In this document: one piece after another, positions 1 through 64,000 of the stretch | How positions within the stretch are numbered: position 1 is the first letter of the stretch | Layout: every line of letters starts with the position of its first letter | From: Microbacterium sp. H83 | GTDB taxonomy: Bacteria > Actinomycetota > Actinomycetes > Actinomycetales > Microbacteriaceae | Length of the DNA stretch: 64,000 nt | Assembly: GCF_001650405.1 (NCBI RefSeq) | Contig: NZ_LWCU01000012.1 | Span: 62,001-126,000 of the forward strand | Reading direction: 5' to 3' | Program-made: the position numbers and the translations under genes | Notes under the pieces: model-generated | Told to the model about the DNA's origin: nothing | Database searches by the model: none | The model's input: only the letters and a program-made list of their open reading frames with translations

Positions 1-868
1 CAAGCAGCACGACGGCACCGGTCATCATGACGACCCGCTCGGCGATCCGATCGAGCACGCGTGGCAGGAACAGCGCGACCAGCAGTGTGCCGCCGCCGGA
101 GGCTGCGAGCATCCAGGCGACGTCGGCCTGCGTGCCGCCGAGCTGATCTCGAACGTAGTTGACCGTGTTGACGACGACGATCGATCCGGCTGCGGCGACC
201 ACCAGATTCAGGGCCATGACGCCGCGCAGGCGCGGAGTGGAGAAGAAGACCTTCATGCCCGAGGTGACGCGGTTCCAGGCGCCCGCCTGCCCACTCGGGG
301 CAGCGTTAGGGATGCGAGTGGAGAGCACCAGGATGGCGGAGAGCACGAAGCCCACCGAGGTGCCCACGAATAGCCAGTTGAACGTCATGAACGTCAGGGC
401 CACCGCAGCCAGAACCGGGCTGAGCAGGCTCTCCATCGTGTATGCCACCTGCGACGCGGACAGCGCCCGGGTGTAGTCGGACTCCTCGGGCACGATATCG
501 GGGATGACTGCCTGGAATGTCGGCGTGAATGCCGCGGAGGCTGCTTGCAAGACACCGATGAGGACGTAGATCTGCCAGATCTCCGTGACGAACGGCAACG
601 CGAGCACCACCATCGCGCGCACCACATCGAGCAGGGTCAGGAACATCCGTCTCGGGAGGCGGTCGGCATAGGCCGCCGCCAGCGGAGCGATCAGGACGTA
701 CATGACCATCTTGATCGTCAGCGCCGTCGCGAGCACCGCCCCCGCGCTCGCGCCGGCGAGTTCGTAGGCCAGCAGGCCGAGAGCGACGGTCGCCAACCCG
801 GTACCGAACAATGCGATGATCTGCGCGCTGAACAGATGCCGGAAGTCGCGGATCGCAAACAAACGCAT
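1..868 (-). CDS. MFS exporter, C-terminus cut by window edge
   Basis: About 289 residues of a major facilitator superfamily protein, read from an ATG at 868 down to the left edge, where it is still open. It begins with a short cytoplasmic stretch (MRLFAIRDFRHLF) followed by alternating hydrophobic helices. Between the second and third helices is the loop YADRLPRR, which fits the MFS motif-A signature (G-x-x-x-D-R-x-G-R-R type). The start is supported by AGGAGG five bases upstream. The family is closest to EntS/MFS_3-type drug or siderophore exporters. The substrate cannot be read from the sequence. It is transcribed divergently from a copper cassette and shares its control region, so a link to metal stress is possible but inferred. 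Confidence 0.8.
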   Translation of the reverse strand, partial: MRLFAIRDFRHLFSAQIIALFGTGLATVALGLLAYELAGASAGAVLATALTIKMVMYVLIAPLAAAYADRLPRRMFLTLLDVVRAMVVLALPFVTEIWQIYVLIGVLQAASAAFTPTFQAVIPDIVPEESDYTRALSASQVAYTMESLLSPVLAAVALTFMTFNWLFVGTSVGFVLSAILVLSTRIPNAAPSGQAGAWNRVTSGMKVFFSTPRLRGVMALNLVVAAAGSIVVVNTVNYVRDQLGGTQADVAWMLAASGGGTLLVALFLPRVLDRIAERVVMMTGAVVLL

Positions 869-910
869 CGGGTCCTCCTGACGGTCTCAACCACTTCTGC
901 ACCTCCAACC

Positions 911-928
911 ATATCCCCCCTGGGGTAT
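911..928. promoter_or_regulatory. candidate CsoR-type copper operator
   Basis: An ATA-CCCC / GGGG-TAT dyad (ATATCCCCCCTGGGGTAT) lies between the MFS gene and the DUF6153-DUF305-CueP cassette. C4/G4 tracts flanked by AT are the hallmark of binding sites for CsoR, the Cu(I)-sensing repressor. The genes to the right are copper-related, which supports the call. No csoR gene is seen in the window, so the regulator would act from elsewhere. Confidence 0.5.
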
Positions 929-1051
929 TCCATTCGGGTTGAGTCTGGTAGCCCAGCCACCCGTCCAGTACCCCGCGGGTCCAGCAGCCTCGGTCGCTCC
1001 CGACCGCTCCGGCGCAGACTCGATCCACACGGAGCCCGTAAACTGGGGTGC

Positions 1052-1510
1052 GTGGCATCAGTGGCAGCAGCGCGCGGCAGGAAGGGCCTCCGGGGCTTCT
1101 TCCAGTGCGTGGTGCTCGGAGGTCTGCTGGTAGCGACCATCATCTTCGGACTGCTAGCGATGCACACGCTGAACCTGCACGGAACCCCTGCCGCCCACGC
1201 GCCGGCCGTCGTATCGGCTTCTGTCGTCGATGCAGGCGCAGCCCATCACGGCGCGGTCGGTGATCACGAGCCCAATGGTGCGCTCGGCGATCCCGGTGCC
1301 TCATGCGCGGACTGCGGTGCTGGCGATCATCTCGGTATGGCGATGGCATGCGTGCTTGCGCTGCTGCTGGTCCTCCTGGTCCTGCTACCGCCGCGGCTCC
1401 TTCCGGGGTGGATGCGTACCGTGCCCCGACCGTTGCTCGTGTGGCGCGGCATTGACAGGCAGGTGAGCAGGGCGCCGTTGTTACACGTTCTCTGTATCAG
1501 TCGCACGTGA
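1052..1510 (+). CDS. DUF6153-type small membrane protein (copy 1)
   Basis: A 152-residue protein with two membrane segments (roughly residues 15-35 and 92-112). The outer loop between them is rich in His, Asp and Cys, with AAHHG and CADCGAGDH, and fits metal binding. The second helix starts just after a Cys (GMAMACVLALLL). The C-terminus is CISRT. Three further proteins in this window share this plan and the terminal SRT. The GTG at 1052 is chosen because a TAAACT hexamer ends 7 nt before it, giving a leaderless start like many other genes here. DUF6153 is recognised from its layout; its function is unknown. It sits directly upstream of two copper-type lipoproteins and downstream of the candidate CsoR box. 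Confidence 0.65.
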   Translation: MASVAAARGRKGLRGFFQCVVLGGLLVATIIFGLLAMHTLNLHGTPAAHAPAVVSASVVDAGAAHHGAVGDHEPNGALGDPGASCADCGAGDHLGMAMACVLALLLVLLVLLPPRLLPGWMRTVPRPLLVWRGIDRQVSRAPLLHVLCISRT

Positions 1511-1518
1511 TCGAGAGA

Positions 1519-1591
1519 TGAACCGGCGCACACCAGAGCTACCGGTTCACTCACTCACTCACTAACGCGGCGACCCTTGCGGGCGCCGCGT
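1519..1591 (+). terminator. two hairpins between DUF6153 and DUF305
   Basis: The 114-nt gap holds two perfect 8-bp stems. The first is TGAACCGG (1519-1526) with CCGGTTCA (1542-1549). The second is ACGCGGCG (1565-1572) with CGCCGCGT (1584-1591). A short TCAC tandem lies between them. There is no T-tract, so these are more likely a partial terminator or mRNA processing/stability elements than a strong intrinsic terminator. They could set the ratio of the membrane protein to the lipoproteins. Confidence 0.4.
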
Positions 1592-1624
1592 CACCGAAGC
1601 GACTGTAGATACTGGAGAACACTC

Positions 1625-2215
1625 ATGAAGTTTCGTACTGCGGCGACCGCAGCACTCGCCCTCTCCGCTGCCCTCACGTTGGCTGGATGCTCGACCGGAA
1701 GCGGGGAAGACTCGATGCCGGGCATGGATCACGGCTCGTCCGAACAGGCGGCGGACGTCAACGATGCGGACGTGATGTTCGCCTCGATGATGATCGTCCA
1801 CCACGAGCAGGCCATCGAGATGAGCGACATCGTCCTCGCCAAGGACGGCGTCTACCCCGAGGTGGTCGAACTGGCCGAGGCGATCAAAGCCGCCCAGGGT
1901 CCCGAGATCGAACAGCTCCAGGGCTGGCTGAACGCCTGGGGCGTGAACCCCGAAGAGCACCAGACGGACGGGATGGATCACGGAGACGGCATGATGACCG
2001 AGGATGATCTCGCCGCCCTCGAATCAGCTGACGGTACCGAGGCGTCGAAGCTGTTCCTGGAGCAGATGATCGGCCATCACGAGGGAGCGGTCGAGATGGC
2101 CCAGACGCAAGTCGACGACGGCAGCAACCCTGACGCCGTCGAGCTCGCGCAGACGATCATCGACGCCCAGACCACCGAGATCCAGCAGATGCAAGACCTC
2201 CTCGCCACCCTCTGA
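1625..2215 (+). CDS. DUF305 copper-associated lipoprotein
   Basis: A 196-residue exported lipoprotein. It has a signal peptide with lipobox LAGC and then an MPGMDHG Met/His segment. Two ferritin-like DUF305 repeats follow, each with the family signature HHEQAIEM (about residue 59) or HHEGAVEM (about residue 150). Between them is a second Met/His stretch (GMDHGDGMM). Family members bind metal or are induced by copper outside the membrane; the exact reaction is not known. The ATG at 1625 is preceded by GGAG. It sits between the DUF6153 protein and a CueP-like lipoprotein, and a strong hairpin follows it. Confidence 0.85.
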   Translation: MKFRTAATAALALSAALTLAGCSTGSGEDSMPGMDHGSSEQAADVNDADVMFASMMIVHHEQAIEMSDIVLAKDGVYPEVVELAEAIKAAQGPEIEQLQGWLNAWGVNPEEHQTDGMDHGDGMMTEDDLAALESADGTEASKLFLEQMIGHHEGAVEMAQTQVDDGSNPDAVELAQTIIDAQTTEIQQMQDLLATL

Positions 2216-2230
2216 TCGACCGGTCATCCC

Positions 2231-2264
2231 GGTTGGCGCCGGGGCGACAGCCCCGGCGCCAACC
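2231..2264 (+). terminator. 15-bp perfect stem-loop after DUF305 gene
   Basis: GGTTGGCGCCGGGGC (2231-2245) pairs perfectly with 2250-2264 around a GACA loop. No T-run follows, so it may attenuate transcription into the CueP gene or protect the upstream mRNA end. Confidence 0.6.
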
Positions 2265-2290
2265 CCCATCACTCTTCGAAGGATCACGCC

Positions 2291-2917
2291 ATGTCTCACC
2301 TCACCACTCCGCGACGACGGAAGCTGATTGTCGCCGCGACCGTCATGCTCGTCTCCGGTCTCGTTCTCACCGCATGCTCCACGACGACGTCTTCACCCGA
2401 ATCTGATTCGCCCTCGGCGGGCACTCAATCAGTCGACAACGACTTCCTGGCGGCACACGACCTGGACGGCCTCGATGCCGCGCAGGTCATCGAACGGCTC
2501 GACACGATGCCCGTCGCTGACCGCCCCGCCGATCTGATCGCGTCCGTGCAGCCGGATGCACTCGTCCTCACCGATGACCAAGAACGCGAAACACAGCTGC
2601 CGATGCCCGATGACGAGGTATACATCTCGATCGCCCCCTACCGAGATCAAACCCACGACTGCTACTTCCACAGCCTGACCACCTGCCTCGGTGAGCTCGC
2701 CAATGCTGCGGTTCAGGTCACGCTCACCGGCGATGACGGTGAAGTGCTCGTCGACGAGGTGCGGCAGACCTACGACAATGGCTTCATCGGCATCTGGGTA
2801 CCCCGCGGCACAACGGCGACCCTCACCGTGGAATACGACGGCCAGGCGGGAACGGCAGACATCTCCACGATGAACAGTGACGACCCGACCTGCATCACCA
2901 CCCTGCAACTGACCTAA
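2291..2917 (+). CDS. cueP: CueP-like copper-binding lipoprotein
   Basis: A 208-residue lipoprotein with a signal peptide and lipobox LTAC. The mature part contains the CueP signature CYFHSLTTCLGEL (about residues 121-133) and a further C-terminal Cys in PTCITTLQL, giving the three Cys used by CueP for copper. In Salmonella, CueP is a periplasmic Cu(I) store and carrier. Here it would be held on the outer face of the cell membrane. The start has GAAGGA upstream. Together with the DUF305 lipoprotein and the DUF6153 protein it forms a compact extracytoplasmic copper cassette. Confidence 0.8.
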   Translation: MSHLTTPRRRKLIVAATVMLVSGLVLTACSTTTSSPESDSPSAGTQSVDNDFLAAHDLDGLDAAQVIERLDTMPVADRPADLIASVQPDALVLTDDQERETQLPMPDDEVYISIAPYRDQTHDCYFHSLTTCLGELANAAVQVTLTGDDGEVLVDEVRQTYDNGFIGIWVPRGTTATLTVEYDGQAGTADISTMNSDDPTCITTLQLT

Positions 2918-2948
2918 CCCTCCGACACCACGACTCCGAACACCCGGT

Positions 2949-3049
2949 TTCCTTCTGAATGAACCCCTGGTTTCGATCTGAATGTTCCTTCTGAATGTTC
3001 CTTCTGAATGTTCCTTCTGAATGTTCCTTCTGAATGTTCCTTCTGAATG
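2949..3049. repeat. 13-bp tandem direct repeats (oriT- or iteron-like)
   Basis: The unit TTCCTTCTGAATG occurs five times in perfect tandem at 2985-3049. A copy with two mismatches lies at 2972-2984 and another exact copy at 2949-2961. The tract is AT-richer than its surroundings and lies just upstream of the MobF relaxase, next to inverted repeats. Direct plus inverted repeats beside a relaxase gene are typical of oriT regions or of relaxosome and replication-initiator binding sites. Confidence 0.75.
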
Positions 3050-3057
3050 AACGTATG

Positions 3058-3094
3058 CTACCATGGTAGATACACTAGTTTCTATAGTAGAAAC
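3058..3094. other. inverted repeats before relaxase gene, candidate oriT core
   Basis: A perfect 12-bp palindrome CTACCATGGTAG (3058-3069) is followed by a hairpin with 7-bp arms, GTTTCTA (3078-3084) and TAGAAAC (3088-3094). MobF relaxases recognise a hairpin next to their nick site, and this structure ends 17 bp before the relaxase ATG. The nick position cannot be assigned from sequence alone. It could equally be an operator for the relaxase gene. Confidence 0.5.
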
Positions 3095-3111
3095 ATCAGG
3101 TGGTGAGCTTC

Positions 3112-6100
3112 ATGCATGGCGGCGTGATCTTGTTCCGGGGCACCGGAGCCGACGCGATGCGCTATGTCGAGGCCGACCGCAGCCGCGCCGATGACTACTA
3201 CCTCAGCGACGGAGCAGGCATCGCGTACGCCGTGCTCGACGCGAGCGGAACGGCGGTGAAGGTTCGGCCGCTGTCGAACGAGGAGTACGCCGGGTGGGTG
3301 GACTGGATCCACCCGGATACGGGTGAGCGGATGGGCACGCCACGTCTCGCCGGGCAGGATCGCTTGGGGTCGCCCAGATTCGCGGAGATGACGATCAATG
3401 GCCCGAAATCACTGTCGATCGCCGCAGCGCTGCACCCCGAGGTATCTGAGGCGTTGGACCGTGCGCAGCAGGATGCGCTGGCGGAGATTCGGCGGTGGTT
3501 GGCGCTGCATTCGGTGACGCGGGTCGGCCCACGCGGCAAGCAGGAGGTGATGCCGGTCGAGCATATGCAGGTGGTCGGCATCACGCACCGCACCTCCCGG
3601 GCCGGTGACCCGCACCGGCACATCCACATGCAGATCGGGACGAGGGTGTGGGCTGCCGGGAAGTGGCGGGCGCTCGATACCGCCGCGGTCTTCCGCCAGC
3701 AGGGCGCGATCCGAGCCCTCGGCACCGCGGTGATCGCGGCGCATCCTGAGCTTGCGGAGGTGCTGGATCGGCACGGCCTCACCCTCGATCCCGTCACCGG
3801 TGAAGTGGTCGAACTGGAGCCGTATAACCACCTGATGAGTAAGCGCGGCGAGCAGGTGCGCCGGAACCTGGAACGCCTCGAAGCCGAATGGGAGGCCGCG
3901 CATTCCGGCGAGACGATGGGGCCGGTCGTCTCGTCGCGGTTGATGGCGCAGGCATGGGCGCACGAGCGGCCTGCGAAGAAGCCCACGACCCTGCGCGAAG
4001 AAGAAGCCTGGCTCACCGAACTCCGAGAGGCCGGCTACGACCCCGCGACCCTGCGACGGGCCACGCCCCGCGAGCCGGTTGCGCTGGATGAGCTGTCGGT
4101 GCAGCAGATCGCATCGCGCGCACTTGACCGTTGCGCGGCAGGCAGCTCGGCGTGGACGCGGCACACCGTGCAGGAGCACGCCACGCAGATCATCACCGAG
4201 GCCGGGGTGCGCGCAACCGGTCAGGAGTTGCGCGACCTCATCACCGTTGCGACGTGGCTGGCGCTGGAAGATTGTTTCTCCGTGCTCGCCCCTGGCGCTG
4301 CGACACCCGAGCATGTGGCGCATCTCACCTCTGTGCGCGTCGTGCAGGCCGAGGCCGAGCTGCGCGACCTGATCGCCGCACGAGTGCCGAAGCGCGAGCC
4401 GCGGCACCCCGACGTGCGCGAGGCGGCGCAGGCGCGCGGTATCGATGCGGGGCAGCAGCAAGCTGCTGCCGCCGTCGCATCTCCCGATCCGCTCGTGATC
4501 GTGGAGGGCGCAGCAGGCGCAGGCAAGACCACGATGCTGGGTGTCGCAATTGAAGTCGCGGCGCATCGCGGCAGACCGTCGCGGGTGGTGGCACCGACGT
4601 TGCGCGCCGCGCAGGTCGCGCATGAAGAACTCGGCGTACCCGCCGCGAGCGTGGCGGCGTTCGTGCACGCGCACGGATGGCGCTGGAACGATGACGGCGT
4701 ATGGACGCGCCTCACCCCCGGCGACACCGACCCCGAGACCGGACGCACCTATCGCGGACCCTCCCAAGACGCTCGGCTCGCCTGCGGCGAGCGGGTGATC
4801 GTGGACGAGGCCGGAATGCTCGACCAAGACACCGCAATCGCCCTGCTCACGGTGTGCGCCGAAGCCGGGGCGACGGTCGCGCTGGTCGGAGATCGCGCGC
4901 AGCTCGCCGCAGTCGGGCGCGGCGGGGTACTCGATATGGCCGCGCAGCTCCGGGGCCGCACGTTCGACATGGCCGAGGTGCACCGCTTCACCGACCCCGC
5001 CTACGCCGACCTCACGTTGCGGATGCGCGACGGGAAGAACCCCGGCGAGGTGTTCGACCAGCTCGCAGCCCTGGGGCTGGTGCGCCTCCATGCGAGCAGT
5101 GACGAGGCCAGGGAGCAGATCGCCCGCTACCGGCACAACGGCGAAACGGTCGCCGTCAGTACGAACGACGAGGCCCGTACCGTGAACTCGAGTATCCGTG
5201 ACGAACGAGTCGCGTGCGGTGAGGTCGACGACACGGCGACCGTGGACGGCAGCGACGGCCTCCCCATCGGCGCGGGTGACCTTATCCAAACCCGCAAGAA
5301 CAACACCAGCATTGGCGTCGCGAACCGGCAGCAGTGGATCGTGCAGCACGTCGCAGACGATGGATCGCTGAGCCTGCGCGAGGTGGGGAACGGGCGGAAG
5401 CTGCAGCGCACCGTCCGCCTCCCTGCCGACTATGTGTCTGAGCACGCCCACCTGTCCTATGCGGCCACCTCTTACGGCGTGCAGGGCACGACCGTCACCG
5501 GGTCGCACACGCTCCTCACCGACCAGGCCAGCGCCGCGAGCGTCTACGTCGGCATGACGCGCGGGCGCGAGACGAACCTGCTGCACGTCGCCGCGGGAAG
5601 CGAAGCGGACGCGCGGGCGCAATTCGTGGCGGCGATGGAGCGCGACCGCGCCGACCGCGGCCTCGAAGACGCCACCCAGCGCGCCGCCGAAGCAGTCGCA
5701 GGCCTCGTCGCGGACGGCCCGGCGCGGCGGGTGCGCATGGCGATTGGACGCTTGACCGAGCGTGCCGAGCAGGCCGAGCAGCGCGCCGCCCGGTTCGCGG
5801 AGTTCGCGGAGCGATTCGACCGGCTCAGCGCGCAGCACCAGCAGGAACGCGCCGACGTCGAAACCACCGCGCAGGCGGCGACCCAGGCTGCTGAGCAGCT
5901 GCGCGAGAGCATCCACGGCCCGCTCCGAGCAGCGGCCTTGACGGACGCACAGGGAGTCCTGCGCCTGGCCGACGCGCAGGAGCGGGCCGGGCAGCGCATG
6001 CGGGCAGCGGGGCTGTTCGCACGGCGGAGCGCCCGGAAAGAGCACGCCACCGCACAGCACCAACTCACTGCTGCCCGCGCCCGCCTCACCCGCGAATGGG

Positions 6101-6564
6101 GAAACCCGAGCACGCTCTACACCGGGAACATCGAGCAGTGGGCAGACGCCGCAGCTGCCCACCGCACGGACACCGATCCGCGCATCACCCAAGCTGACCA
6201 GAACGCGACCGCCGCACGTGAACGCCTCCAAACAGTAGACGCCGAGCAGCGGAGGGCGAGACAGCGGCTCGCCGCGCTCGTCTACGGGGCCGAGCGCGTC
6301 AGAACCGACCCCGTGCGCGCTGAACTCAACATGCCAGCCCGTGACGCCGCCACCTGGGCGGCGAAAGCGCGGCGCGACCGCGCCGAAGCCGCGAAGCTCA
6401 CCGCGATGACTCCCACGGAGGCCGGGCAGTACCTCGACGCCCGCGCCGCCGCTGTCAAGGCTGCGAAGGAGGCACGGGAAGCGCGAGCGCGGCAACTGCG
6501 TGACACGACACGCACCCACGACCCCGCGACCCCTCACCGGCCGGGGCCAGGCCTCAGCCTGTAG
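3112..6564 (+). CDS. MobF-family conjugative relaxase-helicase (TraA/TrwC type)
   Basis: About 1150 residues. The N-terminal TrwC-type relaxase carries candidate catalytic tyrosines at Y18 and Y29-Y30 and the three-His metal site HRHIH near residue 168. An AAA/RecD-like helicase follows, with Walker A GAAGAGKTT (about residue 465), Walker B VIVDEAG (about 562), ALVGDRAQL and a C-terminal VYVGMTRGRETN. The last 300 residues are Ala/Arg/Glu-rich and predicted coiled coil. The protein would nick oriT, stay bound to the strand and unwind it for transfer. The ATG at 3112 is preferred over GTG 3100 because GGTGGTGAG lies upstream of it. No coupling protein or type IV secretion genes are present, so the element probably borrows a conjugation machine. 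Confidence 0.88.
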   Translation: MHGGVILFRGTGADAMRYVEADRSRADDYYLSDGAGIAYAVLDASGTAVKVRPLSNEEYAGWVDWIHPDTGERMGTPRLAGQDRLGSPRFAEMTINGPKSLSIAAALHPEVSEALDRAQQDALAEIRRWLALHSVTRVGPRGKQEVMPVEHMQVVGITHRTSRAGDPHRHIHMQIGTRVWAAGKWRALDTAAVFRQQGAIRALGTAVIAAHPELAEVLDRHGLTLDPVTGEVVELEPYNHLMSKRGEQVRRNLERLEAEWEAAHSGETMGPVVSSRLMAQAWAHERPAKKPTTLREEEAWLTELREAGYDPATLRRATPREPVALDELSVQQIASRALDRCAAGSSAWTRHTVQEHATQIITEAGVRATGQELRDLITVATWLALEDCFSVLAPGAATPEHVAHLTSVRVVQAEAELRDLIAARVPKREPRHPDVREAAQARGIDAGQQQAAAAVASPDPLVIVEGAAGAGKTTMLGVAIEVAAHRGRPSRVVAPTLRAAQVAHEELGVPAASVAAFVHAHGWRWNDDGVWTRLTPGDTDPETGRTYRGPSQDARLACGERVIVDEAGMLDQDTAIALLTVCAEAGATVALVGDRAQLAAVGRGGVLDMAAQLRGRTFDMAEVHRFTDPAYADLTLRMRDGKNPGEVFDQLAALGLVRLHASSDEAREQIARYRHNGETVAVSTNDEARTVNSSIRDERVACGEVDDTATVDGSDGLPIGAGDLIQTRKNNTSIGVANRQQWIVQHVADDGSLSLREVGNGRKLQRTVRLPADYVSEHAHLSYAATSYGVQGTTVTGSHTLLTDQASAASVYVGMTRGRETNLLHVAAGSEADARAQFVAAMERDRADRGLEDATQRAAEAVAGLVADGPARRVRMAIGRLTERAEQAEQRAARFAEFAERFDRLSAQHQQERADVETTAQAATQAAEQLRESIHGPLRAAALTDAQGVLRLADAQERAGQRMRAAGLFARRSARKEHATAQHQLTAARARLTREWGNPSTLYTGNIEQWADAAAAHRTDTDPRITQADQNATAARERLQTVDAEQRRARQRLAALVYGAERVRTDPVRAELNMPARDAATWAAKARRDRAEAAKLTAMTPTEAGQYLDARAAAVKAAKEAREARARQLRDTTRTHDPATPHRPGPGLSL

Positions 6565-6619
6565 GTCTGCGCTGCGAACAGCAGGCTTTCGCACGTGGAA
6601 CGGCTGCGGGCGCGTTCCC

Positions 6620-7654
6620 TCATCTGCCGAGGCTCGGGCCGCGCCGGTCGACACCGTGACGCTCGCCCGTAGTCGGTTGTCCGAGGTCGCGGGGTGGCCT
6701 CGGCGGGAACGTGCCGGAAGGGAGGCGATGTTCCAGATCGAGCTGGCGGCGCTGATGCTCGTGGAGCAGGAACTCCGGTGCCATCGCCCGGCCGGAGAGG
6801 ATACGGAGCATCTGCGCCGCATCGTCTTGCAGGCGAGCATACGTCGGGACAGTCTGCGCGCCGAGGTAGCCCGGTCTGCGTTTCGCTCGCGCGTAGACGG
6901 ATGAGTAGTCCTTCAACCACTGAGCGGCCGTGCCGGGTGGCAGCGGGCGCTGCTGCTCGTGCCGGAGGGTGTGCGCGGCGGCCGGCTCCCGTTCCCATTC
7001 CCCGGCGGCATCCCGTTGGTTGTCGAAAAGCTGGGCTTCGCGGGAGAACACCCGCACTCGCGCGATGTGCGGGAGCGCTTCAAGAGCGGAGAGCACCCCG
7101 GCCGACCCGGCGAGGGCGGTTTCGTGTGCTTCGGGCGGTGTCCAGCGGCCGGGCTCGTTCGGGCCGTCGCCGAGAGATCGCATCTCGGCCGACAGCCGCG
7201 ACACCGGAGCCGGGGTCGCGACGGCGACGACTTCGACCCGGTATCCGGCTTCCGCGAACCGGGTCGCGGTGCCGGTGACCATGCCCGGGTCGCGGAAGGT
7301 GCCTTCCAACAACACCGAGTACCGCCGCTCCAGGGCGTGATCCAGAGCGAGCTTCACCAGGCCGCCGGAGACGGGAGCGGTCGCCGCGGGCATCTCGAAC
7401 GGGGCCCGGGTCGCGAGCCGCCGAAAGTCGGGATGGTACTCGCGGAGGTCGTCTCCCGTGATCTCGACCAGATCATCCGCGACGTGCTCGGCGAGGATCG
7501 CGTGCTGGGCGCGGGTCTTGCCCGCTGCGGGCTGCCCACCCAGGAGCACGAGCACCGGCTGCTCTTGCGGGGCGTGACCTGCGAACAGGTCATCCCGGGC
7601 CTCCTCCTCGAAGACCCGGCGCAACCAGGCACTGCTGCCGACCGTTTCGGTCAT
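6620..7654 (-). CDS. zeta-type toxin, UDP-sugar kinase family
   Basis: A 344-residue P-loop kinase. The N-terminal half has Walker A LLGGQPAAGKT (about residue 39), then EITGDDLREYHPDF and LEGTFRDPG, which match the zeta-toxin fold. Known zeta/PezT toxins phosphorylate UDP-N-acetylglucosamine and block peptidoglycan synthesis. The C-terminal half (ALPHIARVRVFSRE onward) is longer than minimal zeta toxins, as is usual in actinobacterial versions. It starts at an ATG that overlaps the stop of the upstream small gene (ATGA), so the two are translationally coupled. It is convergent with the relaxase. Likely role: element maintenance. Confidence 0.75.
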   Translation of the reverse strand: MTETVGSSAWLRRVFEEEARDDLFAGHAPQEQPVLVLLGGQPAAGKTRAQHAILAEHVADDLVEITGDDLREYHPDFRRLATRAPFEMPAATAPVSGGLVKLALDHALERRYSVLLEGTFRDPGMVTGTATRFAEAGYRVEVVAVATPAPVSRLSAEMRSLGDGPNEPGRWTPPEAHETALAGSAGVLSALEALPHIARVRVFSREAQLFDNQRDAAGEWEREPAAAHTLRHEQQRPLPPGTAAQWLKDYSSVYARAKRRPGYLGAQTVPTYARLQDDAAQMLRILSGRAMAPEFLLHEHQRRQLDLEHRLPSGTFPPRPPRDLGQPTTGERHGVDRRGPSLGR

Positions 7655-7941
7655 GCAGCGGCGGGGAGGGCGAGGTTCTCGAGTCGCCACACCTCGTTCT
7701 GCGCGATGATCTCGGCCCGATCCTCCGGGTTCAGCACGCGCGCCTGCTGCTTTACGAGGCGACGCCTGGCAACCCAGTGGCCACGGTCCTCATCGTCCTT
7801 GGCGTTGCGGGCCAGGTTCAGCAGTCCTGCGGACAGTACCGAGGCGTTGTGGCGGGCGATGTCGTAGAGCATGGCATCGGAGATTCCCGTGTAGTCCGGC
7901 CGGGCCTGCGGGGCAGGGGCAGTCAGGATGGTCTGGCTCAT
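7651..7941 (-). CDS. putative antitoxin partner of zeta toxin
   Basis: A 96-residue, largely helical, Ala/Arg-rich protein without a signal peptide. Its stop overlaps the toxin start by ATGA and it precedes the toxin, the usual antitoxin position. It has no clear similarity to the streptococcal epsilon or PezA antitoxins. The central part (SVLSAGLLNLARNAKDD, then WVARRRLVKQQARV) could form helices that mask a kinase nucleotide site. The antitoxin role is inferred from gene order only. Confidence 0.55.
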   Translation of the reverse strand: MSQTILTAPAPQARPDYTGISDAMLYDIARHNASVLSAGLLNLARNAKDDEDRGHWVARRRLVKQQARVLNPEDRAEIIAQNEVWRLENLALPAAA

Positions 7942-8041
7942 CGGCTGTTCCTCCGTTCCTGAACTCTTAGTCTACCGCGGCACCCTGACCGTGCCCAGGG
8001 CACGGCGGTGCCGAATCGGCACACCCGCACCCGGGGGGCGT

Positions 8042-8266
8042 TCAGGACTCGCGGCCCGGGGTGTCGTCGGCGAACAGGGCGAGGAACTTCTCGCGCGGGA
8101 TCACGACCCGACGGCCAAGCCTCACCGACGGGATCGTACCCTCGTTGATGCTCGTGGTGATCGTGCGCGGATCGACGCCGAGCGCTTCGGCGGCTTCCTT
8201 GCGGGTGATGACCAGGCTGCGCCGCTTGCGCAGGTCTTCCATATCGAGAGTGCTCTGCCGCATCAT
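8042..8266 (-). CDS. excisionase-family winged-helix DNA-binding protein
   Basis: A 74-residue protein with a MerR/Xis-type helix-turn-helix: LVITRKEAAEALGVDPRTIT followed by the wing SVRLGRRVVIPREKF. This is the standard excisionase domain (HTH_17) that directs integrase toward excision or acts as a small regulator. The ATG pair at 8266/8263 follows a strong promoter, TTGACA-18-TATTCT. It diverges from the XRE regulator-integrase pair, so excision and integration functions are controlled from one intergenic region. Confidence 0.72.
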   Translation of the reverse strand: MMRQSTLDMEDLRKRRSLVITRKEAAEALGVDPRTITTSINEGTIPSVRLGRRVVIPREKFLALFADDTPGRES

Positions 8267-8307
8267 CACACCATCCGTTCCAATCCACGCGCGAGAAGGT
8301 GCCCACC

Positions 8308-8354
8308 AGAATAGATCCACGGGTCTTGCGCTGTCAAGTATCGCAGTGTAGATT
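8308..8354. promoter_or_regulatory. overlapping divergent promoters of xis-like and XRE genes
   Basis: On the minus strand TTGACA (8332-8337) and TATTCT (8308-8313) are separated by 18 bp and drive the excisionase gene. On the plus strand TTGCGC (8326-8331) and TAGATT (8349-8354) are separated by 17 bp and end 6 nt before the XRE ATG, predicting a leaderless transcript. The two -35 boxes overlap, so the promoters should compete, a typical decision-switch layout. Confidence 0.65.
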
Positions 8355-8360
8355 TCTTGT

Positions 8361-9014
8361 ATGGAAACAGAACGGGTGCGGGGCAACCCCGCAGGACTCA
8401 CGAACACGCACGTCGCGAACAACATCCGCGCCGCCAGGCAGGCGATCGGCATGGACTTGCGCACGCTTTCCGACGGGATCGCCGCCGCGGGCCGCAAGCT
8501 CTCCCCGTCGGGGATCAGCAAACTGGAGGCCGGGGATCGCCGGGTAGACGTGGACGACCTCACCGTCATCGCGTACCTGCTGCGCACCACCCCCGCCGCC
8601 CTCCTCACACCACCCGAGGGGCAGACGACGCTCACCGGGGTGCCCGAGGAGTTCGAGCCGGAGGAGATCGACCGGTGGATGCGCGGCGAACTCGTGCTCA
8701 CCGATGAGGGGCTGTTCAACTACTGGCAGCAGGAATGGGTGATCTGCACCGACCGTATCCACCACCTCGAAACCACCCTCGCGGGCATGACCGCCCCGAG
8801 CAAGGATGACCCGGAGAGGCCCAGCGCGCACCCCAAGACCATCGCCGCCTACCAAGAACGGCTTGACGCCGCGAAAGCCCGCGCACGGATCATCCGGGAG
8901 CGCGGCGTGCAACTCGACCCGGAGGGGCGCGTGTTCAACGCCGCCGACTACATCGACAACTACGCCGACACCCACCAGCCCGGCACGACGACCGCGAGGA
9001 GCAGCTTGTCATGA
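8361..9014 (+). CDS. XRE-family transcriptional regulator
   Basis: A 217-residue protein. The N-terminal XRE helix-turn-helix spans about residues 18-75 (NIRAARQAIGMDLRTLSDGI, then SGISKLEAGDRRVDVDDLTVI). After it come an acidic stretch with a tryptophan-containing segment (LFNYWQQEWV) and a long charged helix. The C-terminal part matches no domain I recognise. The ATG is reached by a leaderless promoter. Its stop overlaps the integrase start (ATGA), so it is co-expressed with the integrase and probably controls the element and the opposing excisionase promoter. Confidence 0.75.
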   Translation: METERVRGNPAGLTNTHVANNIRAARQAIGMDLRTLSDGIAAAGRKLSPSGISKLEAGDRRVDVDDLTVIAYLLRTTPAALLTPPEGQTTLTGVPEEFEPEEIDRWMRGELVLTDEGLFNYWQQEWVICTDRIHHLETTLAGMTAPSKDDPERPSAHPKTIAAYQERLDAAKARARIIRERGVQLDPEGRVFNAADYIDNYADTHQPGTTTARSSLS

Positions 9015-10279
9015 CCATTAAGAAGCCGTCCGCGCCGGAGCAGGGCGACGGGGGTGAGAAGAAGCAGCGTCGATCTCGTTCCCGGCAGCCCGGCTCAATC
9101 CAGGAATACCAGACGGACAAGGGCAAGCGGTGGCGGTTCCAGATCTACGTGCTCAAAGACCCCGAGTATCCCGAGATGGGATCGCGCCGTCTCACCCGTT
9201 CCGGGTTCACGAGCACCGACGAGGCGAACGATGCCTTGCAGGAGGCGTTGAAGCAGCGCAAGCAGAACGAGAAGTTCGGGAACAAGGTGCCGACCGTGGG
9301 TGTATACGCCGACGAGTGGGCGGCAGGGTTGAAGCTCGCGGCGTCCACGATCAAGGGCTACAAGAAGATCATCCGCAACCACATCAAGCCCCAGCTCGGC
9401 ACGATCCGGCTCGACAAGCTCACCGCCACCAGGATAGCCCGCCACTACCGCGACTTGGAGAAGTCCGGCCGTAAAGACACCTACGGCAAGGGCAAACCCC
9501 TCTCTGCGAACTCGGTTCACAAGGTGCATGTCGTGCTCGGAGCGATCCTCGACGCCGCGATAGACGACGGACACCTGACCGTGAACCCGGCAAAGAAGAA
9601 GCGCACCGTCAAGCCGCCGACCACGAGCGAGGTACGGGCGCAGAAACCCGAGATCGTCACCTGGAGCGCCGACCAGCTCACCCTGTTCCTCACCTGGAAC
9701 CGCGACGAGCGAGAAGACGAACTGTTCCCGCTGTGGCGCCTCATCGCCTACACGGGCATGCGCAGAAGCGAAGCCCTCGCCCTGAAATGGAGCGACCTCA
9801 ACACCAAGACGATGCGGGTCAGCATCCGCCGCGCGGTCGATACCGACGACTGGACGAAGACCAAGACCACGAAGACCGGCAACGCCCGCGTGATCGACGT
9901 GGACGAAGACACCCTGAAAGTGCTCGCCTCCTACAAGGTCGCCCGCGCAGAACTCTCGTTCACCCTCGCCAAGGCCGACGCCTACATCTTCGGAGACGAC
10001 GACGGCAAGCTCCGCTCACCCGACGCGATGACCAGCCGCTGGGATCGCCGCATGAACTGGCTCACCAAGAAGTACGACACCATGAACCGCGTCACCATCA
10101 AAGGGCTCCGTCACACCCACGCGACCCTGCTACTCGAACTCGGCGAGCACCCCAAAGTCGTGCAAGAGCGCTTGGGGCACTCAACGATCACCACGACGAT
10201 GAACATCTACTCCCACGTCACCCCGACCATGCAGAGGTCGGCCGTAGACCGCTTCGCCAACCATCTCCGAGGAACGTGA
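9011..10279 (+). CDS. int: tyrosine recombinase / integrase
   Basis: A 422-residue phage-type integrase. It has an Arm-binding N-terminus (basic, GSIQEYQTDKGKRWRFQIYV), a SAM-like core-binding domain (about residues 95-190) and a C-terminal catalytic domain. The catalytic residues are visible: Arg in AYTGMRRSEAL, His-x-x-Arg-type box LRHTHATLLLELG, GHSTITTTMNIYSH with the second His and the nucleophilic Tyr in IYSH. The family inserts mobile elements into tRNA genes. The closest tRNA is tRNA-Leu(GAG), 640 bp downstream, which makes it the likely attachment target. Start and upstream stop overlap as ATGA. Confidence 0.9.
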   Translation: MTIKKPSAPEQGDGGEKKQRRSRSRQPGSIQEYQTDKGKRWRFQIYVLKDPEYPEMGSRRLTRSGFTSTDEANDALQEALKQRKQNEKFGNKVPTVGVYADEWAAGLKLAASTIKGYKKIIRNHIKPQLGTIRLDKLTATRIARHYRDLEKSGRKDTYGKGKPLSANSVHKVHVVLGAILDAAIDDGHLTVNPAKKKRTVKPPTTSEVRAQKPEIVTWSADQLTLFLTWNRDEREDELFPLWRLIAYTGMRRSEALALKWSDLNTKTMRVSIRRAVDTDDWTKTKTTKTGNARVIDVDEDTLKVLASYKVARAELSFTLAKADAYIFGDDDGKLRSPDAMTSRWDRRMNWLTKKYDTMNRVTIKGLRHTHATLLLELGEHPKVVQERLGHSTITTTMNIYSHVTPTMQRSAVDRFANHLRGT

Positions 10280-10287
10280 CCCCAGAG

Positions 10288-10749
10288 CTACCGGAGCGGT
10301 TTCGTCAGATAGACGAACTCAAGATCGTCGTTGATCCTCTCGCGGCGAGACTCGACATACCCCTCACGCTGGTAGAGACGGATGTTCCCCTCGCTCAGAT
10401 GCCCGGTGAACAGTTCCGCAGTCCTCGCACCGGCCTCACGCTCAGCAAGGTTCAGCAGCCGGGTGCCCCACCCCTGACGTTGCTGGTCGGGCGCGACGAT
10501 CAACCGGCCGATACGCACGACATCGCTGTCGACCACCCACCGCACAGACGCCACAATCCGACCGCTCGCAACCCCGACCAGTCCGTCACTGCTCGTGAGT
10601 TCGTCTCGAAGCTCTTCAAGCGACTGGACAAGTGGAGGCAGAAACGGGTCGCCGTACAACTGCGCCTCGGTCGCGTAAGCGGCCCGCTGCAGAGTCAACA
10701 CTTCACCTGCATCGGCCATCTCGATCGCTCGGGTTGCTGCCTCGGTCAT
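10288..10749 (-). CDS. GNAT-family N-acetyltransferase
   Basis: A 153-residue single-domain GNAT. The acetyl-CoA loop appears as RLIVAPDQQRQGWGTRLL (the Q/R-x-x-G-x-G/A box), followed by the beta-bulge strand and the late motif NIRLYQREGYVES typical of the C-terminal fold. The acceptor substrate is unknown. It lies between the integrase and the tRNA on the opposite strand, so it may be cargo of the element or the first gene outside it. Confidence 0.8.
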   Translation of the reverse strand: MTEAATRAIEMADAGEVLTLQRAAYATEAQLYGDPFLPPLVQSLEELRDELTSSDGLVGVASGRIVASVRWVVDSDVVRIGRLIVAPDQQRQGWGTRLLNLAEREAGARTAELFTGHLSEGNIRLYQREGYVESRRERINDDLEFVYLTKPLR

Positions 10750-10861
10750 GCCCCTATCTTCTCAGGCCGCGCCGGGCAGCCGAGAGTCATCCCCGGAGGT
10801 TGCAAGGCCCCGCACGGGGCACATCATCCAGAGGCTTAGCACTTTTTCTAGCACTTCCAAC

Positions 10862-10912
10862 GAAAATGGCCCCCGACCCGGAGTATAAAACTCCTGATCA
10901 GAGACCATTTTC
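10862..10912 (-). terminator. nested inverted repeats after tRNA-Leu
   Basis: An inner hairpin GGAGT/ACTCC (10880-10894, five-base loop) lies inside an outer inverted repeat GAAAATGG (10862-10869) / CCATTTTC (10905-10912). It immediately follows the 3' end of the minus-strand tRNA, so it can serve as its terminator. Its position also makes it a candidate part of the attachment region. Confidence 0.45.
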
Positions 10913-10918
10913 CATTCG

Positions 10919-11001
10919 TGCGCGAGGGGGGACTTGAACCCCCACGCCCTTACGGGCACTACGACCTCAACGTAGCGCGTCTACCATTCCGCCACCCGCG
11001 C
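10919..11001 (-). tRNA. tRNA-Leu (anticodon GAG)
   Basis: Folds as a class II tRNA. The acceptor GCGCGGG pairs with CTCGCGC (one G:U), with discriminator A. The anticodon stem CTACG/CGTAG carries loop TTGAGGT, giving anticodon GAG (reads CUC). A long variable arm (TGCCCGTAAGGGC) and T-arm GGGGG-TTCAAGT-CCCCC are present. CCA is not encoded. tRNA 3' ends are common integration sites, and here the 3' end faces the integrase. Confidence 0.93.
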
Positions 11002-11114
11002 AGGTGTTGGATGTTCGTTGCCGAACGAGGATTTACATTAGCACGGGCGGACGGGCACCCCGAAACCGACGGCGTCGCCCGGGCGCGCCGAGCGGCTTCG
11101 ATAGCCTGGATCCC

Positions 11115-12410
11115 ATGACCGATCCCTCGTCCCCCGAGGTCGCCCGCATCGCGAGCGACCTGATCCGCATCGACACGTCGAACTTCGGCGGCGGCAACGC
11201 CACGGGGGAGCGGGAGGCCGCGGAGTACGTCGGCGCCTACCTCGAGGGCCTCGGTCTCGATGTCGAGTACTACGAGCCGGTCCCTCGACGCACGAACGTC
11301 ATGGCGCGCATCCCTGGACGCGATCGCAGCAAGCCGGCGCTCGTGGTCCACGGCCACCTCGACGTCGTCCCGGCCATGGCCGAGGACTGGACGGTGGATC
11401 CGTTCGCGGGCCTGATCGAGGACGGGATGCTGTGGGGACGCGGCGCCGTCGACATGAAGAACATGAACGCGATGATCCTCACCGCCATCGCCGACATCCT
11501 CCGGGCGGGAGAGCAGCCGGAGCGCGACCTGATCGTCGCGTTCTTCGCAGACGAGGAGAACGGCGGCGTCGAGGGATCAGCGCTCGTCGTGCGCGACCGC
11601 CCCGAGTGGTTCGCCGGCGCGACCGAGGCGATCAGCGAGGTCGGCGGGTACTCCATCACGGTGGACGACAGACGCGCCTACCTGCTTCAGGTGGGGGAGA
11701 AGGCGCTCATCTGGATCCGCCTCGTCGCGAAGGGACGCGCCGGTCACGGCAGTCGCCTGCACGACGAGAATGCGGTGACGCGTCTGGCAGAGGCGGTGGC
11801 GGCCATCGGGCGCACCCGATGGCCGATCCGGCTGACTCCGACGACCGAGGCGCTGCTCGAGGGGCTGAGCGCCCTCACCGGGCGATCGCTCGACGACCCG
11901 GATGCGCTCGCCTCCGCCGCGGGTCCCGCCGAGGCGTTCCTGCGATCGTCCTTCCGCACGACCGCGAACCCCACGGCGCTGACCGCCGGCTACAAGCACA
12001 ACGTCATCCCGGAGCGCGCGGAGGCCCTGATCGATGTGCGGGTCATCCCCGGCACCGAGGACGAGGTGCTCGCCGAGCTGCAGAGCATCGTCGGCGAGGA
12101 CATCGAGATCCAGACGGTCGTGCGGGACATCGGGATGGAGACGCCCTTCGCGGGGGATCTCGTCGAGGCGATGGTGGGAGCTCTCGGCCGGCACGACCCG
12201 GGAGTCCCCGTGATCCCGTACCTGCTCGGGGCGGGCACGGACAACAAGGCGCTCGCTGCTCTGGGCATCACCGGGTACGGCTTCGCGCCCCTGCGGCTGC
12301 CGGCCGACCTGGACTTCACGGGCATGTTCCACGGGGTCGATGAGCGCGTGCCCGTAGAATCGCTTGTCTTCGGTCAGCGGGTGCTGGCCGATCTGCTGCG
12401 CACGTACTGA
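11115..12410 (+). CDS. M20/M25/M40-family metallopeptidase
   Basis: A 431-residue cytosolic dizinc hydrolase of the ArgE/DapE/dipeptidase group. The first metal-binding motif is HGHLDVVPA with Asp two residues later; the bridging Asp follows in GRGAVDMKN, and the catalytic Glu pair lies in FFADEENGG. The dimerisation (lid) domain begins near AGHGSRLHDENAV and the last ligand His lies in MFHGVDERV. The precise substrate is open: a dipeptidase, acyl-amino acid hydrolase or carboxypeptidase are all possible. TAGCCT ends 7 nt before the ATG, suggesting a leaderless start. Confidence 0.85.
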   Translation: MTDPSSPEVARIASDLIRIDTSNFGGGNATGEREAAEYVGAYLEGLGLDVEYYEPVPRRTNVMARIPGRDRSKPALVVHGHLDVVPAMAEDWTVDPFAGLIEDGMLWGRGAVDMKNMNAMILTAIADILRAGEQPERDLIVAFFADEENGGVEGSALVVRDRPEWFAGATEAISEVGGYSITVDDRRAYLLQVGEKALIWIRLVAKGRAGHGSRLHDENAVTRLAEAVAAIGRTRWPIRLTPTTEALLEGLSALTGRSLDDPDALASAAGPAEAFLRSSFRTTANPTALTAGYKHNVIPERAEALIDVRVIPGTEDEVLAELQSIVGEDIEIQTVVRDIGMETPFAGDLVEAMVGALGRHDPGVPVIPYLLGAGTDNKALAALGITGYGFAPLRLPADLDFTGMFHGVDERVPVESLVFGQRVLADLLRTY

Positions 12411-12452
12411 GCCCTCCTCTGTCGCGCGGCTCCTACTCAGAAGGCTCTCCCC

Positions 12453-13277
12453 ATGCATCTCTTCGAAGCGCTCATCCTCGGCCTGGTCCAGGGACTCACC
12501 GAGTTCCTGCCCATCTCGTCCAGCGCGCACCTGCGCATCCTCGGCACCTTTCTGCCCTCCGGCGAGGACCCGGGAGCGGCGTTCACCGCGATCACGCAGA
12601 TCGGCACCGAGGCGGCGGTCGTCGTCTTCTTCTGGCGCGACATCGTCCGGATCATCACGCAGTGGTTCCGGTCGCTCACGGGCAAGGCGCCGCGCACCGA
12701 CCCGGACGCGCGCATGGGATGGATGATCATCATCGGCAGCATCCCGATCGTCGTGCTGGGTCTGCTCTTCCAGGACCAGATCGAGACCGTATTCCGATCC
12801 ATGTGGATCGTCGCGATCATGCTCATCGTGTTCGGCATCCTCCTGGGCGTCGCCGACCACGTCGGAGCGAAGCGCCGTCGGCTCGACCAGCTGACCTACC
12901 CGCACGGCGTCGCGTACGGGTTCGCCCAGGCGCTCGCCCTGATCCCCGGCGTCTCGCGCTCGGGCGGCACGATCACCATGGGTCTGTTCCTCGGCTACGA
13001 GCGCGCCGCGGCTGCGCGGTACGCGTTCCTCCTCGCCATCCCCGCGGTCTTCGGCAGCGGCTTCTACCAGGTCTTCAAGAGCTGGGACGAGCCATCGTTC
13101 TTCTCGTTCGGCGACACGCTCGCCGCGACCGGTGTCGCCTTCGTCGTCGCTCTCGCCGTGATCGCGTTCTTCATGAACTTCATCTCGAAGCGAAGCTTCC
13201 TGCCGTTCGTGATCTACCGGATCGCGCTCGGCACCGTCCTGCTGATCCTGCTGGGCACCGGGGTCATCGCCGCCTGA
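12453..13277 (+). CDS. uppP: undecaprenyl-diphosphate phosphatase UppP/BacA
   Basis: A 274-residue polytopic membrane enzyme that removes a phosphate from undecaprenyl diphosphate and so recycles the lipid carrier for peptidoglycan; overexpression gives bacitracin resistance. The N-terminal family motif is complete: [19 protein letters not shown], followed by the second catalytic region [10 protein letters not shown] near residue 165. Full family length. AGAAGG precedes the ATG. It may be co-transcribed with the peptidase 42 bp upstream. Confidence 0.95.
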
Positions 13278-13295
13278 TCCGGGCGGACGCGCCGC

Positions 13296-14147
13296 TCAGC
13301 GCTTGCGGTCGCCCGGCTCGTCTCCCCGGCGCTTCAGGTAGCGCTCGAACGCCTGGGCGATCGCATCGCCCGACGCATCCGGAGAGTCCCACGTGTCGCG
13401 CGTGCGCTCCAGCTGACGGATGTACTCGGTCATGTCCTCGTCGTCGGCCGCGGCGGCGTCGATCGAGGCCTCCCAGGCCGCGGCCTCGGTGCGCAGATGG
13501 TCCCTGGCCACGTCGACGCCGGTGAGCTCCTCGAGGCGGTCGAGCAGAGCGAGAGTGACCTTCGGCGAGGGAGTGGCCGAGGCCACGTAGTGGGGCACGC
13601 TGGCCCACAGGCTCGCGGTCGGGATGCCGGCGCTCTCGGCGAAGTGCTCGAAGACGCTGAGGATGCCGACGGGGCCTTCGTACAGCGAGCGCTCGAGACC
13701 GTGCGCCTCGCGGACCTGATCGTTCTGACTCGACGCGAAGATCGAGATGGGACGCGTGTGCGGCACGTCGGACAGCATGGCGCCGAGTGTCACGAGACCG
13801 GTGATGTCGTCGCGCAGGGCGACGTCGATGAACTCGGAGGCGAACGCCTGCCATGTGCGAGCGGGCTCGACACCGGTGAGCACCCAGAACTCCGGACCGG
13901 GGCCGGGATCGCGCGGGCGCCAGAGACCCGCCTCCGGCCAGGTGAGCTGACGCCGGCCCTCGGCGTCCATCTTCGTGGAGGGACGCGTGTACTGATAGTC
14001 GAAGTAGAGCTCCGGGTCGATCGAGTGCACGAGGTCGTACTCCGACGTCGCACGCAGGGCGGCGATCGCGCCGCTCGCGGCCTCACCGGCGTCGTTCCAG
14101 CCATCGAAGGCGGCGATGACGATGCGCGAACCGAGAACATCCATCAT
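13296..14147 (-). CDS. PAC2-family protein
   Basis: A 283-residue soluble protein of the proteasome-assembly-chaperone 2 superfamily. The N-terminus SRIVIAAFDGWNDAGEAA is the standard actinobacterial PAC2 opening, and ASLWASVPHYVA and the basic C-terminus (ERYLKRRGDEP) also fit. Its bacterial role is not established. Related genes in actinobacteria sit near proteasome or RecB-like genes. GGGAG precedes two in-frame ATGs (14147 and 14144). Convergent with uppP. Confidence 0.85.
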   Translation of the reverse strand: MMDVLGSRIVIAAFDGWNDAGEAASGAIAALRATSEYDLVHSIDPELYFDYQYTRPSTKMDAEGRRQLTWPEAGLWRPRDPGPGPEFWVLTGVEPARTWQAFASEFIDVALRDDITGLVTLGAMLSDVPHTRPISIFASSQNDQVREAHGLERSLYEGPVGILSVFEHFAESAGIPTASLWASVPHYVASATPSPKVTLALLDRLEELTGVDVARDHLRTEAAAWEASIDAAAADDEDMTEYIRQLERTRDTWDSPDASGDAIAQAFERYLKRRGDEPGDRKR

Positions 14148-14235
14148 GGGCTCCCTTCGTGGATTCCGTATCGGTATCCCTCCAGGCTAGTCCGCCCGCG
14201 CGGGCGGCGGGCGGAGCCACGGCTAACATGGACCG

Positions 14236-14919
14236 GTGAGCAGACAGCCCCGCGCGATCCTCTGGGACATGGATGGAACCCTCGTCGACACCGAGCCGTA
14301 CTGGATGGCGGCGGAGACGGCGCTGGTGGAGTCGTTCGGCGGCACGTGGACCGACGAGGACGCGCTGCAGCTCGTCGGCAACGGCCTGATCGACAGCGCG
14401 ATCATCCTGCAGAACGCCGGCGTCGACATGGACGCGGACGCGATCGTCTCCCTCCTCACGGACGGAGTCCAGGAGTCGCTGCGCACGCGCGGGGTGCCGT
14501 TCCGCCCCGGCGCCAGGGAGCTGCTCGCCGACCTGCGGAGCGCCGGCATCCCGACCGGTCTCGTGACGATGTCCCTCCGACGCATGGCGCTCGGCGTCGT
14601 GGACCTGATCGAGTTCGACGCGTTCGACATCGTCGTCGCCGGCGACGACGTGGTCAACCCGAAGCCGCATCCCGAGCCCTACCTGCACGCGGCGGCGCTC
14701 CTCGACATCGACATCGCCGACGCCGTCGTGATCGAGGACTCGCCGACCGGTCTGCGAGCCGGCATCGCCTCGGGCGCGGTGACTCTCGGTGTTCCGCACA
14801 TCGTGTCCCTCGACGACGTCGGAGCCCACGAGCTCTGGCCGACCCTGCAGGGGCGCAGCGCCGCCGACCTGATCGACCTGTTCGACCGCAAGAACGCCAT
14901 GACGGGAGTCACCCGATGA
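14236..14919 (+). CDS. HAD-family phosphatase (subfamily IA)
   Basis: A 227-residue haloacid dehalogenase-type hydrolase of the beta-phosphoglucomutase-like group. Motif I is ILWDMDGTLVDTEP (nucleophile and acid Asp), motif II Thr/Ser in GLVTMSLRR, motif III Lys in VNPKPHPEPY and motif IV in VVIEDSPTG. Full length. Substrate unknown; family members remove phosphate from sugars or nucleotides. The GTG start lies 6 nt after TAACAT, a leaderless arrangement. Its stop overlaps the start of trmI by ATGA. Confidence 0.88.
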   Translation: MSRQPRAILWDMDGTLVDTEPYWMAAETALVESFGGTWTDEDALQLVGNGLIDSAIILQNAGVDMDADAIVSLLTDGVQESLRTRGVPFRPGARELLADLRSAGIPTGLVTMSLRRMALGVVDLIEFDAFDIVVAGDDVVNPKPHPEPYLHAAALLDIDIADAVVIEDSPTGLRAGIASGAVTLGVPHIVSLDDVGAHELWPTLQGRSAADLIDLFDRKNAMTGVTR

Positions 14920-15935
14920 CCACGACCACCGCCCAGCGACCGAGCGGTCCGTTCCGCGAGGGCGACCGGGTGCAGCTGACGGGTCCGAAGGGCCGTCTGC
15001 ATACCGTCACGCTCCGAGAGGGCGGCGAGCTCCACACGCACCACGGCGTCCTGCGCCACCGTGACCTCGTGGGGCTCCCCGACGGGTCCGTCGTCGCCAA
15101 CAGCTCGGGACACGAGTACCTCGCGCTGCGTCCGCTGCTGCGCGACTTCGCGATGTCCATGCCCCGCGGCGCCGCCATCGTCTACCCCAAGGACGCCGCG
15201 CAGATCGTCATGCAGGCCGACATCTTCCCCGGCGCGATCGTCGTCGAAGCCGGTGTCGGGTCGGGCGCGCTGTCGCTCTCGCTGCTCCGCGCGATCGGCC
15301 CGGCGGGGCGGCTGACGTCGTTCGAGCGCCGCGAGGAGTTCGCCGAGGTCGCGCGCTCCAACGTCGCGACCTTCTTCGGGGAGGCTCCCTCGACCTGGGA
15401 GGTCGTGGTGGGGGACCTCGCGGAGGAGCTGCCCGCGCAGTACGCCGCCGGAACCGTCGACCGGGTCGTGCTGGACATGCTCGCTCCGTGGGAGTGCATG
15501 GACGCCGTCGCCGAGGCGCTGACGCCGGGCGGCGTCGTGCTCTGCTACGTCGCGACGGCCACGCAGCTGTCCCGCGTGGCCGAATACATCCGCGGCACCG
15601 GCCTGTTCACCGAGCCCGAGGCGTCGGAGACCATGGTGCGCGGCTGGCACGTCGAGGGGCTCGCCGTGCGACCCGACCACCGGATGGTCGCGCACACCGG
15701 ATTCCTGCTCACCGCCCGACGGCTGGCTCCCGACACGATCGCTCCGTCGGTGAAGCGCCGTGCGTCGAAGAGCAGCTACGGCGACGCGGACGTCGAGCAG
15801 TGGACTCCCGGTGCCGTGGGCGACCGCGAGATCACGGACAAGAACCTCCGCAAGCGCGCGCGCGAAGCCGCCAAGGCCGCGGACGGGGCACGCCTGGCGG
15901 CCTCGTCGCGCGAATCGGACGCGACGACGGAATAG
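14916..15935 (+). CDS. trmI: tRNA (adenine-58-N1)-methyltransferase TrmI
   Basis: A 339-residue SAM-dependent enzyme that makes m1A58 in the tRNA T-loop. An N-terminal beta-barrel (FREGDRVQLTGPKGRLHTV) precedes the Rossmann domain. The GCD14 signature is seen as YPKDAAQIVMQADIFPGAIV followed by VEAGVGSGALS and FERREEF. A substrate motif lies in LDMLAPWECM. The C-terminal 60 residues are a basic extension (RRASKSSYGDADV, KKRAREAAK-type). It overlaps the HAD gene, and its TAG stop is part of the next promoter hexamer. Confidence 0.93.
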   Translation: MTTTTAQRPSGPFREGDRVQLTGPKGRLHTVTLREGGELHTHHGVLRHRDLVGLPDGSVVANSSGHEYLALRPLLRDFAMSMPRGAAIVYPKDAAQIVMQADIFPGAIVVEAGVGSGALSLSLLRAIGPAGRLTSFERREEFAEVARSNVATFFGEAPSTWEVVVGDLAEELPAQYAAGTVDRVVLDMLAPWECMDAVAEALTPGGVVLCYVATATQLSRVAEYIRGTGLFTEPEASETMVRGWHVEGLAVRPDHRMVAHTGFLLTARRLAPDTIAPSVKRRASKSSYGDADVEQWTPGAVGDREITDKNLRKRAREAAKAADGARLAASSRESDATTE

Positions 15936-15938
15936 ACT
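15933..15938 (+). promoter_or_regulatory. TAGACT -10 box at trmI stop, leaderless FKBP-like gene
   Basis: TAGACT uses the TAG stop of trmI as its first three bases and ends 7 nt before the GTG of the next gene. The same hexamer also overlaps the pafC stop at 18836-18841, where it precedes tatA. Confidence 0.55.
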
Positions 15939-15945
15939 GGAGCGC

Positions 15946-16860
15946 GTGCGTAAAACGTCCGCCGTTCTGGCAACCCTCAGCCTCGCCGTCCTCGCTCTGA
16001 CCGGATGCAGCTCGGCTCCGACGTTCGATGGCGCGGCGTGCGATCGCGCGGCCGATTCGTCGTCGGTCCAGGACTCCGTCACCGTCGAGGGCGAGCTGGG
16101 CGAGACTCCTGACGTGACGGTGTTCGGACCGGTCAAGGCATCGGAGACCGCGTTCGCCGACGTCGTCACCGGCGACGGGGAGCCGCTCACCTCGGCATTC
16201 CAGCCGATGGTCCTCGACATCGCGTTCTTCGGCGGCGACAGCGGCGAGAAGCTGTACGAGTCCGAGTTCAACGGCGACCTCAGCCGAGTGCAGAGCATCG
16301 ACTACTGGTCGCAGCGGTCGCCGGGCCTCGAGACCGTGCTCGAGTGCGCGACGGGCGGCAGTCGCGTGGTCGCCGTCCTGACCCCCGAGGACTTCGGGGA
16401 GAACAACGTCGAGGCGTTCGGGCTGGAGGACGGCGAGAACATCGTCGCCGTGCTCGACGTCCTCGATGTGCACCTCGCGAAGGCGGAGGGGGCTCTGCAG
16501 TTCAACGACGCCCGCGGGCTCCCGACCGTGGTGCGGGCACCCGACGGGACGCCGGGAATCATCATCCCCGATGCCGACGCGCCGACGTCCGCTGTCACGC
16601 AGACGCTGATCGAGGGCGATGGCCCGAAGGTCGAGAAGGGCTCGACGATCGTGACGAACATCACCGCCGTCGGGTGGGACGACAAGACCGTGACCTCCAC
16701 CACGTGGGGTGCAGAGGCCAACATCGGCCCGGCCGCCCAGGAGCTCGTCGGCGCGACCGTCGGATCGCAGCTGCTCGTGGTGGTCCCCGCCGCGGAGGGC
16801 AACCCCGCGACCGCGATCGTCGTCGACATCCTGGGGATCGTTCCGGTTCCGGAGCAGTGA
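15946..16860 (+). CDS. FKBP-like peptidyl-prolyl isomerase lipoprotein
   Basis: A 304-residue secreted lipoprotein (lipobox LTGC, residues about 19-22). Two FKBP-like halves can be seen. The first runs from about residue 60 to 175 (ITAFADVVTG-type through VLDVLDVHLAKAEG). The second starts at VIEGDGP-type TLIEGDGPKVEKGSTIVTNI and ends in VGSQLLVVVPAAEG and VVDILGI, the usual FKBP C-terminal strand pattern. It would assist folding of exported proteins. Catalytic residues are poorly conserved, so activity is uncertain. It abuts pafB: the stop and next ATG share one base (TGATG). Confidence 0.8.
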   Translation: MRKTSAVLATLSLAVLALTGCSSAPTFDGAACDRAADSSSVQDSVTVEGELGETPDVTVFGPVKASETAFADVVTGDGEPLTSAFQPMVLDIAFFGGDSGEKLYESEFNGDLSRVQSIDYWSQRSPGLETVLECATGGSRVVAVLTPEDFGENNVEAFGLEDGENIVAVLDVLDVHLAKAEGALQFNDARGLPTVVRAPDGTPGIIIPDADAPTSAVTQTLIEGDGPKVEKGSTIVTNITAVGWDDKTVTSTTWGAEANIGPAAQELVGATVGSQLLVVVPAAEGNPATAIVVDILGIVPVPEQ

Positions 16861-17852
16861 TGGCGGCCCGGATTCCCGCGGAGGAGCGCCTCACGAATCT
16901 CGTGGTGGCGCTGATGGCCACGGAGATCGGGCTGACCAAGCAGCAGATCCTCGACAACGTCTCGGGATACCGTCAGCGAGCGGATGCCGGTGCACGGTCC
17001 GACGCGCTCGAGAAGATGTTCGAGCGCGACAAGGACGAGCTGCGCGCGCTCGGCGTCCCCGTGGAGACGATCGGGGACCCGGCCGACCCCAACGATCTCC
17101 GCGAAGCGCGCTATCGCATTCCGCAGGCGGAATACGATCTGCCCGGGGACATCGAGTTCACCGCCGCCGAACTCGCTGTCCTCCAGCTCGCCGGCAGCGT
17201 CTGGAGCGCCGAGTCCGCCTCGGGGGACGCGAAGGCCGGTGTGCGCAAGATCCGCGCGCTGGGCATCGACGGCGATGAGCCCATCATCGGGTTCGCGCCG
17301 CGGATCACCGCTCGCGACGCCGCGTTCGCCCCGCTCCAGGACGCGATCGAACGATGCAGGGTCGTCTCCTTCGACTACCTCAAGCCGGGGGAGGACGCGC
17401 CGCGACGCCGCAGCATCCGCCCTCTGGCTCTCGTGGACTACGAGGCGCGCTGGCATGTCTTCGGCGTCGATATCGACCTCGATGCCGATCGGATGTTCCT
17501 GCTCAGCCGGATCGTCGGCGATGTCGCGATCACGGCTCGCACGTTCCCGGCGACGCTTCGCGACGGAGCGGGCGAGCGAGCCCTCGCCGGACTCGAGCGC
17601 GTCGCCGCGCAGAACTCCGCGCTGCTGGAGGTGACTCCTGGCACGGAGGCCTCGCTGCGTCTCGGTCGCCGTGCCACTCCGGCCGTGCAGGGCATCCACG
17701 TGCCGTTCGTCGACCTCCACATCCTCGCCGACGAGCTGGCGTCGTACGGCCCCGAGGTGCGCGTGGTCGAACCTGCGGCCCTCCGCGACGCGGTCGTGGC
17801 CCGTCTCACGTCGGTCGTCGCGACACACTCCGAGGAAGGCGGCCCGAGATGA
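16860..17852 (+). CDS. pafB: WYL-domain regulator PafB
   Basis: A 330-residue transcription activator. An N-terminal winged helix (ERLTNLVVALMATEIGLTKQQI) is followed by a WYL domain (RCRVVSFDYLKPGED, RSIRPLALVDYEARWHVFGVD) and a C-terminal WCX extension. PafB and PafC act together as the SOS-independent DNA-damage activator in mycobacteria, sensing ssDNA and working with RNA polymerase. The order pafB-pafC-tatA-tatC-helY is conserved across actinobacteria. No prcBA, pup or pafA genes are adjacent here. Confidence 0.92.
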   Translation: MAARIPAEERLTNLVVALMATEIGLTKQQILDNVSGYRQRADAGARSDALEKMFERDKDELRALGVPVETIGDPADPNDLREARYRIPQAEYDLPGDIEFTAAELAVLQLAGSVWSAESASGDAKAGVRKIRALGIDGDEPIIGFAPRITARDAAFAPLQDAIERCRVVSFDYLKPGEDAPRRRSIRPLALVDYEARWHVFGVDIDLDADRMFLLSRIVGDVAITARTFPATLRDGAGERALAGLERVAAQNSALLEVTPGTEASLRLGRRATPAVQGIHVPFVDLHILADELASYGPEVRVVEPAALRDAVVARLTSVVATHSEEGGPR

Positions 17853-18838
17853 CCGGATCGACGAGACCGCTCCTCGCCGCGGATCGGGTGCGGCTCTACC
17901 TGACGCTCGTCCCGTACCTGCTCGAGCACGGACAGGTGTCGCTCTCCGAGGCCGCCGAGGAGTTCGGCGTGACGCCCAGCGAGATGCGTCAGATGGTCGA
18001 GAAGCTGACGGTCATCGGCCTCCCCGGCGACTCCGGATTCTGGCAGCAGCCGCAGGAGCTCTTCGACATCAACTGGGATCTCCTCGATGAGGAGGACGTC
18101 ATCGAGATCACGAACGACGTGGCCCTCCGTCGGGTCCCCCGGTTCACCGCGCGGGAGGCGGCGGCCCTCCTCGCCGGCCTGCAGATGGTCGCCGCGGTGC
18201 CGGCGGTCTCGGACTCGGGCCTGGTGAGCGGCCTCATCTCCAAGCTGTCCCGCGGGGCGGCGGACGCCCCGGCGCAGGTCGTCGTCGCGCCGAGCGCCGT
18301 CGACGAGGTGCGTCAGGTCGTGTCGCGGGCCGTCCAGGACGGCGTTGCCGTCTCGTTCACGTACCAGGCGCCCGACGCGCAGCCGACCACGCGAACGGTC
18401 GACCCCGTGCAGGTGCTGATCACGAACGCGCAGTGGTACCTCCAGGGGTGGTGCCACATGCGGCGGGCGATGCGCACCTTCCACCTCGACCGCGTGAGCG
18501 ACCCGCGTCTGACCGACATCCCGATCACGCACGCCGGCGACCATGTGCCCGAGGCGTTCTCGGTGGCAGAGGACGAGGGAGAGGTGCGTGTCCGCGTCCC
18601 CGAGCGCATGGCTCCGCTGCTCGGAGACTTCCTCACGGGCGCGAACGCCGACGTGGCCGACGGCATCGTCACCGCGCGGCTGCATCTGGCGGATCCGCGC
18701 GGCATCAAGCGCCTCGCCGCGAAGTTCGGCGGGGCCCTCGAGGTCCTCGACCCGGAGATCGCGCGATCGGCCACCCGCGACTGGGCTGCGGCGGGACTCG
18801 CCCTGTATCGCGACCCGGACCACGACGACGCCGGTTAG
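17849..18838 (+). CDS. pafC: WYL-domain regulator PafC
   Basis: A 329-residue partner of PafB. The helix-turn-helix spans about residues 10-60 (YLLEHGQVSLSEAAEEFGVTPSEM). The WYL domain is centred on DGVAVSFTYQAPDAQ, VDPVQVLITNAQWYLQGWC and the FHLDRVSD strand, and a WCX domain closes the protein. The start overlaps the pafB stop by ATGA, so equal dosage is likely. The heterodimer is the known active form. The TAG stop is embedded in a TAGACT promoter hexamer for tatA. Confidence 0.92.
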   Translation: MTGSTRPLLAADRVRLYLTLVPYLLEHGQVSLSEAAEEFGVTPSEMRQMVEKLTVIGLPGDSGFWQQPQELFDINWDLLDEEDVIEITNDVALRRVPRFTAREAAALLAGLQMVAAVPAVSDSGLVSGLISKLSRGAADAPAQVVVAPSAVDEVRQVVSRAVQDGVAVSFTYQAPDAQPTTRTVDPVQVLITNAQWYLQGWCHMRRAMRTFHLDRVSDPRLTDIPITHAGDHVPEAFSVAEDEGEVRVRVPERMAPLLGDFLTGANADVADGIVTARLHLADPRGIKRLAAKFGGALEVLDPEIARSATRDWAAAGLALYRDPDHDDAG

Positions 18839-18864
18839 ACTCTACAAAACGACGAAGGAGAATC

Positions 18865-19125
18865 ATGGGCGCTTTCGGTTGGCCACATCTGCTGATCATC
18901 CTCGCCGTCATCCTGCTGCTCTTCGGTGCTGCGAAGCTGCCTGCGCTGGCGAAGAGCCTCGGTCAGTCCGCCCGGGTGTTCAAGGGCGAGATGAAGGCGA
19001 TGAAGAACGACGACGCCAGCGACGCGGCGACACCGGGCGCACCGGCCGCACCGTCGACGGCAGCACCCGACACGACGGCGTCGATCCGCGACACCGACCC
19101 GGGTCAGCCACCTCGATCCGCGTAA
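18865..19125 (+). CDS. tatA: Sec-independent translocase TatA
   Basis: An 86-residue protein with a single N-terminal membrane helix (PHLLIILAVILLLFGAAKLP). The FGAAKLPALAKSLGQ hinge and amphipathic helix are diagnostic of TatA. A flexible Ala/Pro/Thr tail follows. It oligomerises to allow folded proteins with twin-arginine signals through the membrane. AAGGAG lies before the ATG, and TAGACT at 18836-18841 offers an internal promoter. Confidence 0.95.
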   Translation: MGAFGWPHLLIILAVILLLFGAAKLPALAKSLGQSARVFKGEMKAMKNDDASDAATPGAPAAPSTAAPDTTASIRDTDPGQPPRSA

Positions 19126-19128
19126 TCC

Positions 19129-19938
19129 GTGTCGGCTCTGGATTCCGCCGATCAGGAGGCTGTGGGCCGCGACAGGCGGATGTCGCTGGGCGCGCACCTG
19201 ATCGAGTTGCGCAAGCGACTGTTCATCGGCGCAGCCGCTCTGGTCGTCGGCATGATCATCGCGTTCATCGTGACGGAGCCCATCATCGAGCTGCTGTCCG
19301 TTCCGATCCGCACGATCGCAGAGCAGCAGGGCCGTGAGTACACGGGTCTGAACTTCACGACCGTGACGAGCGGTTTCGATCTGCGGATGCGCATCGCCTT
19401 CGCGATCGGCCTGCTGATCTCCGCACCCGTCTGGCTCTGGCAGGTGTGGGCCTTCATCATGCCGGGGCTCACGAAGAAGGAGACGCAGTACACCTGGGGC
19501 TTCCTCGGTGCGGCCATCCCGCTCTTCTTCGGCGGATGCACCGTCGCGTTCTTCGTGCTGCCGCACGTCATCGAGATCATGGCGGGCTTCGTCCCGACCG
19601 GGATGGCCCAGTTCTTCGACTACTCCAGCTACTACGACTTCGTCTTCAAGTTCCTGATCGTCGTGGGCATCGCCTTCGTGCTCCCCGTCTTCCTCGTCGC
19701 CCTGAATCTCGCCGGCGTCGTCTCCGGTCGGGAGATCCTCAAGGGATGGCGCGTGGCGATCCTGGTGTGCACGATCTTCGCCGCGATCACGACTCCGCCC
19801 GCCGATGTGTTCTCGATGCTGCTGCTGATGGCGTCGATGATCGTGCTGTACTTCGCGGCGACCCTCGTGTCGATGCTGTTCGACCGTCGCAAGCGCAAGC
19901 GCGAGGACGCCGCCGGCCTCGTCCCCGGTGCCGCGTGA
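19129..19938 (+). CDS. tatC: Sec-independent translocase TatC
   Basis: A 269-residue receptor with six membrane helices. The N-terminal signature SLGAHLIELRKRLF is present, along with FIMPGLTKKE and the periplasmic loop containing YSSYYDFVFKF; the conserved Glu in the first loop and the TPPADVFSM loop also match. It binds the twin-arginine motif of exported substrates. GTG start. One candidate substrate encoded in this window is the M23 peptidase at 42498-43862. Confidence 0.95.
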   Translation: MSALDSADQEAVGRDRRMSLGAHLIELRKRLFIGAAALVVGMIIAFIVTEPIIELLSVPIRTIAEQQGREYTGLNFTTVTSGFDLRMRIAFAIGLLISAPVWLWQVWAFIMPGLTKKETQYTWGFLGAAIPLFFGGCTVAFFVLPHVIEIMAGFVPTGMAQFFDYSSYYDFVFKFLIVVGIAFVLPVFLVALNLAGVVSGREILKGWRVAILVCTIFAAITTPPADVFSMLLLMASMIVLYFAATLVSMLFDRRKRKREDAAGLVPGAA

Positions 19939-22409
19939 GCTCGCCGTCGGAGCGCTACGCCGCCGCACGTGAAGCCGCCACGACGCCCGAGACGGCGGCG
20001 TTCGCCGAGAAGCAGCGCTTCCAGCTCGACCCGTTCCAGATCGAAGGCTGTCACGCGCTCGAACGAGGTCACAGCGTGCTCGTCGCCGCGCCGACGGGTG
20101 CGGGGAAGACCATCGTGGGCGAGTTCGCGATCCACCTCGCGATGCAGACGCCGCGGGACAAGGCGTTCTACACGACGCCGATGAAGGCGCTGTCGAATCA
20201 GAAGTTCCGCGAGCTGGTCGACGTCTACGGACCGGACGACGTGGGTCTGCTCACGGGCGACACCAACATCAACGGCAACGCCCGCATCGTCGTGATGACG
20301 ACGGAGGTGCTGCGCAACATGATCTACGCGGACTCCGCCGCGCTGCGCGACCTCCGCTACGTCGTCATGGACGAGGTGCACTACCTCGCCGACAGGTTCC
20401 GCGGCGCCGTGTGGGAAGAGGTCATCATCCACCTCCCGCAGCACGTCCGGCTCGTCTCGCTCAGCGCCACGGTCTCGAACGCCGAGGAGTTCGGCGACTG
20501 GCTCGACACGGTGCGCGGGGACACCGAGGTGATCGTCTCGGAGATCCGGCCCGTGCCGCTCGAGCAGCATGTGCTCGTGCGCGACGATCTCCTGCCGCTC
20601 TTCGACGACCGAGCGGGTCTCGCGACCGCGAAGGTGAACCAGGAGCTGATGCGCATCCGCTCGTTCACCGGCTCGCACTACAACAGCAATCGCGAGGCGC
20701 AGTCCTATCGCAGCAACCGCCACGCCGGTCGACAGGCTCAGCGCCCGCCACGCGGCGGACGTCGCCCCGTACGGTCGGCCAACGTGCGCCGGATCGAGCG
20801 CATGGATCGTCCCGACGTCATCGAGCTCCTCGAGCGGGCCAATCTCCTCCCGGCCATCTTCTTCATCTTCAGTCGTGTGGGATGCGATGCGGCCGTCCAG
20901 CAGGTGCGACGATCGGGCCTGCGACTCACCTCGACCGAGGAGCGTGCGGAGATCCGCGCGATCGTCGAAGATCGCACGCGCACGCTGCAGGACGAGGACC
21001 TCGGCGTCCTCGGATACTGGGAGTGGCTGGACAATCTCGAGCGCGGTGTGGCCTCGCACCACGCCGGACTGCTGCCCGCGTTCAAGGAAGTGGTCGAGGA
21101 GCTCTACCAGCGGAAGCTGGTCAAGGTGGTGTTCGCGACCGAGACGCTGGCGCTCGGCATCAACATGCCGGCGCGCACCGTCGTGCTCGAGAAGATGGAG
21201 AAGTTCAACGGGGAGGCGCGGGTCGCCATCACGTCGGGGGAGTACACGCAGCTGACCGGACGTGCCGGGCGCCGCGGCATCGATGTCGAGGGGCACGCCG
21301 TCGTGCAGTGGACGGAGGGCATGGACCCGCAGGCCGTGGCCGCGCTCGCCTCCCGCCGCACGTATCCGCTGAACTCGAGCTTCCGGCCGACCTACAACAT
21401 GGCCGTGAATCTCATCGATCTCTTCGGCACGGTGCGGGCACGCCAGATCCTCGAATCGTCGTTCGCCCAGTTCCAGGCGGACCGCGCCGTCGTCGGTCTC
21501 GCCCGCCAGGTCCGGGAGGCCGAGGAGTCGCTCGAGGGCTACGCGTCCGCGATGGCCTGCGAGCACGGCGATTTCCTCGACTACGCCTCGATCCGCCGAG
21601 AGCTCAGCGACCTCGAGAAGAAGAACCGACAAGATGCGCAGGCGTCGCGCGTCAGTCGCGACAAGCGCCTGAAGCAGATCCAGACGCTTCGCAACCGGAT
21701 GCAGCGGCACGGCTGCCACCGCTGCCCTGATCGCGAAGCACACGCGCGCTGGGCCGAGAGGTACTGGAAGCTCAAGCGTCAGACCGACCGCACCCGCCGT
21801 CAGATCGAGAACCGCACCGGCACGGTGGCGCGCGTGTTCGACCGCGTCGTCGAGGTTCTGGAGACTCTCGACTACCTCGACCGCGACGGGGACGAGACGC
21901 GACTCACCGCTGCGGGACGCACGATGCGCCGCATCTACGGGGAGCGCGACCTGCTGGTCGCGGAATCGCTGCGCCAGGGCCTGTGGAAGGGGCTGGACGC
22001 TCCCTCCCTCGCCGCGATGGCGTGCTGTCTCGTGTACGAGCCGCGACGGGACGAGGCGAACTCGGGCGAGCGGGGTCTTCCGCGAGGTGCGTTCCGCTCG
22101 GCGTACGAGAAGACGACGACCCTGTGGGCGGAGCTGGACGACCTCGAGAAGGACCATCATCTGCCGGGCACGGAGCCGCTCGCCGCAGGCCTCGCGGGTG
22201 CCATGCATGCGTGGGCCAGGGGAGGCTCCCTCGATCGCGTCCTCGTCGACGCGGACATGGCCGCCGGTGATTTCGTGCGATGGGCGAAGCAGACGATCGA
22301 CCTGCTGGACCAGCTCTCGATCGTGGCCGAGGACGGCGCGCTGGCGCGGAACGCCCGCACGGCGCTCGACGGCGTCCGGCGCGGCATCGTCGCCTATTCG
22401 TCGATGTGA
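19935..22409 (+). CDS. helY: Ski2/Mtr4-like DExH RNA helicase HelY
   Basis: An 824-residue helicase. Motifs in order: Q-region FQLDPFQIEGC, Walker A APTGAGKT (about residue 48), MTTEVLRNM, DEVH box VMDEVHYL, SATVSN, and in RecA2 TETLALGINMPAR and QLTGRAGRRG. The C-terminal part has a coiled coil (DKRLKQIQTLRNRM, CxxC-like HGCHRCPD) and a DSHCT domain, as in the exosome helicases. It probably remodels RNA for decay or ribosome maturation. The GTG overlaps the tatC stop. The tatC-helY link is conserved in actinobacteria. Confidence 0.92.
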   Translation: MSSPSERYAAAREAATTPETAAFAEKQRFQLDPFQIEGCHALERGHSVLVAAPTGAGKTIVGEFAIHLAMQTPRDKAFYTTPMKALSNQKFRELVDVYGPDDVGLLTGDTNINGNARIVVMTTEVLRNMIYADSAALRDLRYVVMDEVHYLADRFRGAVWEEVIIHLPQHVRLVSLSATVSNAEEFGDWLDTVRGDTEVIVSEIRPVPLEQHVLVRDDLLPLFDDRAGLATAKVNQELMRIRSFTGSHYNSNREAQSYRSNRHAGRQAQRPPRGGRRPVRSANVRRIERMDRPDVIELLERANLLPAIFFIFSRVGCDAAVQQVRRSGLRLTSTEERAEIRAIVEDRTRTLQDEDLGVLGYWEWLDNLERGVASHHAGLLPAFKEVVEELYQRKLVKVVFATETLALGINMPARTVVLEKMEKFNGEARVAITSGEYTQLTGRAGRRGIDVEGHAVVQWTEGMDPQAVAALASRRTYPLNSSFRPTYNMAVNLIDLFGTVRARQILESSFAQFQADRAVVGLARQVREAEESLEGYASAMACEHGDFLDYASIRRELSDLEKKNRQDAQASRVSRDKRLKQIQTLRNRMQRHGCHRCPDREAHARWAERYWKLKRQTDRTRRQIENRTGTVARVFDRVVEVLETLDYLDRDGDETRLTAAGRTMRRIYGERDLLVAESLRQGLWKGLDAPSLAAMACCLVYEPRRDEANSGERGLPRGAFRSAYEKTTTLWAELDDLEKDHHLPGTEPLAAGLAGAMHAWARGGSLDRVLVDADMAAGDFVRWAKQTIDLLDQLSIVAEDGALARNARTALDGVRRGIVAYSSM

Positions 22410-22420
22410 GGATGGGATCG

Positions 22421-23944
22421 ATGTCCGACACCGACGCTCGAACGCGCCCGCTGCTGCCGCTCTGGGCCGCGGTGCTGAGCGCCGCGGCGGCCGCATTCCT
22501 GATGGATCTCGCGTACCCCGAAGCCGCGATCTGGATCCTGGCGTTCCCTGCGACGGCTCTGCTCCTGCTCGCGATGATCGGACGCCGGGCCGGGGGAGCG
22601 CTGCTGGTCGGCGGCGTCTACGGGGTGCTCTTCTTCGGTCTGCTCGTCTCCTGGACGTCGCGGTACCTGGGACCGGTTCCGTGGGCCGCGCTCAGCGTCG
22701 TCGAGGGCGGACTCACGGCCATCGCTCTCATCCCGATCACCCTGGCCTACCGGTGGCTGCCTCGGGCCATGACCGGTCGCGCCGGTCGCGTGCTGGTGCT
22801 CCCGGCCGTCGTCGCGGCGCTGTGGGTGGGGCGCGAGGTGTTCGTCGGATCGTGGCCCTACGGGGGGTTTCCCTGGGCGCGACTCGCGATGAGCCAGGCG
22901 CAGAGCCCGCTCGCTCCGGTGACGTCGTGGATCGGGATCGGCGGCCTGAGCTTCCTGATGGTGTTCCTCGTCGCGATGCTCATCGAGGTGGTGCGCACCC
23001 GCGAGTGGCGCCGACCCGCGATGCTGCTCGCACCGGCGGTCGTCGCCGTGATTCTCGTGGTGACGCCGCTCTTCCCCACGGACGTGAGCGGGTCCATGCG
23101 CATCGCAGCTGTGCAGGGCAACGGACCCAGCGGCTACTTCGACGTGCGCGAGGACTACTCGATCGTGCAGGCGCAGACCTCGGCCACCGTTCCGCTCTAC
23201 GGAGAGGATGTCGATCTCGTGGTCTGGCCGGAGGGCTCGCTCGACTACGACCCTTTCCAGGCGGAGGGGATCGCGCGTCGGATGACGTCGGTGGCGGCTC
23301 GGATGGATGCTCCGCTGCTCGCCAACGCCGCGACCGAGCGAGACGGCCGCTTCTTCAACACCTCGATGCTCTGGACCGCTGATGGCTTCGCCGAGCAGAG
23401 CCACGACAAGCGCCACCCCGTGCCCTTCGGCGAATACGTGCCGGATCGGGCGTTCTTCAACGCCCTCGCGCCGGACCTCATCGGGCTCCTGCAGCGCGAT
23501 TACACGCCGGGGACCAACGACCCCGTGATCGACGTCGACGGAGTGGCGGTCGGTCTCGCGATCTGCTTCGACGTCATCTACGACGATGTGATCCACGCCG
23601 GCGTCGGGGAAGGCGCAGAGGTCTTGGTCTTCCAGACGAACAACGCGGATTTCCGAGGCACGGACGAGAATCTGCAGCAGCTGGCATTCGCGCGGATGCG
23701 CGCGATCGAGACGGGACGCAGCGTCGTCAACATCTCGACGGTGGGAACCAGCCAGGTGATAAGGCCCGATGGCGCGACTGTGTCGAGTCTGGACGCAGGA
23801 GAGGCCGGAGCGTTGCTCGAGGATGTCGAGCTGCGCTCCGGCCTCACCGGGGGAGTGGTTCTGGGCCCCTGGATCCAACTGGTGCTGTTCTGGGGCGGTC
23901 TGGTCGCGCTGGCCTTCGGGTGGCTGCGCGGCCGCAGGCGCTAG
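22421..23944 (+). CDS. lnt: apolipoprotein N-acyltransferase Lnt (chromosomal copy)
   Basis: A 507-residue membrane enzyme with an N-terminal bundle of about six helices, an extracytoplasmic nitrilase domain and a last C-terminal helix. The catalytic triad is visible: Glu in LVVWPEGSLD, Lys in SHDKRHPVPFGEYVP and Cys in AICFDVIYDD. It adds the third acyl chain to the N-terminal Cys of lipoproteins. The ATG at 22421 is favoured over 22412 by GAGGATGGG upstream. A close paralogue lies at 49613-51223. Its stop overlaps the end of rbpA on the other strand. Confidence 0.93.
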   Translation: MSDTDARTRPLLPLWAAVLSAAAAAFLMDLAYPEAAIWILAFPATALLLLAMIGRRAGGALLVGGVYGVLFFGLLVSWTSRYLGPVPWAALSVVEGGLTAIALIPITLAYRWLPRAMTGRAGRVLVLPAVVAALWVGREVFVGSWPYGGFPWARLAMSQAQSPLAPVTSWIGIGGLSFLMVFLVAMLIEVVRTREWRRPAMLLAPAVVAVILVVTPLFPTDVSGSMRIAAVQGNGPSGYFDVREDYSIVQAQTSATVPLYGEDVDLVVWPEGSLDYDPFQAEGIARRMTSVAARMDAPLLANAATERDGRFFNTSMLWTADGFAEQSHDKRHPVPFGEYVPDRAFFNALAPDLIGLLQRDYTPGTNDPVIDVDGVAVGLAICFDVIYDDVIHAGVGEGAEVLVFQTNNADFRGTDENLQQLAFARMRAIETGRSVVNISTVGTSQVIRPDGATVSSLDAGEAGALLEDVELRSGLTGGVVLGPWIQLVLFWGGLVALAFGWLRGRRR

Positions 23945-24324
23945 GCCCCGATCTTCTCCCGAGTCGGGTCCTCGCCGGCGCCGCGACGGGCGCGGATGAA
24001 CGCGAGGCGCTCCTCGAGGAGCTCCTCGAGCTCGGCACGGGTGCGGCGCTCCATGAGCATGTCCCAGTGCGTGCGGGCCGTCTTCTCGTCGGCCGTGTCG
24101 AGCGTGACGGCCTGGCCGTCGACGTTCAATCGGGCGTCCGCGCCGCAAGCACGGCACTCCCACGTCTGCGGCGGTTCCGCGTCGGCCGCGAACATCAGGT
24201 TCGTGACGTGGCCGCAGGTGTCACAGGTATAGGTGGTTTCACGGCGCTCCATGAACACGACGCCCTCTTCGCTCTGTAGGCTCTGGGCGCCGAGTCGGAT
24301 GCCGCGCAGGCTGCGATCTGCCAT
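23941..24324 (-). CDS. rbpA: RNA polymerase-binding protein RbpA
   Basis: A 127-residue actinobacterial transcription factor. The order is an N-terminal tail and core domain with two Cys pairs (YTCDTCGHVT and WECRACGADA), a basic linker and the sigma-interacting C-terminal helix (RTHWDMLMERRTRAELEELL). It stabilises open complexes with SigA/SigB-type factors and affects rifampicin tolerance. GAGAGG precedes the ATG. A TATACC-like -10 lies about 30 bp upstream. Confidence 0.96.
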   Translation of the reverse strand: MADRSLRGIRLGAQSLQSEEGVVFMERRETTYTCDTCGHVTNLMFAADAEPPQTWECRACGADARLNVDGQAVTLDTADEKTARTHWDMLMERRTRAELEELLEERLAFIRARRGAGEDPTREKIGA

Positions 24325-24449
24325 TGTGTGGTCCTCTCGTCGCTGTCAGGTATAACGCTCCAGCCTGTGCGCTTCATCCACGCGGGCGCGTTCTCGGCAT
24401 GATTCACAGCCGAATCCCAGCGCGAACGCGTATGGGCGGGCCGGTGACC

Positions 24450-25223
24450 TCAGCGAGAGAAGGCGGCGAGGGCGGTGTCGGCCCTGTCGGTGACCACGCC
24501 ATCGACGCCGAGAGCGGCGAGACGCCGCATGGTCGACTCGTCGTTCACGGTCCATACGTGCACCTCCACGCCGCGCCGGTGCGCGGCTCGGAGCAGCGAC
24601 GGGGTGAGGACGCGGAGCGCACCCCTCTTCTCCGGGATCTGCAGCGCGTCGATGTCCTGCAGCACGCGAGCGGGGGAGAGGCGGGCGGCGGAGTACGCCC
24701 GGAGGGCGGCGATCGTCCGTGTGCCGCCGGACGTCGCCGGTCGCATCGCGGCCCCGGCGCGGAGCGTGGCTGAGACGGTCGCCCGCCGGTTCGCGTCCGA
24801 GAAGCTCGTCACGAGCACCCGGTGGGTATGGTCGGCGAGGATCGGACCGAGCGGCTCTGCGGCGGCATCCGTCTTCACATCGATGTTGAACCGCGCCGTG
24901 GGGAACGACGACAGCGCCTCGGTGACGGTGAGCAGGCCTCCGTGATCGGCGAACATCGCTGCGAGGTCGCGCGTCCGCACCTCCGTGACGGCACGTGGAT
25001 CACCCGTCAGACGCTCCAGTGTCGCGTCGTGGAACAGCACCACGTCGCCGTCGCCGGTCACCCGGCAGTCCGTCTCGATGTACTCGACGCCCGCCGCATG
25101 GGCTGCGGCGAACGCCGCGGCGGAGTTCTCCCAGACGCCCGAGTCCTCGCCCGCCGCGGTGATCAGACCGCGATGGGCGAGGACTCGAGGGTGTCGCGTC
25201 TTCTCGAAGTACGGGTGCGTCAC
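24450..25223 (-). CDS. glycerophosphodiester phosphodiesterase
   Basis: A 257-residue TIM-barrel GDPD enzyme. The catalytic HRG is in VLAHRGLI with ENSAAAF after it; metal ligands Glu and Asp are in YIETDCR and the second His in VLFHDATLERL. It releases an alcohol from glycerophosphodiesters to give glycerol-3-phosphate. There is no signal peptide, so it is probably cytosolic. The GTG overlaps the stop of the SPFH gene by GTGA. Confidence 0.9.
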   Translation of the reverse strand: MTHPYFEKTRHPRVLAHRGLITAAGEDSGVWENSAAAFAAAHAAGVEYIETDCRVTGDGDVVLFHDATLERLTGDPRAVTEVRTRDLAAMFADHGGLLTVTEALSSFPTARFNIDVKTDAAAEPLGPILADHTHRVLVTSFSDANRRATVSATLRAGAAMRPATSGGTRTIAALRAYSAARLSPARVLQDIDALQIPEKRGALRVLTPSLLRAAHRRGVEVHVWTVNDESTMRRLAALGVDGVVTDRADTALAAFSR

Positions 25224-26146
25224 GCGCCGGGGAGATTCGTCGGAGTCTGGCCGGGCTTCGGGGTGAAGGCGCTGCCGATCCCCTTCAGCGCCTCCGTGAG
25301 CTCGCTCGGGACGATCCACAGCTTGCTGGACGGGCTCTCGCTGATCTTCGGCAGCATCTGGAGGTACTGGTAGGCGAGGAGCTTGTCGTCCGGCTGCCCC
25401 TGGTGGATCGCGGTGAAGACGTTCTGGATCGCCTCCGCCTCGCCCTGGGCACGCAGGACGGCCGCCTGCTTGTCGCCTTCTGCGCGGAGGATCTCGGCCT
25501 GTCGGCGTCCCTCGGCCTCGAGGATCTGCGACTGCTTGGATCCCTCCGCCGTGAGGATCGCGGCGCGCCGGTCTCGCTCGGCGCGCATCTGCTTCTCCAT
25601 CGAGTCCTGGATGGAGACGGGCGGGTCGATCGCCTTGAGCTCGACACGGCCCACACGGATGCCCCACTTGCCCGTCGCCTCGTCGAGGACGACCCGGAGC
25701 TGGCCGTTGATGTTGTCGCGACTGGTGAGCGCCTCTTCGAGGTTCAGGCCACCGACGACGTTGCGGAGCGTCGTCGTCGTGAGCTGCTCGACCGCGCCCA
25801 GGTAGTTGGCGATCTCGTAGGTCGCGGCACGGGCGTCGGTCACCTGGAAGTAGACGACCGTGTCGATCGACACGACGAGGTTGTCCTCGGTGATCACCGG
25901 CTGCGGTGGGAAGGAGACGACCTGCTCGCGCATGTCGATCAGCGGACGAAGGCGATCGATGAAGGGCACCAGGATGTTGAGGCCGGGCGTGAGGGTCTTG
26001 TGATACCGACCGAGCCGCTCCACTACGCCGGCCGTGGCCTGGGGGATGATGCGGATCGATCGGGCCAGCGTGACCACCACGAAGATGATGATCGCGATGA
26101 CCAGGATCCAGCCGATCGCTGCGGGGATGAACGAGGAGTCGTTCAC
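25220..26146 (-). CDS. SPFH/Band 7 membrane protein (stomatin-like)
   Basis: A 308-residue protein with one N-terminal membrane helix (AAIGWILVIAIIIFVVVTLA), the Band 7 domain (RIIPQATAGVVERLGRYHKTLTPGLNILVPFID) and a long charged helical tail with repeats such as LEAEGRRQAEILRAEGDKQAA. It is paired with an NfeD protein 8 bp upstream. This pair forms membrane microdomain scaffolds in bacteria and may control membrane protein quality. AGGAG precedes the GTG start. Confidence 0.92.
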   Translation of the reverse strand: MNDSSFIPAAIGWILVIAIIIFVVVTLARSIRIIPQATAGVVERLGRYHKTLTPGLNILVPFIDRLRPLIDMREQVVSFPPQPVITEDNLVVSIDTVVYFQVTDARAATYEIANYLGAVEQLTTTTLRNVVGGLNLEEALTSRDNINGQLRVVLDEATGKWGIRVGRVELKAIDPPVSIQDSMEKQMRAERDRRAAILTAEGSKQSQILEAEGRRQAEILRAEGDKQAAVLRAQGEAEAIQNVFTAIHQGQPDDKLLAYQYLQMLPKISESPSSKLWIVPSELTEALKGIGSAFTPKPGQTPTNLPGA

Positions 26147-26154
26147 GGATTCTC

Positions 26155-26628
26155 CTAGTCGTTGATGGGACGGACGGTCGCGGTCGCCCCGTTGATCGTC
26201 GTGACGACGATCGGCGAGCCCTGCGGGATCGGAACGGGTGTGGAGGTGCGGGCGGTCCAGGTGTCGCCGTTGCTCAGCTTCACCTGTCCGGAGATCTGGG
26301 TGACGTCCTGCAGAGCGATGCCCCGGAGGTCCACCAGCGCGTCGACGTTCGACTTCGTGGGATCCTCGCCGCGATGGAGCCGTCTGATGAGCGGAGGGCG
26401 CAGGAAGAGGATGAACAGGGCCGCGGCGGCGGCGGCGATCAGCACCTGGACCCAGACGGGGACGCCGACGAAGTCGGTGACCAGACCCGCCACGCTGCCG
26501 AAGCTCAGCATCAGGAACGTGAAGTCGAGGGTCAGCATCTCGATGACGAGGAAGAGGGCGATGAGGACCAGCCACCCGACCCAGGCCCACTGGTCGATGA
26601 ACTGGACGAACGTGCCGAAGTCGTTCAT
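26155..26628 (-). CDS. NfeD-like membrane protein
   Basis: A 157-residue protein with three membrane helices in the first 90 residues, followed by an OB-fold NfeD domain (ALVDLRGIALQDVTQISGQVKLSNGDTWTARTS). It is the classic partner of the downstream SPFH protein. AAGGAGG lies before the ATG. It lacks the ClpP-like protease domain of long NfeD forms. Confidence 0.9.
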   Translation of the reverse strand: MNDFGTFVQFIDQWAWVGWLVLIALFLVIEMLTLDFTFLMLSFGSVAGLVTDFVGVPVWVQVLIAAAAAALFILFLRPPLIRRLHRGEDPTKSNVDALVDLRGIALQDVTQISGQVKLSNGDTWTARTSTPVPIPQGSPIVVTTINGATATVRPIND

Positions 26629-26747
26629 GCTGCCTCCTTGCGGTCAACCTACCACGCAGCCGAGACGCGCTCCGGGTGCCCCGGCGCCCGATTGATAGTC
26701 TGGAGCGGCCGTGCGCTCACGGCGCTTCACGCACACGAGGAGTCACC

Positions 26748-27512
26748 GTGACCGACGTTCTTCCCGCAGGTTCTCTCGACGGCAAGGTCGCGCTTGTCAC
26801 CGGATCGTCCAGGGGCATCGGCGCCGACACCGTCCGCTATCTCGCGGAGGCGGGCGCCGACGTCGTCATCAACTACCGCAACAAGGCGCCCAGGGCCGAG
26901 AAGCTCGCGACGCAGCTGCGCGAGCTCGGGCGTCGGGTGCTCGTCGTCGGCGCCGACCTGACCGACCCCTCGTCCGTCGCCGAGATGCTCGACGCGGTCC
27001 GGGCCGAGTTCGGTCGCCTCGACGTCCTCGTCCTCAACGCGTCGGGCGGCATGGAGTCGGGCATGGCGGCGGACTACGCCCTCACCCTGAACCGCGACGC
27101 CCAGGTCTCCGTGCTGGAGGCCGCGACGCCGCTGCTCGGCGACGGCTCGCGCGTCGTGTTCGTCACGAGCCACCAGGCTCACTTCATCCGCACCACTCCG
27201 ACGATGCCCGAGTACGAGCCGGTCGCGCTGTCGAAGCGCGCGGGCGAGGACGCCCTCCGCGAGCGGATCCCCGGGCTGGCGGAGAAGGGGATCGGATTCA
27301 CGGTCGTGTCCGGCGACATGATCGAGGGCACCATCACCGCCACGCTGCTCGAGCGGGCAAACCCCGGCGCGATCGCGGAGCGTCGCGAGTCGGCGGGCAA
27401 GCTCTACAACGTGTCCGAGTTCGCGGCCGAGGTCGCCAAGGCGGCCGTCGAGCCCGTTCCCGCCGACAACACCCGCCTCGTCGGCGACGTCGGCGGGTTC
27501 GCGGCCGAGTGA
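26748..27512 (+). CDS. short-chain dehydrogenase/reductase
   Basis: A 254-residue Rossmann oxidoreductase. The NAD(P) motif is VTGSSRGIG and the NAS motif reads LVLNASGGMES. The active site departs from the standard Y-x-x-x-K: the region is EYEPVALSKRAGEDALRE, where the Tyr of EYEP is five residues before the expected place and the Lys follows. It may therefore be a divergent SDR or have altered activity. GAGGAG precedes the GTG start. A TAGTCT hexamer at 26696-26701 could be the -10. A strong hairpin follows the stop. Confidence 0.82.
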   Translation: MTDVLPAGSLDGKVALVTGSSRGIGADTVRYLAEAGADVVINYRNKAPRAEKLATQLRELGRRVLVVGADLTDPSSVAEMLDAVRAEFGRLDVLVLNASGGMESGMAADYALTLNRDAQVSVLEAATPLLGDGSRVVFVTSHQAHFIRTTPTMPEYEPVALSKRAGEDALRERIPGLAEKGIGFTVVSGDMIEGTITATLLERANPGAIAERRESAGKLYNVSEFAAEVAKAAVEPVPADNTRLVGDVGGFAAE

Positions 27513-27524
27513 TCGCACGCGCAT

Positions 27525-27561
27525 GACGAGAGCCCCGTCCTGATCGGACGGGGCTCTCGTC
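27525..27561. terminator. perfect 16-bp stem-loop terminator
   Basis: The arms 27525-27540 and 27546-27561 pair perfectly around TGATC, with a GC-rich core. It lies between the SDR gene and the convergent HdeD-like gene and can serve both strands. Confidence 0.8.
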
Positions 27562-27607
27562 GTTCTCGGACGACCGGCGTCGGGGGAGCCGGTCGTGGCG
27601 ACGGCCG

Positions 27608-28177
27608 TCAGGCGACCCGGGAGTCCTTGCCGATCGTCACGGCGCGCACGATCTGCACGATGCCGAGCACGACCAGCGAGATGCCGAACACCAGCCACAG
27701 CACGGCTGCGGCGTAGAGCGGGGAGAAGAGGACCACGATTCCCGCGATGATGCTGAGGAGCGCGTAGAGCAGCGTCCAGACGCGAGAGCCGTCCTGGCCG
27801 AGCAGGCTCAGCGCGACGACTCCGTCCACGATCCAGCTGATGCCGATGAAGATCACCACCACCAGTGCGAGCGTCGCGGCGGCGGCACCGAGATTCGCGA
27901 AGGCGATCACGCTGGCGACGATGTACAGGATGCCGAGGACGATGTGGCCGACGCGCGCCCATCCGCCCTTGCGGTGCGAGAAGATGCCGAGCCCGATGTA
28001 GACGAGACCGGCGATCACGAGGTAGGTGGCGAAGATGCCGGTCACGATGACCGCCGACTTCACCGGCCACACCAGCAGGACGATGCCTGCGATGAGCGCG
28101 ATCACACCGGACACGGCGAGCGTGATCCGGAGGGACTTGAACACGGACTTCGCCTCGGCGGCGAGAGAATCAGACAT
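27608..28177 (-). CDS. HdeD-family (DUF308) membrane protein
   Basis: A 189-residue protein with six membrane helices in three repeated pairs (ITLAVSGVIALIAGIVLLVWP; VGHIVLGILYIVASVIAF; LLYALLSIIAGIVVLFSPL). The repeat of G-x-x-x-I-x-x-G-x-x-x-L and Trp-Pro is typical of HdeD proteins, first linked to acid resistance in E. coli. Actual function here is unknown. AAAGGG precedes the ATG. Transcribed divergently from the AraC regulator. Confidence 0.85.
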   Translation of the reverse strand: MSDSLAAEAKSVFKSLRITLAVSGVIALIAGIVLLVWPVKSAVIVTGIFATYLVIAGLVYIGLGIFSHRKGGWARVGHIVLGILYIVASVIAFANLGAAAATLALVVVIFIGISWIVDGVVALSLLGQDGSRVWTLLYALLSIIAGIVVLFSPLYAAAVLWLVFGISLVVLGIVQIVRAVTIGKDSRVA

Positions 28178-28315
28178 GGCTGGGACCCTTTCTGAGAACA
28201 CCCTGTGAGGGATGAGCACAGAGTAGCGCCCCGCAGCGTCGCCGTGGGGGAGGATCGCGTGCCCACGTCGTGGTCCGTCACACCACGACACCGTCCGCCA
28301 TGTCACCATTTAGGA

Positions 28316-28756
28316 GTGATCACGGACCTCGACGCTCGACTGCGTGAGCTCGTCGTCATGCGGCGCGTGCGTGATCGCATCGACCGCGACTACGCGAAAC
28401 CCCTCGATGTCGAGGCTCTGGCCAGGGGCGTGCACATGTCGGCCGGTCACCTGAGCCGGAGGTTCCGCGATGCCTACGGCGAATCGCCCTACTCGTATCT
28501 CATGACACGCCGTATCGAGAGGGCCATGGCGCTGCTGCGGCGCGGCGACCTGAGCGTCACCGAGGTGTGCGTCGCCGTCGGCTGCTCGTCGCTCGGGACC
28601 TTCAGCACCCGGTTCACGGAACTGGTCGGTGTCCCACCCAGCGTGTACCGTGAACGCGCAGTCACCACGGATGGGATCCCGTCCTTCCATGCCAAGCAGG
28701 TCGTCCGACCGATCAGGAATCAAGAAGCACCCCGCACCGACGCGCACCTAACCTGA
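28316..28756 (+). CDS. AraC-family transcriptional regulator
   Basis: A 146-residue protein that is mostly the AraC DNA-binding domain: two helix-turn-helices, DVEALARGVHMSAGHLSRRFRDAYGESP and LSVTEVCVAVGCSSLGTFSTRFTELVGVPPSVYR. It lacks a long sensor domain. The GTG at 28316 is chosen because the upstream sequence is not coding-like. A VOC-family gene starts 4 bp after its stop and a UvrA-like gene follows, so it probably regulates them. Confidence 0.85.
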   Translation: MITDLDARLRELVVMRRVRDRIDRDYAKPLDVEALARGVHMSAGHLSRRFRDAYGESPYSYLMTRRIERAMALLRRGDLSVTEVCVAVGCSSLGTFSTRFTELVGVPPSVYRERAVTTDGIPSFHAKQVVRPIRNQEAPRTDAHLT

Positions 28757-28760
28757 ACCC

Positions 28761-29171
28761 ATGAAGATCAGCATCCACTACGCATTCCTCCCGCACACGG
28801 ATGCCGAGGCCGCCCTCGGCTTCTACCGCGACGCCCTCGGCTTCGAGGTGCGGAACGACGTCGGCTACGACGGCCTGCGCTGGCTGACCGTCGGTCCGGA
28901 GGGCCAGCCGGACACCTCGATCGTGCTGCATCCGCCTGCGACCGACCCCGGCCTCACGGATGCTGAGCGTCAGACCATCCTCGAGCTCATCGCCAAGGGC
29001 AGCTACAGCGCTCTCACTCTCGCCAGCGACGACCTCGACGCGCTGTTCGACCGTCTCGTCGCGACGGGTGCGGACGTCGTACAGGAGCCGATGGACCAGC
29101 CGTACGGGGTGCGCGACTGCGCATTCCGCGATCCCGCGGGCAACCTCCTCCGCATCAACCAGGCCGGCTGA
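28761..29171 (+). CDS. VOC-family (glyoxalase/bleomycin resistance) protein
   Basis: A 136-residue vicinal-oxygen-chelate protein with two beta-alpha-beta-beta-beta modules. Start ISIHYAFLPHTDAEAALGFYRDALGFEVR; the second half contains MDQPYGVRDCAFRDPAGNLLRI, the standard end motif. It could be a lyase/dioxygenase or a drug-sequestering protein. Gene order AraC-VOC-UvrA2 points to resistance against a DNA-acting or electrophilic compound. Confidence 0.85.
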   Translation: MKISIHYAFLPHTDAEAALGFYRDALGFEVRNDVGYDGLRWLTVGPEGQPDTSIVLHPPATDPGLTDAERQTILELIAKGSYSALTLASDDLDALFDRLVATGADVVQEPMDQPYGVRDCAFRDPAGNLLRINQAG

Positions 29172-29200
29172 GACCGCCGCCACCGAATCGAGGGACCACC

Positions 29201-31552
<2,352 letters not shown>

Positions 31553-32398
31553 TCAGTCCTTGCGCGCGACGATCGTGTACGTGCACGGAACGAGGTGCCG
31601 CTCGGCCTCCGGCCAGGCGAAACCGCGGGGGACCTCGACCATGCGCTGGCTGAACCGCCACGGGAGGGTCGTGCCCTCATCGACGTGCAGCAGACGCAGG
31701 CCCGCGCGCAGCAGTGCGCCCAGGATCTCGGACAGCGGGTGCGGCCACTCGTACGTGCGCGGATGAGCGACCTTCCCGTCGCCGGCGTACGTGGAGTCAT
31801 CGTCCCAGAGCTGCGCGCGACCGTCCCCGAAGTACGGATAGCGGATCGTCAGCTCGGGCGCCTCCTCGTCGAGCGCGAGCAGCGCAGGATGGCCGTCGCG
31901 AATGAAGAACGTGCCACCGGAACGCAGCAGGTCGTGGATCTGAGCGGCCCAGCGATCGAGGTCGGCGAGCCAGCAGATCGTGCCGATGCTCGTGTAGACG
32001 ACATCGAAGTCGCCGGACACGGCGGCCCTGGCATCGAGGACGTCCGTCTCGACCCAGGTGGCCGACACTCCGGTCCGATCCGCCAGGGCGGCCGCCGTGT
32101 GCAGCGCGGGTGCCGAGAAGTCGACGCCCGTCACGACGGCTCCTGAGCGCGCCAGCGAGATCGTGTCGGTGCCGATATGGCACTGCAGATGACACAGATC
32201 GAGCCCCTCGAGGGTTCCGTCCGGAAGGAAGCGCCTCAGGACGGGCAGATCATCGCTGACGACGTCGCTGAGGTGCGACGGATCGTCGAACGCATCGAGT
32301 CCGTAGGCCACCTCATGCAGCGGCACGCGGTCGTCCCAGTTCTGCTGATTGGCGCGGCGTGCGGTGTCCCAGTCGATCTCGACGTCCTGTCCGTTCAC
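31553..32398 (-). CDS. class I SAM-dependent methyltransferase
   Basis: About 281 residues from GTG 32398 (an upstream in-frame ATG at 32458 is possible). The SAM-binding motif I region is GLDLCHLQCHIGTDTISLARSGAVVTGVDFSAPAL, followed by VETDVLDA and VYTSIGTICWLADLDRWA, the usual motifs for small-molecule methyltransferases. Substrate unknown. It faces the UvrA2 gene tail-to-tail and diverges from the KmtR-like regulator. No good ribosome site is seen before either start. Confidence 0.8.
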   Translation of the reverse strand: MNGQDVEIDWDTARRANQQNWDDRVPLHEVAYGLDAFDDPSHLSDVVSDDLPVLRRFLPDGTLEGLDLCHLQCHIGTDTISLARSGAVVTGVDFSAPALHTAAALADRTGVSATWVETDVLDARAAVSGDFDVVYTSIGTICWLADLDRWAAQIHDLLRSGGTFFIRDGHPALLALDEEAPELTIRYPYFGDGRAQLWDDDSTYAGDGKVAHPRTYEWPHPLSEILGALLRAGLRLLHVDEGTTLPWRFSQRMVEVPRGFAWPEAERHLVPCTYTIVARKD

Positions 32399-32447
32399 GC
32401 GACGAGCCCATCTAAGCGCTCCTCTCGCGCCTCCCGTGGTTACGCCG

Positions 32448-32461
32448 ATAATGCACATTAT
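32448..32461. promoter_or_regulatory. ATAATG-CA-CATTAT palindrome, candidate ArsR-type operator
   Basis: A perfect AT-rich dyad in the gap between the methyltransferase and the KmtR-like gene. ArsR/SmtB repressors bind AT-rich dyads of this size. It lies about 60 bp upstream of the regulator's -10, so it may instead control the methyltransferase side. Confidence 0.35.
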
Positions 32462-32533
32462 GTCAGATTACATGAGTACCATTTCCGTCGCTGCAGGCCA
32501 TCGAGCCTCTCCTCCCCCATGTATTATGTGCGT

Positions 32534-32932
32534 ATGCGTGAAGGTAAGAAGGCGTGCACATTTGATGAGCGGAGCGGGTATGTCGATGTGGCCGCCGAGG
32601 TGTTCCGGATGCTCGCGGACGCGACGCGGATCCGGATCATCCTGGCGTTGCGGGCGGGCGAGCTGTCGGTGAACCACATCGCTGACATCGTCGACAAGTC
32701 GCCCACGGTCGTGTCCCAGCATCTCGCGAAACTTCGCCTGGGGCGGATGGTCCGGGCCCGCCGCGAGGGCACGACCGTCTTCTACAGCCTGATCGATGAG
32801 CATGCGCGCCGACTGGTCTCAGAGGCGGTGTTCCAGGCGCAGCACGCGATGGAGGAAACACCCGGTCACAACGGCACGCACCCGAACGCCAAGGCGGTGC
32901 GCGAGAGCGCCGGCGCGGAGCAGGGGGCGTGA
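32534..32932 (+). CDS. ArsR/SmtB metalloregulator, KmtR/NmtR-like
   Basis: A 132-residue winged-helix repressor. The core FRMLADATRIRIILALRAGELSVNHIAD, then KSPTVVSQHLAKLRLGRMVRARREGTTVFY, matches mycobacterial KmtR. The C-terminal helix and tail are His/Glu-rich (EHARRLVSEAVF, AQHAMEETPGHNGTHP), the Ni/Co-binding layout of KmtR and NmtR. The start at ATG 32534 lies 6 nt after TATTAT, a leaderless arrangement; an in-frame ATG at 32519 is the alternative. It overlaps the P-type ATPase gene by GTGA and should repress it until Ni or Co rises. Confidence 0.82.
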   Translation: MREGKKACTFDERSGYVDVAAEVFRMLADATRIRIILALRAGELSVNHIADIVDKSPTVVSQHLAKLRLGRMVRARREGTTVFYSLIDEHARRLVSEAVFQAQHAMEETPGHNGTHPNAKAVRESAGAEQGA

Positions 32933-34833
32933 GCGCTCCCCTCACCGAAGTCTCGGACCGTCGCCAAGGCCGGTCACCGGCGAAGCCGCCGTCGATTCTC
33001 GTCACCGGTGCAAGCCTCCCCGAGGTCAGGTGGGCGGCGCTGTCGCTGGCGCTCTTCCTTGCAGGGTGGGTGAGCCAGCTGCTCGGCGCTCCTCCAGCGA
33101 TCTGGTGGGCGCTGCTACTCGCCTGCTACGTCGCCGGGGGGTGGGAACCAGCCCTGGCCGGCTTGCGAGCACTGCGTGAGAAGACGCTCGACGTTGACCT
33201 CCTGATGATCGTCGCGGCGATCGCTGCCGCCTCGATCGGTCAGGTGTTCGACGGGGCGCTGCTGATCGTCATCTTCGCCACGTCGGGCTCGCTCGAGGCG
33301 ATCGTCACGCAGCGCACCGCGGACTCCGTATCCTCTCTGCTGAACCTCGCTCCCGAACGGGCCGCCCTGCTCGCTGGGGACGGATCGACCAGCGTGGTCG
33401 ACACGTCCGCGCTCGTTCCCGGCAACAGGATTCTTGTGCGACCCGGCGAACGGGTCGGCGCCGACGGCCGGGTCATCGAGGGCACGAGCGAAGTCGACCA
33501 GCAGGCCATCACCGGGGAATCCATCCCCGTCGTGCGCTCGATGGGTGATGACGTTCTCTCCGGAACGGTGAACGGCACCGGCGCGCTCACGGTCGAGGTC
33601 ACTCGCCCCGCGTCCGAGTCCGTCGTCGCGCGCATCGTGGCGATGGTTGCGGAAGCATCCGAGACGAAGGCCAAGACGCAGCTGTTCATCGAAAAGGTCG
33701 AGCAGCGATACTCCATCGGGGTCGTGGTCGCGACCCTGCTCGTCTTCACCATCCCTCTGATGTTCGGCGAGGGATTCGAGGCGGCGCTCTTGCGGGCGAT
33801 CACCTTCATGATCGTCGCATCCCCCTGCGCGGTCGTGCTCTCCACCATGCCACCGCTCCTCGCCGCGCTCGCCACCGCCGGCCGCAACGGTGTGCTCGTC
33901 AAGACCGCCACCGTCATGGAGGGTCTCGGACGGACCAGCCTCGTCGCGTTCGACAAGACCGGGACACTGACCGAGGGCGACCCCGAGGTCGCCCACATCA
34001 CCCCCGCGCACGGTTACGACGCGTCCGACGTGCTCCGCATGGCGGGAGCCGTTGAGCGATACAGCGAGCACCCGCTTGGCCGCGCCATCGTCCGCGCCGC
34101 GACGGAACGCTCGCTCGAGCTGCCCCCCGTGGATGCGTTCCGCGCCACCCCAGGCATGGGCGTCAGCGGCGAACTCGACGGGTCGACCGTCACGGTCGAG
34201 CGGAGCACTCAGCAACGCGACAGGGTAGGAACCTCCGTCGACCTGCACATCGACAGGCAGTTCATCGGCACGATCCTGCTCGTCGACACCGTCCGTCCCG
34301 CTGCGTCGCGGGCCGTGGCAGCCGTGACCGAGGTCACCGGCGCCAGCCCGATCCTGCTGACTGGAGACAACGCCGTGACCGCTGAACACGTCGCGGCGGC
34401 GACCGGCGTCACCGACGTGCGCTCCGAGCTGCTGCCGGATGGCAAAGCACGCATCGTGCAAGAACTCGAGACCGCCGGCGAACGCGTCATGGTCGTCGGT
34501 GACGGCGTGAACGACGCACCCGCTCTCGCGTCCGCGACGACAGGCGTGGCGATGGGCGGGCACGGCGCCGACCTCGCACTCGACAGCGCCGACGTCGTGA
34601 TCGTTCGCGACGAACTCGACACCATCCCGAAGCTCATCCGCATCTCTCGACGCGCGCACCGCTATGTCGTGGCGAACCTCATCATCGCCGCGACATTCAT
34701 CACAGTGCTCATCGCCTGGGACCTCGTGGGAACACTCCCACTCCCCCTCGCCGTCGCCGGCCACGAAGGATCAACCGTCATCGTCGCCCTCAACGGCCTG
34801 CGCCTACTCTCACAACGCAAGTGGGACGCGTGA
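32929..34833 (+). CDS. P1B-4-type heavy-metal ATPase (Co/Ni/Fe export)
   Basis: A 634-residue P-type ATPase without a cytosolic metal-binding domain. Landmarks: TGES in QQAITGESIP, SPC in the metal helix (VASPCAVVL), phosphorylation site FDKTGTLT, HP in YSEHPLGRA, GDGVND in the hinge. The last-but-one helix holds HEGST, the P1B-4 signature seen in the CtpD/CtpJ group that exports Co2+, Ni2+ or Fe2+. The KmtR/NmtR-like repressor upstream agrees with this specificity. GTG start overlapping that gene. Confidence 0.88.
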   Translation: MSAPLTEVSDRRQGRSPAKPPSILVTGASLPEVRWAALSLALFLAGWVSQLLGAPPAIWWALLLACYVAGGWEPALAGLRALREKTLDVDLLMIVAAIAAASIGQVFDGALLIVIFATSGSLEAIVTQRTADSVSSLLNLAPERAALLAGDGSTSVVDTSALVPGNRILVRPGERVGADGRVIEGTSEVDQQAITGESIPVVRSMGDDVLSGTVNGTGALTVEVTRPASESVVARIVAMVAEASETKAKTQLFIEKVEQRYSIGVVVATLLVFTIPLMFGEGFEAALLRAITFMIVASPCAVVLSTMPPLLAALATAGRNGVLVKTATVMEGLGRTSLVAFDKTGTLTEGDPEVAHITPAHGYDASDVLRMAGAVERYSEHPLGRAIVRAATERSLELPPVDAFRATPGMGVSGELDGSTVTVERSTQQRDRVGTSVDLHIDRQFIGTILLVDTVRPAASRAVAAVTEVTGASPILLTGDNAVTAEHVAAATGVTDVRSELLPDGKARIVQELETAGERVMVVGDGVNDAPALASATTGVAMGGHGADLALDSADVVIVRDELDTIPKLIRISRRAHRYVVANLIIAATFITVLIAWDLVGTLPLPLAVAGHEGSTVIVALNGLRLLSQRKWDA

Positions 34834-35081
34834 CCTCCACGAGTGCATGAGGACGGGCGACGCGCTCTCCCGATCGAGAATCGAGCTCCGTCGGATCGTG
34901 CACGATCTCGGAGAATCCCCACGGCCCCACTCCCCCAGCGGAGGAAACGCCGACCCGGAACTTCTGTCGATGCGGGCGGTACTGCCAGCCTCTTGCTCGG
35001 TCCCCTGCGCGGGGTCGGGCCCCGTGCTGCGACTGAGTGCGACCAGCGTCTGAGCTGTCGACCGTCGACCTGTCACTCGGG

Positions 35082-36980
35082 TCACTCCGTTTCTGCGAGC
35101 ACCGCAGCCACGAAGTGCTCGTAGTTGTCGGCCGAACCCACTATTCGCTGGATGCGGGACGGCTCGGCAAGTACAGCAACGAACGCATCCAGTACATCTC
35201 GGAAGACTTGCCGGCCAGTCGGGCTCAATGCAAACAGCGCGACCATGCGAACGTTGCTTTCGCCCCAAACGATGGGCTCATCACTGATGAGCACGGAGAT
35301 CGCAGTGCGGAAGCAGTCCATATTCATCGAATGAGGCACCGCGATGGAGCCATGGAAAGCCGTAGAGGACAGTCTCTCTCGGCTGCGTACGTCTTCGAGG
35401 AAGTGCCCAGGTGCGATCCGCTGCGAGATCAACTGTTCGCTCATCATCCTGAGCGCTTCGTCGCGCGTTGTCGACTTCACTCGCAGGAACAACCGCGGAT
35501 CCAGTAGCTCCGACAATGTCCATCGGATACGGGCGGCGCTCTTGCGGTCTCTCGTCGCACGGACAGCCGCATTGACCCGATCCAGGTCCGATCTACTCAA
35601 GAGCGGGGACACCTCGACGATTGACACATCACCGTGGATTTCGAGTTGCTGCACGGCGGACACGATGAGATCTGCACCTATCGAGGCCGGGACATCCAAT
35701 CGCGACAACGGCACCGCTTCGACCGAAGCGGCGGTATCTCCCAGGTCGACGCGCAGCCGGTCTAAGAAACGCCCCTGAGAGCCGTAATACTCCGGGATTA
35801 TGCAGGCTACCGATACCTGGTCTGCGTCTTCCAGGGTCCGCTGCAGGTATCCTCCGATGTGCAACGCCAGATAGACAATCTCCTCTTCGCCGACGGTGAC
35901 GTTCGCAAGTTCCTCGATGCGGCTCGCGACGAAGACAGCCAGCTCATGGACAAGCGGGTGCCCCTCTTTGAAGTCCGGGCCGAGCGGGTTTCGCGCCTCG
36001 TGCCCGGTCCGGGCCCGGGCGAGAAGATTCTTCACATGGATGCTCAAATTCAGGACGAAGACTTCGTCATGGATGTCCAGCAAGTACTGAGAGGAAAGAT
36101 CGCTGATGACGGTGCGTACGAGAGCGACGTGCTCGTCGACGGCGCCATCGGGCCCCTTCGCCCCCGGGTATGTGCGCGACTCGAGTAGTGCCGCGAAAGC
36201 GATCCTCTCCGACGAAGGCAGAACTATGCCGAGCGATTCCTGCAGACGTGCGGCCAGCTCGGCGACCGTGTCGAGGATCTGAGCGCTCGGCTTGACGTCC
36301 CCGACTTCAACCTCACTGGTCTGACCGTCGGCGAAACGATCTAGTGCGATGGCGAGGTGGAGGGTCAGGTCTGCAAGTGCGTAATCATGCAGAACGATCC
36401 CCCCGGCGCCAAGGCTCGTTTGAAGGATCTTTCCGAGGTCACCGAGGTCGAAGCGTCGCAACTCCCTCATCACGATCCCCAGACTCGAAGACGCCGCCCC
36501 GCGAGCCGACCCAAGGAGCATCTGCCGTACCAATCGACGCCGGTCCACCTCTCGCCCGGCCAGGGACACCATGTCCCGGTTCCGTGTCAGCGTGACGTCG
36601 AACTCGCGAACCAGGGGGCGTACCTTCGTGAGATCCGCCTCGATGGTGGACTCCGACACGAACAGCGACGACGCCAGCTCATGCACGCTCTCACCCTGAG
36701 GGGATCGAGCCAAGCGGCGGAGGATGGCGAAGATTCGTGCATCGGACCCCGTCGCGGTGTCATCCGGAGCGAGCGTCGGCACCTGAATCGAGCCGTCGAG
36801 GGTATACCCCCGATGTTCCGCAACGATAACGGGCGCACCTGCCAGAGCGTTGACGGACGTCACATCAGAACGGACCGTGCGCGAGGAAACGCCCAGCTCT
36901 CGGGCGAGAACAGGGCCTGAGACGGGGCCGTGTGCCCTGCGCAGAATATCTATGAGCGCTTCGTGGCGTGCCAATCGCAT
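35082..36980 (-). CDS. PRD-containing PTS-dependent regulator (LicR/MtlR type)
   Basis: A 632-residue activator. In order: two helix-turn-helix domains (GPVSGPVLARELGVSSRTVRSD and SVHELASSLFVSESTIEAD), PRD1 (ALADLTLHLAIALDRF), PRD2 (EEEIVYLALHIGGYLQR), an EIIB-like domain and a C-terminal EIIA-like domain with the phosphorylatable His in HGSIAVPHSMN. Phosphorylation by HPr and EIIB would tune DNA binding according to sugar supply. It diverges from the beta-glucoside PTS operon and is its likely controller. Confidence 0.88.
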   Translation of the reverse strand: MRLARHEALIDILRRAHGPVSGPVLARELGVSSRTVRSDVTSVNALAGAPVIVAEHRGYTLDGSIQVPTLAPDDTATGSDARIFAILRRLARSPQGESVHELASSLFVSESTIEADLTKVRPLVREFDVTLTRNRDMVSLAGREVDRRRLVRQMLLGSARGAASSSLGIVMRELRRFDLGDLGKILQTSLGAGGIVLHDYALADLTLHLAIALDRFADGQTSEVEVGDVKPSAQILDTVAELAARLQESLGIVLPSSERIAFAALLESRTYPGAKGPDGAVDEHVALVRTVISDLSSQYLLDIHDEVFVLNLSIHVKNLLARARTGHEARNPLGPDFKEGHPLVHELAVFVASRIEELANVTVGEEEIVYLALHIGGYLQRTLEDADQVSVACIIPEYYGSQGRFLDRLRVDLGDTAASVEAVPLSRLDVPASIGADLIVSAVQQLEIHGDVSIVEVSPLLSRSDLDRVNAAVRATRDRKSAARIRWTLSELLDPRLFLRVKSTTRDEALRMMSEQLISQRIAPGHFLEDVRSRERLSSTAFHGSIAVPHSMNMDCFRTAISVLISDEPIVWGESNVRMVALFALSPTGRQVFRDVLDAFVAVLAEPSRIQRIVGSADNYEHFVAAVLAETE

Positions 36981-37081
36981 GCCTCGATTCTCCTATGCCC
37001 GCCCTCCCCTGCACCCGCCATTTCCGCGTTGACGGAAGTAGATGTGTTGGAGGACGGGTTGCTCGGAGAGCGACGCTAGAC

Positions 37082-37107
37082 CGATGCGGCGGACGGACCC
37101 CGCATCG
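37082..37107 (+). promoter_or_regulatory. promoter and inverted repeat in 5' leader of PTS operon
   Basis: CGATGCGG (37082-37089) and CCGCATCG (37100-37107) form a perfect 8-bp inverted repeat 13 bp before the EIIA ATG and just upstream of its AAGGAG. A TAGACC hexamer at 37077-37082 touches its left arm. It may be the operator of the divergent PRD regulator or a leader hairpin that hides or exposes the ribosome site. Confidence 0.45.
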
Positions 37108-37119
37108 AAGGAGCAAATC

Positions 37120-37446
37120 ATGGATGAGGACTACGAGGTCGCGTTCCAGCTCATTGCCACTGCGGGCAATGCCAAGTCGGAGGCCGTTCTGGCCATTCGA
37201 GCTGCGCGCGAAGGCGACTTCGACGGCGCGAGCAAGCTGATGGACAGCGCTCAGGCACAGATCCTGGACGCCCACAAGCTCCAGACGGGCCTCATCCAAC
37301 AGGAGGCGCTCGGCAATCCCGTACCGATCAACATCATCCTCGTCCACGCGCAGGATCACCTGACCTCCGCGATGCTGATGAACGACCTCGCGGGAGAGCT
37401 CATCGAGCTTCACAGCCGTGTGGCTGCGGCAGGGGTGTCCGCGTGA
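37120..37446 (+). CDS. PTS lactose/cellobiose-family EIIA
   Basis: A 108-residue helical EIIA. It follows the Lac/Chb pattern: AFQLIATAGNAKSEAVLAIRAAREGDFDGA, then HKLQT. The phosphoryl-carrying His76 is in VHAQDHLTSAM. It takes phosphate from HPr and passes it to EIIB. AAGGAG precedes the ATG. Its stop overlaps the HPr gene start by GTGA. First gene of the beta-glucoside operon. Confidence 0.93.
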   Translation: MDEDYEVAFQLIATAGNAKSEAVLAIRAAREGDFDGASKLMDSAQAQILDAHKLQTGLIQQEALGNPVPINIILVHAQDHLTSAMLMNDLAGELIELHSRVAAAGVSA

Positions 37447-37742
37447 CCGCGGAGGCGCGCGGCACCGTCGTCGTCAACAACCCGAGCGGACTGCATGCGC
37501 GGCCGGCGAACGAACTCGCCCGCGTCGCCAAGTCGCTGTCTTCGTCTTCTCGCCTCGCGATCGGCGACCGCGAGGTCAACGCCGCGAGCGTTCTGGCCAT
37601 CATGACGTTGGGTGTCACTCCCGGCACCGCTGTCGACGTGATCTGCGAAGGAGATATGGCCGAGGAGGATCTCGATACGTTGCTCGCTGCAATCCGCGGA
37701 GGCCTCGGCGAACCGAACGTCCCGAACGGAGTGAACTCGTGA
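37443..37742 (+). CDS. HPr phosphocarrier protein
   Basis: A 99-residue HPr. The active His18 is in NPSGLHARPANELA, and the Ser site region reads NAASVLAIMTLG in place of the common N-x-K-S-I-x-x-x-M-x-L. It is slightly longer than usual HPr at both ends. An HPr inside a sugar-specific operon, without EI, suggests a dedicated phosphocarrier or a dosage-adjusted copy. GTG start, both ends overlapping neighbours. Confidence 0.92.
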   Translation: MTAEARGTVVVNNPSGLHARPANELARVAKSLSSSSRLAIGDREVNAASVLAIMTLGVTPGTAVDVICEGDMAEEDLDTLLAAIRGGLGEPNVPNGVNS

Positions 37743-39130
37743 CCCGGTTCTTGTGGGGAAGCGCTACGGCCGCGTATCAGTGCGAGGGTGCATGGGACGA
37801 GGACGGCAAGGGGAAGTCCAGCTGGGATGTCTTCTGTCACAGCGATCTGAACAACGTCAACCCTGTGACGGGTGACGTCGCCAGCGACCACTATCACCGT
37901 TACGAAGAGGACATCCGCATGATGGCGGAGGGTGGCCAGAACGCGTACCGTTTCTCCATCGCGTGGTCACGTGTCGTTCCCGACGGCACCGGAGATGTGA
38001 ACGAGGCTGCTCTCGAGCACTACTCCCGCGTCGTCGACACCTGCCTTGCTCACGGCGTCGAGCCTCTCGTCACTCTCTATCATTACGACCTGCCTCAGAC
38101 CTTGTTCGCCGCCGGCGGCTGGGAGAATCGCGCCACCATCGACGCGTTCGCTCGCTACGCGACCGTCTGCTTCGACTCTCTCGGCGACCGTGTCTCTCAC
38201 TGGATGACGATCAACGAGCCCGGCTACGAAACACTGTGCTCCTACGCCATCGGCAACTACCCCCCGAACGTGCGCGACCTCGGACGCCGCTGGCACGCGA
38301 TGTACAACCTGATGCTGGCATCGGCGTCAGCGGTCACCGCTTTCCGGGAGGGCGGCTATCCCGGACGGATAGGACTGGTCAGCGACAGCTATCCCGTCCA
38401 CACTCTCGAGAACACGCCGGAATTCGAGCAAGCCGCGCATTTCGCGGATCTGTTCCAGAACCGCTGCGTCAATGACACGGCGATACTCGGGGCGTTCCCC
38501 GCTGAGTTCATGGAGAAGATCGAAGCGGATGGCACAGACATGTCCTTCATCCATGAGGGCGACGAATCCGTCCTGCGGTCCGGAACCATCGACTTCCTCG
38601 GTCTCAACGTCTACGACCGTTTCCTCGTCAAGCCGTACACCACCGGGGAGACCGATCTCCGCGCCAACAACACAGGCGATGCGTCCGGCGAGAACCGGGT
38701 CGTGGTGAAGGACTGGTTCGAGATGGACGAGGACCCGACAACGGAGAAGAATCCGTGGGGCATGGAGATCTACCCGGCCGCCATGTACGAGATCCTCGTC
38801 GAACTCCGCGACCGGTACTCCAACATTCCCGTCATCATCACCGAGAACGGTGTCGGTTACCGCGACGTCGTTGAGAACGGTGAGATCCACGACTCGTATC
38901 GAATCGACTACCTGCGCGGCTTCATCGACGAGATGCAGCGCGCTATCGGAGCCGGTTGCGATGTCCAGGGCTACCTCGTGTGGTCGACCATGGACCTCTA
39001 CAGCTGGATCAACGGCTATGAGAAGAGATACGGCCTCGTCCACGTAGATTTCGACACCCTGGAGCGGACCCCCAAGGACAGCTTCGTCTGGTACGCCAAC
39101 CACATCAGTTCACAAGGAGCCCAAAGATGA
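37739..39130 (+). CDS. GH1 6-phospho-beta-glucosidase
   Basis: A 463-residue (beta/alpha)8 glycosidase. The acid/base Glu is in WMTINEPGY and the nucleophile Glu in VIITENGVGYRD. Near the C-terminus SWINGYEKRYGLVHVDF carries the Ser/Lys/Tyr set that binds the 6-phosphate, which separates phospho-glycosidases from plain beta-glucosidases. It would split the phosphorylated disaccharide delivered by the PTS into glucose-6-phosphate and glucose or an aglycone. Starts at GTG overlapping the HPr stop. Confidence 0.9.
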   Translation: MTRFLWGSATAAYQCEGAWDEDGKGKSSWDVFCHSDLNNVNPVTGDVASDHYHRYEEDIRMMAEGGQNAYRFSIAWSRVVPDGTGDVNEAALEHYSRVVDTCLAHGVEPLVTLYHYDLPQTLFAAGGWENRATIDAFARYATVCFDSLGDRVSHWMTINEPGYETLCSYAIGNYPPNVRDLGRRWHAMYNLMLASASAVTAFREGGYPGRIGLVSDSYPVHTLENTPEFEQAAHFADLFQNRCVNDTAILGAFPAEFMEKIEADGTDMSFIHEGDESVLRSGTIDFLGLNVYDRFLVKPYTTGETDLRANNTGDASGENRVVVKDWFEMDEDPTTEKNPWGMEIYPAAMYEILVELRDRYSNIPVIITENGVGYRDVVENGEIHDSYRIDYLRGFIDEMQRAIGAGCDVQGYLVWSTMDLYSWINGYEKRYGLVHVDFDTLERTPKDSFVWYANHISSQGAQR

Positions 39131-40536
39131 GCGTCATGAACAGGATCACCTCCGGCATCGAGAGGTGGATCGCCCCGGCGGCGAACAAGATCGCGAATCA
39201 GAAGTACATCAAGGTCATCCAGAGCACTTTTCTGACCCTGATCCCCTTCTTCACCATCGGCAGCTTCGCCCTCATCATCATCAGCCCACCCGTGGACTTC
39301 ACCACTCTCGATCCCGGATTCGGCAGGTCGTTCTTCCAAGGGTGGCAGGCGGTCGCCGACTTCACCTACCCGGCGTTGAACGTCATCTATGCCACGACCA
39401 TCGGCGCCATCTCGGTATATGTAGCCGGCGGTCTCGCCTTCTACCTGGCTCGTCACCACAAGATGACCACGTTCATCCCTGTCGCACTGGCGCTGGCGAC
39501 GTTCCTCATCATGGTCGGATTGAACGAGGAAGAAGCGATCGCGTCGCAGTACTTCAGCGGCACGGGCCTGTTCACCGCCATCGTCTCCGGCATCGCAGCG
39601 TTCGAGCTTTACCGGTTCCTCTACGACAAGCGCGTAGGGCGCATCGAGCTCAGCGGCAACGGCGTCCCGCCGGCGCTCAGCGAATCGCTGGCGTCCCTTG
39701 TCCCCATCACCATCGTGCTCGTTGCTGCGGGCGCCGTCGCCGCAGTCACAGAATGGCTTTCAGGCGCTCCGTTTCCCGATCTCATCAGCATCCTCATGGC
39801 GCCGGTCATCGATGGCGTCGACACCATCTGGGCAGTTGTCATCCTCGCCCTCATCGTGATGATCTTGTGGTGGTTCGGCATCCACGACACCGTCGTCACC
39901 GGACCGCTCTCCCCGTTCTTCCTCAGCAACCTCGCCGCCAACTCCGCCGCGTTCGCTGCGGGCACGGCGGCCGTCGCCCTGCCATTCGTGCTCACCGAGC
40001 CCTTCTGGTGGACCTTCATGGCCATCGGCGGCTCGGGGGCGACGCTGGGCCTCGCCTTCCTCGCCGTGTGGAGCAGGTCCAAGCACATCAAGACGGTCGG
40101 TCGGCTGTCCGCCGTTCCCGCGCTGTTCAACATCAACGAACCGTTGATCTTCGGCCTTCCTCTCATGTACAACCCGACCCTGTTCTTCCCGTTCGTGTTC
40201 GTCATGCCCATCAACGGCGGGATCGTGTACGCACTCATGGAATCAGGTTTCATCTCCCGCACGTTCGCTGACGGCGGTTGGAACATGCCATCTCCAGTCG
40301 GCGCTCTCCTCTCCACCCTCGACTGGAAGGCAGCGCTCATCGTCGTCGGGCTCATCCTCCTCGACGTCCTCATCTACTATCCCTTCTTCAAGGTCTACGA
40401 AAAGCAGAAGGTCGCCGAGGAGAAAGCCGACGACGATCCCGCGCCGGCGAACCCCGCCGATGCGGCGGAGCTCGCGAACGAAGCTCCCGACGCAGCCGCC
40501 CCCACCGCCCGAACCGCCGGCACCACGACGGCCTGA
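39127..40536 (+). CDS. PTS cellobiose/lichenan-type EIIC permease
   Basis: A 469-residue EIIC of the Lac/Cel family with about ten membrane helices. Typical stretches are FFTIGSFALII, ILWWFGIHDTVVTGPLSPFF, and the substrate loop with ALFNINEPLIFGLPLMYNP, in which Asn-Glu-Pro is conserved. A 60-residue Ala/Pro/Asp-rich cytosolic tail ends the protein. It transports and phosphorylates a beta-glucoside with the EIIA and EIIB. AAGGAG upstream; ATGA overlap with the glycosidase stop. Confidence 0.92.
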   Translation: MSVMNRITSGIERWIAPAANKIANQKYIKVIQSTFLTLIPFFTIGSFALIIISPPVDFTTLDPGFGRSFFQGWQAVADFTYPALNVIYATTIGAISVYVAGGLAFYLARHHKMTTFIPVALALATFLIMVGLNEEEAIASQYFSGTGLFTAIVSGIAAFELYRFLYDKRVGRIELSGNGVPPALSESLASLVPITIVLVAAGAVAAVTEWLSGAPFPDLISILMAPVIDGVDTIWAVVILALIVMILWWFGIHDTVVTGPLSPFFLSNLAANSAAFAAGTAAVALPFVLTEPFWWTFMAIGGSGATLGLAFLAVWSRSKHIKTVGRLSAVPALFNINEPLIFGLPLMYNPTLFFPFVFVMPINGGIVYALMESGFISRTFADGGWNMPSPVGALLSTLDWKAALIVVGLILLDVLIYYPFFKVYEKQKVAEEKADDDPAPANPADAAELANEAPDAAAPTARTAGTTTA

Positions 40537-40552
40537 GAGAAAGGACAACCCG

Positions 40553-40855
40553 ATGAAACTGCTCCTCGTGTGCAACGCAGGTATGAGCACCGGAATCATG
40601 CAGGTAAAACTGACCCAATCGGCGAACGCCCGCGGGATGGCCACGGAGGTGCTGGCCGTTCCCCTCGTCGAACTCGACGACCACATCGACACCGCCACGG
40701 CCATCCTGCTCGGCCCACAGATCCGATTCGCACTCAATGACGTGCAGAAGAAGGCCCCAGACGGCGTTCCGGTGCTCGTGATCTCGCCCCCGGACTTCGG
40801 CACCATGAACGCCGAAAAGGTCCTCGACGATGTGATGGCGGCCGTCGCGAAGTGA
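40553..40855 (+). CDS. PTS lactose/cellobiose-family EIIB
   Basis: A 100-residue cytosolic EIIB. The phosphocysteine is Cys7 in LLLVCNAGMSTGIM, the typical P-loop-like C-N-x-G-M-S-T motif. The rest follows the cellobiose EIIB fold (AILLGPQIRFALNDVQKKA). It accepts phosphate from EIIA and gives it to the sugar during passage through EIIC. AAAGGA precedes the ATG. Confidence 0.94.
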   Translation: MKLLLVCNAGMSTGIMQVKLTQSANARGMATEVLAVPLVELDDHIDTATAILLGPQIRFALNDVQKKAPDGVPVLVISPPDFGTMNAEKVLDDVMAAVAK

Positions 40856-40862
40856 ATGCGAG

Positions 40863-41912
40863 GTGGGAGGAGCGGCCTCCGACATCAAAGCGCGCTCCTC
40901 TCACCGCCCCGGAGAACTCTTGCTGACCATCGGAACTGTCGGCACCAGTCGGATCGCCGGTGAACTCGCCCTCGCAGCCGCCGCGGTCGGCGGTGTCTCA
41001 GTCCGCACCGCGTTTTCGCGAGACCAGGGACGCGCTGAAGACTTCGCCCGAGAGCACAACATCGCCAAGGCGGTCTCCACACCCCGCGAGTTGTGGGATG
41101 ACAGCGGTCTCGACGCCGTATACATCGCCACACCGAACAGCACGCACGAGCGGTGGGTGTGCGATGCACTGGATGCCGGAAAGCACGTCCTTGTTGAGAA
41201 GCCCGCCGTATCCCGCTCCGCGAGTTTCGTTGCTCTTGCGCAGTGGGCGTCGGCCCATGACCTCGTGCTGATGGAGGCAATGCGATCCGTCTACGAGCCG
41301 GGGTTCGACCTCATCGAGGAGTGGCTCAGCGTCATCGGGCCGGTCCGCCACGTGTCATTCGCGCTGTGCCAGCGGTCCTCCCGGTACGACAAGGTGCTTG
41401 CCGGCGAAAAACCCGCGATCTTCGACCCGGAGCTCGGTGGGGGTGCGTTGCGAGATCTCGGCGTCTATCCCATCGCAGCCCTCATACGACTGTTCGGTGA
41501 GCCGTCGGACGCCATCGGTCGGACCTTCTCACTACCCACCGGAGCTGACGGAGTGGGAACGGCGCTTCTGACGTACCCGGAATTCATCGCCGAGGTCACC
41601 TACTCCAAGATCACAGCGTCGCGACGACCAAGTGAGATACAGGGTGAGCGGGGCAGGGTGCTCATCGACCAAATCGACCAGCCTCGGGAGATCGTGCTGG
41701 CTGCGAGCGGTCGACCACCTGTCCGGCGGATCGTGGATCTTCCGCCCAGTGACTTGCGTCCGGTTCTCAGGCGATTCCGTGACCTCGTCGGCGGCGACCG
41801 CGACGCGGGTCGCGACCAGCGAGCGACAGCGGCGACATTGGCAGTCGTCGAACAGGTCGCGCGCTCATGGGTGGATGTAGTTGAGCATTTCGCTCATCGG
41901 GGGCGAGCCTGA
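40863..41912 (+). CDS. Gfo/Idh/MocA-family oxidoreductase
   Basis: A 349-residue NAD(P)-dependent sugar oxidoreductase. The N-terminal Rossmann motif is degenerate at the very start (IGTVGTSRIAGELALAAAAV), followed by the diagnostic VYIATPNSTHERWVCDALDAGKHVLVEKPAV. The active-site region is GGGALRDLGVYPIAALI. GTG 40863 is the annotated start; GTG gives a 19-residue lead, and a TTG at 40921 close to the Rossmann strand is possible. It ends the PTS operon and may oxidise or epimerise the liberated sugar. Confidence 0.85.
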   Translation: MGGAASDIKARSSHRPGELLLTIGTVGTSRIAGELALAAAAVGGVSVRTAFSRDQGRAEDFAREHNIAKAVSTPRELWDDSGLDAVYIATPNSTHERWVCDALDAGKHVLVEKPAVSRSASFVALAQWASAHDLVLMEAMRSVYEPGFDLIEEWLSVIGPVRHVSFALCQRSSRYDKVLAGEKPAIFDPELGGGALRDLGVYPIAALIRLFGEPSDAIGRTFSLPTGADGVGTALLTYPEFIAEVTYSKITASRRPSEIQGERGRVLIDQIDQPREIVLAASGRPPVRRIVDLPPSDLRPVLRRFRDLVGGDRDAGRDQRATAATLAVVEQVARSWVDVVEHFAHRGRA

Positions 41913-41988
41913 GTCCGCGTCACAATCTGCGCGAGGAGCGGCCGCAGATCTCATGCCGACAGATTCAGCAGCCCCTGGTCCTTTGCAC

Positions 41989-42366
41989 TCAGTCGTCAGT
42001 CGAGTTCGGGGTGAGGTGAGAAATCATGTCGGCAAGGAGCTGCAATACATCGCTGTTAAACAGCTCGTACCGGATGTTGCGCCCGTCGCGAGTTCCAGCG
42101 ACCAGGCCGAGCTCACGGAGTAGTTTGAGGTGATTCGAGACGGCGGTCTGGCCAGCTCCCACAGCTTCGCACAGCTCACCGACCGTGAGTGGCGAGTACA
42201 TAACGGCGCTGAGAATTCGTAGACGCACGGGCGAAGCGAAGCCCTGAATGATCTCGGACAATCGAACGGAGTCGACGGGAGACAGCATGCTCTCGGCCGT
42301 CGACGCTGTCCCGCTTTCCACGGTGAAGAGTCTATGTTGACGACACTCCGCCACGTGGCGACACAT
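41989..42366 (-). CDS. ArsR-family regulator with Cys/His N-terminus
   Basis: A 125-residue winged-helix protein: ASPVRLRILSAVMYSPLTVGELCEAVGAGQTAVSNHLKLLRELGLVAGTRDGRNIRYELF. The N-terminal arm MCRHVAECRQH offers two Cys and two His for a metal, as in SmtB/ZiaR-like sensors. No metal exporter lies beside it on the same strand. A 7-6-7 dyad overlaps its start codon, so it is probably autoregulated. Its nearest neighbour on the other strand is the M23 peptidase gene. Confidence 0.8.
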   Translation of the reverse strand: MCRHVAECRQHRLFTVESGTASTAESMLSPVDSVRLSEIIQGFASPVRLRILSAVMYSPLTVGELCEAVGAGQTAVSNHLKLLRELGLVAGTRDGRNIRYELFNSDVLQLLADMISHLTPNSTDD

Positions 42367-42382
42367 CAGAGAACGCTGATGT
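42363..42382. promoter_or_regulatory. ACATCAG-N6-CTGATGT dyad over ArsR start
   Basis: A perfect inverted repeat with 7-bp arms and a 6-bp spacer overlaps the ATG (42364-42366, minus strand) of the ArsR gene. The position and symmetry match ArsR-family operators and imply autorepression. It may also act on the divergent M23 peptidase gene. Confidence 0.55.
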
Positions 42383-42497
42383 ATTTTTGCGTCGTGACCA
42401 TCGACCCCATACGCCCGGGCCACTCCACTCCGACCGTTGTCGCGGACGCGTTCAGCCGACGCGTCCCCGACGCTGACCTCGAGGATACGAGCTGTTC

Positions 42498-43862
42498 ATG
42501 AGCACCACCCCAGACGAGGCTGAGCGTGCCGCCTTGGCTGCTTCCGATGATTGCGGCTGTGGTCCGACAGCGGCTGAGAGGGAACAGTTCTGGAACCGGC
42601 CGATCGGCCGTCGCAGCCTTTTCGGGCTCGGCGCGATGAGCGTCGTCGCTCTCGCCGCCTTCGGCATCGGCTCTGGTGTGTCGGCCGCATACGCCGCCAC
42701 GTATCCCTCCTGGGACGACGTGCAGCGCGCCAAAGACAACGAGGCAGCGAAGGGCGCTGAGCTTCAACGCATCCAGGGACTCATACAGTCGTTGAAGCAG
42801 AATGTCGCTGATACACAAGCCGCGGCTCAGGCGACGTCGGATGAGTTCTACACGGCGCAGCAGGAGTACTTCGGCGCGATCACCGTTGCCGACGAACTGC
42901 AGGCGCAGGCTGATGAGCAGGCTGTGATCGCGGAGGAGGCATCTCGCAAAGCCGGCCAGCTCGCGGCTCAGCTCTACCGGAACGGCGGTGACGATACAGC
43001 GCTGCAGCTCTTCTTCTCGGGCTCGGCGGCCGAATCGGATGAACTCCTGTCCCGGCTGGGAACGCTCGACAAGTTCATGCAACACAATCGTGCTGTCTAT
43101 GACGACGCGATCTCATCCAAGAACGCGGCTCAGTCCCTCTCGGATCAGGCGGCGGTCGCGCGTGACGAGCGCGACCGCCTTCAGCAGGTCGCGGAGCAGA
43201 AGATGATCGCGGCCCAGGATGCGGCGGACGCCGCCCAGGCCGCACTGGACGAGCAGACCGCATATCTCGGAACGTTGGAGGCCCAGCTGGCTGCGCTCCA
43301 AGACACCACGGCCCAGACGGTCGCGGGGTATCAAGCCGGCGTCGCTGCGCGTGCCGCGGAGGAGAAGGCGCGCCGTGAGCGCGAGGCCGCCGAAGCCGCA
43401 GCCAACAGCGGGGGCAGCAGCGGCGGGGGCGGTCAGGCCGGATCGGGTGGGTGGGTACGACCACACGGCGGTGCGCGCAGCTCGAGTTATGGACCACGGA
43501 CTCCCATCTGCGGCTCTCGGGGCTGCTCGTCGAGTTATCACTATGGCGCCGACCTGGCGAACGGATGTGGCGCGGCCATCTACGCCGCCAACTCGGGGAC
43601 GGTCGACTACGCGGGTGCCAACGGGAACTACGGCAACTACGTGCGCATTCAGCACGGCGGGGGCGTCAGCTCCGGCTACGCGCACATCAAGCCCGGCGGG
43701 ATCGCCGTTCGCCGTGGCCAGTGGGTGGAGTCCGGGCAGATCATCGCATACGCCGGTGACACCGGTCGTTCCTTCGGCTGCCACCTGCACTTCGAGGTGT
43801 ACATCAACGGCGGCTACACGAACCCGGTGCGCTTCATGGAGGACCGCGGCGTCTACGTATGA
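42498..43862 (+). CDS. Tat-exported M23 (LytM) peptidase with coiled coil
   Basis: A 454-residue exported murein hydrolase or amidase activator. A twin-arginine signal is seen (GRRSLFGLG, Arg38-Arg39, then a hydrophobic stretch to AYA). A long coiled coil of about 230 residues follows, then a Gly/Ser linker and a LytM domain with zinc ligands in YHYGADL and CHLHFEV. The architecture is that of EnvC/RipA-like cell-division hydrolases. Note the Cys/Gly cluster DDCGCGP before the signal. The Tat route agrees with the tatAC genes on this replicon. Confidence 0.85.
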   Translation: MSTTPDEAERAALAASDDCGCGPTAAEREQFWNRPIGRRSLFGLGAMSVVALAAFGIGSGVSAAYAATYPSWDDVQRAKDNEAAKGAELQRIQGLIQSLKQNVADTQAAAQATSDEFYTAQQEYFGAITVADELQAQADEQAVIAEEASRKAGQLAAQLYRNGGDDTALQLFFSGSAAESDELLSRLGTLDKFMQHNRAVYDDAISSKNAAQSLSDQAAVARDERDRLQQVAEQKMIAAQDAADAAQAALDEQTAYLGTLEAQLAALQDTTAQTVAGYQAGVAARAAEEKARREREAAEAAANSGGSSGGGGQAGSGGWVRPHGGARSSSYGPRTPICGSRGCSSSYHYGADLANGCGAAIYAANSGTVDYAGANGNYGNYVRIQHGGGVSSGYAHIKPGGIAVRRGQWVESGQIIAYAGDTGRSFGCHLHFEVYINGGYTNPVRFMEDRGVYV

Positions 43863-43883
43863 CGAACGCCGCGGCCCCGCCTG

Positions 43884-44882
43884 TCAGGAGGTGAGCCCGG
43901 AATACGAGTGGAGGCCGGGGAAATAGATGTTCACGATCGTGAAGTTGAACAGCACGGCTGCGAATCCGACGATCGACAACCAGGCCGATCTGGAACCGCG
44001 CCATCCCCGAGTCGCCCTGGCGTGGATGTATCCCGCATAGAGAACCCAGATCACGAAAGTCCACACCTCTTTGACGTCGAATCCCCAGTAGCGCCCCCAC
44101 GAATCGTTCGCCCAGATCGCTCCGGCGATGAGTGTGAAGCTCCAGAACATGAATCCGACGATGGTGAACCGGTAGGCCAGAGTCTCGAGAGTCTCCGCCG
44201 AGGGGATCGTGGTGAGGAAGCGGGGGGATTTCTTCGCCTTGCGCATCACCGAGTCGGCCGCCAGAAGGCGCTCACGACGACCCTGCATGAGCTGCGTGAC
44301 CGACACTCCGCAGGCGAGCGCGAACAACGCCGTGGCGAGTGAGGCGACGAAGACGTGGATCACGAGCCAGATGCTCTTCAGCGGGTCCATCAATGGGGCC
44401 ACCTCGACATAGAAACCGAGTGTCGCGCCGCCGAGGAGCAGCACGATCATGCCGAGAAGGAAGGCTCCGAGGAAACGCAGGTCGTACAACCGCAGCACCA
44501 CGAGGTAGACGGCGACGATGAGAAGCGTCCCCGTGAGCGCGAACTCGTACATGTTGGCCCAGGGAACACGTTCGGCGGCGATACCGCGGCCGAGCGTTCC
44601 ACCGAGGTGGAACAGGAATGCGAGAACGGTCAGCGATGTCCCGATCCGGGCCCAGACCCGGCGTGGTGAGTGCGCGTCGCTCCCGGCGCTCGCAGGGGGT
44701 GCGGGCTCCGGCGAATCGCCTCTGTTCCCGCCAGCGGCGACCAATGTTCGCGCCGGCGCAGAGGTCGACACCGCACTGCGTTGCGCGAGATCGATGGTGT
44801 ACGCCGCGAAGGCGAGAACGTACGTGGCAATCGCCGTCCAGACGAGGAGGAGGGAGATGCCGTCAAGGCTGAGATCGGTCAT
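43884..44882 (-). CDS. ccsB: cytochrome c biogenesis protein CcsB/ResC
   Basis: A 332-residue membrane protein with about eight helices, the heme-handling half of the system II synthetase. The WWD-type motif is WANDSWGRYWGFDVKEVWTF near residue 260, and flanking His residues (FLFHLGG, VIHVFVAS, LHSYSG) can bind heme. With ResB it carries heme across the membrane and joins it to CxxCH of apocytochrome c. Its start overlaps the resB stop by ATGA. Last gene of the minus-strand run. Confidence 0.92.
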   Translation of the reverse strand: MTDLSLDGISLLLVWTAIATYVLAFAAYTIDLAQRSAVSTSAPARTLVAAGGNRGDSPEPAPPASAGSDAHSPRRVWARIGTSLTVLAFLFHLGGTLGRGIAAERVPWANMYEFALTGTLLIVAVYLVVLRLYDLRFLGAFLLGMIVLLLGGATLGFYVEVAPLMDPLKSIWLVIHVFVASLATALFALACGVSVTQLMQGRRERLLAADSVMRKAKKSPRFLTTIPSAETLETLAYRFTIVGFMFWSFTLIAGAIWANDSWGRYWGFDVKEVWTFVIWVLYAGYIHARATRGWRGSRSAWLSIVGFAAVLFNFTIVNIYFPGLHSYSGLTS

Positions 44883-46588
44883 GACGGGGTCCTTTCGGTG
44901 GAGTCGTGGGAATGGTCTGTGTCGTCAGCGGGTGCGGGTCGTGCGTCGACCGAAGTCGAGTGTCGGCGTGCGAGTTCATCGATGGCGCGCTGCAACGTCG
45001 GGTCGTCCCCTCGTGCGAGGCCCGCGTACTCGACGCGCACGCCGTCTTCCACTGCGCGCGCTTTCACCCATACACGTCGCCGTGGTACGAACAGTCCGGC
45101 GAACAAGCCGGCCATCGCGATGACGGAGAAGACGAGCACTCCCCCGCTGCTGGGATCCTGTTGAATCTGCAGCGACGCGAATCGCTTCACCGGTTGCATC
45201 TCCTCGTCGATCTCCCAGGTCACAGATCCCCACCCGTTCGGGAGGTCGACAGTGTCCCCGGGACGGAGCTCCAGCGATTCGACACCGCTGTCGCCTCCGG
45301 TCTCCTGGTCGAGACCGCTCACGTCGAGGGTGTAGACGGAGCGCGGCGTGCCGTCGTCGATTCCGAGATCGCCGCTGAAGACGTTGAACGTGAGTACCGG
45401 GTCCACGACATCGGGATAGATCGATGTGAATGCTCCGGACGGGAGGGTTCCCTGGGTGGGGTAGAAGAAGCCGACGAGCCCGATCTGCTTCGGCAAGCCA
45501 TCCGGGATCTTGATGATGCCCAGCGACGTCATGTTCGAGTCCTGTGGGAGGAACGGCTGCGACTCGCTGAAGACGATGTCGCCGTCGCCGTTCTTCACAG
45601 TGAGCGTCGGAGCATACCCGTTTCCGAGCAGGTAGATGCGGTCGTTCGCGACGGTGATCGGATAGTTCACCCGCACGCTCTGCTCGCTGTCCTCCTGCCC
45701 CGGCTGACGGACGGTGACCTGCGCATCGAAGTTCTCGGCCTGGCCCGCGCCGGGGGTGCCCGGCAGTCGATAGGCCACCCGGAAGTCGTCGAGCGTGAGC
45801 GAGTACGGAACGAGACCGGCGCCGTCGACGAAACGCCCCGGGTTGAACGACGAGTAGTCACTGAGAGCGTTGACGAAGGTCGTTCCTTCGACGACGACGC
45901 GCTGACCGGTATAAGCGAATGATCCGCCGACGGCGACAGAGACGAGAACTCCCACCAGCGCGACGTGGAAGACGAGATTGCCCGTCTCCCGGAGGTAGCC
46001 CCGCTCAGCCGAGACGGAGAAGGAACCTCGCTGGTCGTAGCGTTCGACGCGATAGCCGGACCGGCTCAGCATGTCGGAGGCCGTGGCGATGACACGCTCC
46101 GCATCGTCACCGTCCGCGGCGACCACCAGTTCGCGATGGGCGGGAAGTCGCGACAGCCGCGACGGTGTCCGCGGGGGACGCGAGCGCAGCGCGACATAGT
46201 GATGCTTCGCGCGTGGGATGACGCAGCCGATCAGCGATAGGAACAGCAGAAGGTGGATGGCGGAGAACCACGGTGAGATGTAGACGTCGAACAGTCCGAG
46301 GGCGTCTGCCAGAGGAAACATCTCGGGATTGTTCCGCCGCCATTGCACGACGCCGTTCGGGTCTGCGCTGCGCTGCGGGAACAGAGAGCCCGGGATGGCA
46401 GCGATGGCCAGCAGAAGCAGAAGCAGCAGTGCGGTGCGCATGCTCGTCAGTTGGGTCCACCCCCAACGCAGCCATCCGACGACGCTGAGTGAAGGGTTGG
46501 TCACCTCCGCCGCAGCGGCGGTCTCAGCGTGGTCGCTTGGTCGGAGCGGATCGCTTGCGGTGTGGGAGTCAGAGCGGGAGCGGGACAT
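44879..46588 (-). CDS. resB: cytochrome c biogenesis protein ResB
   Basis: A 569-residue protein with three membrane helices in the first 220 residues (TALLLLLLLAIAAIPGSLFPQRS; IHLLLFLSLIGCVIPRAKHH; LVFHVALVGVLVSVAVGGSFAY), a large extracytoplasmic domain and a last helix near residue 500. The His in GNLVFHVALVG is the conserved heme-interacting one. It works with CcsB. The gene overlaps ccdA by 20 nt. Confidence 0.93.
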   Translation of the reverse strand: MSRSRSDSHTASDPLRPSDHAETAAAAEVTNPSLSVVGWLRWGWTQLTSMRTALLLLLLLAIAAIPGSLFPQRSADPNGVVQWRRNNPEMFPLADALGLFDVYISPWFSAIHLLLFLSLIGCVIPRAKHHYVALRSRPPRTPSRLSRLPAHRELVVAADGDDAERVIATASDMLSRSGYRVERYDQRGSFSVSAERGYLRETGNLVFHVALVGVLVSVAVGGSFAYTGQRVVVEGTTFVNALSDYSSFNPGRFVDGAGLVPYSLTLDDFRVAYRLPGTPGAGQAENFDAQVTVRQPGQEDSEQSVRVNYPITVANDRIYLLGNGYAPTLTVKNGDGDIVFSESQPFLPQDSNMTSLGIIKIPDGLPKQIGLVGFFYPTQGTLPSGAFTSIYPDVVDPVLTFNVFSGDLGIDDGTPRSVYTLDVSGLDQETGGDSGVESLELRPGDTVDLPNGWGSVTWEIDEEMQPVKRFASLQIQQDPSSGGVLVFSVIAMAGLFAGLFVPRRRVWVKARAVEDGVRVEYAGLARGDDPTLQRAIDELARRHSTSVDARPAPADDTDHSHDSTERTPS

Positions 46589-47315
46589 TGATGATCACCT
46601 GCTGAAGTTGGGACATGAGTGACGTCCACGCCCCAGAGACCATGAGGATCCCGAGGGCGATGAGCATCGCTCCACCGATGAGATTGAGAGCGCGGACATG
46701 GCGTCGGAGGAACGCCACGGACGAGGACGCCCATCCCCACCCCGCCGCGAGGATCAGGAAGGGGATGCCCAGACCGAGCGAGTACGCGAGACCGAGCAGG
46801 CCCGCTCGTGCCGGGTCGCCGAGGTTCCAGGACATCGAGATGATGGCCGCGAGTGTCGGTCCGATGCAGGGCGTCCACCCGACGCCGAGCGCGAACCCCA
46901 GAAGCGGAGCTCCGACGAGACCGGCCCGGTTGCCGAGACGGAGGCGCACGGATCGCTGGGCGATGTTGAAGACTCCGATGAAGACGAGTCCCATGACGAT
47001 GATGATCGCCCCGAACACGCGCGTGAGGATGTCCGCGTATCGCAGCAGGACGAATCCGAATGTCCCTCCGAGGATGGTCACCACCACGAAGACCACGGTG
47101 AAGCCCGCGATGAACAAGGTGACCCCCAGCATCAACCGGCGGCGTGCCGGACTGCGGCTCCCCGTGCCGGGCGGGATCGTTCCGCCGAGATACCCGAGAT
47201 ATCCCGGGACGAGCGGCAGCACGCATGGGGAGACGAAGGAGACGAGTCCCGCGAGGAGGGCGACGGGGAGCGCGAGCCAGAGAGCGCCGTCGACGATGAG
47301 TGCACCGGGACTCAC
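46569..47315 (-). CDS. ccdA: thiol-disulfide reductant carrier CcdA
   Basis: A 248-residue six-helix protein. The redox Cys pair lies in FVSPCVLPLVPGYL (helix 1) and GWTPCIGPTLAA (helix 4). It moves electrons from cytosolic thioredoxin to the extracytoplasmic TlpA/ResA protein so that apocytochrome c (or metal-binding thiols) stay reduced. The GTG overlaps the TlpA stop by GTGA. Confidence 0.94.
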   Translation of the reverse strand: MSPGALIVDGALWLALPVALLAGLVSFVSPCVLPLVPGYLGYLGGTIPPGTGSRSPARRRLMLGVTLFIAGFTVVFVVVTILGGTFGFVLLRYADILTRVFGAIIIVMGLVFIGVFNIAQRSVRLRLGNRAGLVGAPLLGFALGVGWTPCIGPTLAAIISMSWNLGDPARAGLLGLAYSLGLGIPFLILAAGWGWASSSVAFLRRHVRALNLIGGAMLIALGILMVSGAWTSLMSQLQQVIINVPLPL

Positions 47316-47968
47316 GGCATCTTCTCCTCGAGCACGCCGTCGACGAGGGTGGCGAGGATCGACGGGCTTTCCAGCTGACCGATCACGCGGGCGGCGACTC
47401 GCCCGGAGCGGTCCAGCACCAGAGTCGTCGGCGTCGCCTGGATCGGCGTCACCTGCACGAACGCCAGCTTGACCTTGCCGTCGTTCACGTCGATGACACT
47501 CGGGTAGGTGACGCCGTTGTCCTTCGCGAACGACAACGCAGTCGCGGGCTGGTCGTAGGTGTTGACCCCGAGAAAGGCCACGCCCTCGTCGCGGTAGTCC
47601 TGCCAGACCTGTTCGAGGAACGGCGCCTCGACGATGCAGGGCCCGCACGCGGCGTACCAGAAGTTCACCACGAGGACCCCGCCTCGGTAGTCGTCGGACG
47701 ACACGTTCTCCTCGGTCTCGGTGACGCCTTCGAACTCGACCGGTTCACCACGCTCGGCTTCAGGGATCTCGATGACTTGGAAGTCACCGGCGATGAAGCC
47801 CTTCTCGTTGCCGTCCCGATACTGCTGAGAGAGGGAATCATTGGATGCGCAGCCCGCCAGCGCGATGAGAGCAGCCATCGACATGGCGGCGACTACGGTG
47901 CGACATCGACGACGTCCTCGCGAGGTACTGACCGCGGCGGGCGGTGGGTCGGCGGATCTGGAGTGCAT
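47312..47968 (-). CDS. TlpA/ResA-like thioredoxin lipoprotein
   Basis: A 218-residue lipoprotein (lipobox LAGC around residue 37-40) with a thioredoxin domain carrying CGPC in YAACGPCIVEAP and the cis-Pro region in VTPIQATPTTLVL. It receives electrons from CcdA and reduces substrates outside the membrane. As a lipoprotein it would depend on LspA and Lnt, both encoded a few kb upstream. AGGA precedes the ATG. Confidence 0.92.
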   Translation of the reverse strand: MHSRSADPPPAAVSTSRGRRRCRTVVAAMSMAALIALAGCASNDSLSQQYRDGNEKGFIAGDFQVIEIPEAERGEPVEFEGVTETEENVSSDDYRGGVLVVNFWYAACGPCIVEAPFLEQVWQDYRDEGVAFLGVNTYDQPATALSFAKDNGVTYPSVIDVNDGKVKLAFVQVTPIQATPTTLVLDRSGRVAARVIGQLESPSILATLVDGVLEEKMP

Positions 47969-48175
47969 GGAGGTTCCTGTTCAGGTGCGCGTGTGGGAAG
48001 GGCGTCACAGTCGCTCGCCTCACGGACGCGTATCGACATCACGTGCGAAGGAGAGAACGAGTCCGCTGCGGCGCCGGGTGCCATCGCGGCCCGCGCTGGC
48101 GCGGTCGCCGGGACGACGATCAGTTGGCGCGCGTCGACGGCGGGGTGCTGACGACGCGATGGGGACCGCGGGAAC

Positions 48176-48667
48176 TCAGGTCCGCGAGACGCGGAGTTGC
48201 AGCAGGGTGGATGCTGTCACCCGGACACCTATCCGCGGGAGCACGGGGGCGATTGTGGCGAACCTCCACACGATGTCCTTCGTCGACGATGGCCGACGCC
48301 ATCGGGCGGTGACAACGAGAAGCAGGGCACCGCAGAGGACTCCGACCGCGCACACAACGGCGCCCAGTCCCTCGCCCGGCGAGGTGGCCGCCTTCCCGGA
48401 TGCCCCGGAGACCACCTCGGATGGATCGTCGGCTGCTCCGAAGTGGGCTGTCGGGTCGGGGCCGGAGGCTGAGACCGCCGTCGGAGGGACAGGCGCCGCG
48501 CTGACCGTCGCGCACGCGACGCCGAGCATCAGCAGCATCGACAAGAGCACGAGAAGGACAAGACTCGAGGAGAAGGGCGCACGCGGATGAGCCGGTATGG
48601 TCAGGGGTGTCTCCTGTGCCGTTCTCGCGCTGCCGGCACCGACGAGAGGACCCCGCCGCTCATCCAC
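48176..48667 (-). CDS. DUF6153-type small membrane protein (copy 2)
   Basis: About 163 residues if started at GTG 48667, which has AGGAG 7 bp upstream and overlaps the M23 stop by 8 nt. It has two membrane segments (SSLVLLVLLSMLLMLGVACA, and after a Ser/Asp loop GLGAVVCAVGVLCGALLLVV). The second starts around a Cys as in the other copies, and the protein ends in LRVSRT. The loop has fewer His/Cys than copy 1. It is followed by the TlpA-CcdA-ResB-CcsB cassette. Function unknown; the start is less certain than the rest. Confidence 0.6.
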   Translation of the reverse strand: MDERRGPLVGAGSARTAQETPLTIPAHPRAPFSSSLVLLVLLSMLLMLGVACATVSAAPVPPTAVSASGPDPTAHFGAADDPSEVVSGASGKAATSPGEGLGAVVCAVGVLCGALLLVVTARWRRPSSTKDIVWRFATIAPVLPRIGVRVTASTLLQLRVSRT

Positions 48668-49616
48668 TCGTCTTCTCCTGCAACCAGGAGACGGGGTCGA
48701 GCTTGCCGTTCTTCGTCGACACCTCGAGGTGCAGGTGCGCACCGAAGCTGCGGCCGGTGTTGCCGACTCTTCCGACCACGGTCCCCGCCGAGACGGTCTG
48801 GCCTTCGCGGACGCCGAGCGATCCGTTCAGCATGTGCGCATACCGACTGAACACCGTCTGGCCGTCCACGGTGCTCTCGATGTAGACGGTCACCCCGAAA
48901 GCTCCGCCGTTCTCGGTCGCGATGCGCACCGTTCCCCCCGCGATGGCCCGGATCTGAGAGCCCTCCCCTGGCGTGAAGTCCGCCCCTTCATGCATCCGTC
49001 CCCATCGAGGTCCGAAGTTGGACGACGTGGGAACGCTGACGGGGAACGGCCACTGGACGTCTGCATCCGGGGCCGACTGCAGTGATCCGTTGAAGTAGCG
49101 GATCCCGGCGGCAGCTGCGAGTTGCGGAGCCGATGAGACGCTGTAGTCGTTCTCCCGACGAAGGTCCACTGCTGCGGTGTCCCCGGGCACCACGAAGGCC
49201 TGGATGTCGTCGCTCGCCAGGTTCTGAGTGGAGGAGAACCGTGCGTTGGTATCGGCTCTGGATGCTTCGATGGTCGCCGCGGGGATGGTCATGCCGACCA
49301 TGAAAGAGGAAGCGACTGCGAGTGTGCCGACCGCGATGAGCTTCTTTCCGATGTTCCGGGCGCGGGACCCAGCAGGCGAGGGCTGTCCACGTGGGGCGTC
49401 GTCCTCAGGCGCGCCCTGGATCGCGACCGTCGACGCCGCCGCATCCGGCTCGCCGAGTGGTGTGGACTCGCGAGCGCGCCGGAGCTCTGCGCGAGTGAGT
49501 TGCGGAATCCTATCCGTTGCGGCCGCGGCTCTCTGGTATCGGAGGGCCGCGCGAGTGAGGGCCGGTTCACGTCGAGCGTCAGTAGTCGCCGCCTGGCGAG
49601 TTTCATGCGCGGTCAC
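48660..49616 (-). CDS. M23 (LytM) peptidase, membrane-anchored
   Basis: A 318-residue protein. A cytosolic Ala/Arg-rich lead (about 85 residues) precedes one membrane anchor (KKLIAVGTLAVASSFMVGMTI). The C-terminal LytM domain has its ligands in MHEGADFTP and AHLHLEVST. It ends with the sequence PVSWLQEKTSG. It trims or remodels peptidoglycan. Its GTG overlaps the second lnt gene by GTGA, and it is coupled to the DUF6153 gene downstream, so it is part of the island operon. Confidence 0.87.
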   Translation of the reverse strand: MTAHETRQAATTDARREPALTRAALRYQRAAAATDRIPQLTRAELRRARESTPLGEPDAAASTVAIQGAPEDDAPRGQPSPAGSRARNIGKKLIAVGTLAVASSFMVGMTIPAATIEASRADTNARFSSTQNLASDDIQAFVVPGDTAAVDLRRENDYSVSSAPQLAAAAGIRYFNGSLQSAPDADVQWPFPVSVPTSSNFGPRWGRMHEGADFTPGEGSQIRAIAGGTVRIATENGGAFGVTVYIESTVDGQTVFSRYAHMLNGSLGVREGQTVSAGTVVGRVGNTGRSFGAHLHLEVSTKNGKLDPVSWLQEKTSG

Positions 49617-51223
49617 TGTTCGACCTTTCGGGTTGGGTCGTCGTAGAGGTGTGCAAGGCGAGTCGAACGCCGACGAGAGTGGATGGCGAGCCCGACGATG
49701 GCCCCGATCCCGAGGATGACGATGCCGGGCGCGGTCCACTGGTCGACGAAGATCCCCGGTGCCGTGCCGGTGCGCAGGGGAACGTCCGTGATCTCAGCGG
49801 CGACCTCATCCACGCCAGCGGTCGCGAGGATGCTTCCGTCCGGGGCGATGACCTGACTGGTGCCGACGGTGGACACGTTGACCACGCTCTTCCCGGTCTG
49901 GATGGCGCGCATGCGAGCGAAGGCGAGCTGTTGGAGGTTCTCATCCGATCCACGGAAGTCGGCGTTATTGGTCTGAAAGACGAAGAGTCCCACGTCTCGT
50001 TCGGCGCCGGCGCGGATGACGCCGTCGAAGATGACGTCGAAGCAGATCGCCAACCCGATGGCGGTCTTCCCCACTGTGACGACGGGCGCATTGGTGCCCG
50101 GTGTGTATTCGCGTTGGATGAGCCCGACGAGATCCGGCGCCAACTGCTCATAGAACCATCGGTCGGGGACGTACTCACCGAACGGGACTGGATTGACCTT
50201 GTCGTGGATCTGGGGATCGAGCGAGTCCTGCGTCCAGACGAACGAGGTGTTGAACGTCTCGGCGCCTCTCGTCGTCGCGGCATTGCCGAGGAGGGGGCTC
50301 CCCGACCTGGTCACGATCTCATCCAGCACAGCGCCGGCTCGTTCGTCTCGGAAGGGGTCGAACTCCGCCGATCCTTCCGGCCAGACGAGCAGATCGGTCT
50401 TCCGGTCGAGGAGCGGTTCCGTCGCGTCGACTTGAGCGCTCAGCAGCTCTCCAGGGGATCGGTCGTCGAAGTATCCGGAGGGGCCGTTGCCCTGAACCCA
50501 CCCGACTCGGAAGGCGCCCGCATCCGTCGTCGGGAACTGCGGGATGACGGTGAGCCCGACGAGGAGAAGCACAGCAGGCGCTGTGGCGGGCAGAAATCGC
50601 AGCCCCATGCGCAACCACTGCACGACGCTGGCCGAGATCGTCGCGATGACGAGCGAGAGACCGGTCACTCCGACCCAGGAGGCGACCTCGGGGAAGGGCC
50701 CCTCCACCTGTGTCATCCCGAGGCGCGCCCACGGGAATCCCCCGTATGGCCACGATCCCAGCGTTATCTCCCGCCCGACCCAGAGCACGCCGATGAGTAC
50801 GGGAACGACGATGACGTGAAGGACGGCGCCGCGTCGGAGTCGACTCGTCCACTTGTACGCCAGCGCTATGGGGATCGCACCGATTCCGAAGATCATGGAC
50901 TGAAGCCCGACCAGTGCGATGCGGGGTACCGGGCCGAGAAACTCACCGACCCAGTCCAGGTGCAGCGAGTAGAAGGTCACGCCGAACACAAGACCTACGA
51001 GCAGCGCTCCACCGATGCTGCGCCCGACGGTGGTCGCCAGGGCGACGATGACGCTCACGAATGCGAGCGGCCACCAGCTGAGCTCTGGGCTCGCGAGGTC
51101 CATCGCGAGCCCGGCGGCCGCGGCGAGCGGAACTGCGAGCCACAGTGTGATGAGTGGACGCATCGGATCGGTCTCCGTCGAGCGGGAACTGCGTAGGCGC
51201 GTGGATGTGAGTGTCTCAGTCAT
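49613..51223 (-). CDS. lnt: apolipoprotein N-acyltransferase Lnt (island copy)
   Basis: A 536-residue second Lnt. The triad is Glu in LLVWPEGSAE, Lys in IHDKVNPVPFGEYVP and Cys in AICFDVIFDG. It shares long blocks with the chromosomal copy (SWPYGGFPWARL, VQGNGPSGYFD, QTNNADFRG, LQQLAFARMRAI), so it is a close actinobacterial paralogue, not a distant import. It differs in the N-terminus and ends in a basic tail. It lies two bases from ctaG. It could serve lipoproteins made by the island. Confidence 0.92.
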   Translation of the reverse strand: MTETLTSTRLRSSRSTETDPMRPLITLWLAVPLAAAAGLAMDLASPELSWWPLAFVSVIVALATTVGRSIGGALLVGLVFGVTFYSLHLDWVGEFLGPVPRIALVGLQSMIFGIGAIPIALAYKWTSRLRRGAVLHVIVVPVLIGVLWVGREITLGSWPYGGFPWARLGMTQVEGPFPEVASWVGVTGLSLVIATISASVVQWLRMGLRFLPATAPAVLLLVGLTVIPQFPTTDAGAFRVGWVQGNGPSGYFDDRSPGELLSAQVDATEPLLDRKTDLLVWPEGSAEFDPFRDERAGAVLDEIVTRSGSPLLGNAATTRGAETFNTSFVWTQDSLDPQIHDKVNPVPFGEYVPDRWFYEQLAPDLVGLIQREYTPGTNAPVVTVGKTAIGLAICFDVIFDGVIRAGAERDVGLFVFQTNNADFRGSDENLQQLAFARMRAIQTGKSVVNVSTVGTSQVIAPDGSILATAGVDEVAAEITDVPLRTGTAPGIFVDQWTAPGIVILGIGAIVGLAIHSRRRSTRLAHLYDDPTRKVEQ

Positions 51224-51225
51224 GT

Positions 51226-52164
51226 TCAGGTGTCCCGCTCGCGCAGCTTCTCGAGATAGGCGTTGTACTCATCGAGCTCGGAGGACCCGTGCTGGTCCTC
51301 GTAGCGGTCTTGCGCCTGGGACCGTGCCGTGTCGTCCCGGAACCATCGATGCATGACGTAGATCAACATCAGCAGCGTCGGCGCTTCGCCGTACGACCAT
51401 GCGAGTCCCCCGGCGAGCCTCTGATCCTCGATGGGATCCAGGCCCATCGCCTGCGTGGGAGCGACGAAGTGCGTGATGAGCATGGTGGTCGACATCATGA
51501 GAAACACGCCGAAGAACGCATGCAGGGCGGCTTCGGCGAATACGTCCAGGGCGCGACCGCCATGGCTGAGCCGGACGGGAAGCGGATCGGAACTGAGGAT
51601 GGGGATGGTGAAGATGATGCCCGCCGCGAGGAAAGCCACTTCCAGTGCTATGTGACCTGTGGTCGAGCCTAAGATCGTGTCCGCGAGCCCTGCTAGGTAT
51701 AAGCCATAGAACGCCGCGAGGTAGAGCGGGAGCGCGGTCCACGGGCTCAATGTCCACCGAGCGAGTCTGCTGCGCAGGCCGGCATGAGCCATGGTCAGAA
51801 CCACACGCCCCATTCCCCGGTGCGGGGTCGCGCGAAGCAGCAACGTCCCCGGGGATCCCAAGACGAGCAGTGGCGGGATCGCCATCATCAAGGTGAGCTG
51901 CTGGAACATGAACACCGACATCAGCGCGTAGCCGTAGTTCTCGACCGCCAGTCCGGTCGTCGCCGCAAGACCTGCGCACCCGCTGAGGAAGCTGAGTGTG
52001 CGCCACACTGACCATCTCCGACCGTGCACCCACATCCGAATCGCGCCGACGGAGTAGAAAACCGCAAGGAGCCCTGCGACTGCAGGCAGCACGGGAAGCG
52101 CCCCCGGGACCACGGCGAAGTAGTCGGGGAAGGAAGGTGGGGCATCGGGGATCCACAGCGTCAT
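51226..52164 (-). CDS. CtaG-type cytochrome oxidase copper assembly protein
   Basis: A 312-residue polytopic membrane protein of the CtaG/Caa3 assembly family, with at least seven helices. Marker segments are MSVFMFQQLTLMMAIPPLLVLGSP, LALEVAFLAAGIIFTIPILS, and AEAALHAFFGVFLMMSTTMLI with conserved His/Met. Family members help to load copper into cytochrome oxidase. A second such domain is fused to CopD at 56426-58324. No oxidase subunit gene is near. Confidence 0.85.
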   Translation of the reverse strand: MTLWIPDAPPSFPDYFAVVPGALPVLPAVAGLLAVFYSVGAIRMWVHGRRWSVWRTLSFLSGCAGLAATTGLAVENYGYALMSVFMFQQLTLMMAIPPLLVLGSPGTLLLRATPHRGMGRVVLTMAHAGLRSRLARWTLSPWTALPLYLAAFYGLYLAGLADTILGSTTGHIALEVAFLAAGIIFTIPILSSDPLPVRLSHGGRALDVFAEAALHAFFGVFLMMSTTMLITHFVAPTQAMGLDPIEDQRLAGGLAWSYGEAPTLLMLIYVMHRWFRDDTARSQAQDRYEDQHGSSELDEYNAYLEKLRERDT

Positions 52165-52213
52165 CGACGGGCGCTCTCCGTGATGTCGAGGTGTGGAGCA
52201 CGTGAGAGGAACA

Positions 52214-52549
52214 TCATGGACGCGGGAACTTGATGAGACTTCCGGCGACCAGGAACACGACCGCCGCAGCAGCCTGAACCCCAACCCACACCGGTCCTTC
52301 GAACGGGAATGGTGCCACGGGGTTCCACAGAACCGCGATGGCGACGAACACCGGCGCCCACCACCAGTGACGCGCCTGCACAGCAAACCACCCCACGATG
52401 ATGGCCAGGATCGACGTCACGTAGAGCACCACAGCTGCCCATTCGGTCGTCAGCAGCACAGGCGCGAGGAACAGGACCGCTGCGGCAATGAGGCTGGGCG
52501 CGAGCGCATTTCTCTGGTAGGTGGAGGGAGTGCGCTTCTTCTGCGTCAT
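52214..52549 (-). CDS. small membrane protein, DUF6804-like
   Basis: A 111-residue protein with three or four membrane segments (SLIAAAVLFLAPVLL; AVVLYVTSILAIIVGWFAV; WAPVFVAIAVLWN; GVQAAAAVVFLVAGSLI). The layout YQRNALAPS at the start and EGPVWVGVQ near the end resembles the DUF6804 family as I recall it; this is not verified. Function unknown. Its start overlaps the lspA stop by ATGA, so the two are co-translated. Confidence 0.6.
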   Translation of the reverse strand: MTQKKRTPSTYQRNALAPSLIAAAVLFLAPVLLTTEWAAVVLYVTSILAIIVGWFAVQARHWWWAPVFVAIAVLWNPVAPFPFEGPVWVGVQAAAAVVFLVAGSLIKFPRP

Positions 52550-53085
52550 ATCCGGTCACTCATCTCGTTGTCGTTCAGATGTGAGGAAACACTCTGAGGG
52601 TCCTCAGGGGTGTTGCGTCGTCGGCGTAAAAGGCCGATGGCGAGCACAACAGCCCCCACCGCCAACGCGACGTCGGCGATATTTCCGATGAAAAGGTCTG
52701 AATAGGCGAGAAAGTCCGTCACGTACCCGCGACCAAAACCCGGCGGCGCGAAGAGGCGGTCAAGCACGTTGCCGATAGCTCCCCCGAGTATGAACCCGAT
52801 ACCGACCGCCCACCATGCGGTACGGGACCGGATGGCGCTGATGAAGAGGGCGACCGTTGCGATGACGCCCACCGCCGTAAGCAACGGGGTCGCGCCGGAG
52901 CCGAACGAGAGGATCGCGCCGGGGTTGAACGCGAGCTGCAGCCCGAAAAGGTCACCCAACAGCGGTATACGCTCCGTGGTGCTCAGCTCCGCGAGGGCCA
53001 TGGCCTTCGACACCTGGTCAATGGCAACCGTCGCACCTGCAACCGCGAAGGCGACCGCGTTTTTCGGAATCCGGGCGTTCATCAT
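52546..53085 (-). CDS. lspA: signal peptidase II LspA
   Basis: A 179-residue aspartyl protease with four membrane helices that cleaves lipoprotein signal peptides. Conserved elements: TVAIDQVSKAMAL, FNPGAILSFG, GGAIGNVLDRL (first catalytic Asp) and VTDFLAYSDLFIGNIADVAL (second Asp). ATG 53085 or 53082 is likely used; GAAGGG lies before them. Together with the nearby lnt it gives the island its own lipoprotein-processing pair. lspA genes are also known beside Cd/Zn ATPases in other metal islands. Confidence 0.92.
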   Translation of the reverse strand: MMNARIPKNAVAFAVAGATVAIDQVSKAMALAELSTTERIPLLGDLFGLQLAFNPGAILSFGSGATPLLTAVGVIATVALFISAIRSRTAWWAVGIGFILGGAIGNVLDRLFAPPGFGRGYVTDFLAYSDLFIGNIADVALAVGAVVLAIGLLRRRRNTPEDPQSVSSHLNDNEMSDRI

Positions 53086-53489
53086 CACCCTTCGATCTCG
53101 GTGTCCGCCGCCGCGCGGTCTTCGCGGCGTCGCTTCCGCCCGGCGACTGCGACACCGACGGCTCCCGCGGCGAGAACGAATCCGATACCGATTACGAAGA
53201 TGATCCCGAGGAACCCGAGATCGTCCCGCTCTACTGGTCGCTCCCCGTTCTGTCTTTCGTGACGTTCCTTGTCCGACTCAGTCTCGGTCGGAGTTCCCGA
53301 AGGGGTAGGTGCTTCCGAAGGGCTGGGACTTGCGGTCGGCGACGGCGTCGAGGACACAGCCGGCGGCACGGTTTCCGTCGCCGCGGCCGCGGACGTTGCC
53401 TGCGAGCCCAGCATGAAGGTCGCGGCCGCCACCAGCAGCACCGCAGCGACTGCGTGTTCCAGTCTCTTAGTGATGTTCTGATGTCTCAT
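53085..53489 (-). CDS. small secreted Pro/Ser/Thr-rich membrane protein
   Basis: A 134-residue protein with an N-terminal signal peptide (VAAVLLVAAATFMLGSQATSAAA), a low-complexity loop rich in Thr, Pro, Ser and Glu (about residues 40-85) and a C-terminal membrane helix (LGIIFVIGIGFVLAAGAVGVAVAG) followed by RKRRRED. It looks like an extracytoplasmic tether or scaffold. No domain is recognised. It overlaps the lspA start. Confidence 0.6.
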   Translation of the reverse strand: MRHQNITKRLEHAVAAVLLVAAATFMLGSQATSAAAATETVPPAVSSTPSPTASPSPSEAPTPSGTPTETESDKERHERQNGERPVERDDLGFLGIIFVIGIGFVLAAGAVGVAVAGRKRRREDRAAADTEIEG

Positions 53490-53529
53490 GCGTTTTCCTC
53501 ATTCCGGGGTTCACTGACGTGGGCGTTGT

Positions 53530-54525
53530 TCAGGGGCGTTTCATGATCCGCCGTGCGATGAGCATCGCGTCGCGACGTGCTCCGTCGAAGGTGTCGGCGT
53601 CCGGCTTGCTGTACAGCGGCATGCCGGCGATGAACAGACCAGGCACCGCTGTCGTTCCGCGTCCGCGAGGCGAGTCTCGAACGTCAGTCGGGAGCCAGGT
53701 GTCGGCGGGCAGATAGCCGGTCGCGAAGATCACCGACTGCGGAGCGGTTCGCTGACCATCTTCGAAGATGATGTGTGCTCCGTCGACGGCCACCGCAGCG
53801 GGCATCAACGTGACGCCGAGCGCCTCCCAGTTAGGAGAGTGTGATGCCCTACCGTCGCGCAACTGCCGCCCCATCCAGCGGCCCCGTCCCGCTCCGGGAC
53901 TGTGACCTTGCGGCGACCTGGACGACAACGTGACGCGGTGGGAGCTGCTGAGTTCGCGCGCAACCTGCTGTCCGCTGTGACCCGCCCCGATGATGAGAAC
54001 GTCGCCCGCGGGAATCTGTGTCGGGCCACGATAGTCCGCGCTGTGTAGGACTATGCCCGGCGCCTGCGTCTCTACGGCCCAGCTAGGAATACGCGGGCGA
54101 CCTGCGGATCCGCTCGCGCAGACGATATTGCGAGTCTGAACCTGCCCCTCATTGGTGGAGAGGAGGAGGGTCGACCCGTCGCCTAGACGCTGCACGCCGG
54201 TCGCACGAACGCCCCACGTGGTGGTGATGCGCAGCGAGGACTCCACCGACAGGAGATGCTCTTCGATCTCGCGCGGCGAGGGGTGGCGGTAGGGGTCTCC
54301 GGCGAGATGACGTCCTGCTACGGCGCTGCGTCCCGCTTCGGTCAACAGCTTCATCGATGACCAGCGATATCCCCACGAGCGTCGACCATCGCAGTCACTG
54401 TCGATGACCGCGAAGTCCCGCTGCGGAACCAGTCCCATTCGCGCGAGCTCCGAAGCGACGGAGAGCCCGGCGTGGCCCGAGCCCACGATGATGACCCGAC
54501 GGTGAGACAGCCCTGCTAGCGTCAC
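53530..54525 (-). CDS. FAD/NAD(P)-binding oxidoreductase (flavin monooxygenase-like)
   Basis: A 331-residue two-dinucleotide-domain flavoprotein. FAD motif IVGSGHAGLSVASEL at the N-terminus, NAD(P) motif LIIGAGHSGQQVARE at about residue 165, and the late ATGYLPADTWLP typical of the flavin-containing monooxygenase and thioredoxin-reductase-like group. The GTG overlaps the DsbA-like gene stop by GTGA. Substrate unknown; the context suggests a thiol or metal(loid) redox role, but that is inference. Confidence 0.8.
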   Translation of the reverse strand: MTLAGLSHRRVIIVGSGHAGLSVASELARMGLVPQRDFAVIDSDCDGRRSWGYRWSSMKLLTEAGRSAVAGRHLAGDPYRHPSPREIEEHLLSVESSLRITTTWGVRATGVQRLGDGSTLLLSTNEGQVQTRNIVCASGSAGRPRIPSWAVETQAPGIVLHSADYRGPTQIPAGDVLIIGAGHSGQQVARELSSSHRVTLSSRSPQGHSPGAGRGRWMGRQLRDGRASHSPNWEALGVTLMPAAVAVDGAHIIFEDGQRTAPQSVIFATGYLPADTWLPTDVRDSPRGRGTTAVPGLFIAGMPLYSKPDADTFDGARRDAMLIARRIMKRP

Positions 54526-55187
54526 TGCGCCTCGCGTGCAGCAACGATGGCGTTCTCGAGGTCGTCGTACCGCTCGAGTGTGACGGGCTCTCCGTCGACG
54601 AAGAAGGTCGGTGTACCGCTGACCCCCAACGCCTGGCCGTCGTTGTAGTCGAGGTCGACACGTTCGACTGTGCCCGAATCTGCGATCGCCGCGTCGTACG
54701 CGGCCATGTCCAGGCCGATCTCCTCCGCGAATCCTCGGAAGACGCTCGCCCGGGACTCCTGAGCTTCTCCCCACTGCGACTGGGTCTCGAAGAGCATGCG
54801 GTACATCTCTTCGAGACGGCCCTGTTGAGCCGCTGCTTCCGCCGCGTACGCAGCGTTCCGGGAATTCAGATGACCGGGCAGCGGGAAGTACCGGATGACA
54901 TACGTGATCTCTCCGTCGTACCTCTTCCGCAGATCTTCAACCACGGGATAGAAAGCACCGCACGCTTCGCATTCGAAGTCGAGGAACTCCACGATGGTCA
55001 CGGCCCCCTCTCCCCCGTCATCGAGTACGTAAGAGTTGTCTCGGAGCACCTGAGGCGCGGTTCCCCCGTCCTCGGACGCGGGCGGCGCGGAGTTCCTTTG
55101 ATTCACGAGGACGAAGATCACAGCGACAACGATGAGGACGATGGCAACGGCAACAGCAACGAGGCCGGCTTTCACGGCAGGTTTCAT
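54522..55187 (-). CDS. DsbA-family thioredoxin-fold oxidoreductase
   Basis: A 221-residue membrane-anchored protein: an N-terminal helix (AVKAGLVAVAVAIVLIVVAVIFVLV) and a DsbA/Thioredoxin_4 domain with active site FECEACGAFYPV, and cis-Pro loop LGVSGTPTFFVDG. It would form or shuffle disulfides outside the cytosol. GGAG is well placed before ATG 55187. Coupled to the flavoprotein gene. A DUF6153 gene lies directly upstream. Confidence 0.88.
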   Translation of the reverse strand: MKPAVKAGLVAVAVAIVLIVVAVIFVLVNQRNSAPPASEDGGTAPQVLRDNSYVLDDGGEGAVTIVEFLDFECEACGAFYPVVEDLRKRYDGEITYVIRYFPLPGHLNSRNAAYAAEAAAQQGRLEEMYRMLFETQSQWGEAQESRASVFRGFAEEIGLDMAAYDAAIADSGTVERVDLDYNDGQALGVSGTPTFFVDGEPVTLERYDDLENAIVAAREAQ

Positions 55188-55262
55188 TGGGTACTCCACA
55201 GACAGGTGACACGGACGAAGGTCGAGAAACGGCCCGCGCTCGTTGCGCGGTCCTTCGGTGTG

Positions 55263-55715
55263 TCAGGTGCGGGAGAGACCGAGAGCCGTTAGAGGCAAGG
55301 ACATTCGCCGTGGAGTGGGGCGAGCCGTGGGTGCAGACGACAGCATCGTTCTGACGGCTGTCGAGAACGCCCAACCCGCGTCACGGTACAACATGCGGTA
55401 TAGGAGGACGGCCGCCACGAGCCCGCACAGAATTCCGAGGACGCACAGTACAGCGCCTGTGGCGGGGTCCAGTTCCGAACTGGGCGACGACTCCTCGGCG
55501 ACGCTCGTCGCTTCATCGGCAACGACACTCGAATCCCCGGACGCCGTCATTACGACACTCGGCGCGGCCTGCGAGGTGAGTTCGGCGCTGCCGTGCGCTG
55601 CGGCGCCGATTGCGAAAACGAGCAAGAGCGCTAGTCCGATGGTGGTAATGAGCCGCATTATCAATTGGCTCCGACTTGACAGCCCATCACGGGCAGGTCG
55701 AATCGAATGAACCAC
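55263..55715 (-). CDS. DUF6153-type small membrane protein (copy 3)
   Basis: A 150-residue protein with two membrane segments (LITTIGLALLLVFAIGAAA and, after a Ser/Asp/Glu-rich loop, ATGAVLCVLGILCGLVAAVLL) and the C-terminus LGLSRT. The second helix again opens with a Cys. The GTG at 55715 is chosen because TACAAT (55722-55727, minus strand) ends 6 nt before it, giving a leaderless start; ATG 55658 is the alternative. It heads the DsbA-flavoprotein cassette. Confidence 0.62.
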   Translation of the reverse strand: MVHSIRPARDGLSSRSQLIMRLITTIGLALLLVFAIGAAAHGSAELTSQAAPSVVMTASGDSSVVADEATSVAEESSPSSELDPATGAVLCVLGILCGLVAAVLLYRMLYRDAGWAFSTAVRTMLSSAPTARPTPRRMSLPLTALGLSRT

Positions 55716-55772
55716 ACGTCGATTGTAGCCAGCGCGTTGAAGCGATTCTTTGAATCAGCCGTCCTACCGAAC

Positions 55773-56429
55773 TCACTCGGACCTTTTCCGTCGACGGCTC
55801 AAGATCGAGATCGTCGCGATTGTCAGGCCACCGAGAACGATGACCCCCGCGACGATGCCAAGAACGACGACGATCTCGCCGGAAGCGTTCGGCGCTTCGC
55901 TGTCCTCGAGCGGCTGCGGTGTCGAAGTGACATCGTCCTCCATTGGGGCCGGGGTGCTGGTGGGTGCCGCTGCAGGTTGAGTGCGCGTGTCCTCGTTCCC
56001 ACACGCCGGGGAATCCCAGCCGAGTGCGACGGACGCGTCCGGAGATGCCACGTACTCGAACTGATACGACTCGGAGATAGGGTGCCCGTCGCTGGATACG
56101 GCGTTCCACAACACGGTGTAGGTGCCCGAGGCACCGAGGGCGACGGGGGTTGTGAGCACATTGAGCTCGATTGTGGAGCAGGCGGACTCGTAGAAGAGCC
56201 CGTCAGCCCCCTGAACCTGCGCGAAGCTGGTCTGGCTGAAGTCGATGAGTTCACCGCTAAAGGTGAGAGCGACCGCATCCAAGCTGGTCACTGTCTCGCC
56301 AGCAGCGGGTACGGCATCAGTCAAGTTGTCATGAGCGACTGCTGGGGCGGCGCTGAGCAGCGTGACGACGAGGGCCGTGGCGAACGCGGCGCCCCCGATC
56401 CGGCGGATTCGAGCGGACAGGGATGTCAT
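55773..56429 (-). CDS. CopC-like copper resistance protein
   Basis: A 218-residue exported protein: signal peptide ending AVA and mature start HDNLTDAVPAAGETV, where the N-terminal His is the known Cu(II) ligand of CopC. The beta-barrel includes LWNAVSSDGHPISESYQFEY, the conserved His region. A Pro/Thr linker and a C-terminal membrane helix (EIVVVLGIVAGVIVLGGLTIA) anchor it, as in YobA/CopC of Gram-positive bacteria. It overlaps copD by ATGA. Confidence 0.9.
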   Translation of the reverse strand: MTSLSARIRRIGGAAFATALVVTLLSAAPAVAHDNLTDAVPAAGETVTSLDAVALTFSGELIDFSQTSFAQVQGADGLFYESACSTIELNVLTTPVALGASGTYTVLWNAVSSDGHPISESYQFEYVASPDASVALGWDSPACGNEDTRTQPAAAPTSTPAPMEDDVTSTPQPLEDSEAPNASGEIVVVLGIVAGVIVLGGLTIATISILSRRRKRSE

Positions 56430-58324
56430 GAGTGAACCTTTCGAGAAGCGTGGGACAGGATCTGCCCCGAGGCTGAGAATGTTGGAGAAGAAGACAGTGA
56501 GCGGCTGACTGCGATCCCGACGAAGACCAACAGCGGGCCGGAGACCAGGATGACGATGCCGGCGATTCGCTGGTCCGCCATCGGCTCGAGACCCCATTGG
56601 CGGCCCATCGCCCCGAACCAGTTGGCGGCAATCAGGCCGCTCTGCAGAGCGACCCAGCCACCGACGCCGACGAGCGCGGCGGCAGGACCCACGATGGCCG
56701 TCCACCACGTCCAATGACCGCGCATAGCCCTTCGACGAAAGAGCAGAGAAAAGAGAAGGCTCCCGACGAACAGAAGACCAGCGACGCGCAGCTCATGCAG
56801 CAACGGGTCAGCCAGGGTGCTTCGGAGCACGCCCGTCGCCGACGTGGACCACAGAACAAGCGCGAAGGCGCAGACCGTGGCAACGGGGCGTGCGATGAAG
56901 CGTATGACGCTCGATCCGGCAGCGGCCTGCAACCACTCGCGAACTCCACGACTTCCATCAGTACGACTGGTGATCGTCGTCATCGCTAGCTGCCAAGGCG
57001 CACCGAGAACAAGGAAGAAGGGAACCACGAGCAGCAACAGCACTCGCCCCACCGCGTCAATACTGTGCAGGTACTCGGCGTAAACCGCGACGGCCCCGCC
57101 GTTGGCCCACGCCAGCAACACCATACCCAGCACCCACGCCGACGTTCGAGACGCTTGCCACTCCTCGCCACGCTGCCGCAGCCGGCGAACTCCCGCCAGA
57201 TAGAAGAAGATCCCGAACGCCGCAATCAGCAGCCACAGCACATTCACATCGTTGCCCGCAAACCATCGAGCCAATGTGAGCTCAGGTGGCAGAGGTGCCT
57301 CAGTGAGAATCTCTGCCGGCGTAGTCAGCACCGGGGCCGTAGTGTCGGCCGGCGCAGGGGTGCGCGCGAGCGCCGCTGCAGCACCGCTGGCCACGCCCAT
57401 GATGGCAAACTCGATGCCCACGAAGGTCCAGAACGGCGCACGCTCTCCGACACTCCGCCGGATGAACCAACGTCGGTGCGCCACTCCGACGAGCCCAAGC
57501 AACGTCAGCGCGACCACCTTGAGCATGAGCACGACACCATACGCACTGGCGAGGTCATTCCAGCCCCGCACCGAGGCAATCGTACGAGCGACCCCAGAGG
57601 CGGTCACAATGACGAACGCCACGAGCGCGATGGTTGAGTACCGCTCAACAATCACACGCAACCGATGCTCCCGCAGATTCGGCCTCAAGTACGCGAGCGC
57701 TATCAGCCCACCCATCCACACGGCGGCGCTTGTGATGTGCAACACCAAGGCCATCACGGCTGCGTCGTGGTTCGCGAGACTACCCGAATGGCCCTGTGTC
57801 GCCATCGGGACCAGCGATGTGAGGGAGAGAACGACTAGGACCAGCGTGGCCCCCCAACCGCGGAAGGCGTAGGAAATCACGGTGATGACGGCAGCCATCA
57901 CCGTCGTGATCAACCAGACACGACCGAGCTCGGTTTCAAGGAGAAACCGACCGAACTGCTGTCCGAAAGCGGGACCCAGTGATACTTCGGGGTTGAACGA
58001 CGACAGGAACGTGAGGTACCCGGTCGTTCCGCTGCTGATGGTGAGGGCGGCAGCGCCGATGGACGTGATGTCCAGCGCGATGTCGAACTCCTTCTCGCCA
58101 CGTCGCAGGGCGAACGCGGCAAGAACGACCGATCCTGCCATGACGGCGGCGCTTAGATTGACGATGAACTTGGCGGCCGGAAGTCCCCACCGAACGACGG
58201 CGCCGGGATCACTGGCCACGCGCGGGTCGGCGCCCCCTCCGACGACGAGACCCAAAAGTAGAGCGACAACGGCTGCCGTCAACAAGAGCGCGGGACCGAT
58301 AACGCGCGTGCTTCGCACGCTCAT
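56426..58324 (-). CDS. CopD-CtaG fusion membrane protein
   Basis: A 632-residue polytopic protein. Residues about 1-330 form a CopD domain (GHSGSLANHDAAVMALVLHITSAAVWMGGL; VLMLKVVALTLLGLVGVAHRR). Residues about 340-632 form a CtaG/Caa3 domain (AEYLHSIDAVGRVLLLLVVPFFLVLGAPWQL). It pairs with CopC to move copper across the membrane and may pass it on for oxidase assembly. The fusion is known in actinobacteria. It starts inside the DUF3515 stop (ATGA). Confidence 0.9.
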   Translation of the reverse strand: MSVRSTRVIGPALLLTAAVVALLLGLVVGGGADPRVASDPGAVVRWGLPAAKFIVNLSAAVMAGSVVLAAFALRRGEKEFDIALDITSIGAAALTISSGTTGYLTFLSSFNPEVSLGPAFGQQFGRFLLETELGRVWLITTVMAAVITVISYAFRGWGATLVLVVLSLTSLVPMATQGHSGSLANHDAAVMALVLHITSAAVWMGGLIALAYLRPNLREHRLRVIVERYSTIALVAFVIVTASGVARTIASVRGWNDLASAYGVVLMLKVVALTLLGLVGVAHRRWFIRRSVGERAPFWTFVGIEFAIMGVASGAAAALARTPAPADTTAPVLTTPAEILTEAPLPPELTLARWFAGNDVNVLWLLIAAFGIFFYLAGVRRLRQRGEEWQASRTSAWVLGMVLLAWANGGAVAVYAEYLHSIDAVGRVLLLLVVPFFLVLGAPWQLAMTTITSRTDGSRGVREWLQAAAGSSVIRFIARPVATVCAFALVLWSTSATGVLRSTLADPLLHELRVAGLLFVGSLLFSLLFRRRAMRGHWTWWTAIVGPAAALVGVGGWVALQSGLIAANWFGAMGRQWGLEPMADQRIAGIVILVSGPLLVFVGIAVSRSLSSSPTFSASGQILSHASRKVHS

Positions 58325-58890
58325 GGGAGGTCTCCTGAGCCACTTGTCGTGGGAGCGTCGTCGTCGTCCGATGCACCTTCATCAGGCGCAGAACAGGCAG
58401 CCGTTTTCGGGAGCATCTGCACCGCCGGCGCGAGTGCCTGCAGCACAGTGTCGGCAGACAGGCGAGTCGTGTCGACGTACGCCTGGGCCGCAGGTTCCCG
58501 TCCGTACGTCGTCAACCGCAGGTTCGGCAGTTCTTCGTCGTCAACGATCCAGTCGACGGAATTGATAGTCACGCATTGCAACGTCGTCGGCGCTGGCGGT
58601 TCAAGGCCGCAGGCGAAGACAACAGCGGTGGGGTCTCCCCACGCGGCCGTCGCCTGGCCATCGGTCGTCCGGCTCTCGAGCTCGCCGACAGCATCCGGAA
58701 GGCGTACCGATACGTCAGCGCACTCTGGGGCGTTCGCATCAGGGGCAGGTTTTGTTGCGACAGTTGCCGCGCATCCGGACAGAACCGCGAGCGATCCGAC
58801 GAACGCCACAATGCATCGCGCTGTCTGCCGCAATGCGGTGCGACGATGCGAGACGACCTCGGCGGCGCGTTGGTAAGGGGTGTTCTTCAA
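58321..58890 (-). CDS. DUF3515-family lipoprotein
   Basis: A 189-residue exported lipoprotein (lipobox LSGC about residues 37-40). The mature part matches DUF3515: residues PECADVSVRLPDAVGELESRTT, AWGDPTAVVFACGL and the WIVDDEELPNLRLTTYGREPA block. The C-terminal tail is Asp/Ser-rich. Function unknown. The TTG start at 58890 is supported by GGAGAG five bases upstream. It is the first gene before CopD-CopC. Confidence 0.75.
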   Translation of the reverse strand: MKNTPYQRAAEVVSHRRTALRQTARCIVAFVGSLAVLSGCAATVATKPAPDANAPECADVSVRLPDAVGELESRTTDGQATAAWGDPTAVVFACGLEPPAPTTLQCVTINSVDWIVDDEELPNLRLTTYGREPAAQAYVDTTRLSADTVLQALAPAVQMLPKTAACSAPDEGASDDDDAPTTSGSGDLP

Positions 58891-58973
58891 GTTTTCTCTC
58901 CAGGCTGTCGACGACGCGCGTCGATCTGCATCCGCGTCAACGCACGGACGAAAACGGCATAAAAGCCGGAGAG

Positions 58974-59390
58974 TCAGGTTCGAGACACCTGCAACTCGGA
59001 GGGAGCATGTCGCAACAGATGCAGATGACGCACGCTCGGGCGCACCGTGACCCTCAGGGCGAACTGCTCCGCGCGCACAGACGTGAGTGGTCTGGTTCTC
59101 AGGAACCGTCCGAGCACCAGCATGCCGAAGAACACACCGACCATGCATGCGACAGCGACCATCTCGGACGATCCTGTCAAAGCTTGAGAGGAGCTGTCTT
59201 CATCTGTGTGCTCGTGGGCGACGTACGAGATTGTCGTCGAGGCGGACGCCGAAGCCGTCGCCTCAGCATGAAGGTTGCTTCCGATTCCGAGAACCACGAG
59301 CAGCGCAACGATGAGGCTGAAGATGAATCGCGTCGCCGACGAGCGGAACGGGACGAGCGCCGAACCATCGGAGTCAGTTGGCGGCATCAT
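58974..59390 (-). CDS. DUF6153-type small membrane protein (copy 4)
   Basis: A 138-residue protein with two membrane segments (FIFSLIVALLVVLGIGSN and MVAVACMVGVFFGMLVLGRF). The outer loop contains AHEHTDEDSSS and the C-terminus is LQVSRT. The ATG at 59390 is chosen because TAGACT (59398-59403, minus strand) ends 7 nt before it. It is divergent from the CmtR gene, so both may share a control region, and it precedes the DUF3515-CopD-CopC cassette. Confidence 0.65.
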   Translation of the reverse strand: MMPPTDSDGSALVPFRSSATRFIFSLIVALLVVLGIGSNLHAEATASASASTTISYVAHEHTDEDSSSQALTGSSEMVAVACMVGVFFGMLVLGRFLRTRPLTSVRAEQFALRVTVRPSVRHLHLLRHAPSELQVSRT

Positions 59391-59464
59391 CTCTATCAGT
59401 CTAACCGCCCCTTCTGCCGTCAACCTCAACGCACTTGGCCGACCTCGGACGGTCGACCACTAGG

Positions 59465-59488
59465 ATATGTCAGTGGGTGATGTATAGT
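59465..59488 (+). promoter_or_regulatory. CmtR promoter with imperfect dyad
   Basis: TATAGT (59483-59488) ends 6 nt before the CmtR ATG, a leaderless arrangement. An imperfect dyad ATATGTCA-GTGGG-TGATGTAT (59465-59485, six of eight pairs) overlaps it and is a candidate CmtR operator. The opposing TAGACT of the DUF6153 gene is 60 bp away. Confidence 0.45.
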
Positions 59489-59494
59489 CATTGT

Positions 59495-59869
59495 ATGCTG
59501 ACCATTGCCTCCCGTCTCGACGTGATGAACAGGCTCGGGCGGGCGATGGCCGACCCGACACGTTCGCGCATCCTGCTCGAACTCCTTTCTGGGCCGGGGT
59601 ACCCGGCCCGCCTTTCGGAATCGCTGGGCTTGTCCCGCACGAACGTGTCGAACCATCTGGCGTGTCTGCGCGGGTGCGGGATCGTCGTCGCGACCCCGGA
59701 AGGACGCCAGACGCGGTACGAGATCGCAGATCCTCACGTGACGAAGGCGATCACGATTCTGGTGAACACGGTGCTCGCCGTCGACGACGGTGAGCCCTGC
59801 ACCGACGAAAACTGCGACGTCCCCCTGTGCTGCGCACCGACCGACTCGAACCCGGAGGACAACCGATGA
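59495..59869 (+). CDS. cmtR: CmtR-type ArsR metalloregulator (Cd/Pb sensor)
   Basis: A 124-residue repressor. It follows M. tuberculosis CmtR closely: LGRAMADPTRSRILLELLSGPGYPARLSESLGLSRTNVSNHLACLRGCGIVVATPEGRQTRYEIAD. The Cd/Pb ligands correspond to the two Cys of LACLRGCG and the Cys in GEPCTDENCD. The tail adds LCCAP. It should repress the ATPase until Cd or Pb binds. It overlaps that gene by ATGA. Confidence 0.88.
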   Translation: MLTIASRLDVMNRLGRAMADPTRSRILLELLSGPGYPARLSESLGLSRTNVSNHLACLRGCGIVVATPEGRQTRYEIADPHVTKAITILVNTVLAVDDGEPCTDENCDVPLCCAPTDSNPEDNR

Positions 59870-61959
59870 GCGAGGAATGCTGCGGCCCCGACGACGCACG
59901 CCCCACGAAGACCATTCGGCGACTCGAGCTACGTCAGCCTTCTGCGCCCGGTGACGCGTGCTGCAGCCCCGAACCGACGGCCAGAGCATCACATGGATCG
60001 TCCATACGCCACGACGGCGATGCATGCTGCGGGCCAGCCGGGACTGAAAGCGAGCACGACGAAGCCGAGCACGAGGTGCGACCGCCACTATGGCGCGACA
60101 CCGCCCTCCTTCCCTCCGCTATCGGCGGAGTGACACTGCTCGCCGGTTATCTCTTCGAGTGGACAGGGTTCCCGATCCCCGCGCTCGTGCTGCAGTCGGT
60201 CGCGCTTCTCGCCGGTGCCTACACCTTCGTTCCCGGAGCGATCCGCCGCCTGGCACGCGGGCGCCTCGGCGTGGGCCTCTTGATGACCATCGCCGCCATC
60301 GGTGCCGTAGCCCTCGGGCACATCGGAGAGGCGGCCGCCCTCGCCTTCCTGTTCTCCCTCGCCGAAGCCCTCGAGGACCGGGCAATGGACCGGGCCAAAG
60401 AAGGCCTACGCGCCCTGCTGTCGCTGATCCCCGACACGGTTCGGGTGTCTCGCCTCAACGGCGACGTGACGATTCCTGCTGCGGAGGTCCGCGAGCTCGA
60501 CATCCTCATCGTCGGAGCCGGAGAACGCGTCGCGACAGACGGCGTCGTCGTCGAGGGCCGCTCCGGCATCGACACCTCGGCAGTGACGGGCGAATCGATC
60601 CCCATCGAGGTCGGGCCGGGTGACGCGGTCCCCGCAGGATCCGTGAACGGCGCCGCGACCCTGCGGATCGAAGCGACCGCGGACGGCCGCGACAACTCCC
60701 TGACGCAGATCGTCGAGCTGGTCGAGCAGGCGCACGCCCGCAAGGGCGAGCGTGCACGTCTCGCCGACCGGATCGCCCGCCCCCTCGTGCCGGCCGTGCT
60801 CATCATCGCCGCGCTCGTCGCCGGGTTCGGGTTCATCGTCGGCGACCCCGGTCTCTGGATCGAGCGGGCGCTCGTCGTCCTCGTCGCCGCATCGCCCTGC
60901 GCACTGGCCATCGCCGTGCCGGTCACCGTAATCAGCGCCATCGGCTCGGCGTCGAAGTTCGGTGTCGTCATCAAGTCCGGTGAGGCCTTCGAGCAGTTCG
61001 GCACCATCCGCACCGTCGCGCTCGACAAGACCGGCACCCTCACTCGCAACGAGCCGGAGGTCGTCTCCGTGGCCACCACCCAGGGACGCTCCCGCGAGGA
61101 CATCCTCGCCTTCGCCGCCGCGCTCGAGAACACCAGCACCCACCCGCTCGCTGCCGCCATTACCCGCGCCGCCTCTGACACCTTCGCGGCGACGGATGTC
61201 GTCGAAGACGCCGGCCACGGCCTCACCGGTCGCGTCGGCCCGACCCGAGTGCGGGTCGGGAATACCCGCTGGCTGTCAGACCTGGGAGAACTCGCCGGGC
61301 CCGCGGACGAGATGGCCGGCGACGGGATGACCGTCGTCGTCGTCGAGACCGATGGTCGGGTATCGGGCCTCATCGGCGTGCGGGACGAACTGCGCCCCGA
61401 AGCGGCCGAGACCATCTCCCTGCTCGACGAGCAGGGCATCCGCACCGTCATGCTCACCGGCGACAACGAGCGGACGGCGCGCGCCCTCGCCGCTCAAGCA
61501 GGCGTCACCGACGTGCGCGCCGAGCAGCTCCCCGCAGACAAGGCGGCCGCCATCTCGTCACTCGCCGCCGAGAGCCCGACCGCGATGGTCGGCGACGGCA
61601 TCAACGACGCCCCCGCCCTCGCAACCGCGACCGTCGGCATCGCCATGGGGGTGAAGGGCTCAGCCGCCGCCATCGAGTCCGCGGACATCGCGTTCACCGG
61701 CAACGACCTGCGCCTCATCCCCGCAGCCCTCGCCCACGCCCGTCGCGGACGCCGCATAATGACCGTCAACATCGCTCTCGCCCTGGCCATCATCATCGTG
61801 CTGTTCCCCCTGGCCCTCTTCGGCGTGCTCGGCCTGGCGGGCGTGGTGTTAGTCCATGAGGTGGCCGAAGTCATCGTGATCCTCAACGGTGTCCGCGCCG
61901 CCCGACGAACCGGACGCGCAACTCTAAAGGTTTCAGCTGGGCGGCCCGTCCTCGCGTAG
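59866..61959 (+). CDS. Cd/Pb/Zn-type P1B ATPase with CC-x-P N-terminus
   Basis: A 697-residue heavy-metal ATPase. The N-terminal 60 residues carry no HMA domain but have three Cys-Cys motifs (ECCGP at 5-6, ACCSP at 32-33, ACCGP at 54-55). Core motifs: TGES in VTGESIP, VAASPCALA, DKTGTLT, NTSTHPLAAA, MVGDGIND. The last-helix region reads VHEVAEVIVILNGVRA. Upstream CmtR points to Cd/Pb, possibly Zn. GGAGG precedes the ATG. Confidence 0.9.
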   Translation: MSEECCGPDDARPTKTIRRLELRQPSAPGDACCSPEPTARASHGSSIRHDGDACCGPAGTESEHDEAEHEVRPPLWRDTALLPSAIGGVTLLAGYLFEWTGFPIPALVLQSVALLAGAYTFVPGAIRRLARGRLGVGLLMTIAAIGAVALGHIGEAAALAFLFSLAEALEDRAMDRAKEGLRALLSLIPDTVRVSRLNGDVTIPAAEVRELDILIVGAGERVATDGVVVEGRSGIDTSAVTGESIPIEVGPGDAVPAGSVNGAATLRIEATADGRDNSLTQIVELVEQAHARKGERARLADRIARPLVPAVLIIAALVAGFGFIVGDPGLWIERALVVLVAASPCALAIAVPVTVISAIGSASKFGVVIKSGEAFEQFGTIRTVALDKTGTLTRNEPEVVSVATTQGRSREDILAFAAALENTSTHPLAAAITRAASDTFAATDVVEDAGHGLTGRVGPTRVRVGNTRWLSDLGELAGPADEMAGDGMTVVVVETDGRVSGLIGVRDELRPEAAETISLLDEQGIRTVMLTGDNERTARALAAQAGVTDVRAEQLPADKAAAISSLAAESPTAMVGDGINDAPALATATVGIAMGVKGSAAAIESADIAFTGNDLRLIPAALAHARRGRRIMTVNIALALAIIIVLFPLALFGVLGLAGVVLVHEVAEVIVILNGVRAARRTGRATLKVSAGRPVLA

Positions 61960-62053
61960 GCGATTGCCCGAAGGCGATGCCCTATCTGCACCCGAGGAAG
62001 CTGGACCAAGCAAGATCGGACAGACGCCTCGCAAAGAAAGAGTCTGCAGTCCG

Positions 62054-62995
62054 TTACGCGTGCCGGGTCGAAGCGGACTCTCCGTCTCTCACCTGCTCGG
62101 TCTCCAGCTGGAACGTGGAGTGAGTGACGGCGACGTCGAAGTGTTCCGCAACGCACTCTCGGACGTCGCTCAGCACCTGCATGGCATGACCGTCCTCGAA
62201 GCACTCGTCCTTCACAACAACGTGGGCACTCAATGTCGGGAGCCCAGTAGCGACCGTGGAGGCGTGGATGTCGTGCACGTCGACGACGTGCTGCTGGCGG
62301 AGGATATGAGCCCTCACCTCCTCGAGATCCAATCCCTTCGGCGTGAACTCCATCAAGACGGCTCCAGTCTCTCGCATCAGAACGAATGCGCGCGGGACGA
62401 TGAGCGCAGCGATGAGAATGCCAGCGAGGGCGTCAGCCTGCTGGAATCCCGTCGTCGCGATCACGATTGCTGCGACGATGACGCCCAGCGAGCCGAGCGC
62501 GTCGTTGAGGACTTCAAGGAACGCCGCGCGCATGTTGAAGTTGGCGCCACGGCTGGATGCGAGAACGACGATGGCGATGATGTTGGCAGCGAGCCCGATG
62601 ATGCCGAAGACGAGCAGCTCACCGGCTGGCACCTCGGGAGGCTCGAACAGGCGTCTGATCCCCTCGATCGCGGCGTAGGTTCCTACAGCGAGCAGCAGCG
62701 CCGCCTGGGCGAGAGCCGCGATCACCTCGATCCGCCGGAAGCCCCACGTGCGTTTCGCGCTTGCAGGCCGCAACATCAGACTCGCGGCGATGAGCGCAAC
62801 CAGCAGACCGGAGGCGTCGGTGACCGCGTGCGCCGTATCGGTGAGGAGCGCCAGGCTACCGGTGATGACGGAACCGACGGCCTGGGCTGTCACGATTGCC
62901 GCGGTGATGATGAAGGTGATCCAGAGCCGACGACGGTAGTCGCCGGGCATGCCCACCTCCGTCAGAACGGGGCCGTGCTCGTGTCCTGCACCCAT
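62054..62995 (-). CDS. CDF-family cation efflux protein
   Basis: A 313-residue transporter with six membrane helices and a C-terminal ferredoxin-like domain. Site A residues are seen in LLTDTAHAVTDASG (helix 2) and FLEVLNDALGSLGV (helix 5), where the usual His of the H-x-x-x-D pair is Glu; this variation is found in actinobacterial members as far as I recall. It exports Zn2+, Cd2+ or Co2+ by proton antiport. The N-terminus HEHG may bind metal. The ATG overlaps the ArsR stop by ATGA. Confidence 0.88.
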   Translation of the reverse strand: MGAGHEHGPVLTEVGMPGDYRRRLWITFIITAAIVTAQAVGSVITGSLALLTDTAHAVTDASGLLVALIAASLMLRPASAKRTWGFRRIEVIAALAQAALLLAVGTYAAIEGIRRLFEPPEVPAGELLVFGIIGLAANIIAIVVLASSRGANFNMRAAFLEVLNDALGSLGVIVAAIVIATTGFQQADALAGILIAALIVPRAFVLMRETGAVLMEFTPKGLDLEEVRAHILRQQHVVDVHDIHASTVATGLPTLSAHVVVKDECFEDGHAMQVLSDVRECVAEHFDVAVTHSTFQLETEQVRDGESASTRHA

Positions 62996-63366
62996 CAGTT
63001 CTCTCCTCGGTACTCGCTGCGGAGGTGCGCACAGAGCGCGAAGTCCTTGCCCGTTGCTCCCAAGAGCGCTTCCGCAGCCACCGTCACATCGCGCACCGCC
63101 TGAGGGTGGACCAGCGCGTACCAGGTCGCGCGCCCGTCGGGCCGGGCGGAGATCAGACCGCATTCGGAAAGGAAGCTCAGGTGCTTGCTCACGGTCGACT
63201 GGGCAAAGCCCATGTGCTCGACGAGATCACGCACTCGATGCTCTCCCGATGCGAGATGTTGGACGATAGCGAGCCTTGTGGAATCCGCGAAGGCATGAAA
63301 GAGATGTGCGTAGGCATCGGTTGCCTCGGAGTCCACGCTGCTGAAAGAGCGGTCTATCATCGTCAT
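62995..63366 (-). CDS. ArsR-family repressor of the CDF exporter
   Basis: A 123-residue winged-helix protein: HLFHAFADSTRLAIVQHLASGEHRVRDLVEHMGFAQSTVSKHLSFLSECGLISARPDGRATWY. The C-terminal CAHLRSEY and nearby His/Asp may bind metal. ATG 63366 is preferred; TATCAT (63373-63378, minus strand) ends 6 nt before it, so translation would be leaderless. A TTGGTA-like -35 lies 18 bp further up. The start lies within a 42-nt palindrome. It forms an operon with the CDF gene. Confidence 0.85.
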   Translation of the reverse strand: MTMIDRSFSSVDSEATDAYAHLFHAFADSTRLAIVQHLASGEHRVRDLVEHMGFAQSTVSKHLSFLSECGLISARPDGRATWYALVHPQAVRDVTVAAEALLGATGKDFALCAHLRSEYRGEN

Positions 63367-63387
63367 GCGACGATGATAGACCGCTCT
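63346..63387. promoter_or_regulatory. 42-nt near-perfect palindrome over ArsR start and -10 box
   Basis: Arms 63346-63364 and 63369-63387 are 19-bp perfect complements around an ATGC loop. On the minus strand the region contains the -10 TATCAT, the start codon and the first codons of the ArsR gene. It is much longer than a usual ArsR operator arm and can hold two overlapping sites. Probable autoregulatory operator. Confidence 0.7.
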
Positions 63388-63540
63388 CGCATCGCCTACC
63401 AAGCCTCGCCCGGAACTGATAAGGACACTCACTTTCATCGCACCGTGTGGTCTTCAGCGACGACCGGGATTGCCGAGGCGTCAGCGTCGGCGAAGGCCCG
63501 CTTGCTCGAGCAGAGCGGCCCCGTTGCCCCGCCGCGACGG

Positions 63541-64000
63541 GCCTGCTGAGGTGTTCGAATACCGCCTGCCGAGTCGTATCAAGTCCCGTGCGGACGTCCA
63601 CGTCATCCAGGAGCGCGCGCAGCGTGCGCCAGGGTCGGATCCGAGCTTTCTGCGGCTGAACTCCCCAGAGCGTTGCGCGTCCGGATTCGGACAGCGCGAC
63701 CGCTCCAGGTCGGTCGCCTCCGAGTGCCTTGAGGTCGGTCTCGAACAGGATTCGGCCTGAGGGGTATGTGTTCGAGTGCACCTCTCGAGGAGATCATCGC
63801 AGGCGGAACGGAGAAGTGGCATCCGAGCCGGACGGCGTCTTCGGTGAGTTCCGGTGCACCTGTCCACCAGTGCAACACGACGCCTTTGACCGGTGTTCGA
63901 TGCGACTCTCGTAGCAGTCGGAAATGCGCCCCTGAACTGTGGACACTTACTGATGCGGGGTTGGTCTTGCCGTTGCGCAAGACCAGCTTGATCCACCGCC
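63541..64000 (-). pseudogene. TatD-like nuclease fragment, frameshifted
   Basis: The minus strand near 63790-63960 encodes SVHSSGAHFRLLRESHRTP and VVLHWWTGAPELTEDAVRLG, then CHFSVPPAMISS, the TatD-family region around its metal-binding His. Past a GGGG run at 63761-63764 the continuing family sequence (SGRILFETDLKAL, with the E-T-D motif) is in another frame. Removing one base of the run joins them. The second frame has no sensible end before 63227. The N-terminus is beyond the window. Related TatD nucleases occur as QatD in Qat antiphage systems, but no Qat partners are visible. It fills most of the last 600 bp. Confidence 0.5.

Follow-up and report, generated by a model that had tools for sequence, protein, structure and literature searches.

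Two open reading frames for apolipoprotein N-acyltransferase (Lnt) lie 25.7 kb apart in the window, the 64,000-nucleotide stretch of Microbacterium sp. H83 DNA analysed here, and each carries an intact Glu-Lys-Cys triad. A search of the whole genome at E <= 0.001 matched these two and no third. One of them (open reading frame 22280..23944, plus strand; true start probably slightly downstream) stands in a helicase/RbpA context and is referred to as the housekeeping Lnt. The other, the island Lnt (49613..51223, minus strand), is a protein of 536 residues with Glu283, Lys342, Glu350 and Cys394. It matches the Pfam families LNT_N and CN_hydrolase, corresponding to the membrane and the nitrilase domain, and is thus a complete Lnt; the NCBIfam equivalog model TIGR00546 (cut-off 132.9 bits) returns 207.5 bits for this copy and 217.6 bits for the housekeeping copy. 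Solved Lnt chains align across nearly its whole length, with Glu283, Lys342 and Cys394 matching the catalytic positions, and all four residues are kept in 142 of 142 aligned Cys-type rows, both window copies among them (rows from hits shorter than 1200 nt had been excluded beforehand). The earlier note had described two complete enzymes with intact triads about 26 kb apart, which the domains and residues bear out; calling them closely similar went too far, since they share a family but only 51% identity, a moderate value.

The triad of E. coli Lnt is E267, K335 and C387, and W237, Y388 and E389 are likewise required; mycobacterial Lnts, the functional one included, keep just five of the seven residues so considered (PMC3850990). 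Both window copies have Phe and Asp at the positions of Y388 and E389, and in the comparison to solved Lnt chains the W237 position aligns with Phe or Tyr; all three positions lie outside the curated TIGR00546 family definition. Acyl transfer from phospholipid to the lipoprotein N-terminus is predicted for the island protein from its family. By family, the island gene is an ordinary Lnt, placed in a setting that recurs, is mobile and has been little described.

The island lnt is part of a nearly gapless run on the minus strand in the order lspA-DUF6804-ctaG-lnt-M23. The lspA gene, for signal peptidase II (52546..53088; one of five LspA matches in the genome), and the DUF6804 gene (52214..52549) share an ATGA overlap; ctaG, for a caa3 assembly factor, starts 49 nt further on with an ATG at 52164 (51226..52164, within an open reading frame at 51226-52386) and is separated from lnt by 2 nt; a GTGA overlap joins lnt to the gene for an M23 peptidase, which has a GTG start (48660..49616; open reading frame 48660-49739). 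A run with LspA and M23 peptidase had already been recognized, and DUF6804 and CtaG are now placed between LspA and Lnt. After this run, on the same strand, come the genes for a TlpA/ResA thiol-disulfide oxidoreductase with a LAGC lipobox, a likely island substrate (47312..47968), CcdA (DsbD_TM; open reading frame 46569..47648), ResB (44879..46588), which is the genome's second and 60% identical to the native copy, and CcsA/CcsB (Cytochrom_C_asm; 43884..44882).

At higher coordinates, the minus strand encodes an FAD/NAD(P) oxidoreductase (Pyr_redox_3; 53530..54774) and CopC (55773..56714), both given as open reading frames with true starts downstream, a DsbA-like thioredoxin (54522..55199), a CopD-CtaG fusion (56426..58324) and a DUF3515 protein (58321..59148, where the start of the open reading frame is too far upstream). 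The LSGC lipobox of the DUF3515 protein was seen by eye only and is absent from the listing of the automated lipobox scan. An ArsR-family metal regulator (59435..59869) and a P1B ATPase with an SPC motif (59827..61959) follow on the plus strand, and a CDF cation efflux protein (62054..63163) on the minus strand. The ATPase belongs to the cadmium family (482.6 bits, cut-off 313.5) and falls below the cut-off of the copper model (381.9 bits, cut-off 397). Together with CopC, CopD-CtaG, CDF and the ArsR regulator, it agrees with the view of the region as a metal island. One open reading frame antisense to the ArsR gene (59426-60088, minus strand; neighbour query h220) has no Pfam match and was excluded from what we call the kit genes.

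The genome contains two ResB, five LspA, two Lnt and one Lgt, the last outside the window. Its native TlpA-CcdA-ResB-CcsB set (cytochrome c system II) is located on another contig, C45 (G000:C45); the island holds a second such set, but together with metal and lipoprotein-maturation genes, and islands of this kind move between families. LspA paralogues of the PbrC-like type are found beside Cd/Zn/Pb P-type ATPases. Three further metal loci of this genome resemble them in having LspA near ArsR and a P-ATPase, and none has Lnt. Two of the three are without kit genes, one of all three (L240) being a contig of just 6.4 kb, and one (L241) has a 114-residue C-terminal fragment of CcsA. On the whole, Lnt accompanies the assembly kit and not efflux as such.

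All 149 Microbacterium genomes searched, the present one included, have an Lnt match, and 46 besides the present one have more than one. From these 46 genomes we took 98 places, leaving out fragments and weak nitrilase rows, and classed a place as housekeeping when a helicase and/or RbpA was nearby and as an island when two or more kit genes were. This gave 44 housekeeping places, 48 islands and six not classed (L107, L165, L168, L181, L182 and L184), so that islands account for 48 of the 54 non-housekeeping places; an island copy is present in 39 of the 46 genomes. An island-type gene, a P-ATPase, occurs near one of the 44 housekeeping loci. Among single-match genomes, 20 of 102 were inspected, picked from the most island-like of those listed: RbpA lies beside lnt in 20/20, a helicase as well in 18/20, and a P-ATPase is nearby in one (L199).

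Gene counts over 80 non-redundant island loci and 52 housekeeping loci describe the same pattern; as the loci are related to each other, the figures are descriptive and carry no significance test. CtaG and TlpA are each present at 57 island and 0 housekeeping loci, LspA, ResB and DsbA each at 53 and 0, P-ATPase at 52 and 1, CcdA at 49 and 0, CcsA at 46 and 0, M23 at 43 and 0, ArsR at 38 and 0, CopC at 33 and 0 and CDF at 29 and 0. The picker of open reading frames recovered Lnt itself in 79/80 island and 42/52 housekeeping loci, which makes the absences imperfect, and tblastn agrees with them. At least one gene for cytochrome c maturation or for CtaG/CopC is found in 73/80 island loci, and one for a P-ATPase or CDF in 65/80; within the stretches covered, 27/80 are without LspA and 7/80 without respiratory partners. 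The usual island partners of lnt are LspA, TlpA-CcdA-ResB-CcsB, CtaG/CopC, DsbA and M23. At the level of sequence, the association of an extra Lnt with such islands is solid, and the mechanism proposed below is what we infer from it.

Similar settings were encountered beyond the genus. From an order-level sample of 119 genomes, 12 stretches of seven genomes were fetched to begin with. Five of the seven have two full Lnts, and in 5/5 one lies at RbpA while the second has TlpA/CcdA/ResB/CcsA/CtaG/DsbA genes around it, with metal genes too at four of these five loci; the fifth, L236, has cytochrome genes without a metal gene. Two more genomes, G232 and G258, have only a distant second match (25%) in an island that both share, beside cadD, ArsR, LspA, TlpA, CcdA, ResB and CcsA. 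One order-level locus, L231, is a Kineococcus plasmid that also belongs to the plasmid set. The latter comprises 23 copies from Actinomycetota, Pseudomonadota and Deinococcota, picked by hand from the records retrieved with the window Lnt (18/278) and with a Ser-type Lnt (5/239), five being similar Roseobacter islands. In 20/23 the stretch encodes a transporter for metal, a copper chaperone or a regulator that responds to metal. The three others are Streptomyces pFRL4, where cupredoxin and DUF305 proteins are all that was seen of this kind, and two related Pseudonocardia plasmids, which lack these as well. Annotations list LspA for 11/23 and Lgt for three others. Some plasmid islands do hold possible clients: three stretches from Roseobacter encode a cytochrome c peroxidase, Gordonia pKB1 has ctaD, and multicopper oxidases occur on some.

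The phylogeny of both copies, suggested as a check in the earlier note, sets them apart. A tree built from 142 Lnts puts the island copy in a 71-row clade (SH-aLRT 100) that spans several genera and consists of 69 island rows, two with scant context and no housekeeping row; a recent or close local duplication of lnt is ruled out by this separate placement. A second set of eight rows, six with island context, is nested within the housekeeping tree (support 99), and a CPC-type ATPase is present in seven of its eight loci. Constraining both island groups into one was rejected (AU p 0.0103, 47 rows), in a test whose groups were defined with a tree already in view. In a smaller mixture-model tree, the branch that sets off the main island group has a support of just 63, compared with 100 in the larger tree. 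These trees indicate that the island Lnt was recruited at least twice. Moreover, a 21.4-kb stretch including lnt is 99.87-99.93% identical between Leucobacter chromiisoli, L. chironomi and Tessaracoccus caeni, members of two families and two orders, and this identity marks the island lnt loci as spread horizontally, as blocks, between families.

Two positions distinguish the main island clade. Trp242 is present in 71/71 of its rows versus 1/52 housekeeping rows, and residue 343, beside the catalytic Lys342, is apolar (V, A, I, L) in 68/71, compared with Arg in 39/52 housekeeping rows and T, S, A or V in the remainder. The separately recruited island Lnts, however, all lack Trp242 and have R, K, Q or H at 343, except for one Met (Cryobacterium) and one Ser. 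No specificity-switch position was found at a threshold of 85% in both groups; a looser measure returned clade-specific positions, but these are absent from the separately recruited Lnts. Altered chemistry is therefore possible in the main clade, yet it would not be a requirement for island life. The earlier suggestion of other substrates or acyl donors gains from the residues of that clade but finds no general support. The idea of a metal-hardened, Cys-poor enzyme found no support (0.47% Cys in the island Lnt versus 0.37%).

In the distant Lnt of G232 and G258, which narrowly passes TIGR00546 (137.2 bits, cut-off 132.9), Ser replaces the catalytic Cys, while both Glu and Lys are retained. Other Ser-type copies are three on Corynebacterium plasmids in copper islands, with multicopper oxidase, TlpA, CcdA, ResB, CcsB, M23, P-ATPase and a metal-sensitive regulator as partners, and two in Pseudonocardia outside metal islands. 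A phylum survey found a Ser-type relative (E <= 1e-40) in 17/296 genomes, with Ser at the aligned motif in 17/17 as judged by eye, and several kit genes near one of the 17 chromosomal loci (L293). The subfamily is no island speciality. A scan of viral_contigs with the Ser-type protein found no relative. BCG_2279c, which has Ser for Cys387, failed to replace the main Lnt, E. coli Lnt C387S forms the acyl-enzyme with undetectable Lnt activity, and the authors leave activity of BCG_2279c under specific growth conditions possible (all from PMC3850990). As BCG_2279c did not replace Lnt and C387S was without Lnt activity, N-acylation may not be the role of the relative in islands that have this type, and its role is more doubtful than that of the window Lnt; it could be a thiol-free stand-in or have a different activity.

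Candidate lipoprotein clients are found both within and outside the islands. A lipobox is present in 50/58 members of the island TlpA cluster and in 10/10 of the DUF3515 cluster, and the native TlpA of this genome likewise has one. CtaC gave no match in the 80 actinobacterial island loci, and a CxxCH scan of picked open reading frames of at least 90 residues in 79 loci returned three hits, judged spurious by eye, and thus no plausible c-type cytochrome. The single COX2 match of the host genome (CtaC) has an ALAGC lipobox and is a predicted lipoprotein; CtaC of C. glutamicum carries diacylglycerol (PMC8795186). With neither CtaC nor a plausible c-type cytochrome found in these loci, and lipoboxes in host CtaC and native TlpA, the clients of the island kit are likely host proteins.

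Several known systems are related to this arrangement. E. coli cutE/lnt is alike in domains, equivalog score, catalytic residues and a historical copper link, whereas the window gene is an additional lnt that sits on a mobile metal island beside LspA, CtaG and M23 and belongs to a clade of its own. Copper impairs lipoprotein acylation in E. coli, where the cutE locus harbours lnt, and mimics Lgt depletion (PMC6538781). The closest parallel is lit2 with lgt2, which sit in copper-induced mobile operons of Listeria and Enterococcus (PMC8275575, PMC7387801). They share with the island a duplicated lipoprotein N-acylating enzyme, a transferable metal locus and another maturation enzyme next to it, but the window protein is an Lnt and not a Lit-family transacylase, its neighbour is LspA and not Lgt, and cytochrome c/oxidase assembly genes are added. 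BCG_2279c and Streptomyces Lnt2 are also second Lnt-family genes in actinobacteria (PMC3850990); the Ser of BCG_2279c resembles the Ser-type island relatives, whereas the window copy keeps Cys and lies in a metal island. A search of the open-access literature found no paper on an island Lnt in Actinobacteria.

The reading that we favour, with a probability of slightly less than one half, is that the second Lnt provides N-acylation within a mobile, spare envelope-assembly kit that would keep lipoprotein N-acylation and respiratory assembly going under soft-metal stress. Soft-metal (Cd/Zn/Cu-type) islands would carry this transferable kit, Lnt included, with lnt probably co-transcribed with lspA and ctaG. 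Metal stress would impair the resident lipoprotein pathway, which relies on exposed thiols, and the island Lnt, presumably induced by metal, would then add capacity for finishing lipoproteins. Its clients would be the island TlpA and DUF3515 protein and host lipoproteins, foremost CtaC, the subunit with CuA in the one COX2-bearing oxidase that was found. The other kit genes would act on that respiratory branch too: haem c would be handled by TlpA-CcdA-ResB-CcsB, copper by CtaG/CopC/CopD and disulfides by DsbA. Assembly of c-type cytochromes was reportedly described as a copper target by Durand in 2015. In Rubrivivax, cadmium reduces cytochromes and the cbb3 oxidase, and porphyrin synthesis is a target of cadmium as it is of copper (PMC7283390). 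The earlier idea of stress-time capacity fits as a category, with extra Lnts recurring in metal islands, among them most of the plasmid copies inspected.

Several observations count against this reading. Although copper mimics Lgt depletion in E. coli, the single Lgt here is not part of the island; the island Lnt is not poorer in Cys; about a third of the island loci lack LspA and a few lack respiratory partners; no metal transporter or metal regulator lies near the Pseudonocardia and Streptomyces plasmid copies, and no metal gene near L236; and there are the Ser-type relatives and the possible clients on plasmid islands. The plasmid exceptions, the possible Roseobacter clients and the Ser-type relatives slightly lowered our confidence in it, and also in a wider proposal that we put forward only tentatively; the case for an altered enzyme activity, discussed below, was raised a little. 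In the wider proposal, actinobacterial soft-metal islands bring along a mobile assembly line, mostly without clients of its own, for the respiratory oxidase branch of the host; Lnt/LspA would be the lipoprotein step of this line, and kits like it would have arisen in Proteobacteria and Deinococcota.

It is fairly unlikely that the island Lnt, with the island LspA, matures island-encoded lipoproteins only (TlpA, DUF3515, DUF305 and the like); a copy dedicated to island lipoproteins was one of the possibilities raised in the earlier note. The lipoboxes of the TlpA and DUF3515 clusters and the tight run with lspA speak for such dedication, but the lipobox of the native TlpA implies that the island protein has no special requirement, host lipoproteins are just as likely to be clients, and Lnt is missing from the other metal loci here that have LspA or DUF305/CueP lipoproteins. 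N-acylation by Lit2 is proposed to hinder copper coordination, and a copper-lipopeptide interaction is described (PMC8275575, PMC7387801); extra Lnt activity might similarly cap a free amino group that could otherwise join the neighbouring sulfur in holding copper at the membrane surface. The recurrence of Lnt in copper as well as cadmium islands fits this; it seems quite unlikely nevertheless, as it leaves the constant TlpA/CcdA/ResB/CcsB, CtaG and DsbA partners unexplained, the host already owns an Lnt and the ATPase in the window belongs to the cadmium family.

That some or all island Lnts use another substrate or acyl donor, or have an activity other than N-acylation, would account for Trp242 and the apolar residue 343 and for the Ser-type enzymes of some islands. 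We regard it as distinctly improbable, given that Trp242 and, with one exception, an apolar residue 343 are missing from the island Lnts recruited separately, that the four catalytic residues are invariant among Cys-type rows, and that the Ser subfamily is found mostly outside islands. An lnt riding along without benefit would agree with the movement of islands as blocks, but is very improbable in the face of intact triads, at least two recruitments and similar partners across three phyla.

If the spare-kit reading is true, metal resistance would include the import of spare post-translational machinery, beyond efflux. Kits of comparable kind in other phyla suggest that the upkeep of protein assembly may belong to survival of toxic metals, and islands that carry replacements for lipoprotein maturation and cytochrome c assembly would point to the envelope processes that soft metals damage first. 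Such a role bears on the question why lnt first came to notice as a locus for copper tolerance, can be tested genetically in a soil bacterium, and makes metal stress a possible setting for second Lnt homologues.

The Lnt encoded in the metal-resistance island (49613-51223, minus strand) carries two clade-specific residues, Trp242 and Val343, one of which adjoins the catalytic Lys. Its gene lies beside that of an M23 peptidase (48660-49616), and such a peptidase also accompanies lnt at the plasmid loci L191, L193, L196, L218-L221, L226, L227, L264, L266 and L267, the pairing extending across Actinomycetota, Alphaproteobacteria and Deinococcota. In the Pseudosulfitobacter plasmids (L220 and L221), L,D-transpeptidase genes are also located close to lnt and the P-ATPases. 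Two small membrane proteins of the window (48176-48742 and 55263-55715) have no Pfam match, and their C-termini are similar when compared by eye; a family resembling them was found in 25 of the 80 non-redundant actinobacterial lnt loci of island type.

Copper-type islands with CPC ATPases are the site of a second recruitment of lnt (loci L165, L168, L169, L171-L173 and L175-L177), and some of these contain CcdA, CcsA and an FAD oxidoreductase. An Lnt-like subfamily in which Ser replaces the catalytic Cys is distributed across the phylum, with members at L247 (7251-9053, genome G258), at L246, at L264-L268 on Corynebacterium and Pseudonocardia plasmids, and at the chromosomal loci L286-L302. 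Some of these Ser-type genes reside within copper/cadmium islands, accompanied by the same set of genes as the island lnt of the window.

The genome of strain H83 returned five LspA matches. One further LspA gene is located on the same contig, 4 kb to the left of the window (C12, 57502-57954; L241), and is accompanied by cadD, a P-ATPase, ArsR and a CcsA fragment, while on contigs C36 and C30 LspA again occurs together with P-ATPases. Within the window, a second pair of ArsR and P1B ATPase, the latter with an SPC motif, is placed between the housekeeping and island lnt loci (32177-34833). A further integrated metal element seems to occupy the left end of the window, judging from the DUF305 and CueP copper-binding lipoproteins, zeta-toxin-like protein and phage-type integrase beside tRNA-Leu that are encoded there (1577-2917, 6620-7690, 9011-10279 and 10918-11001).
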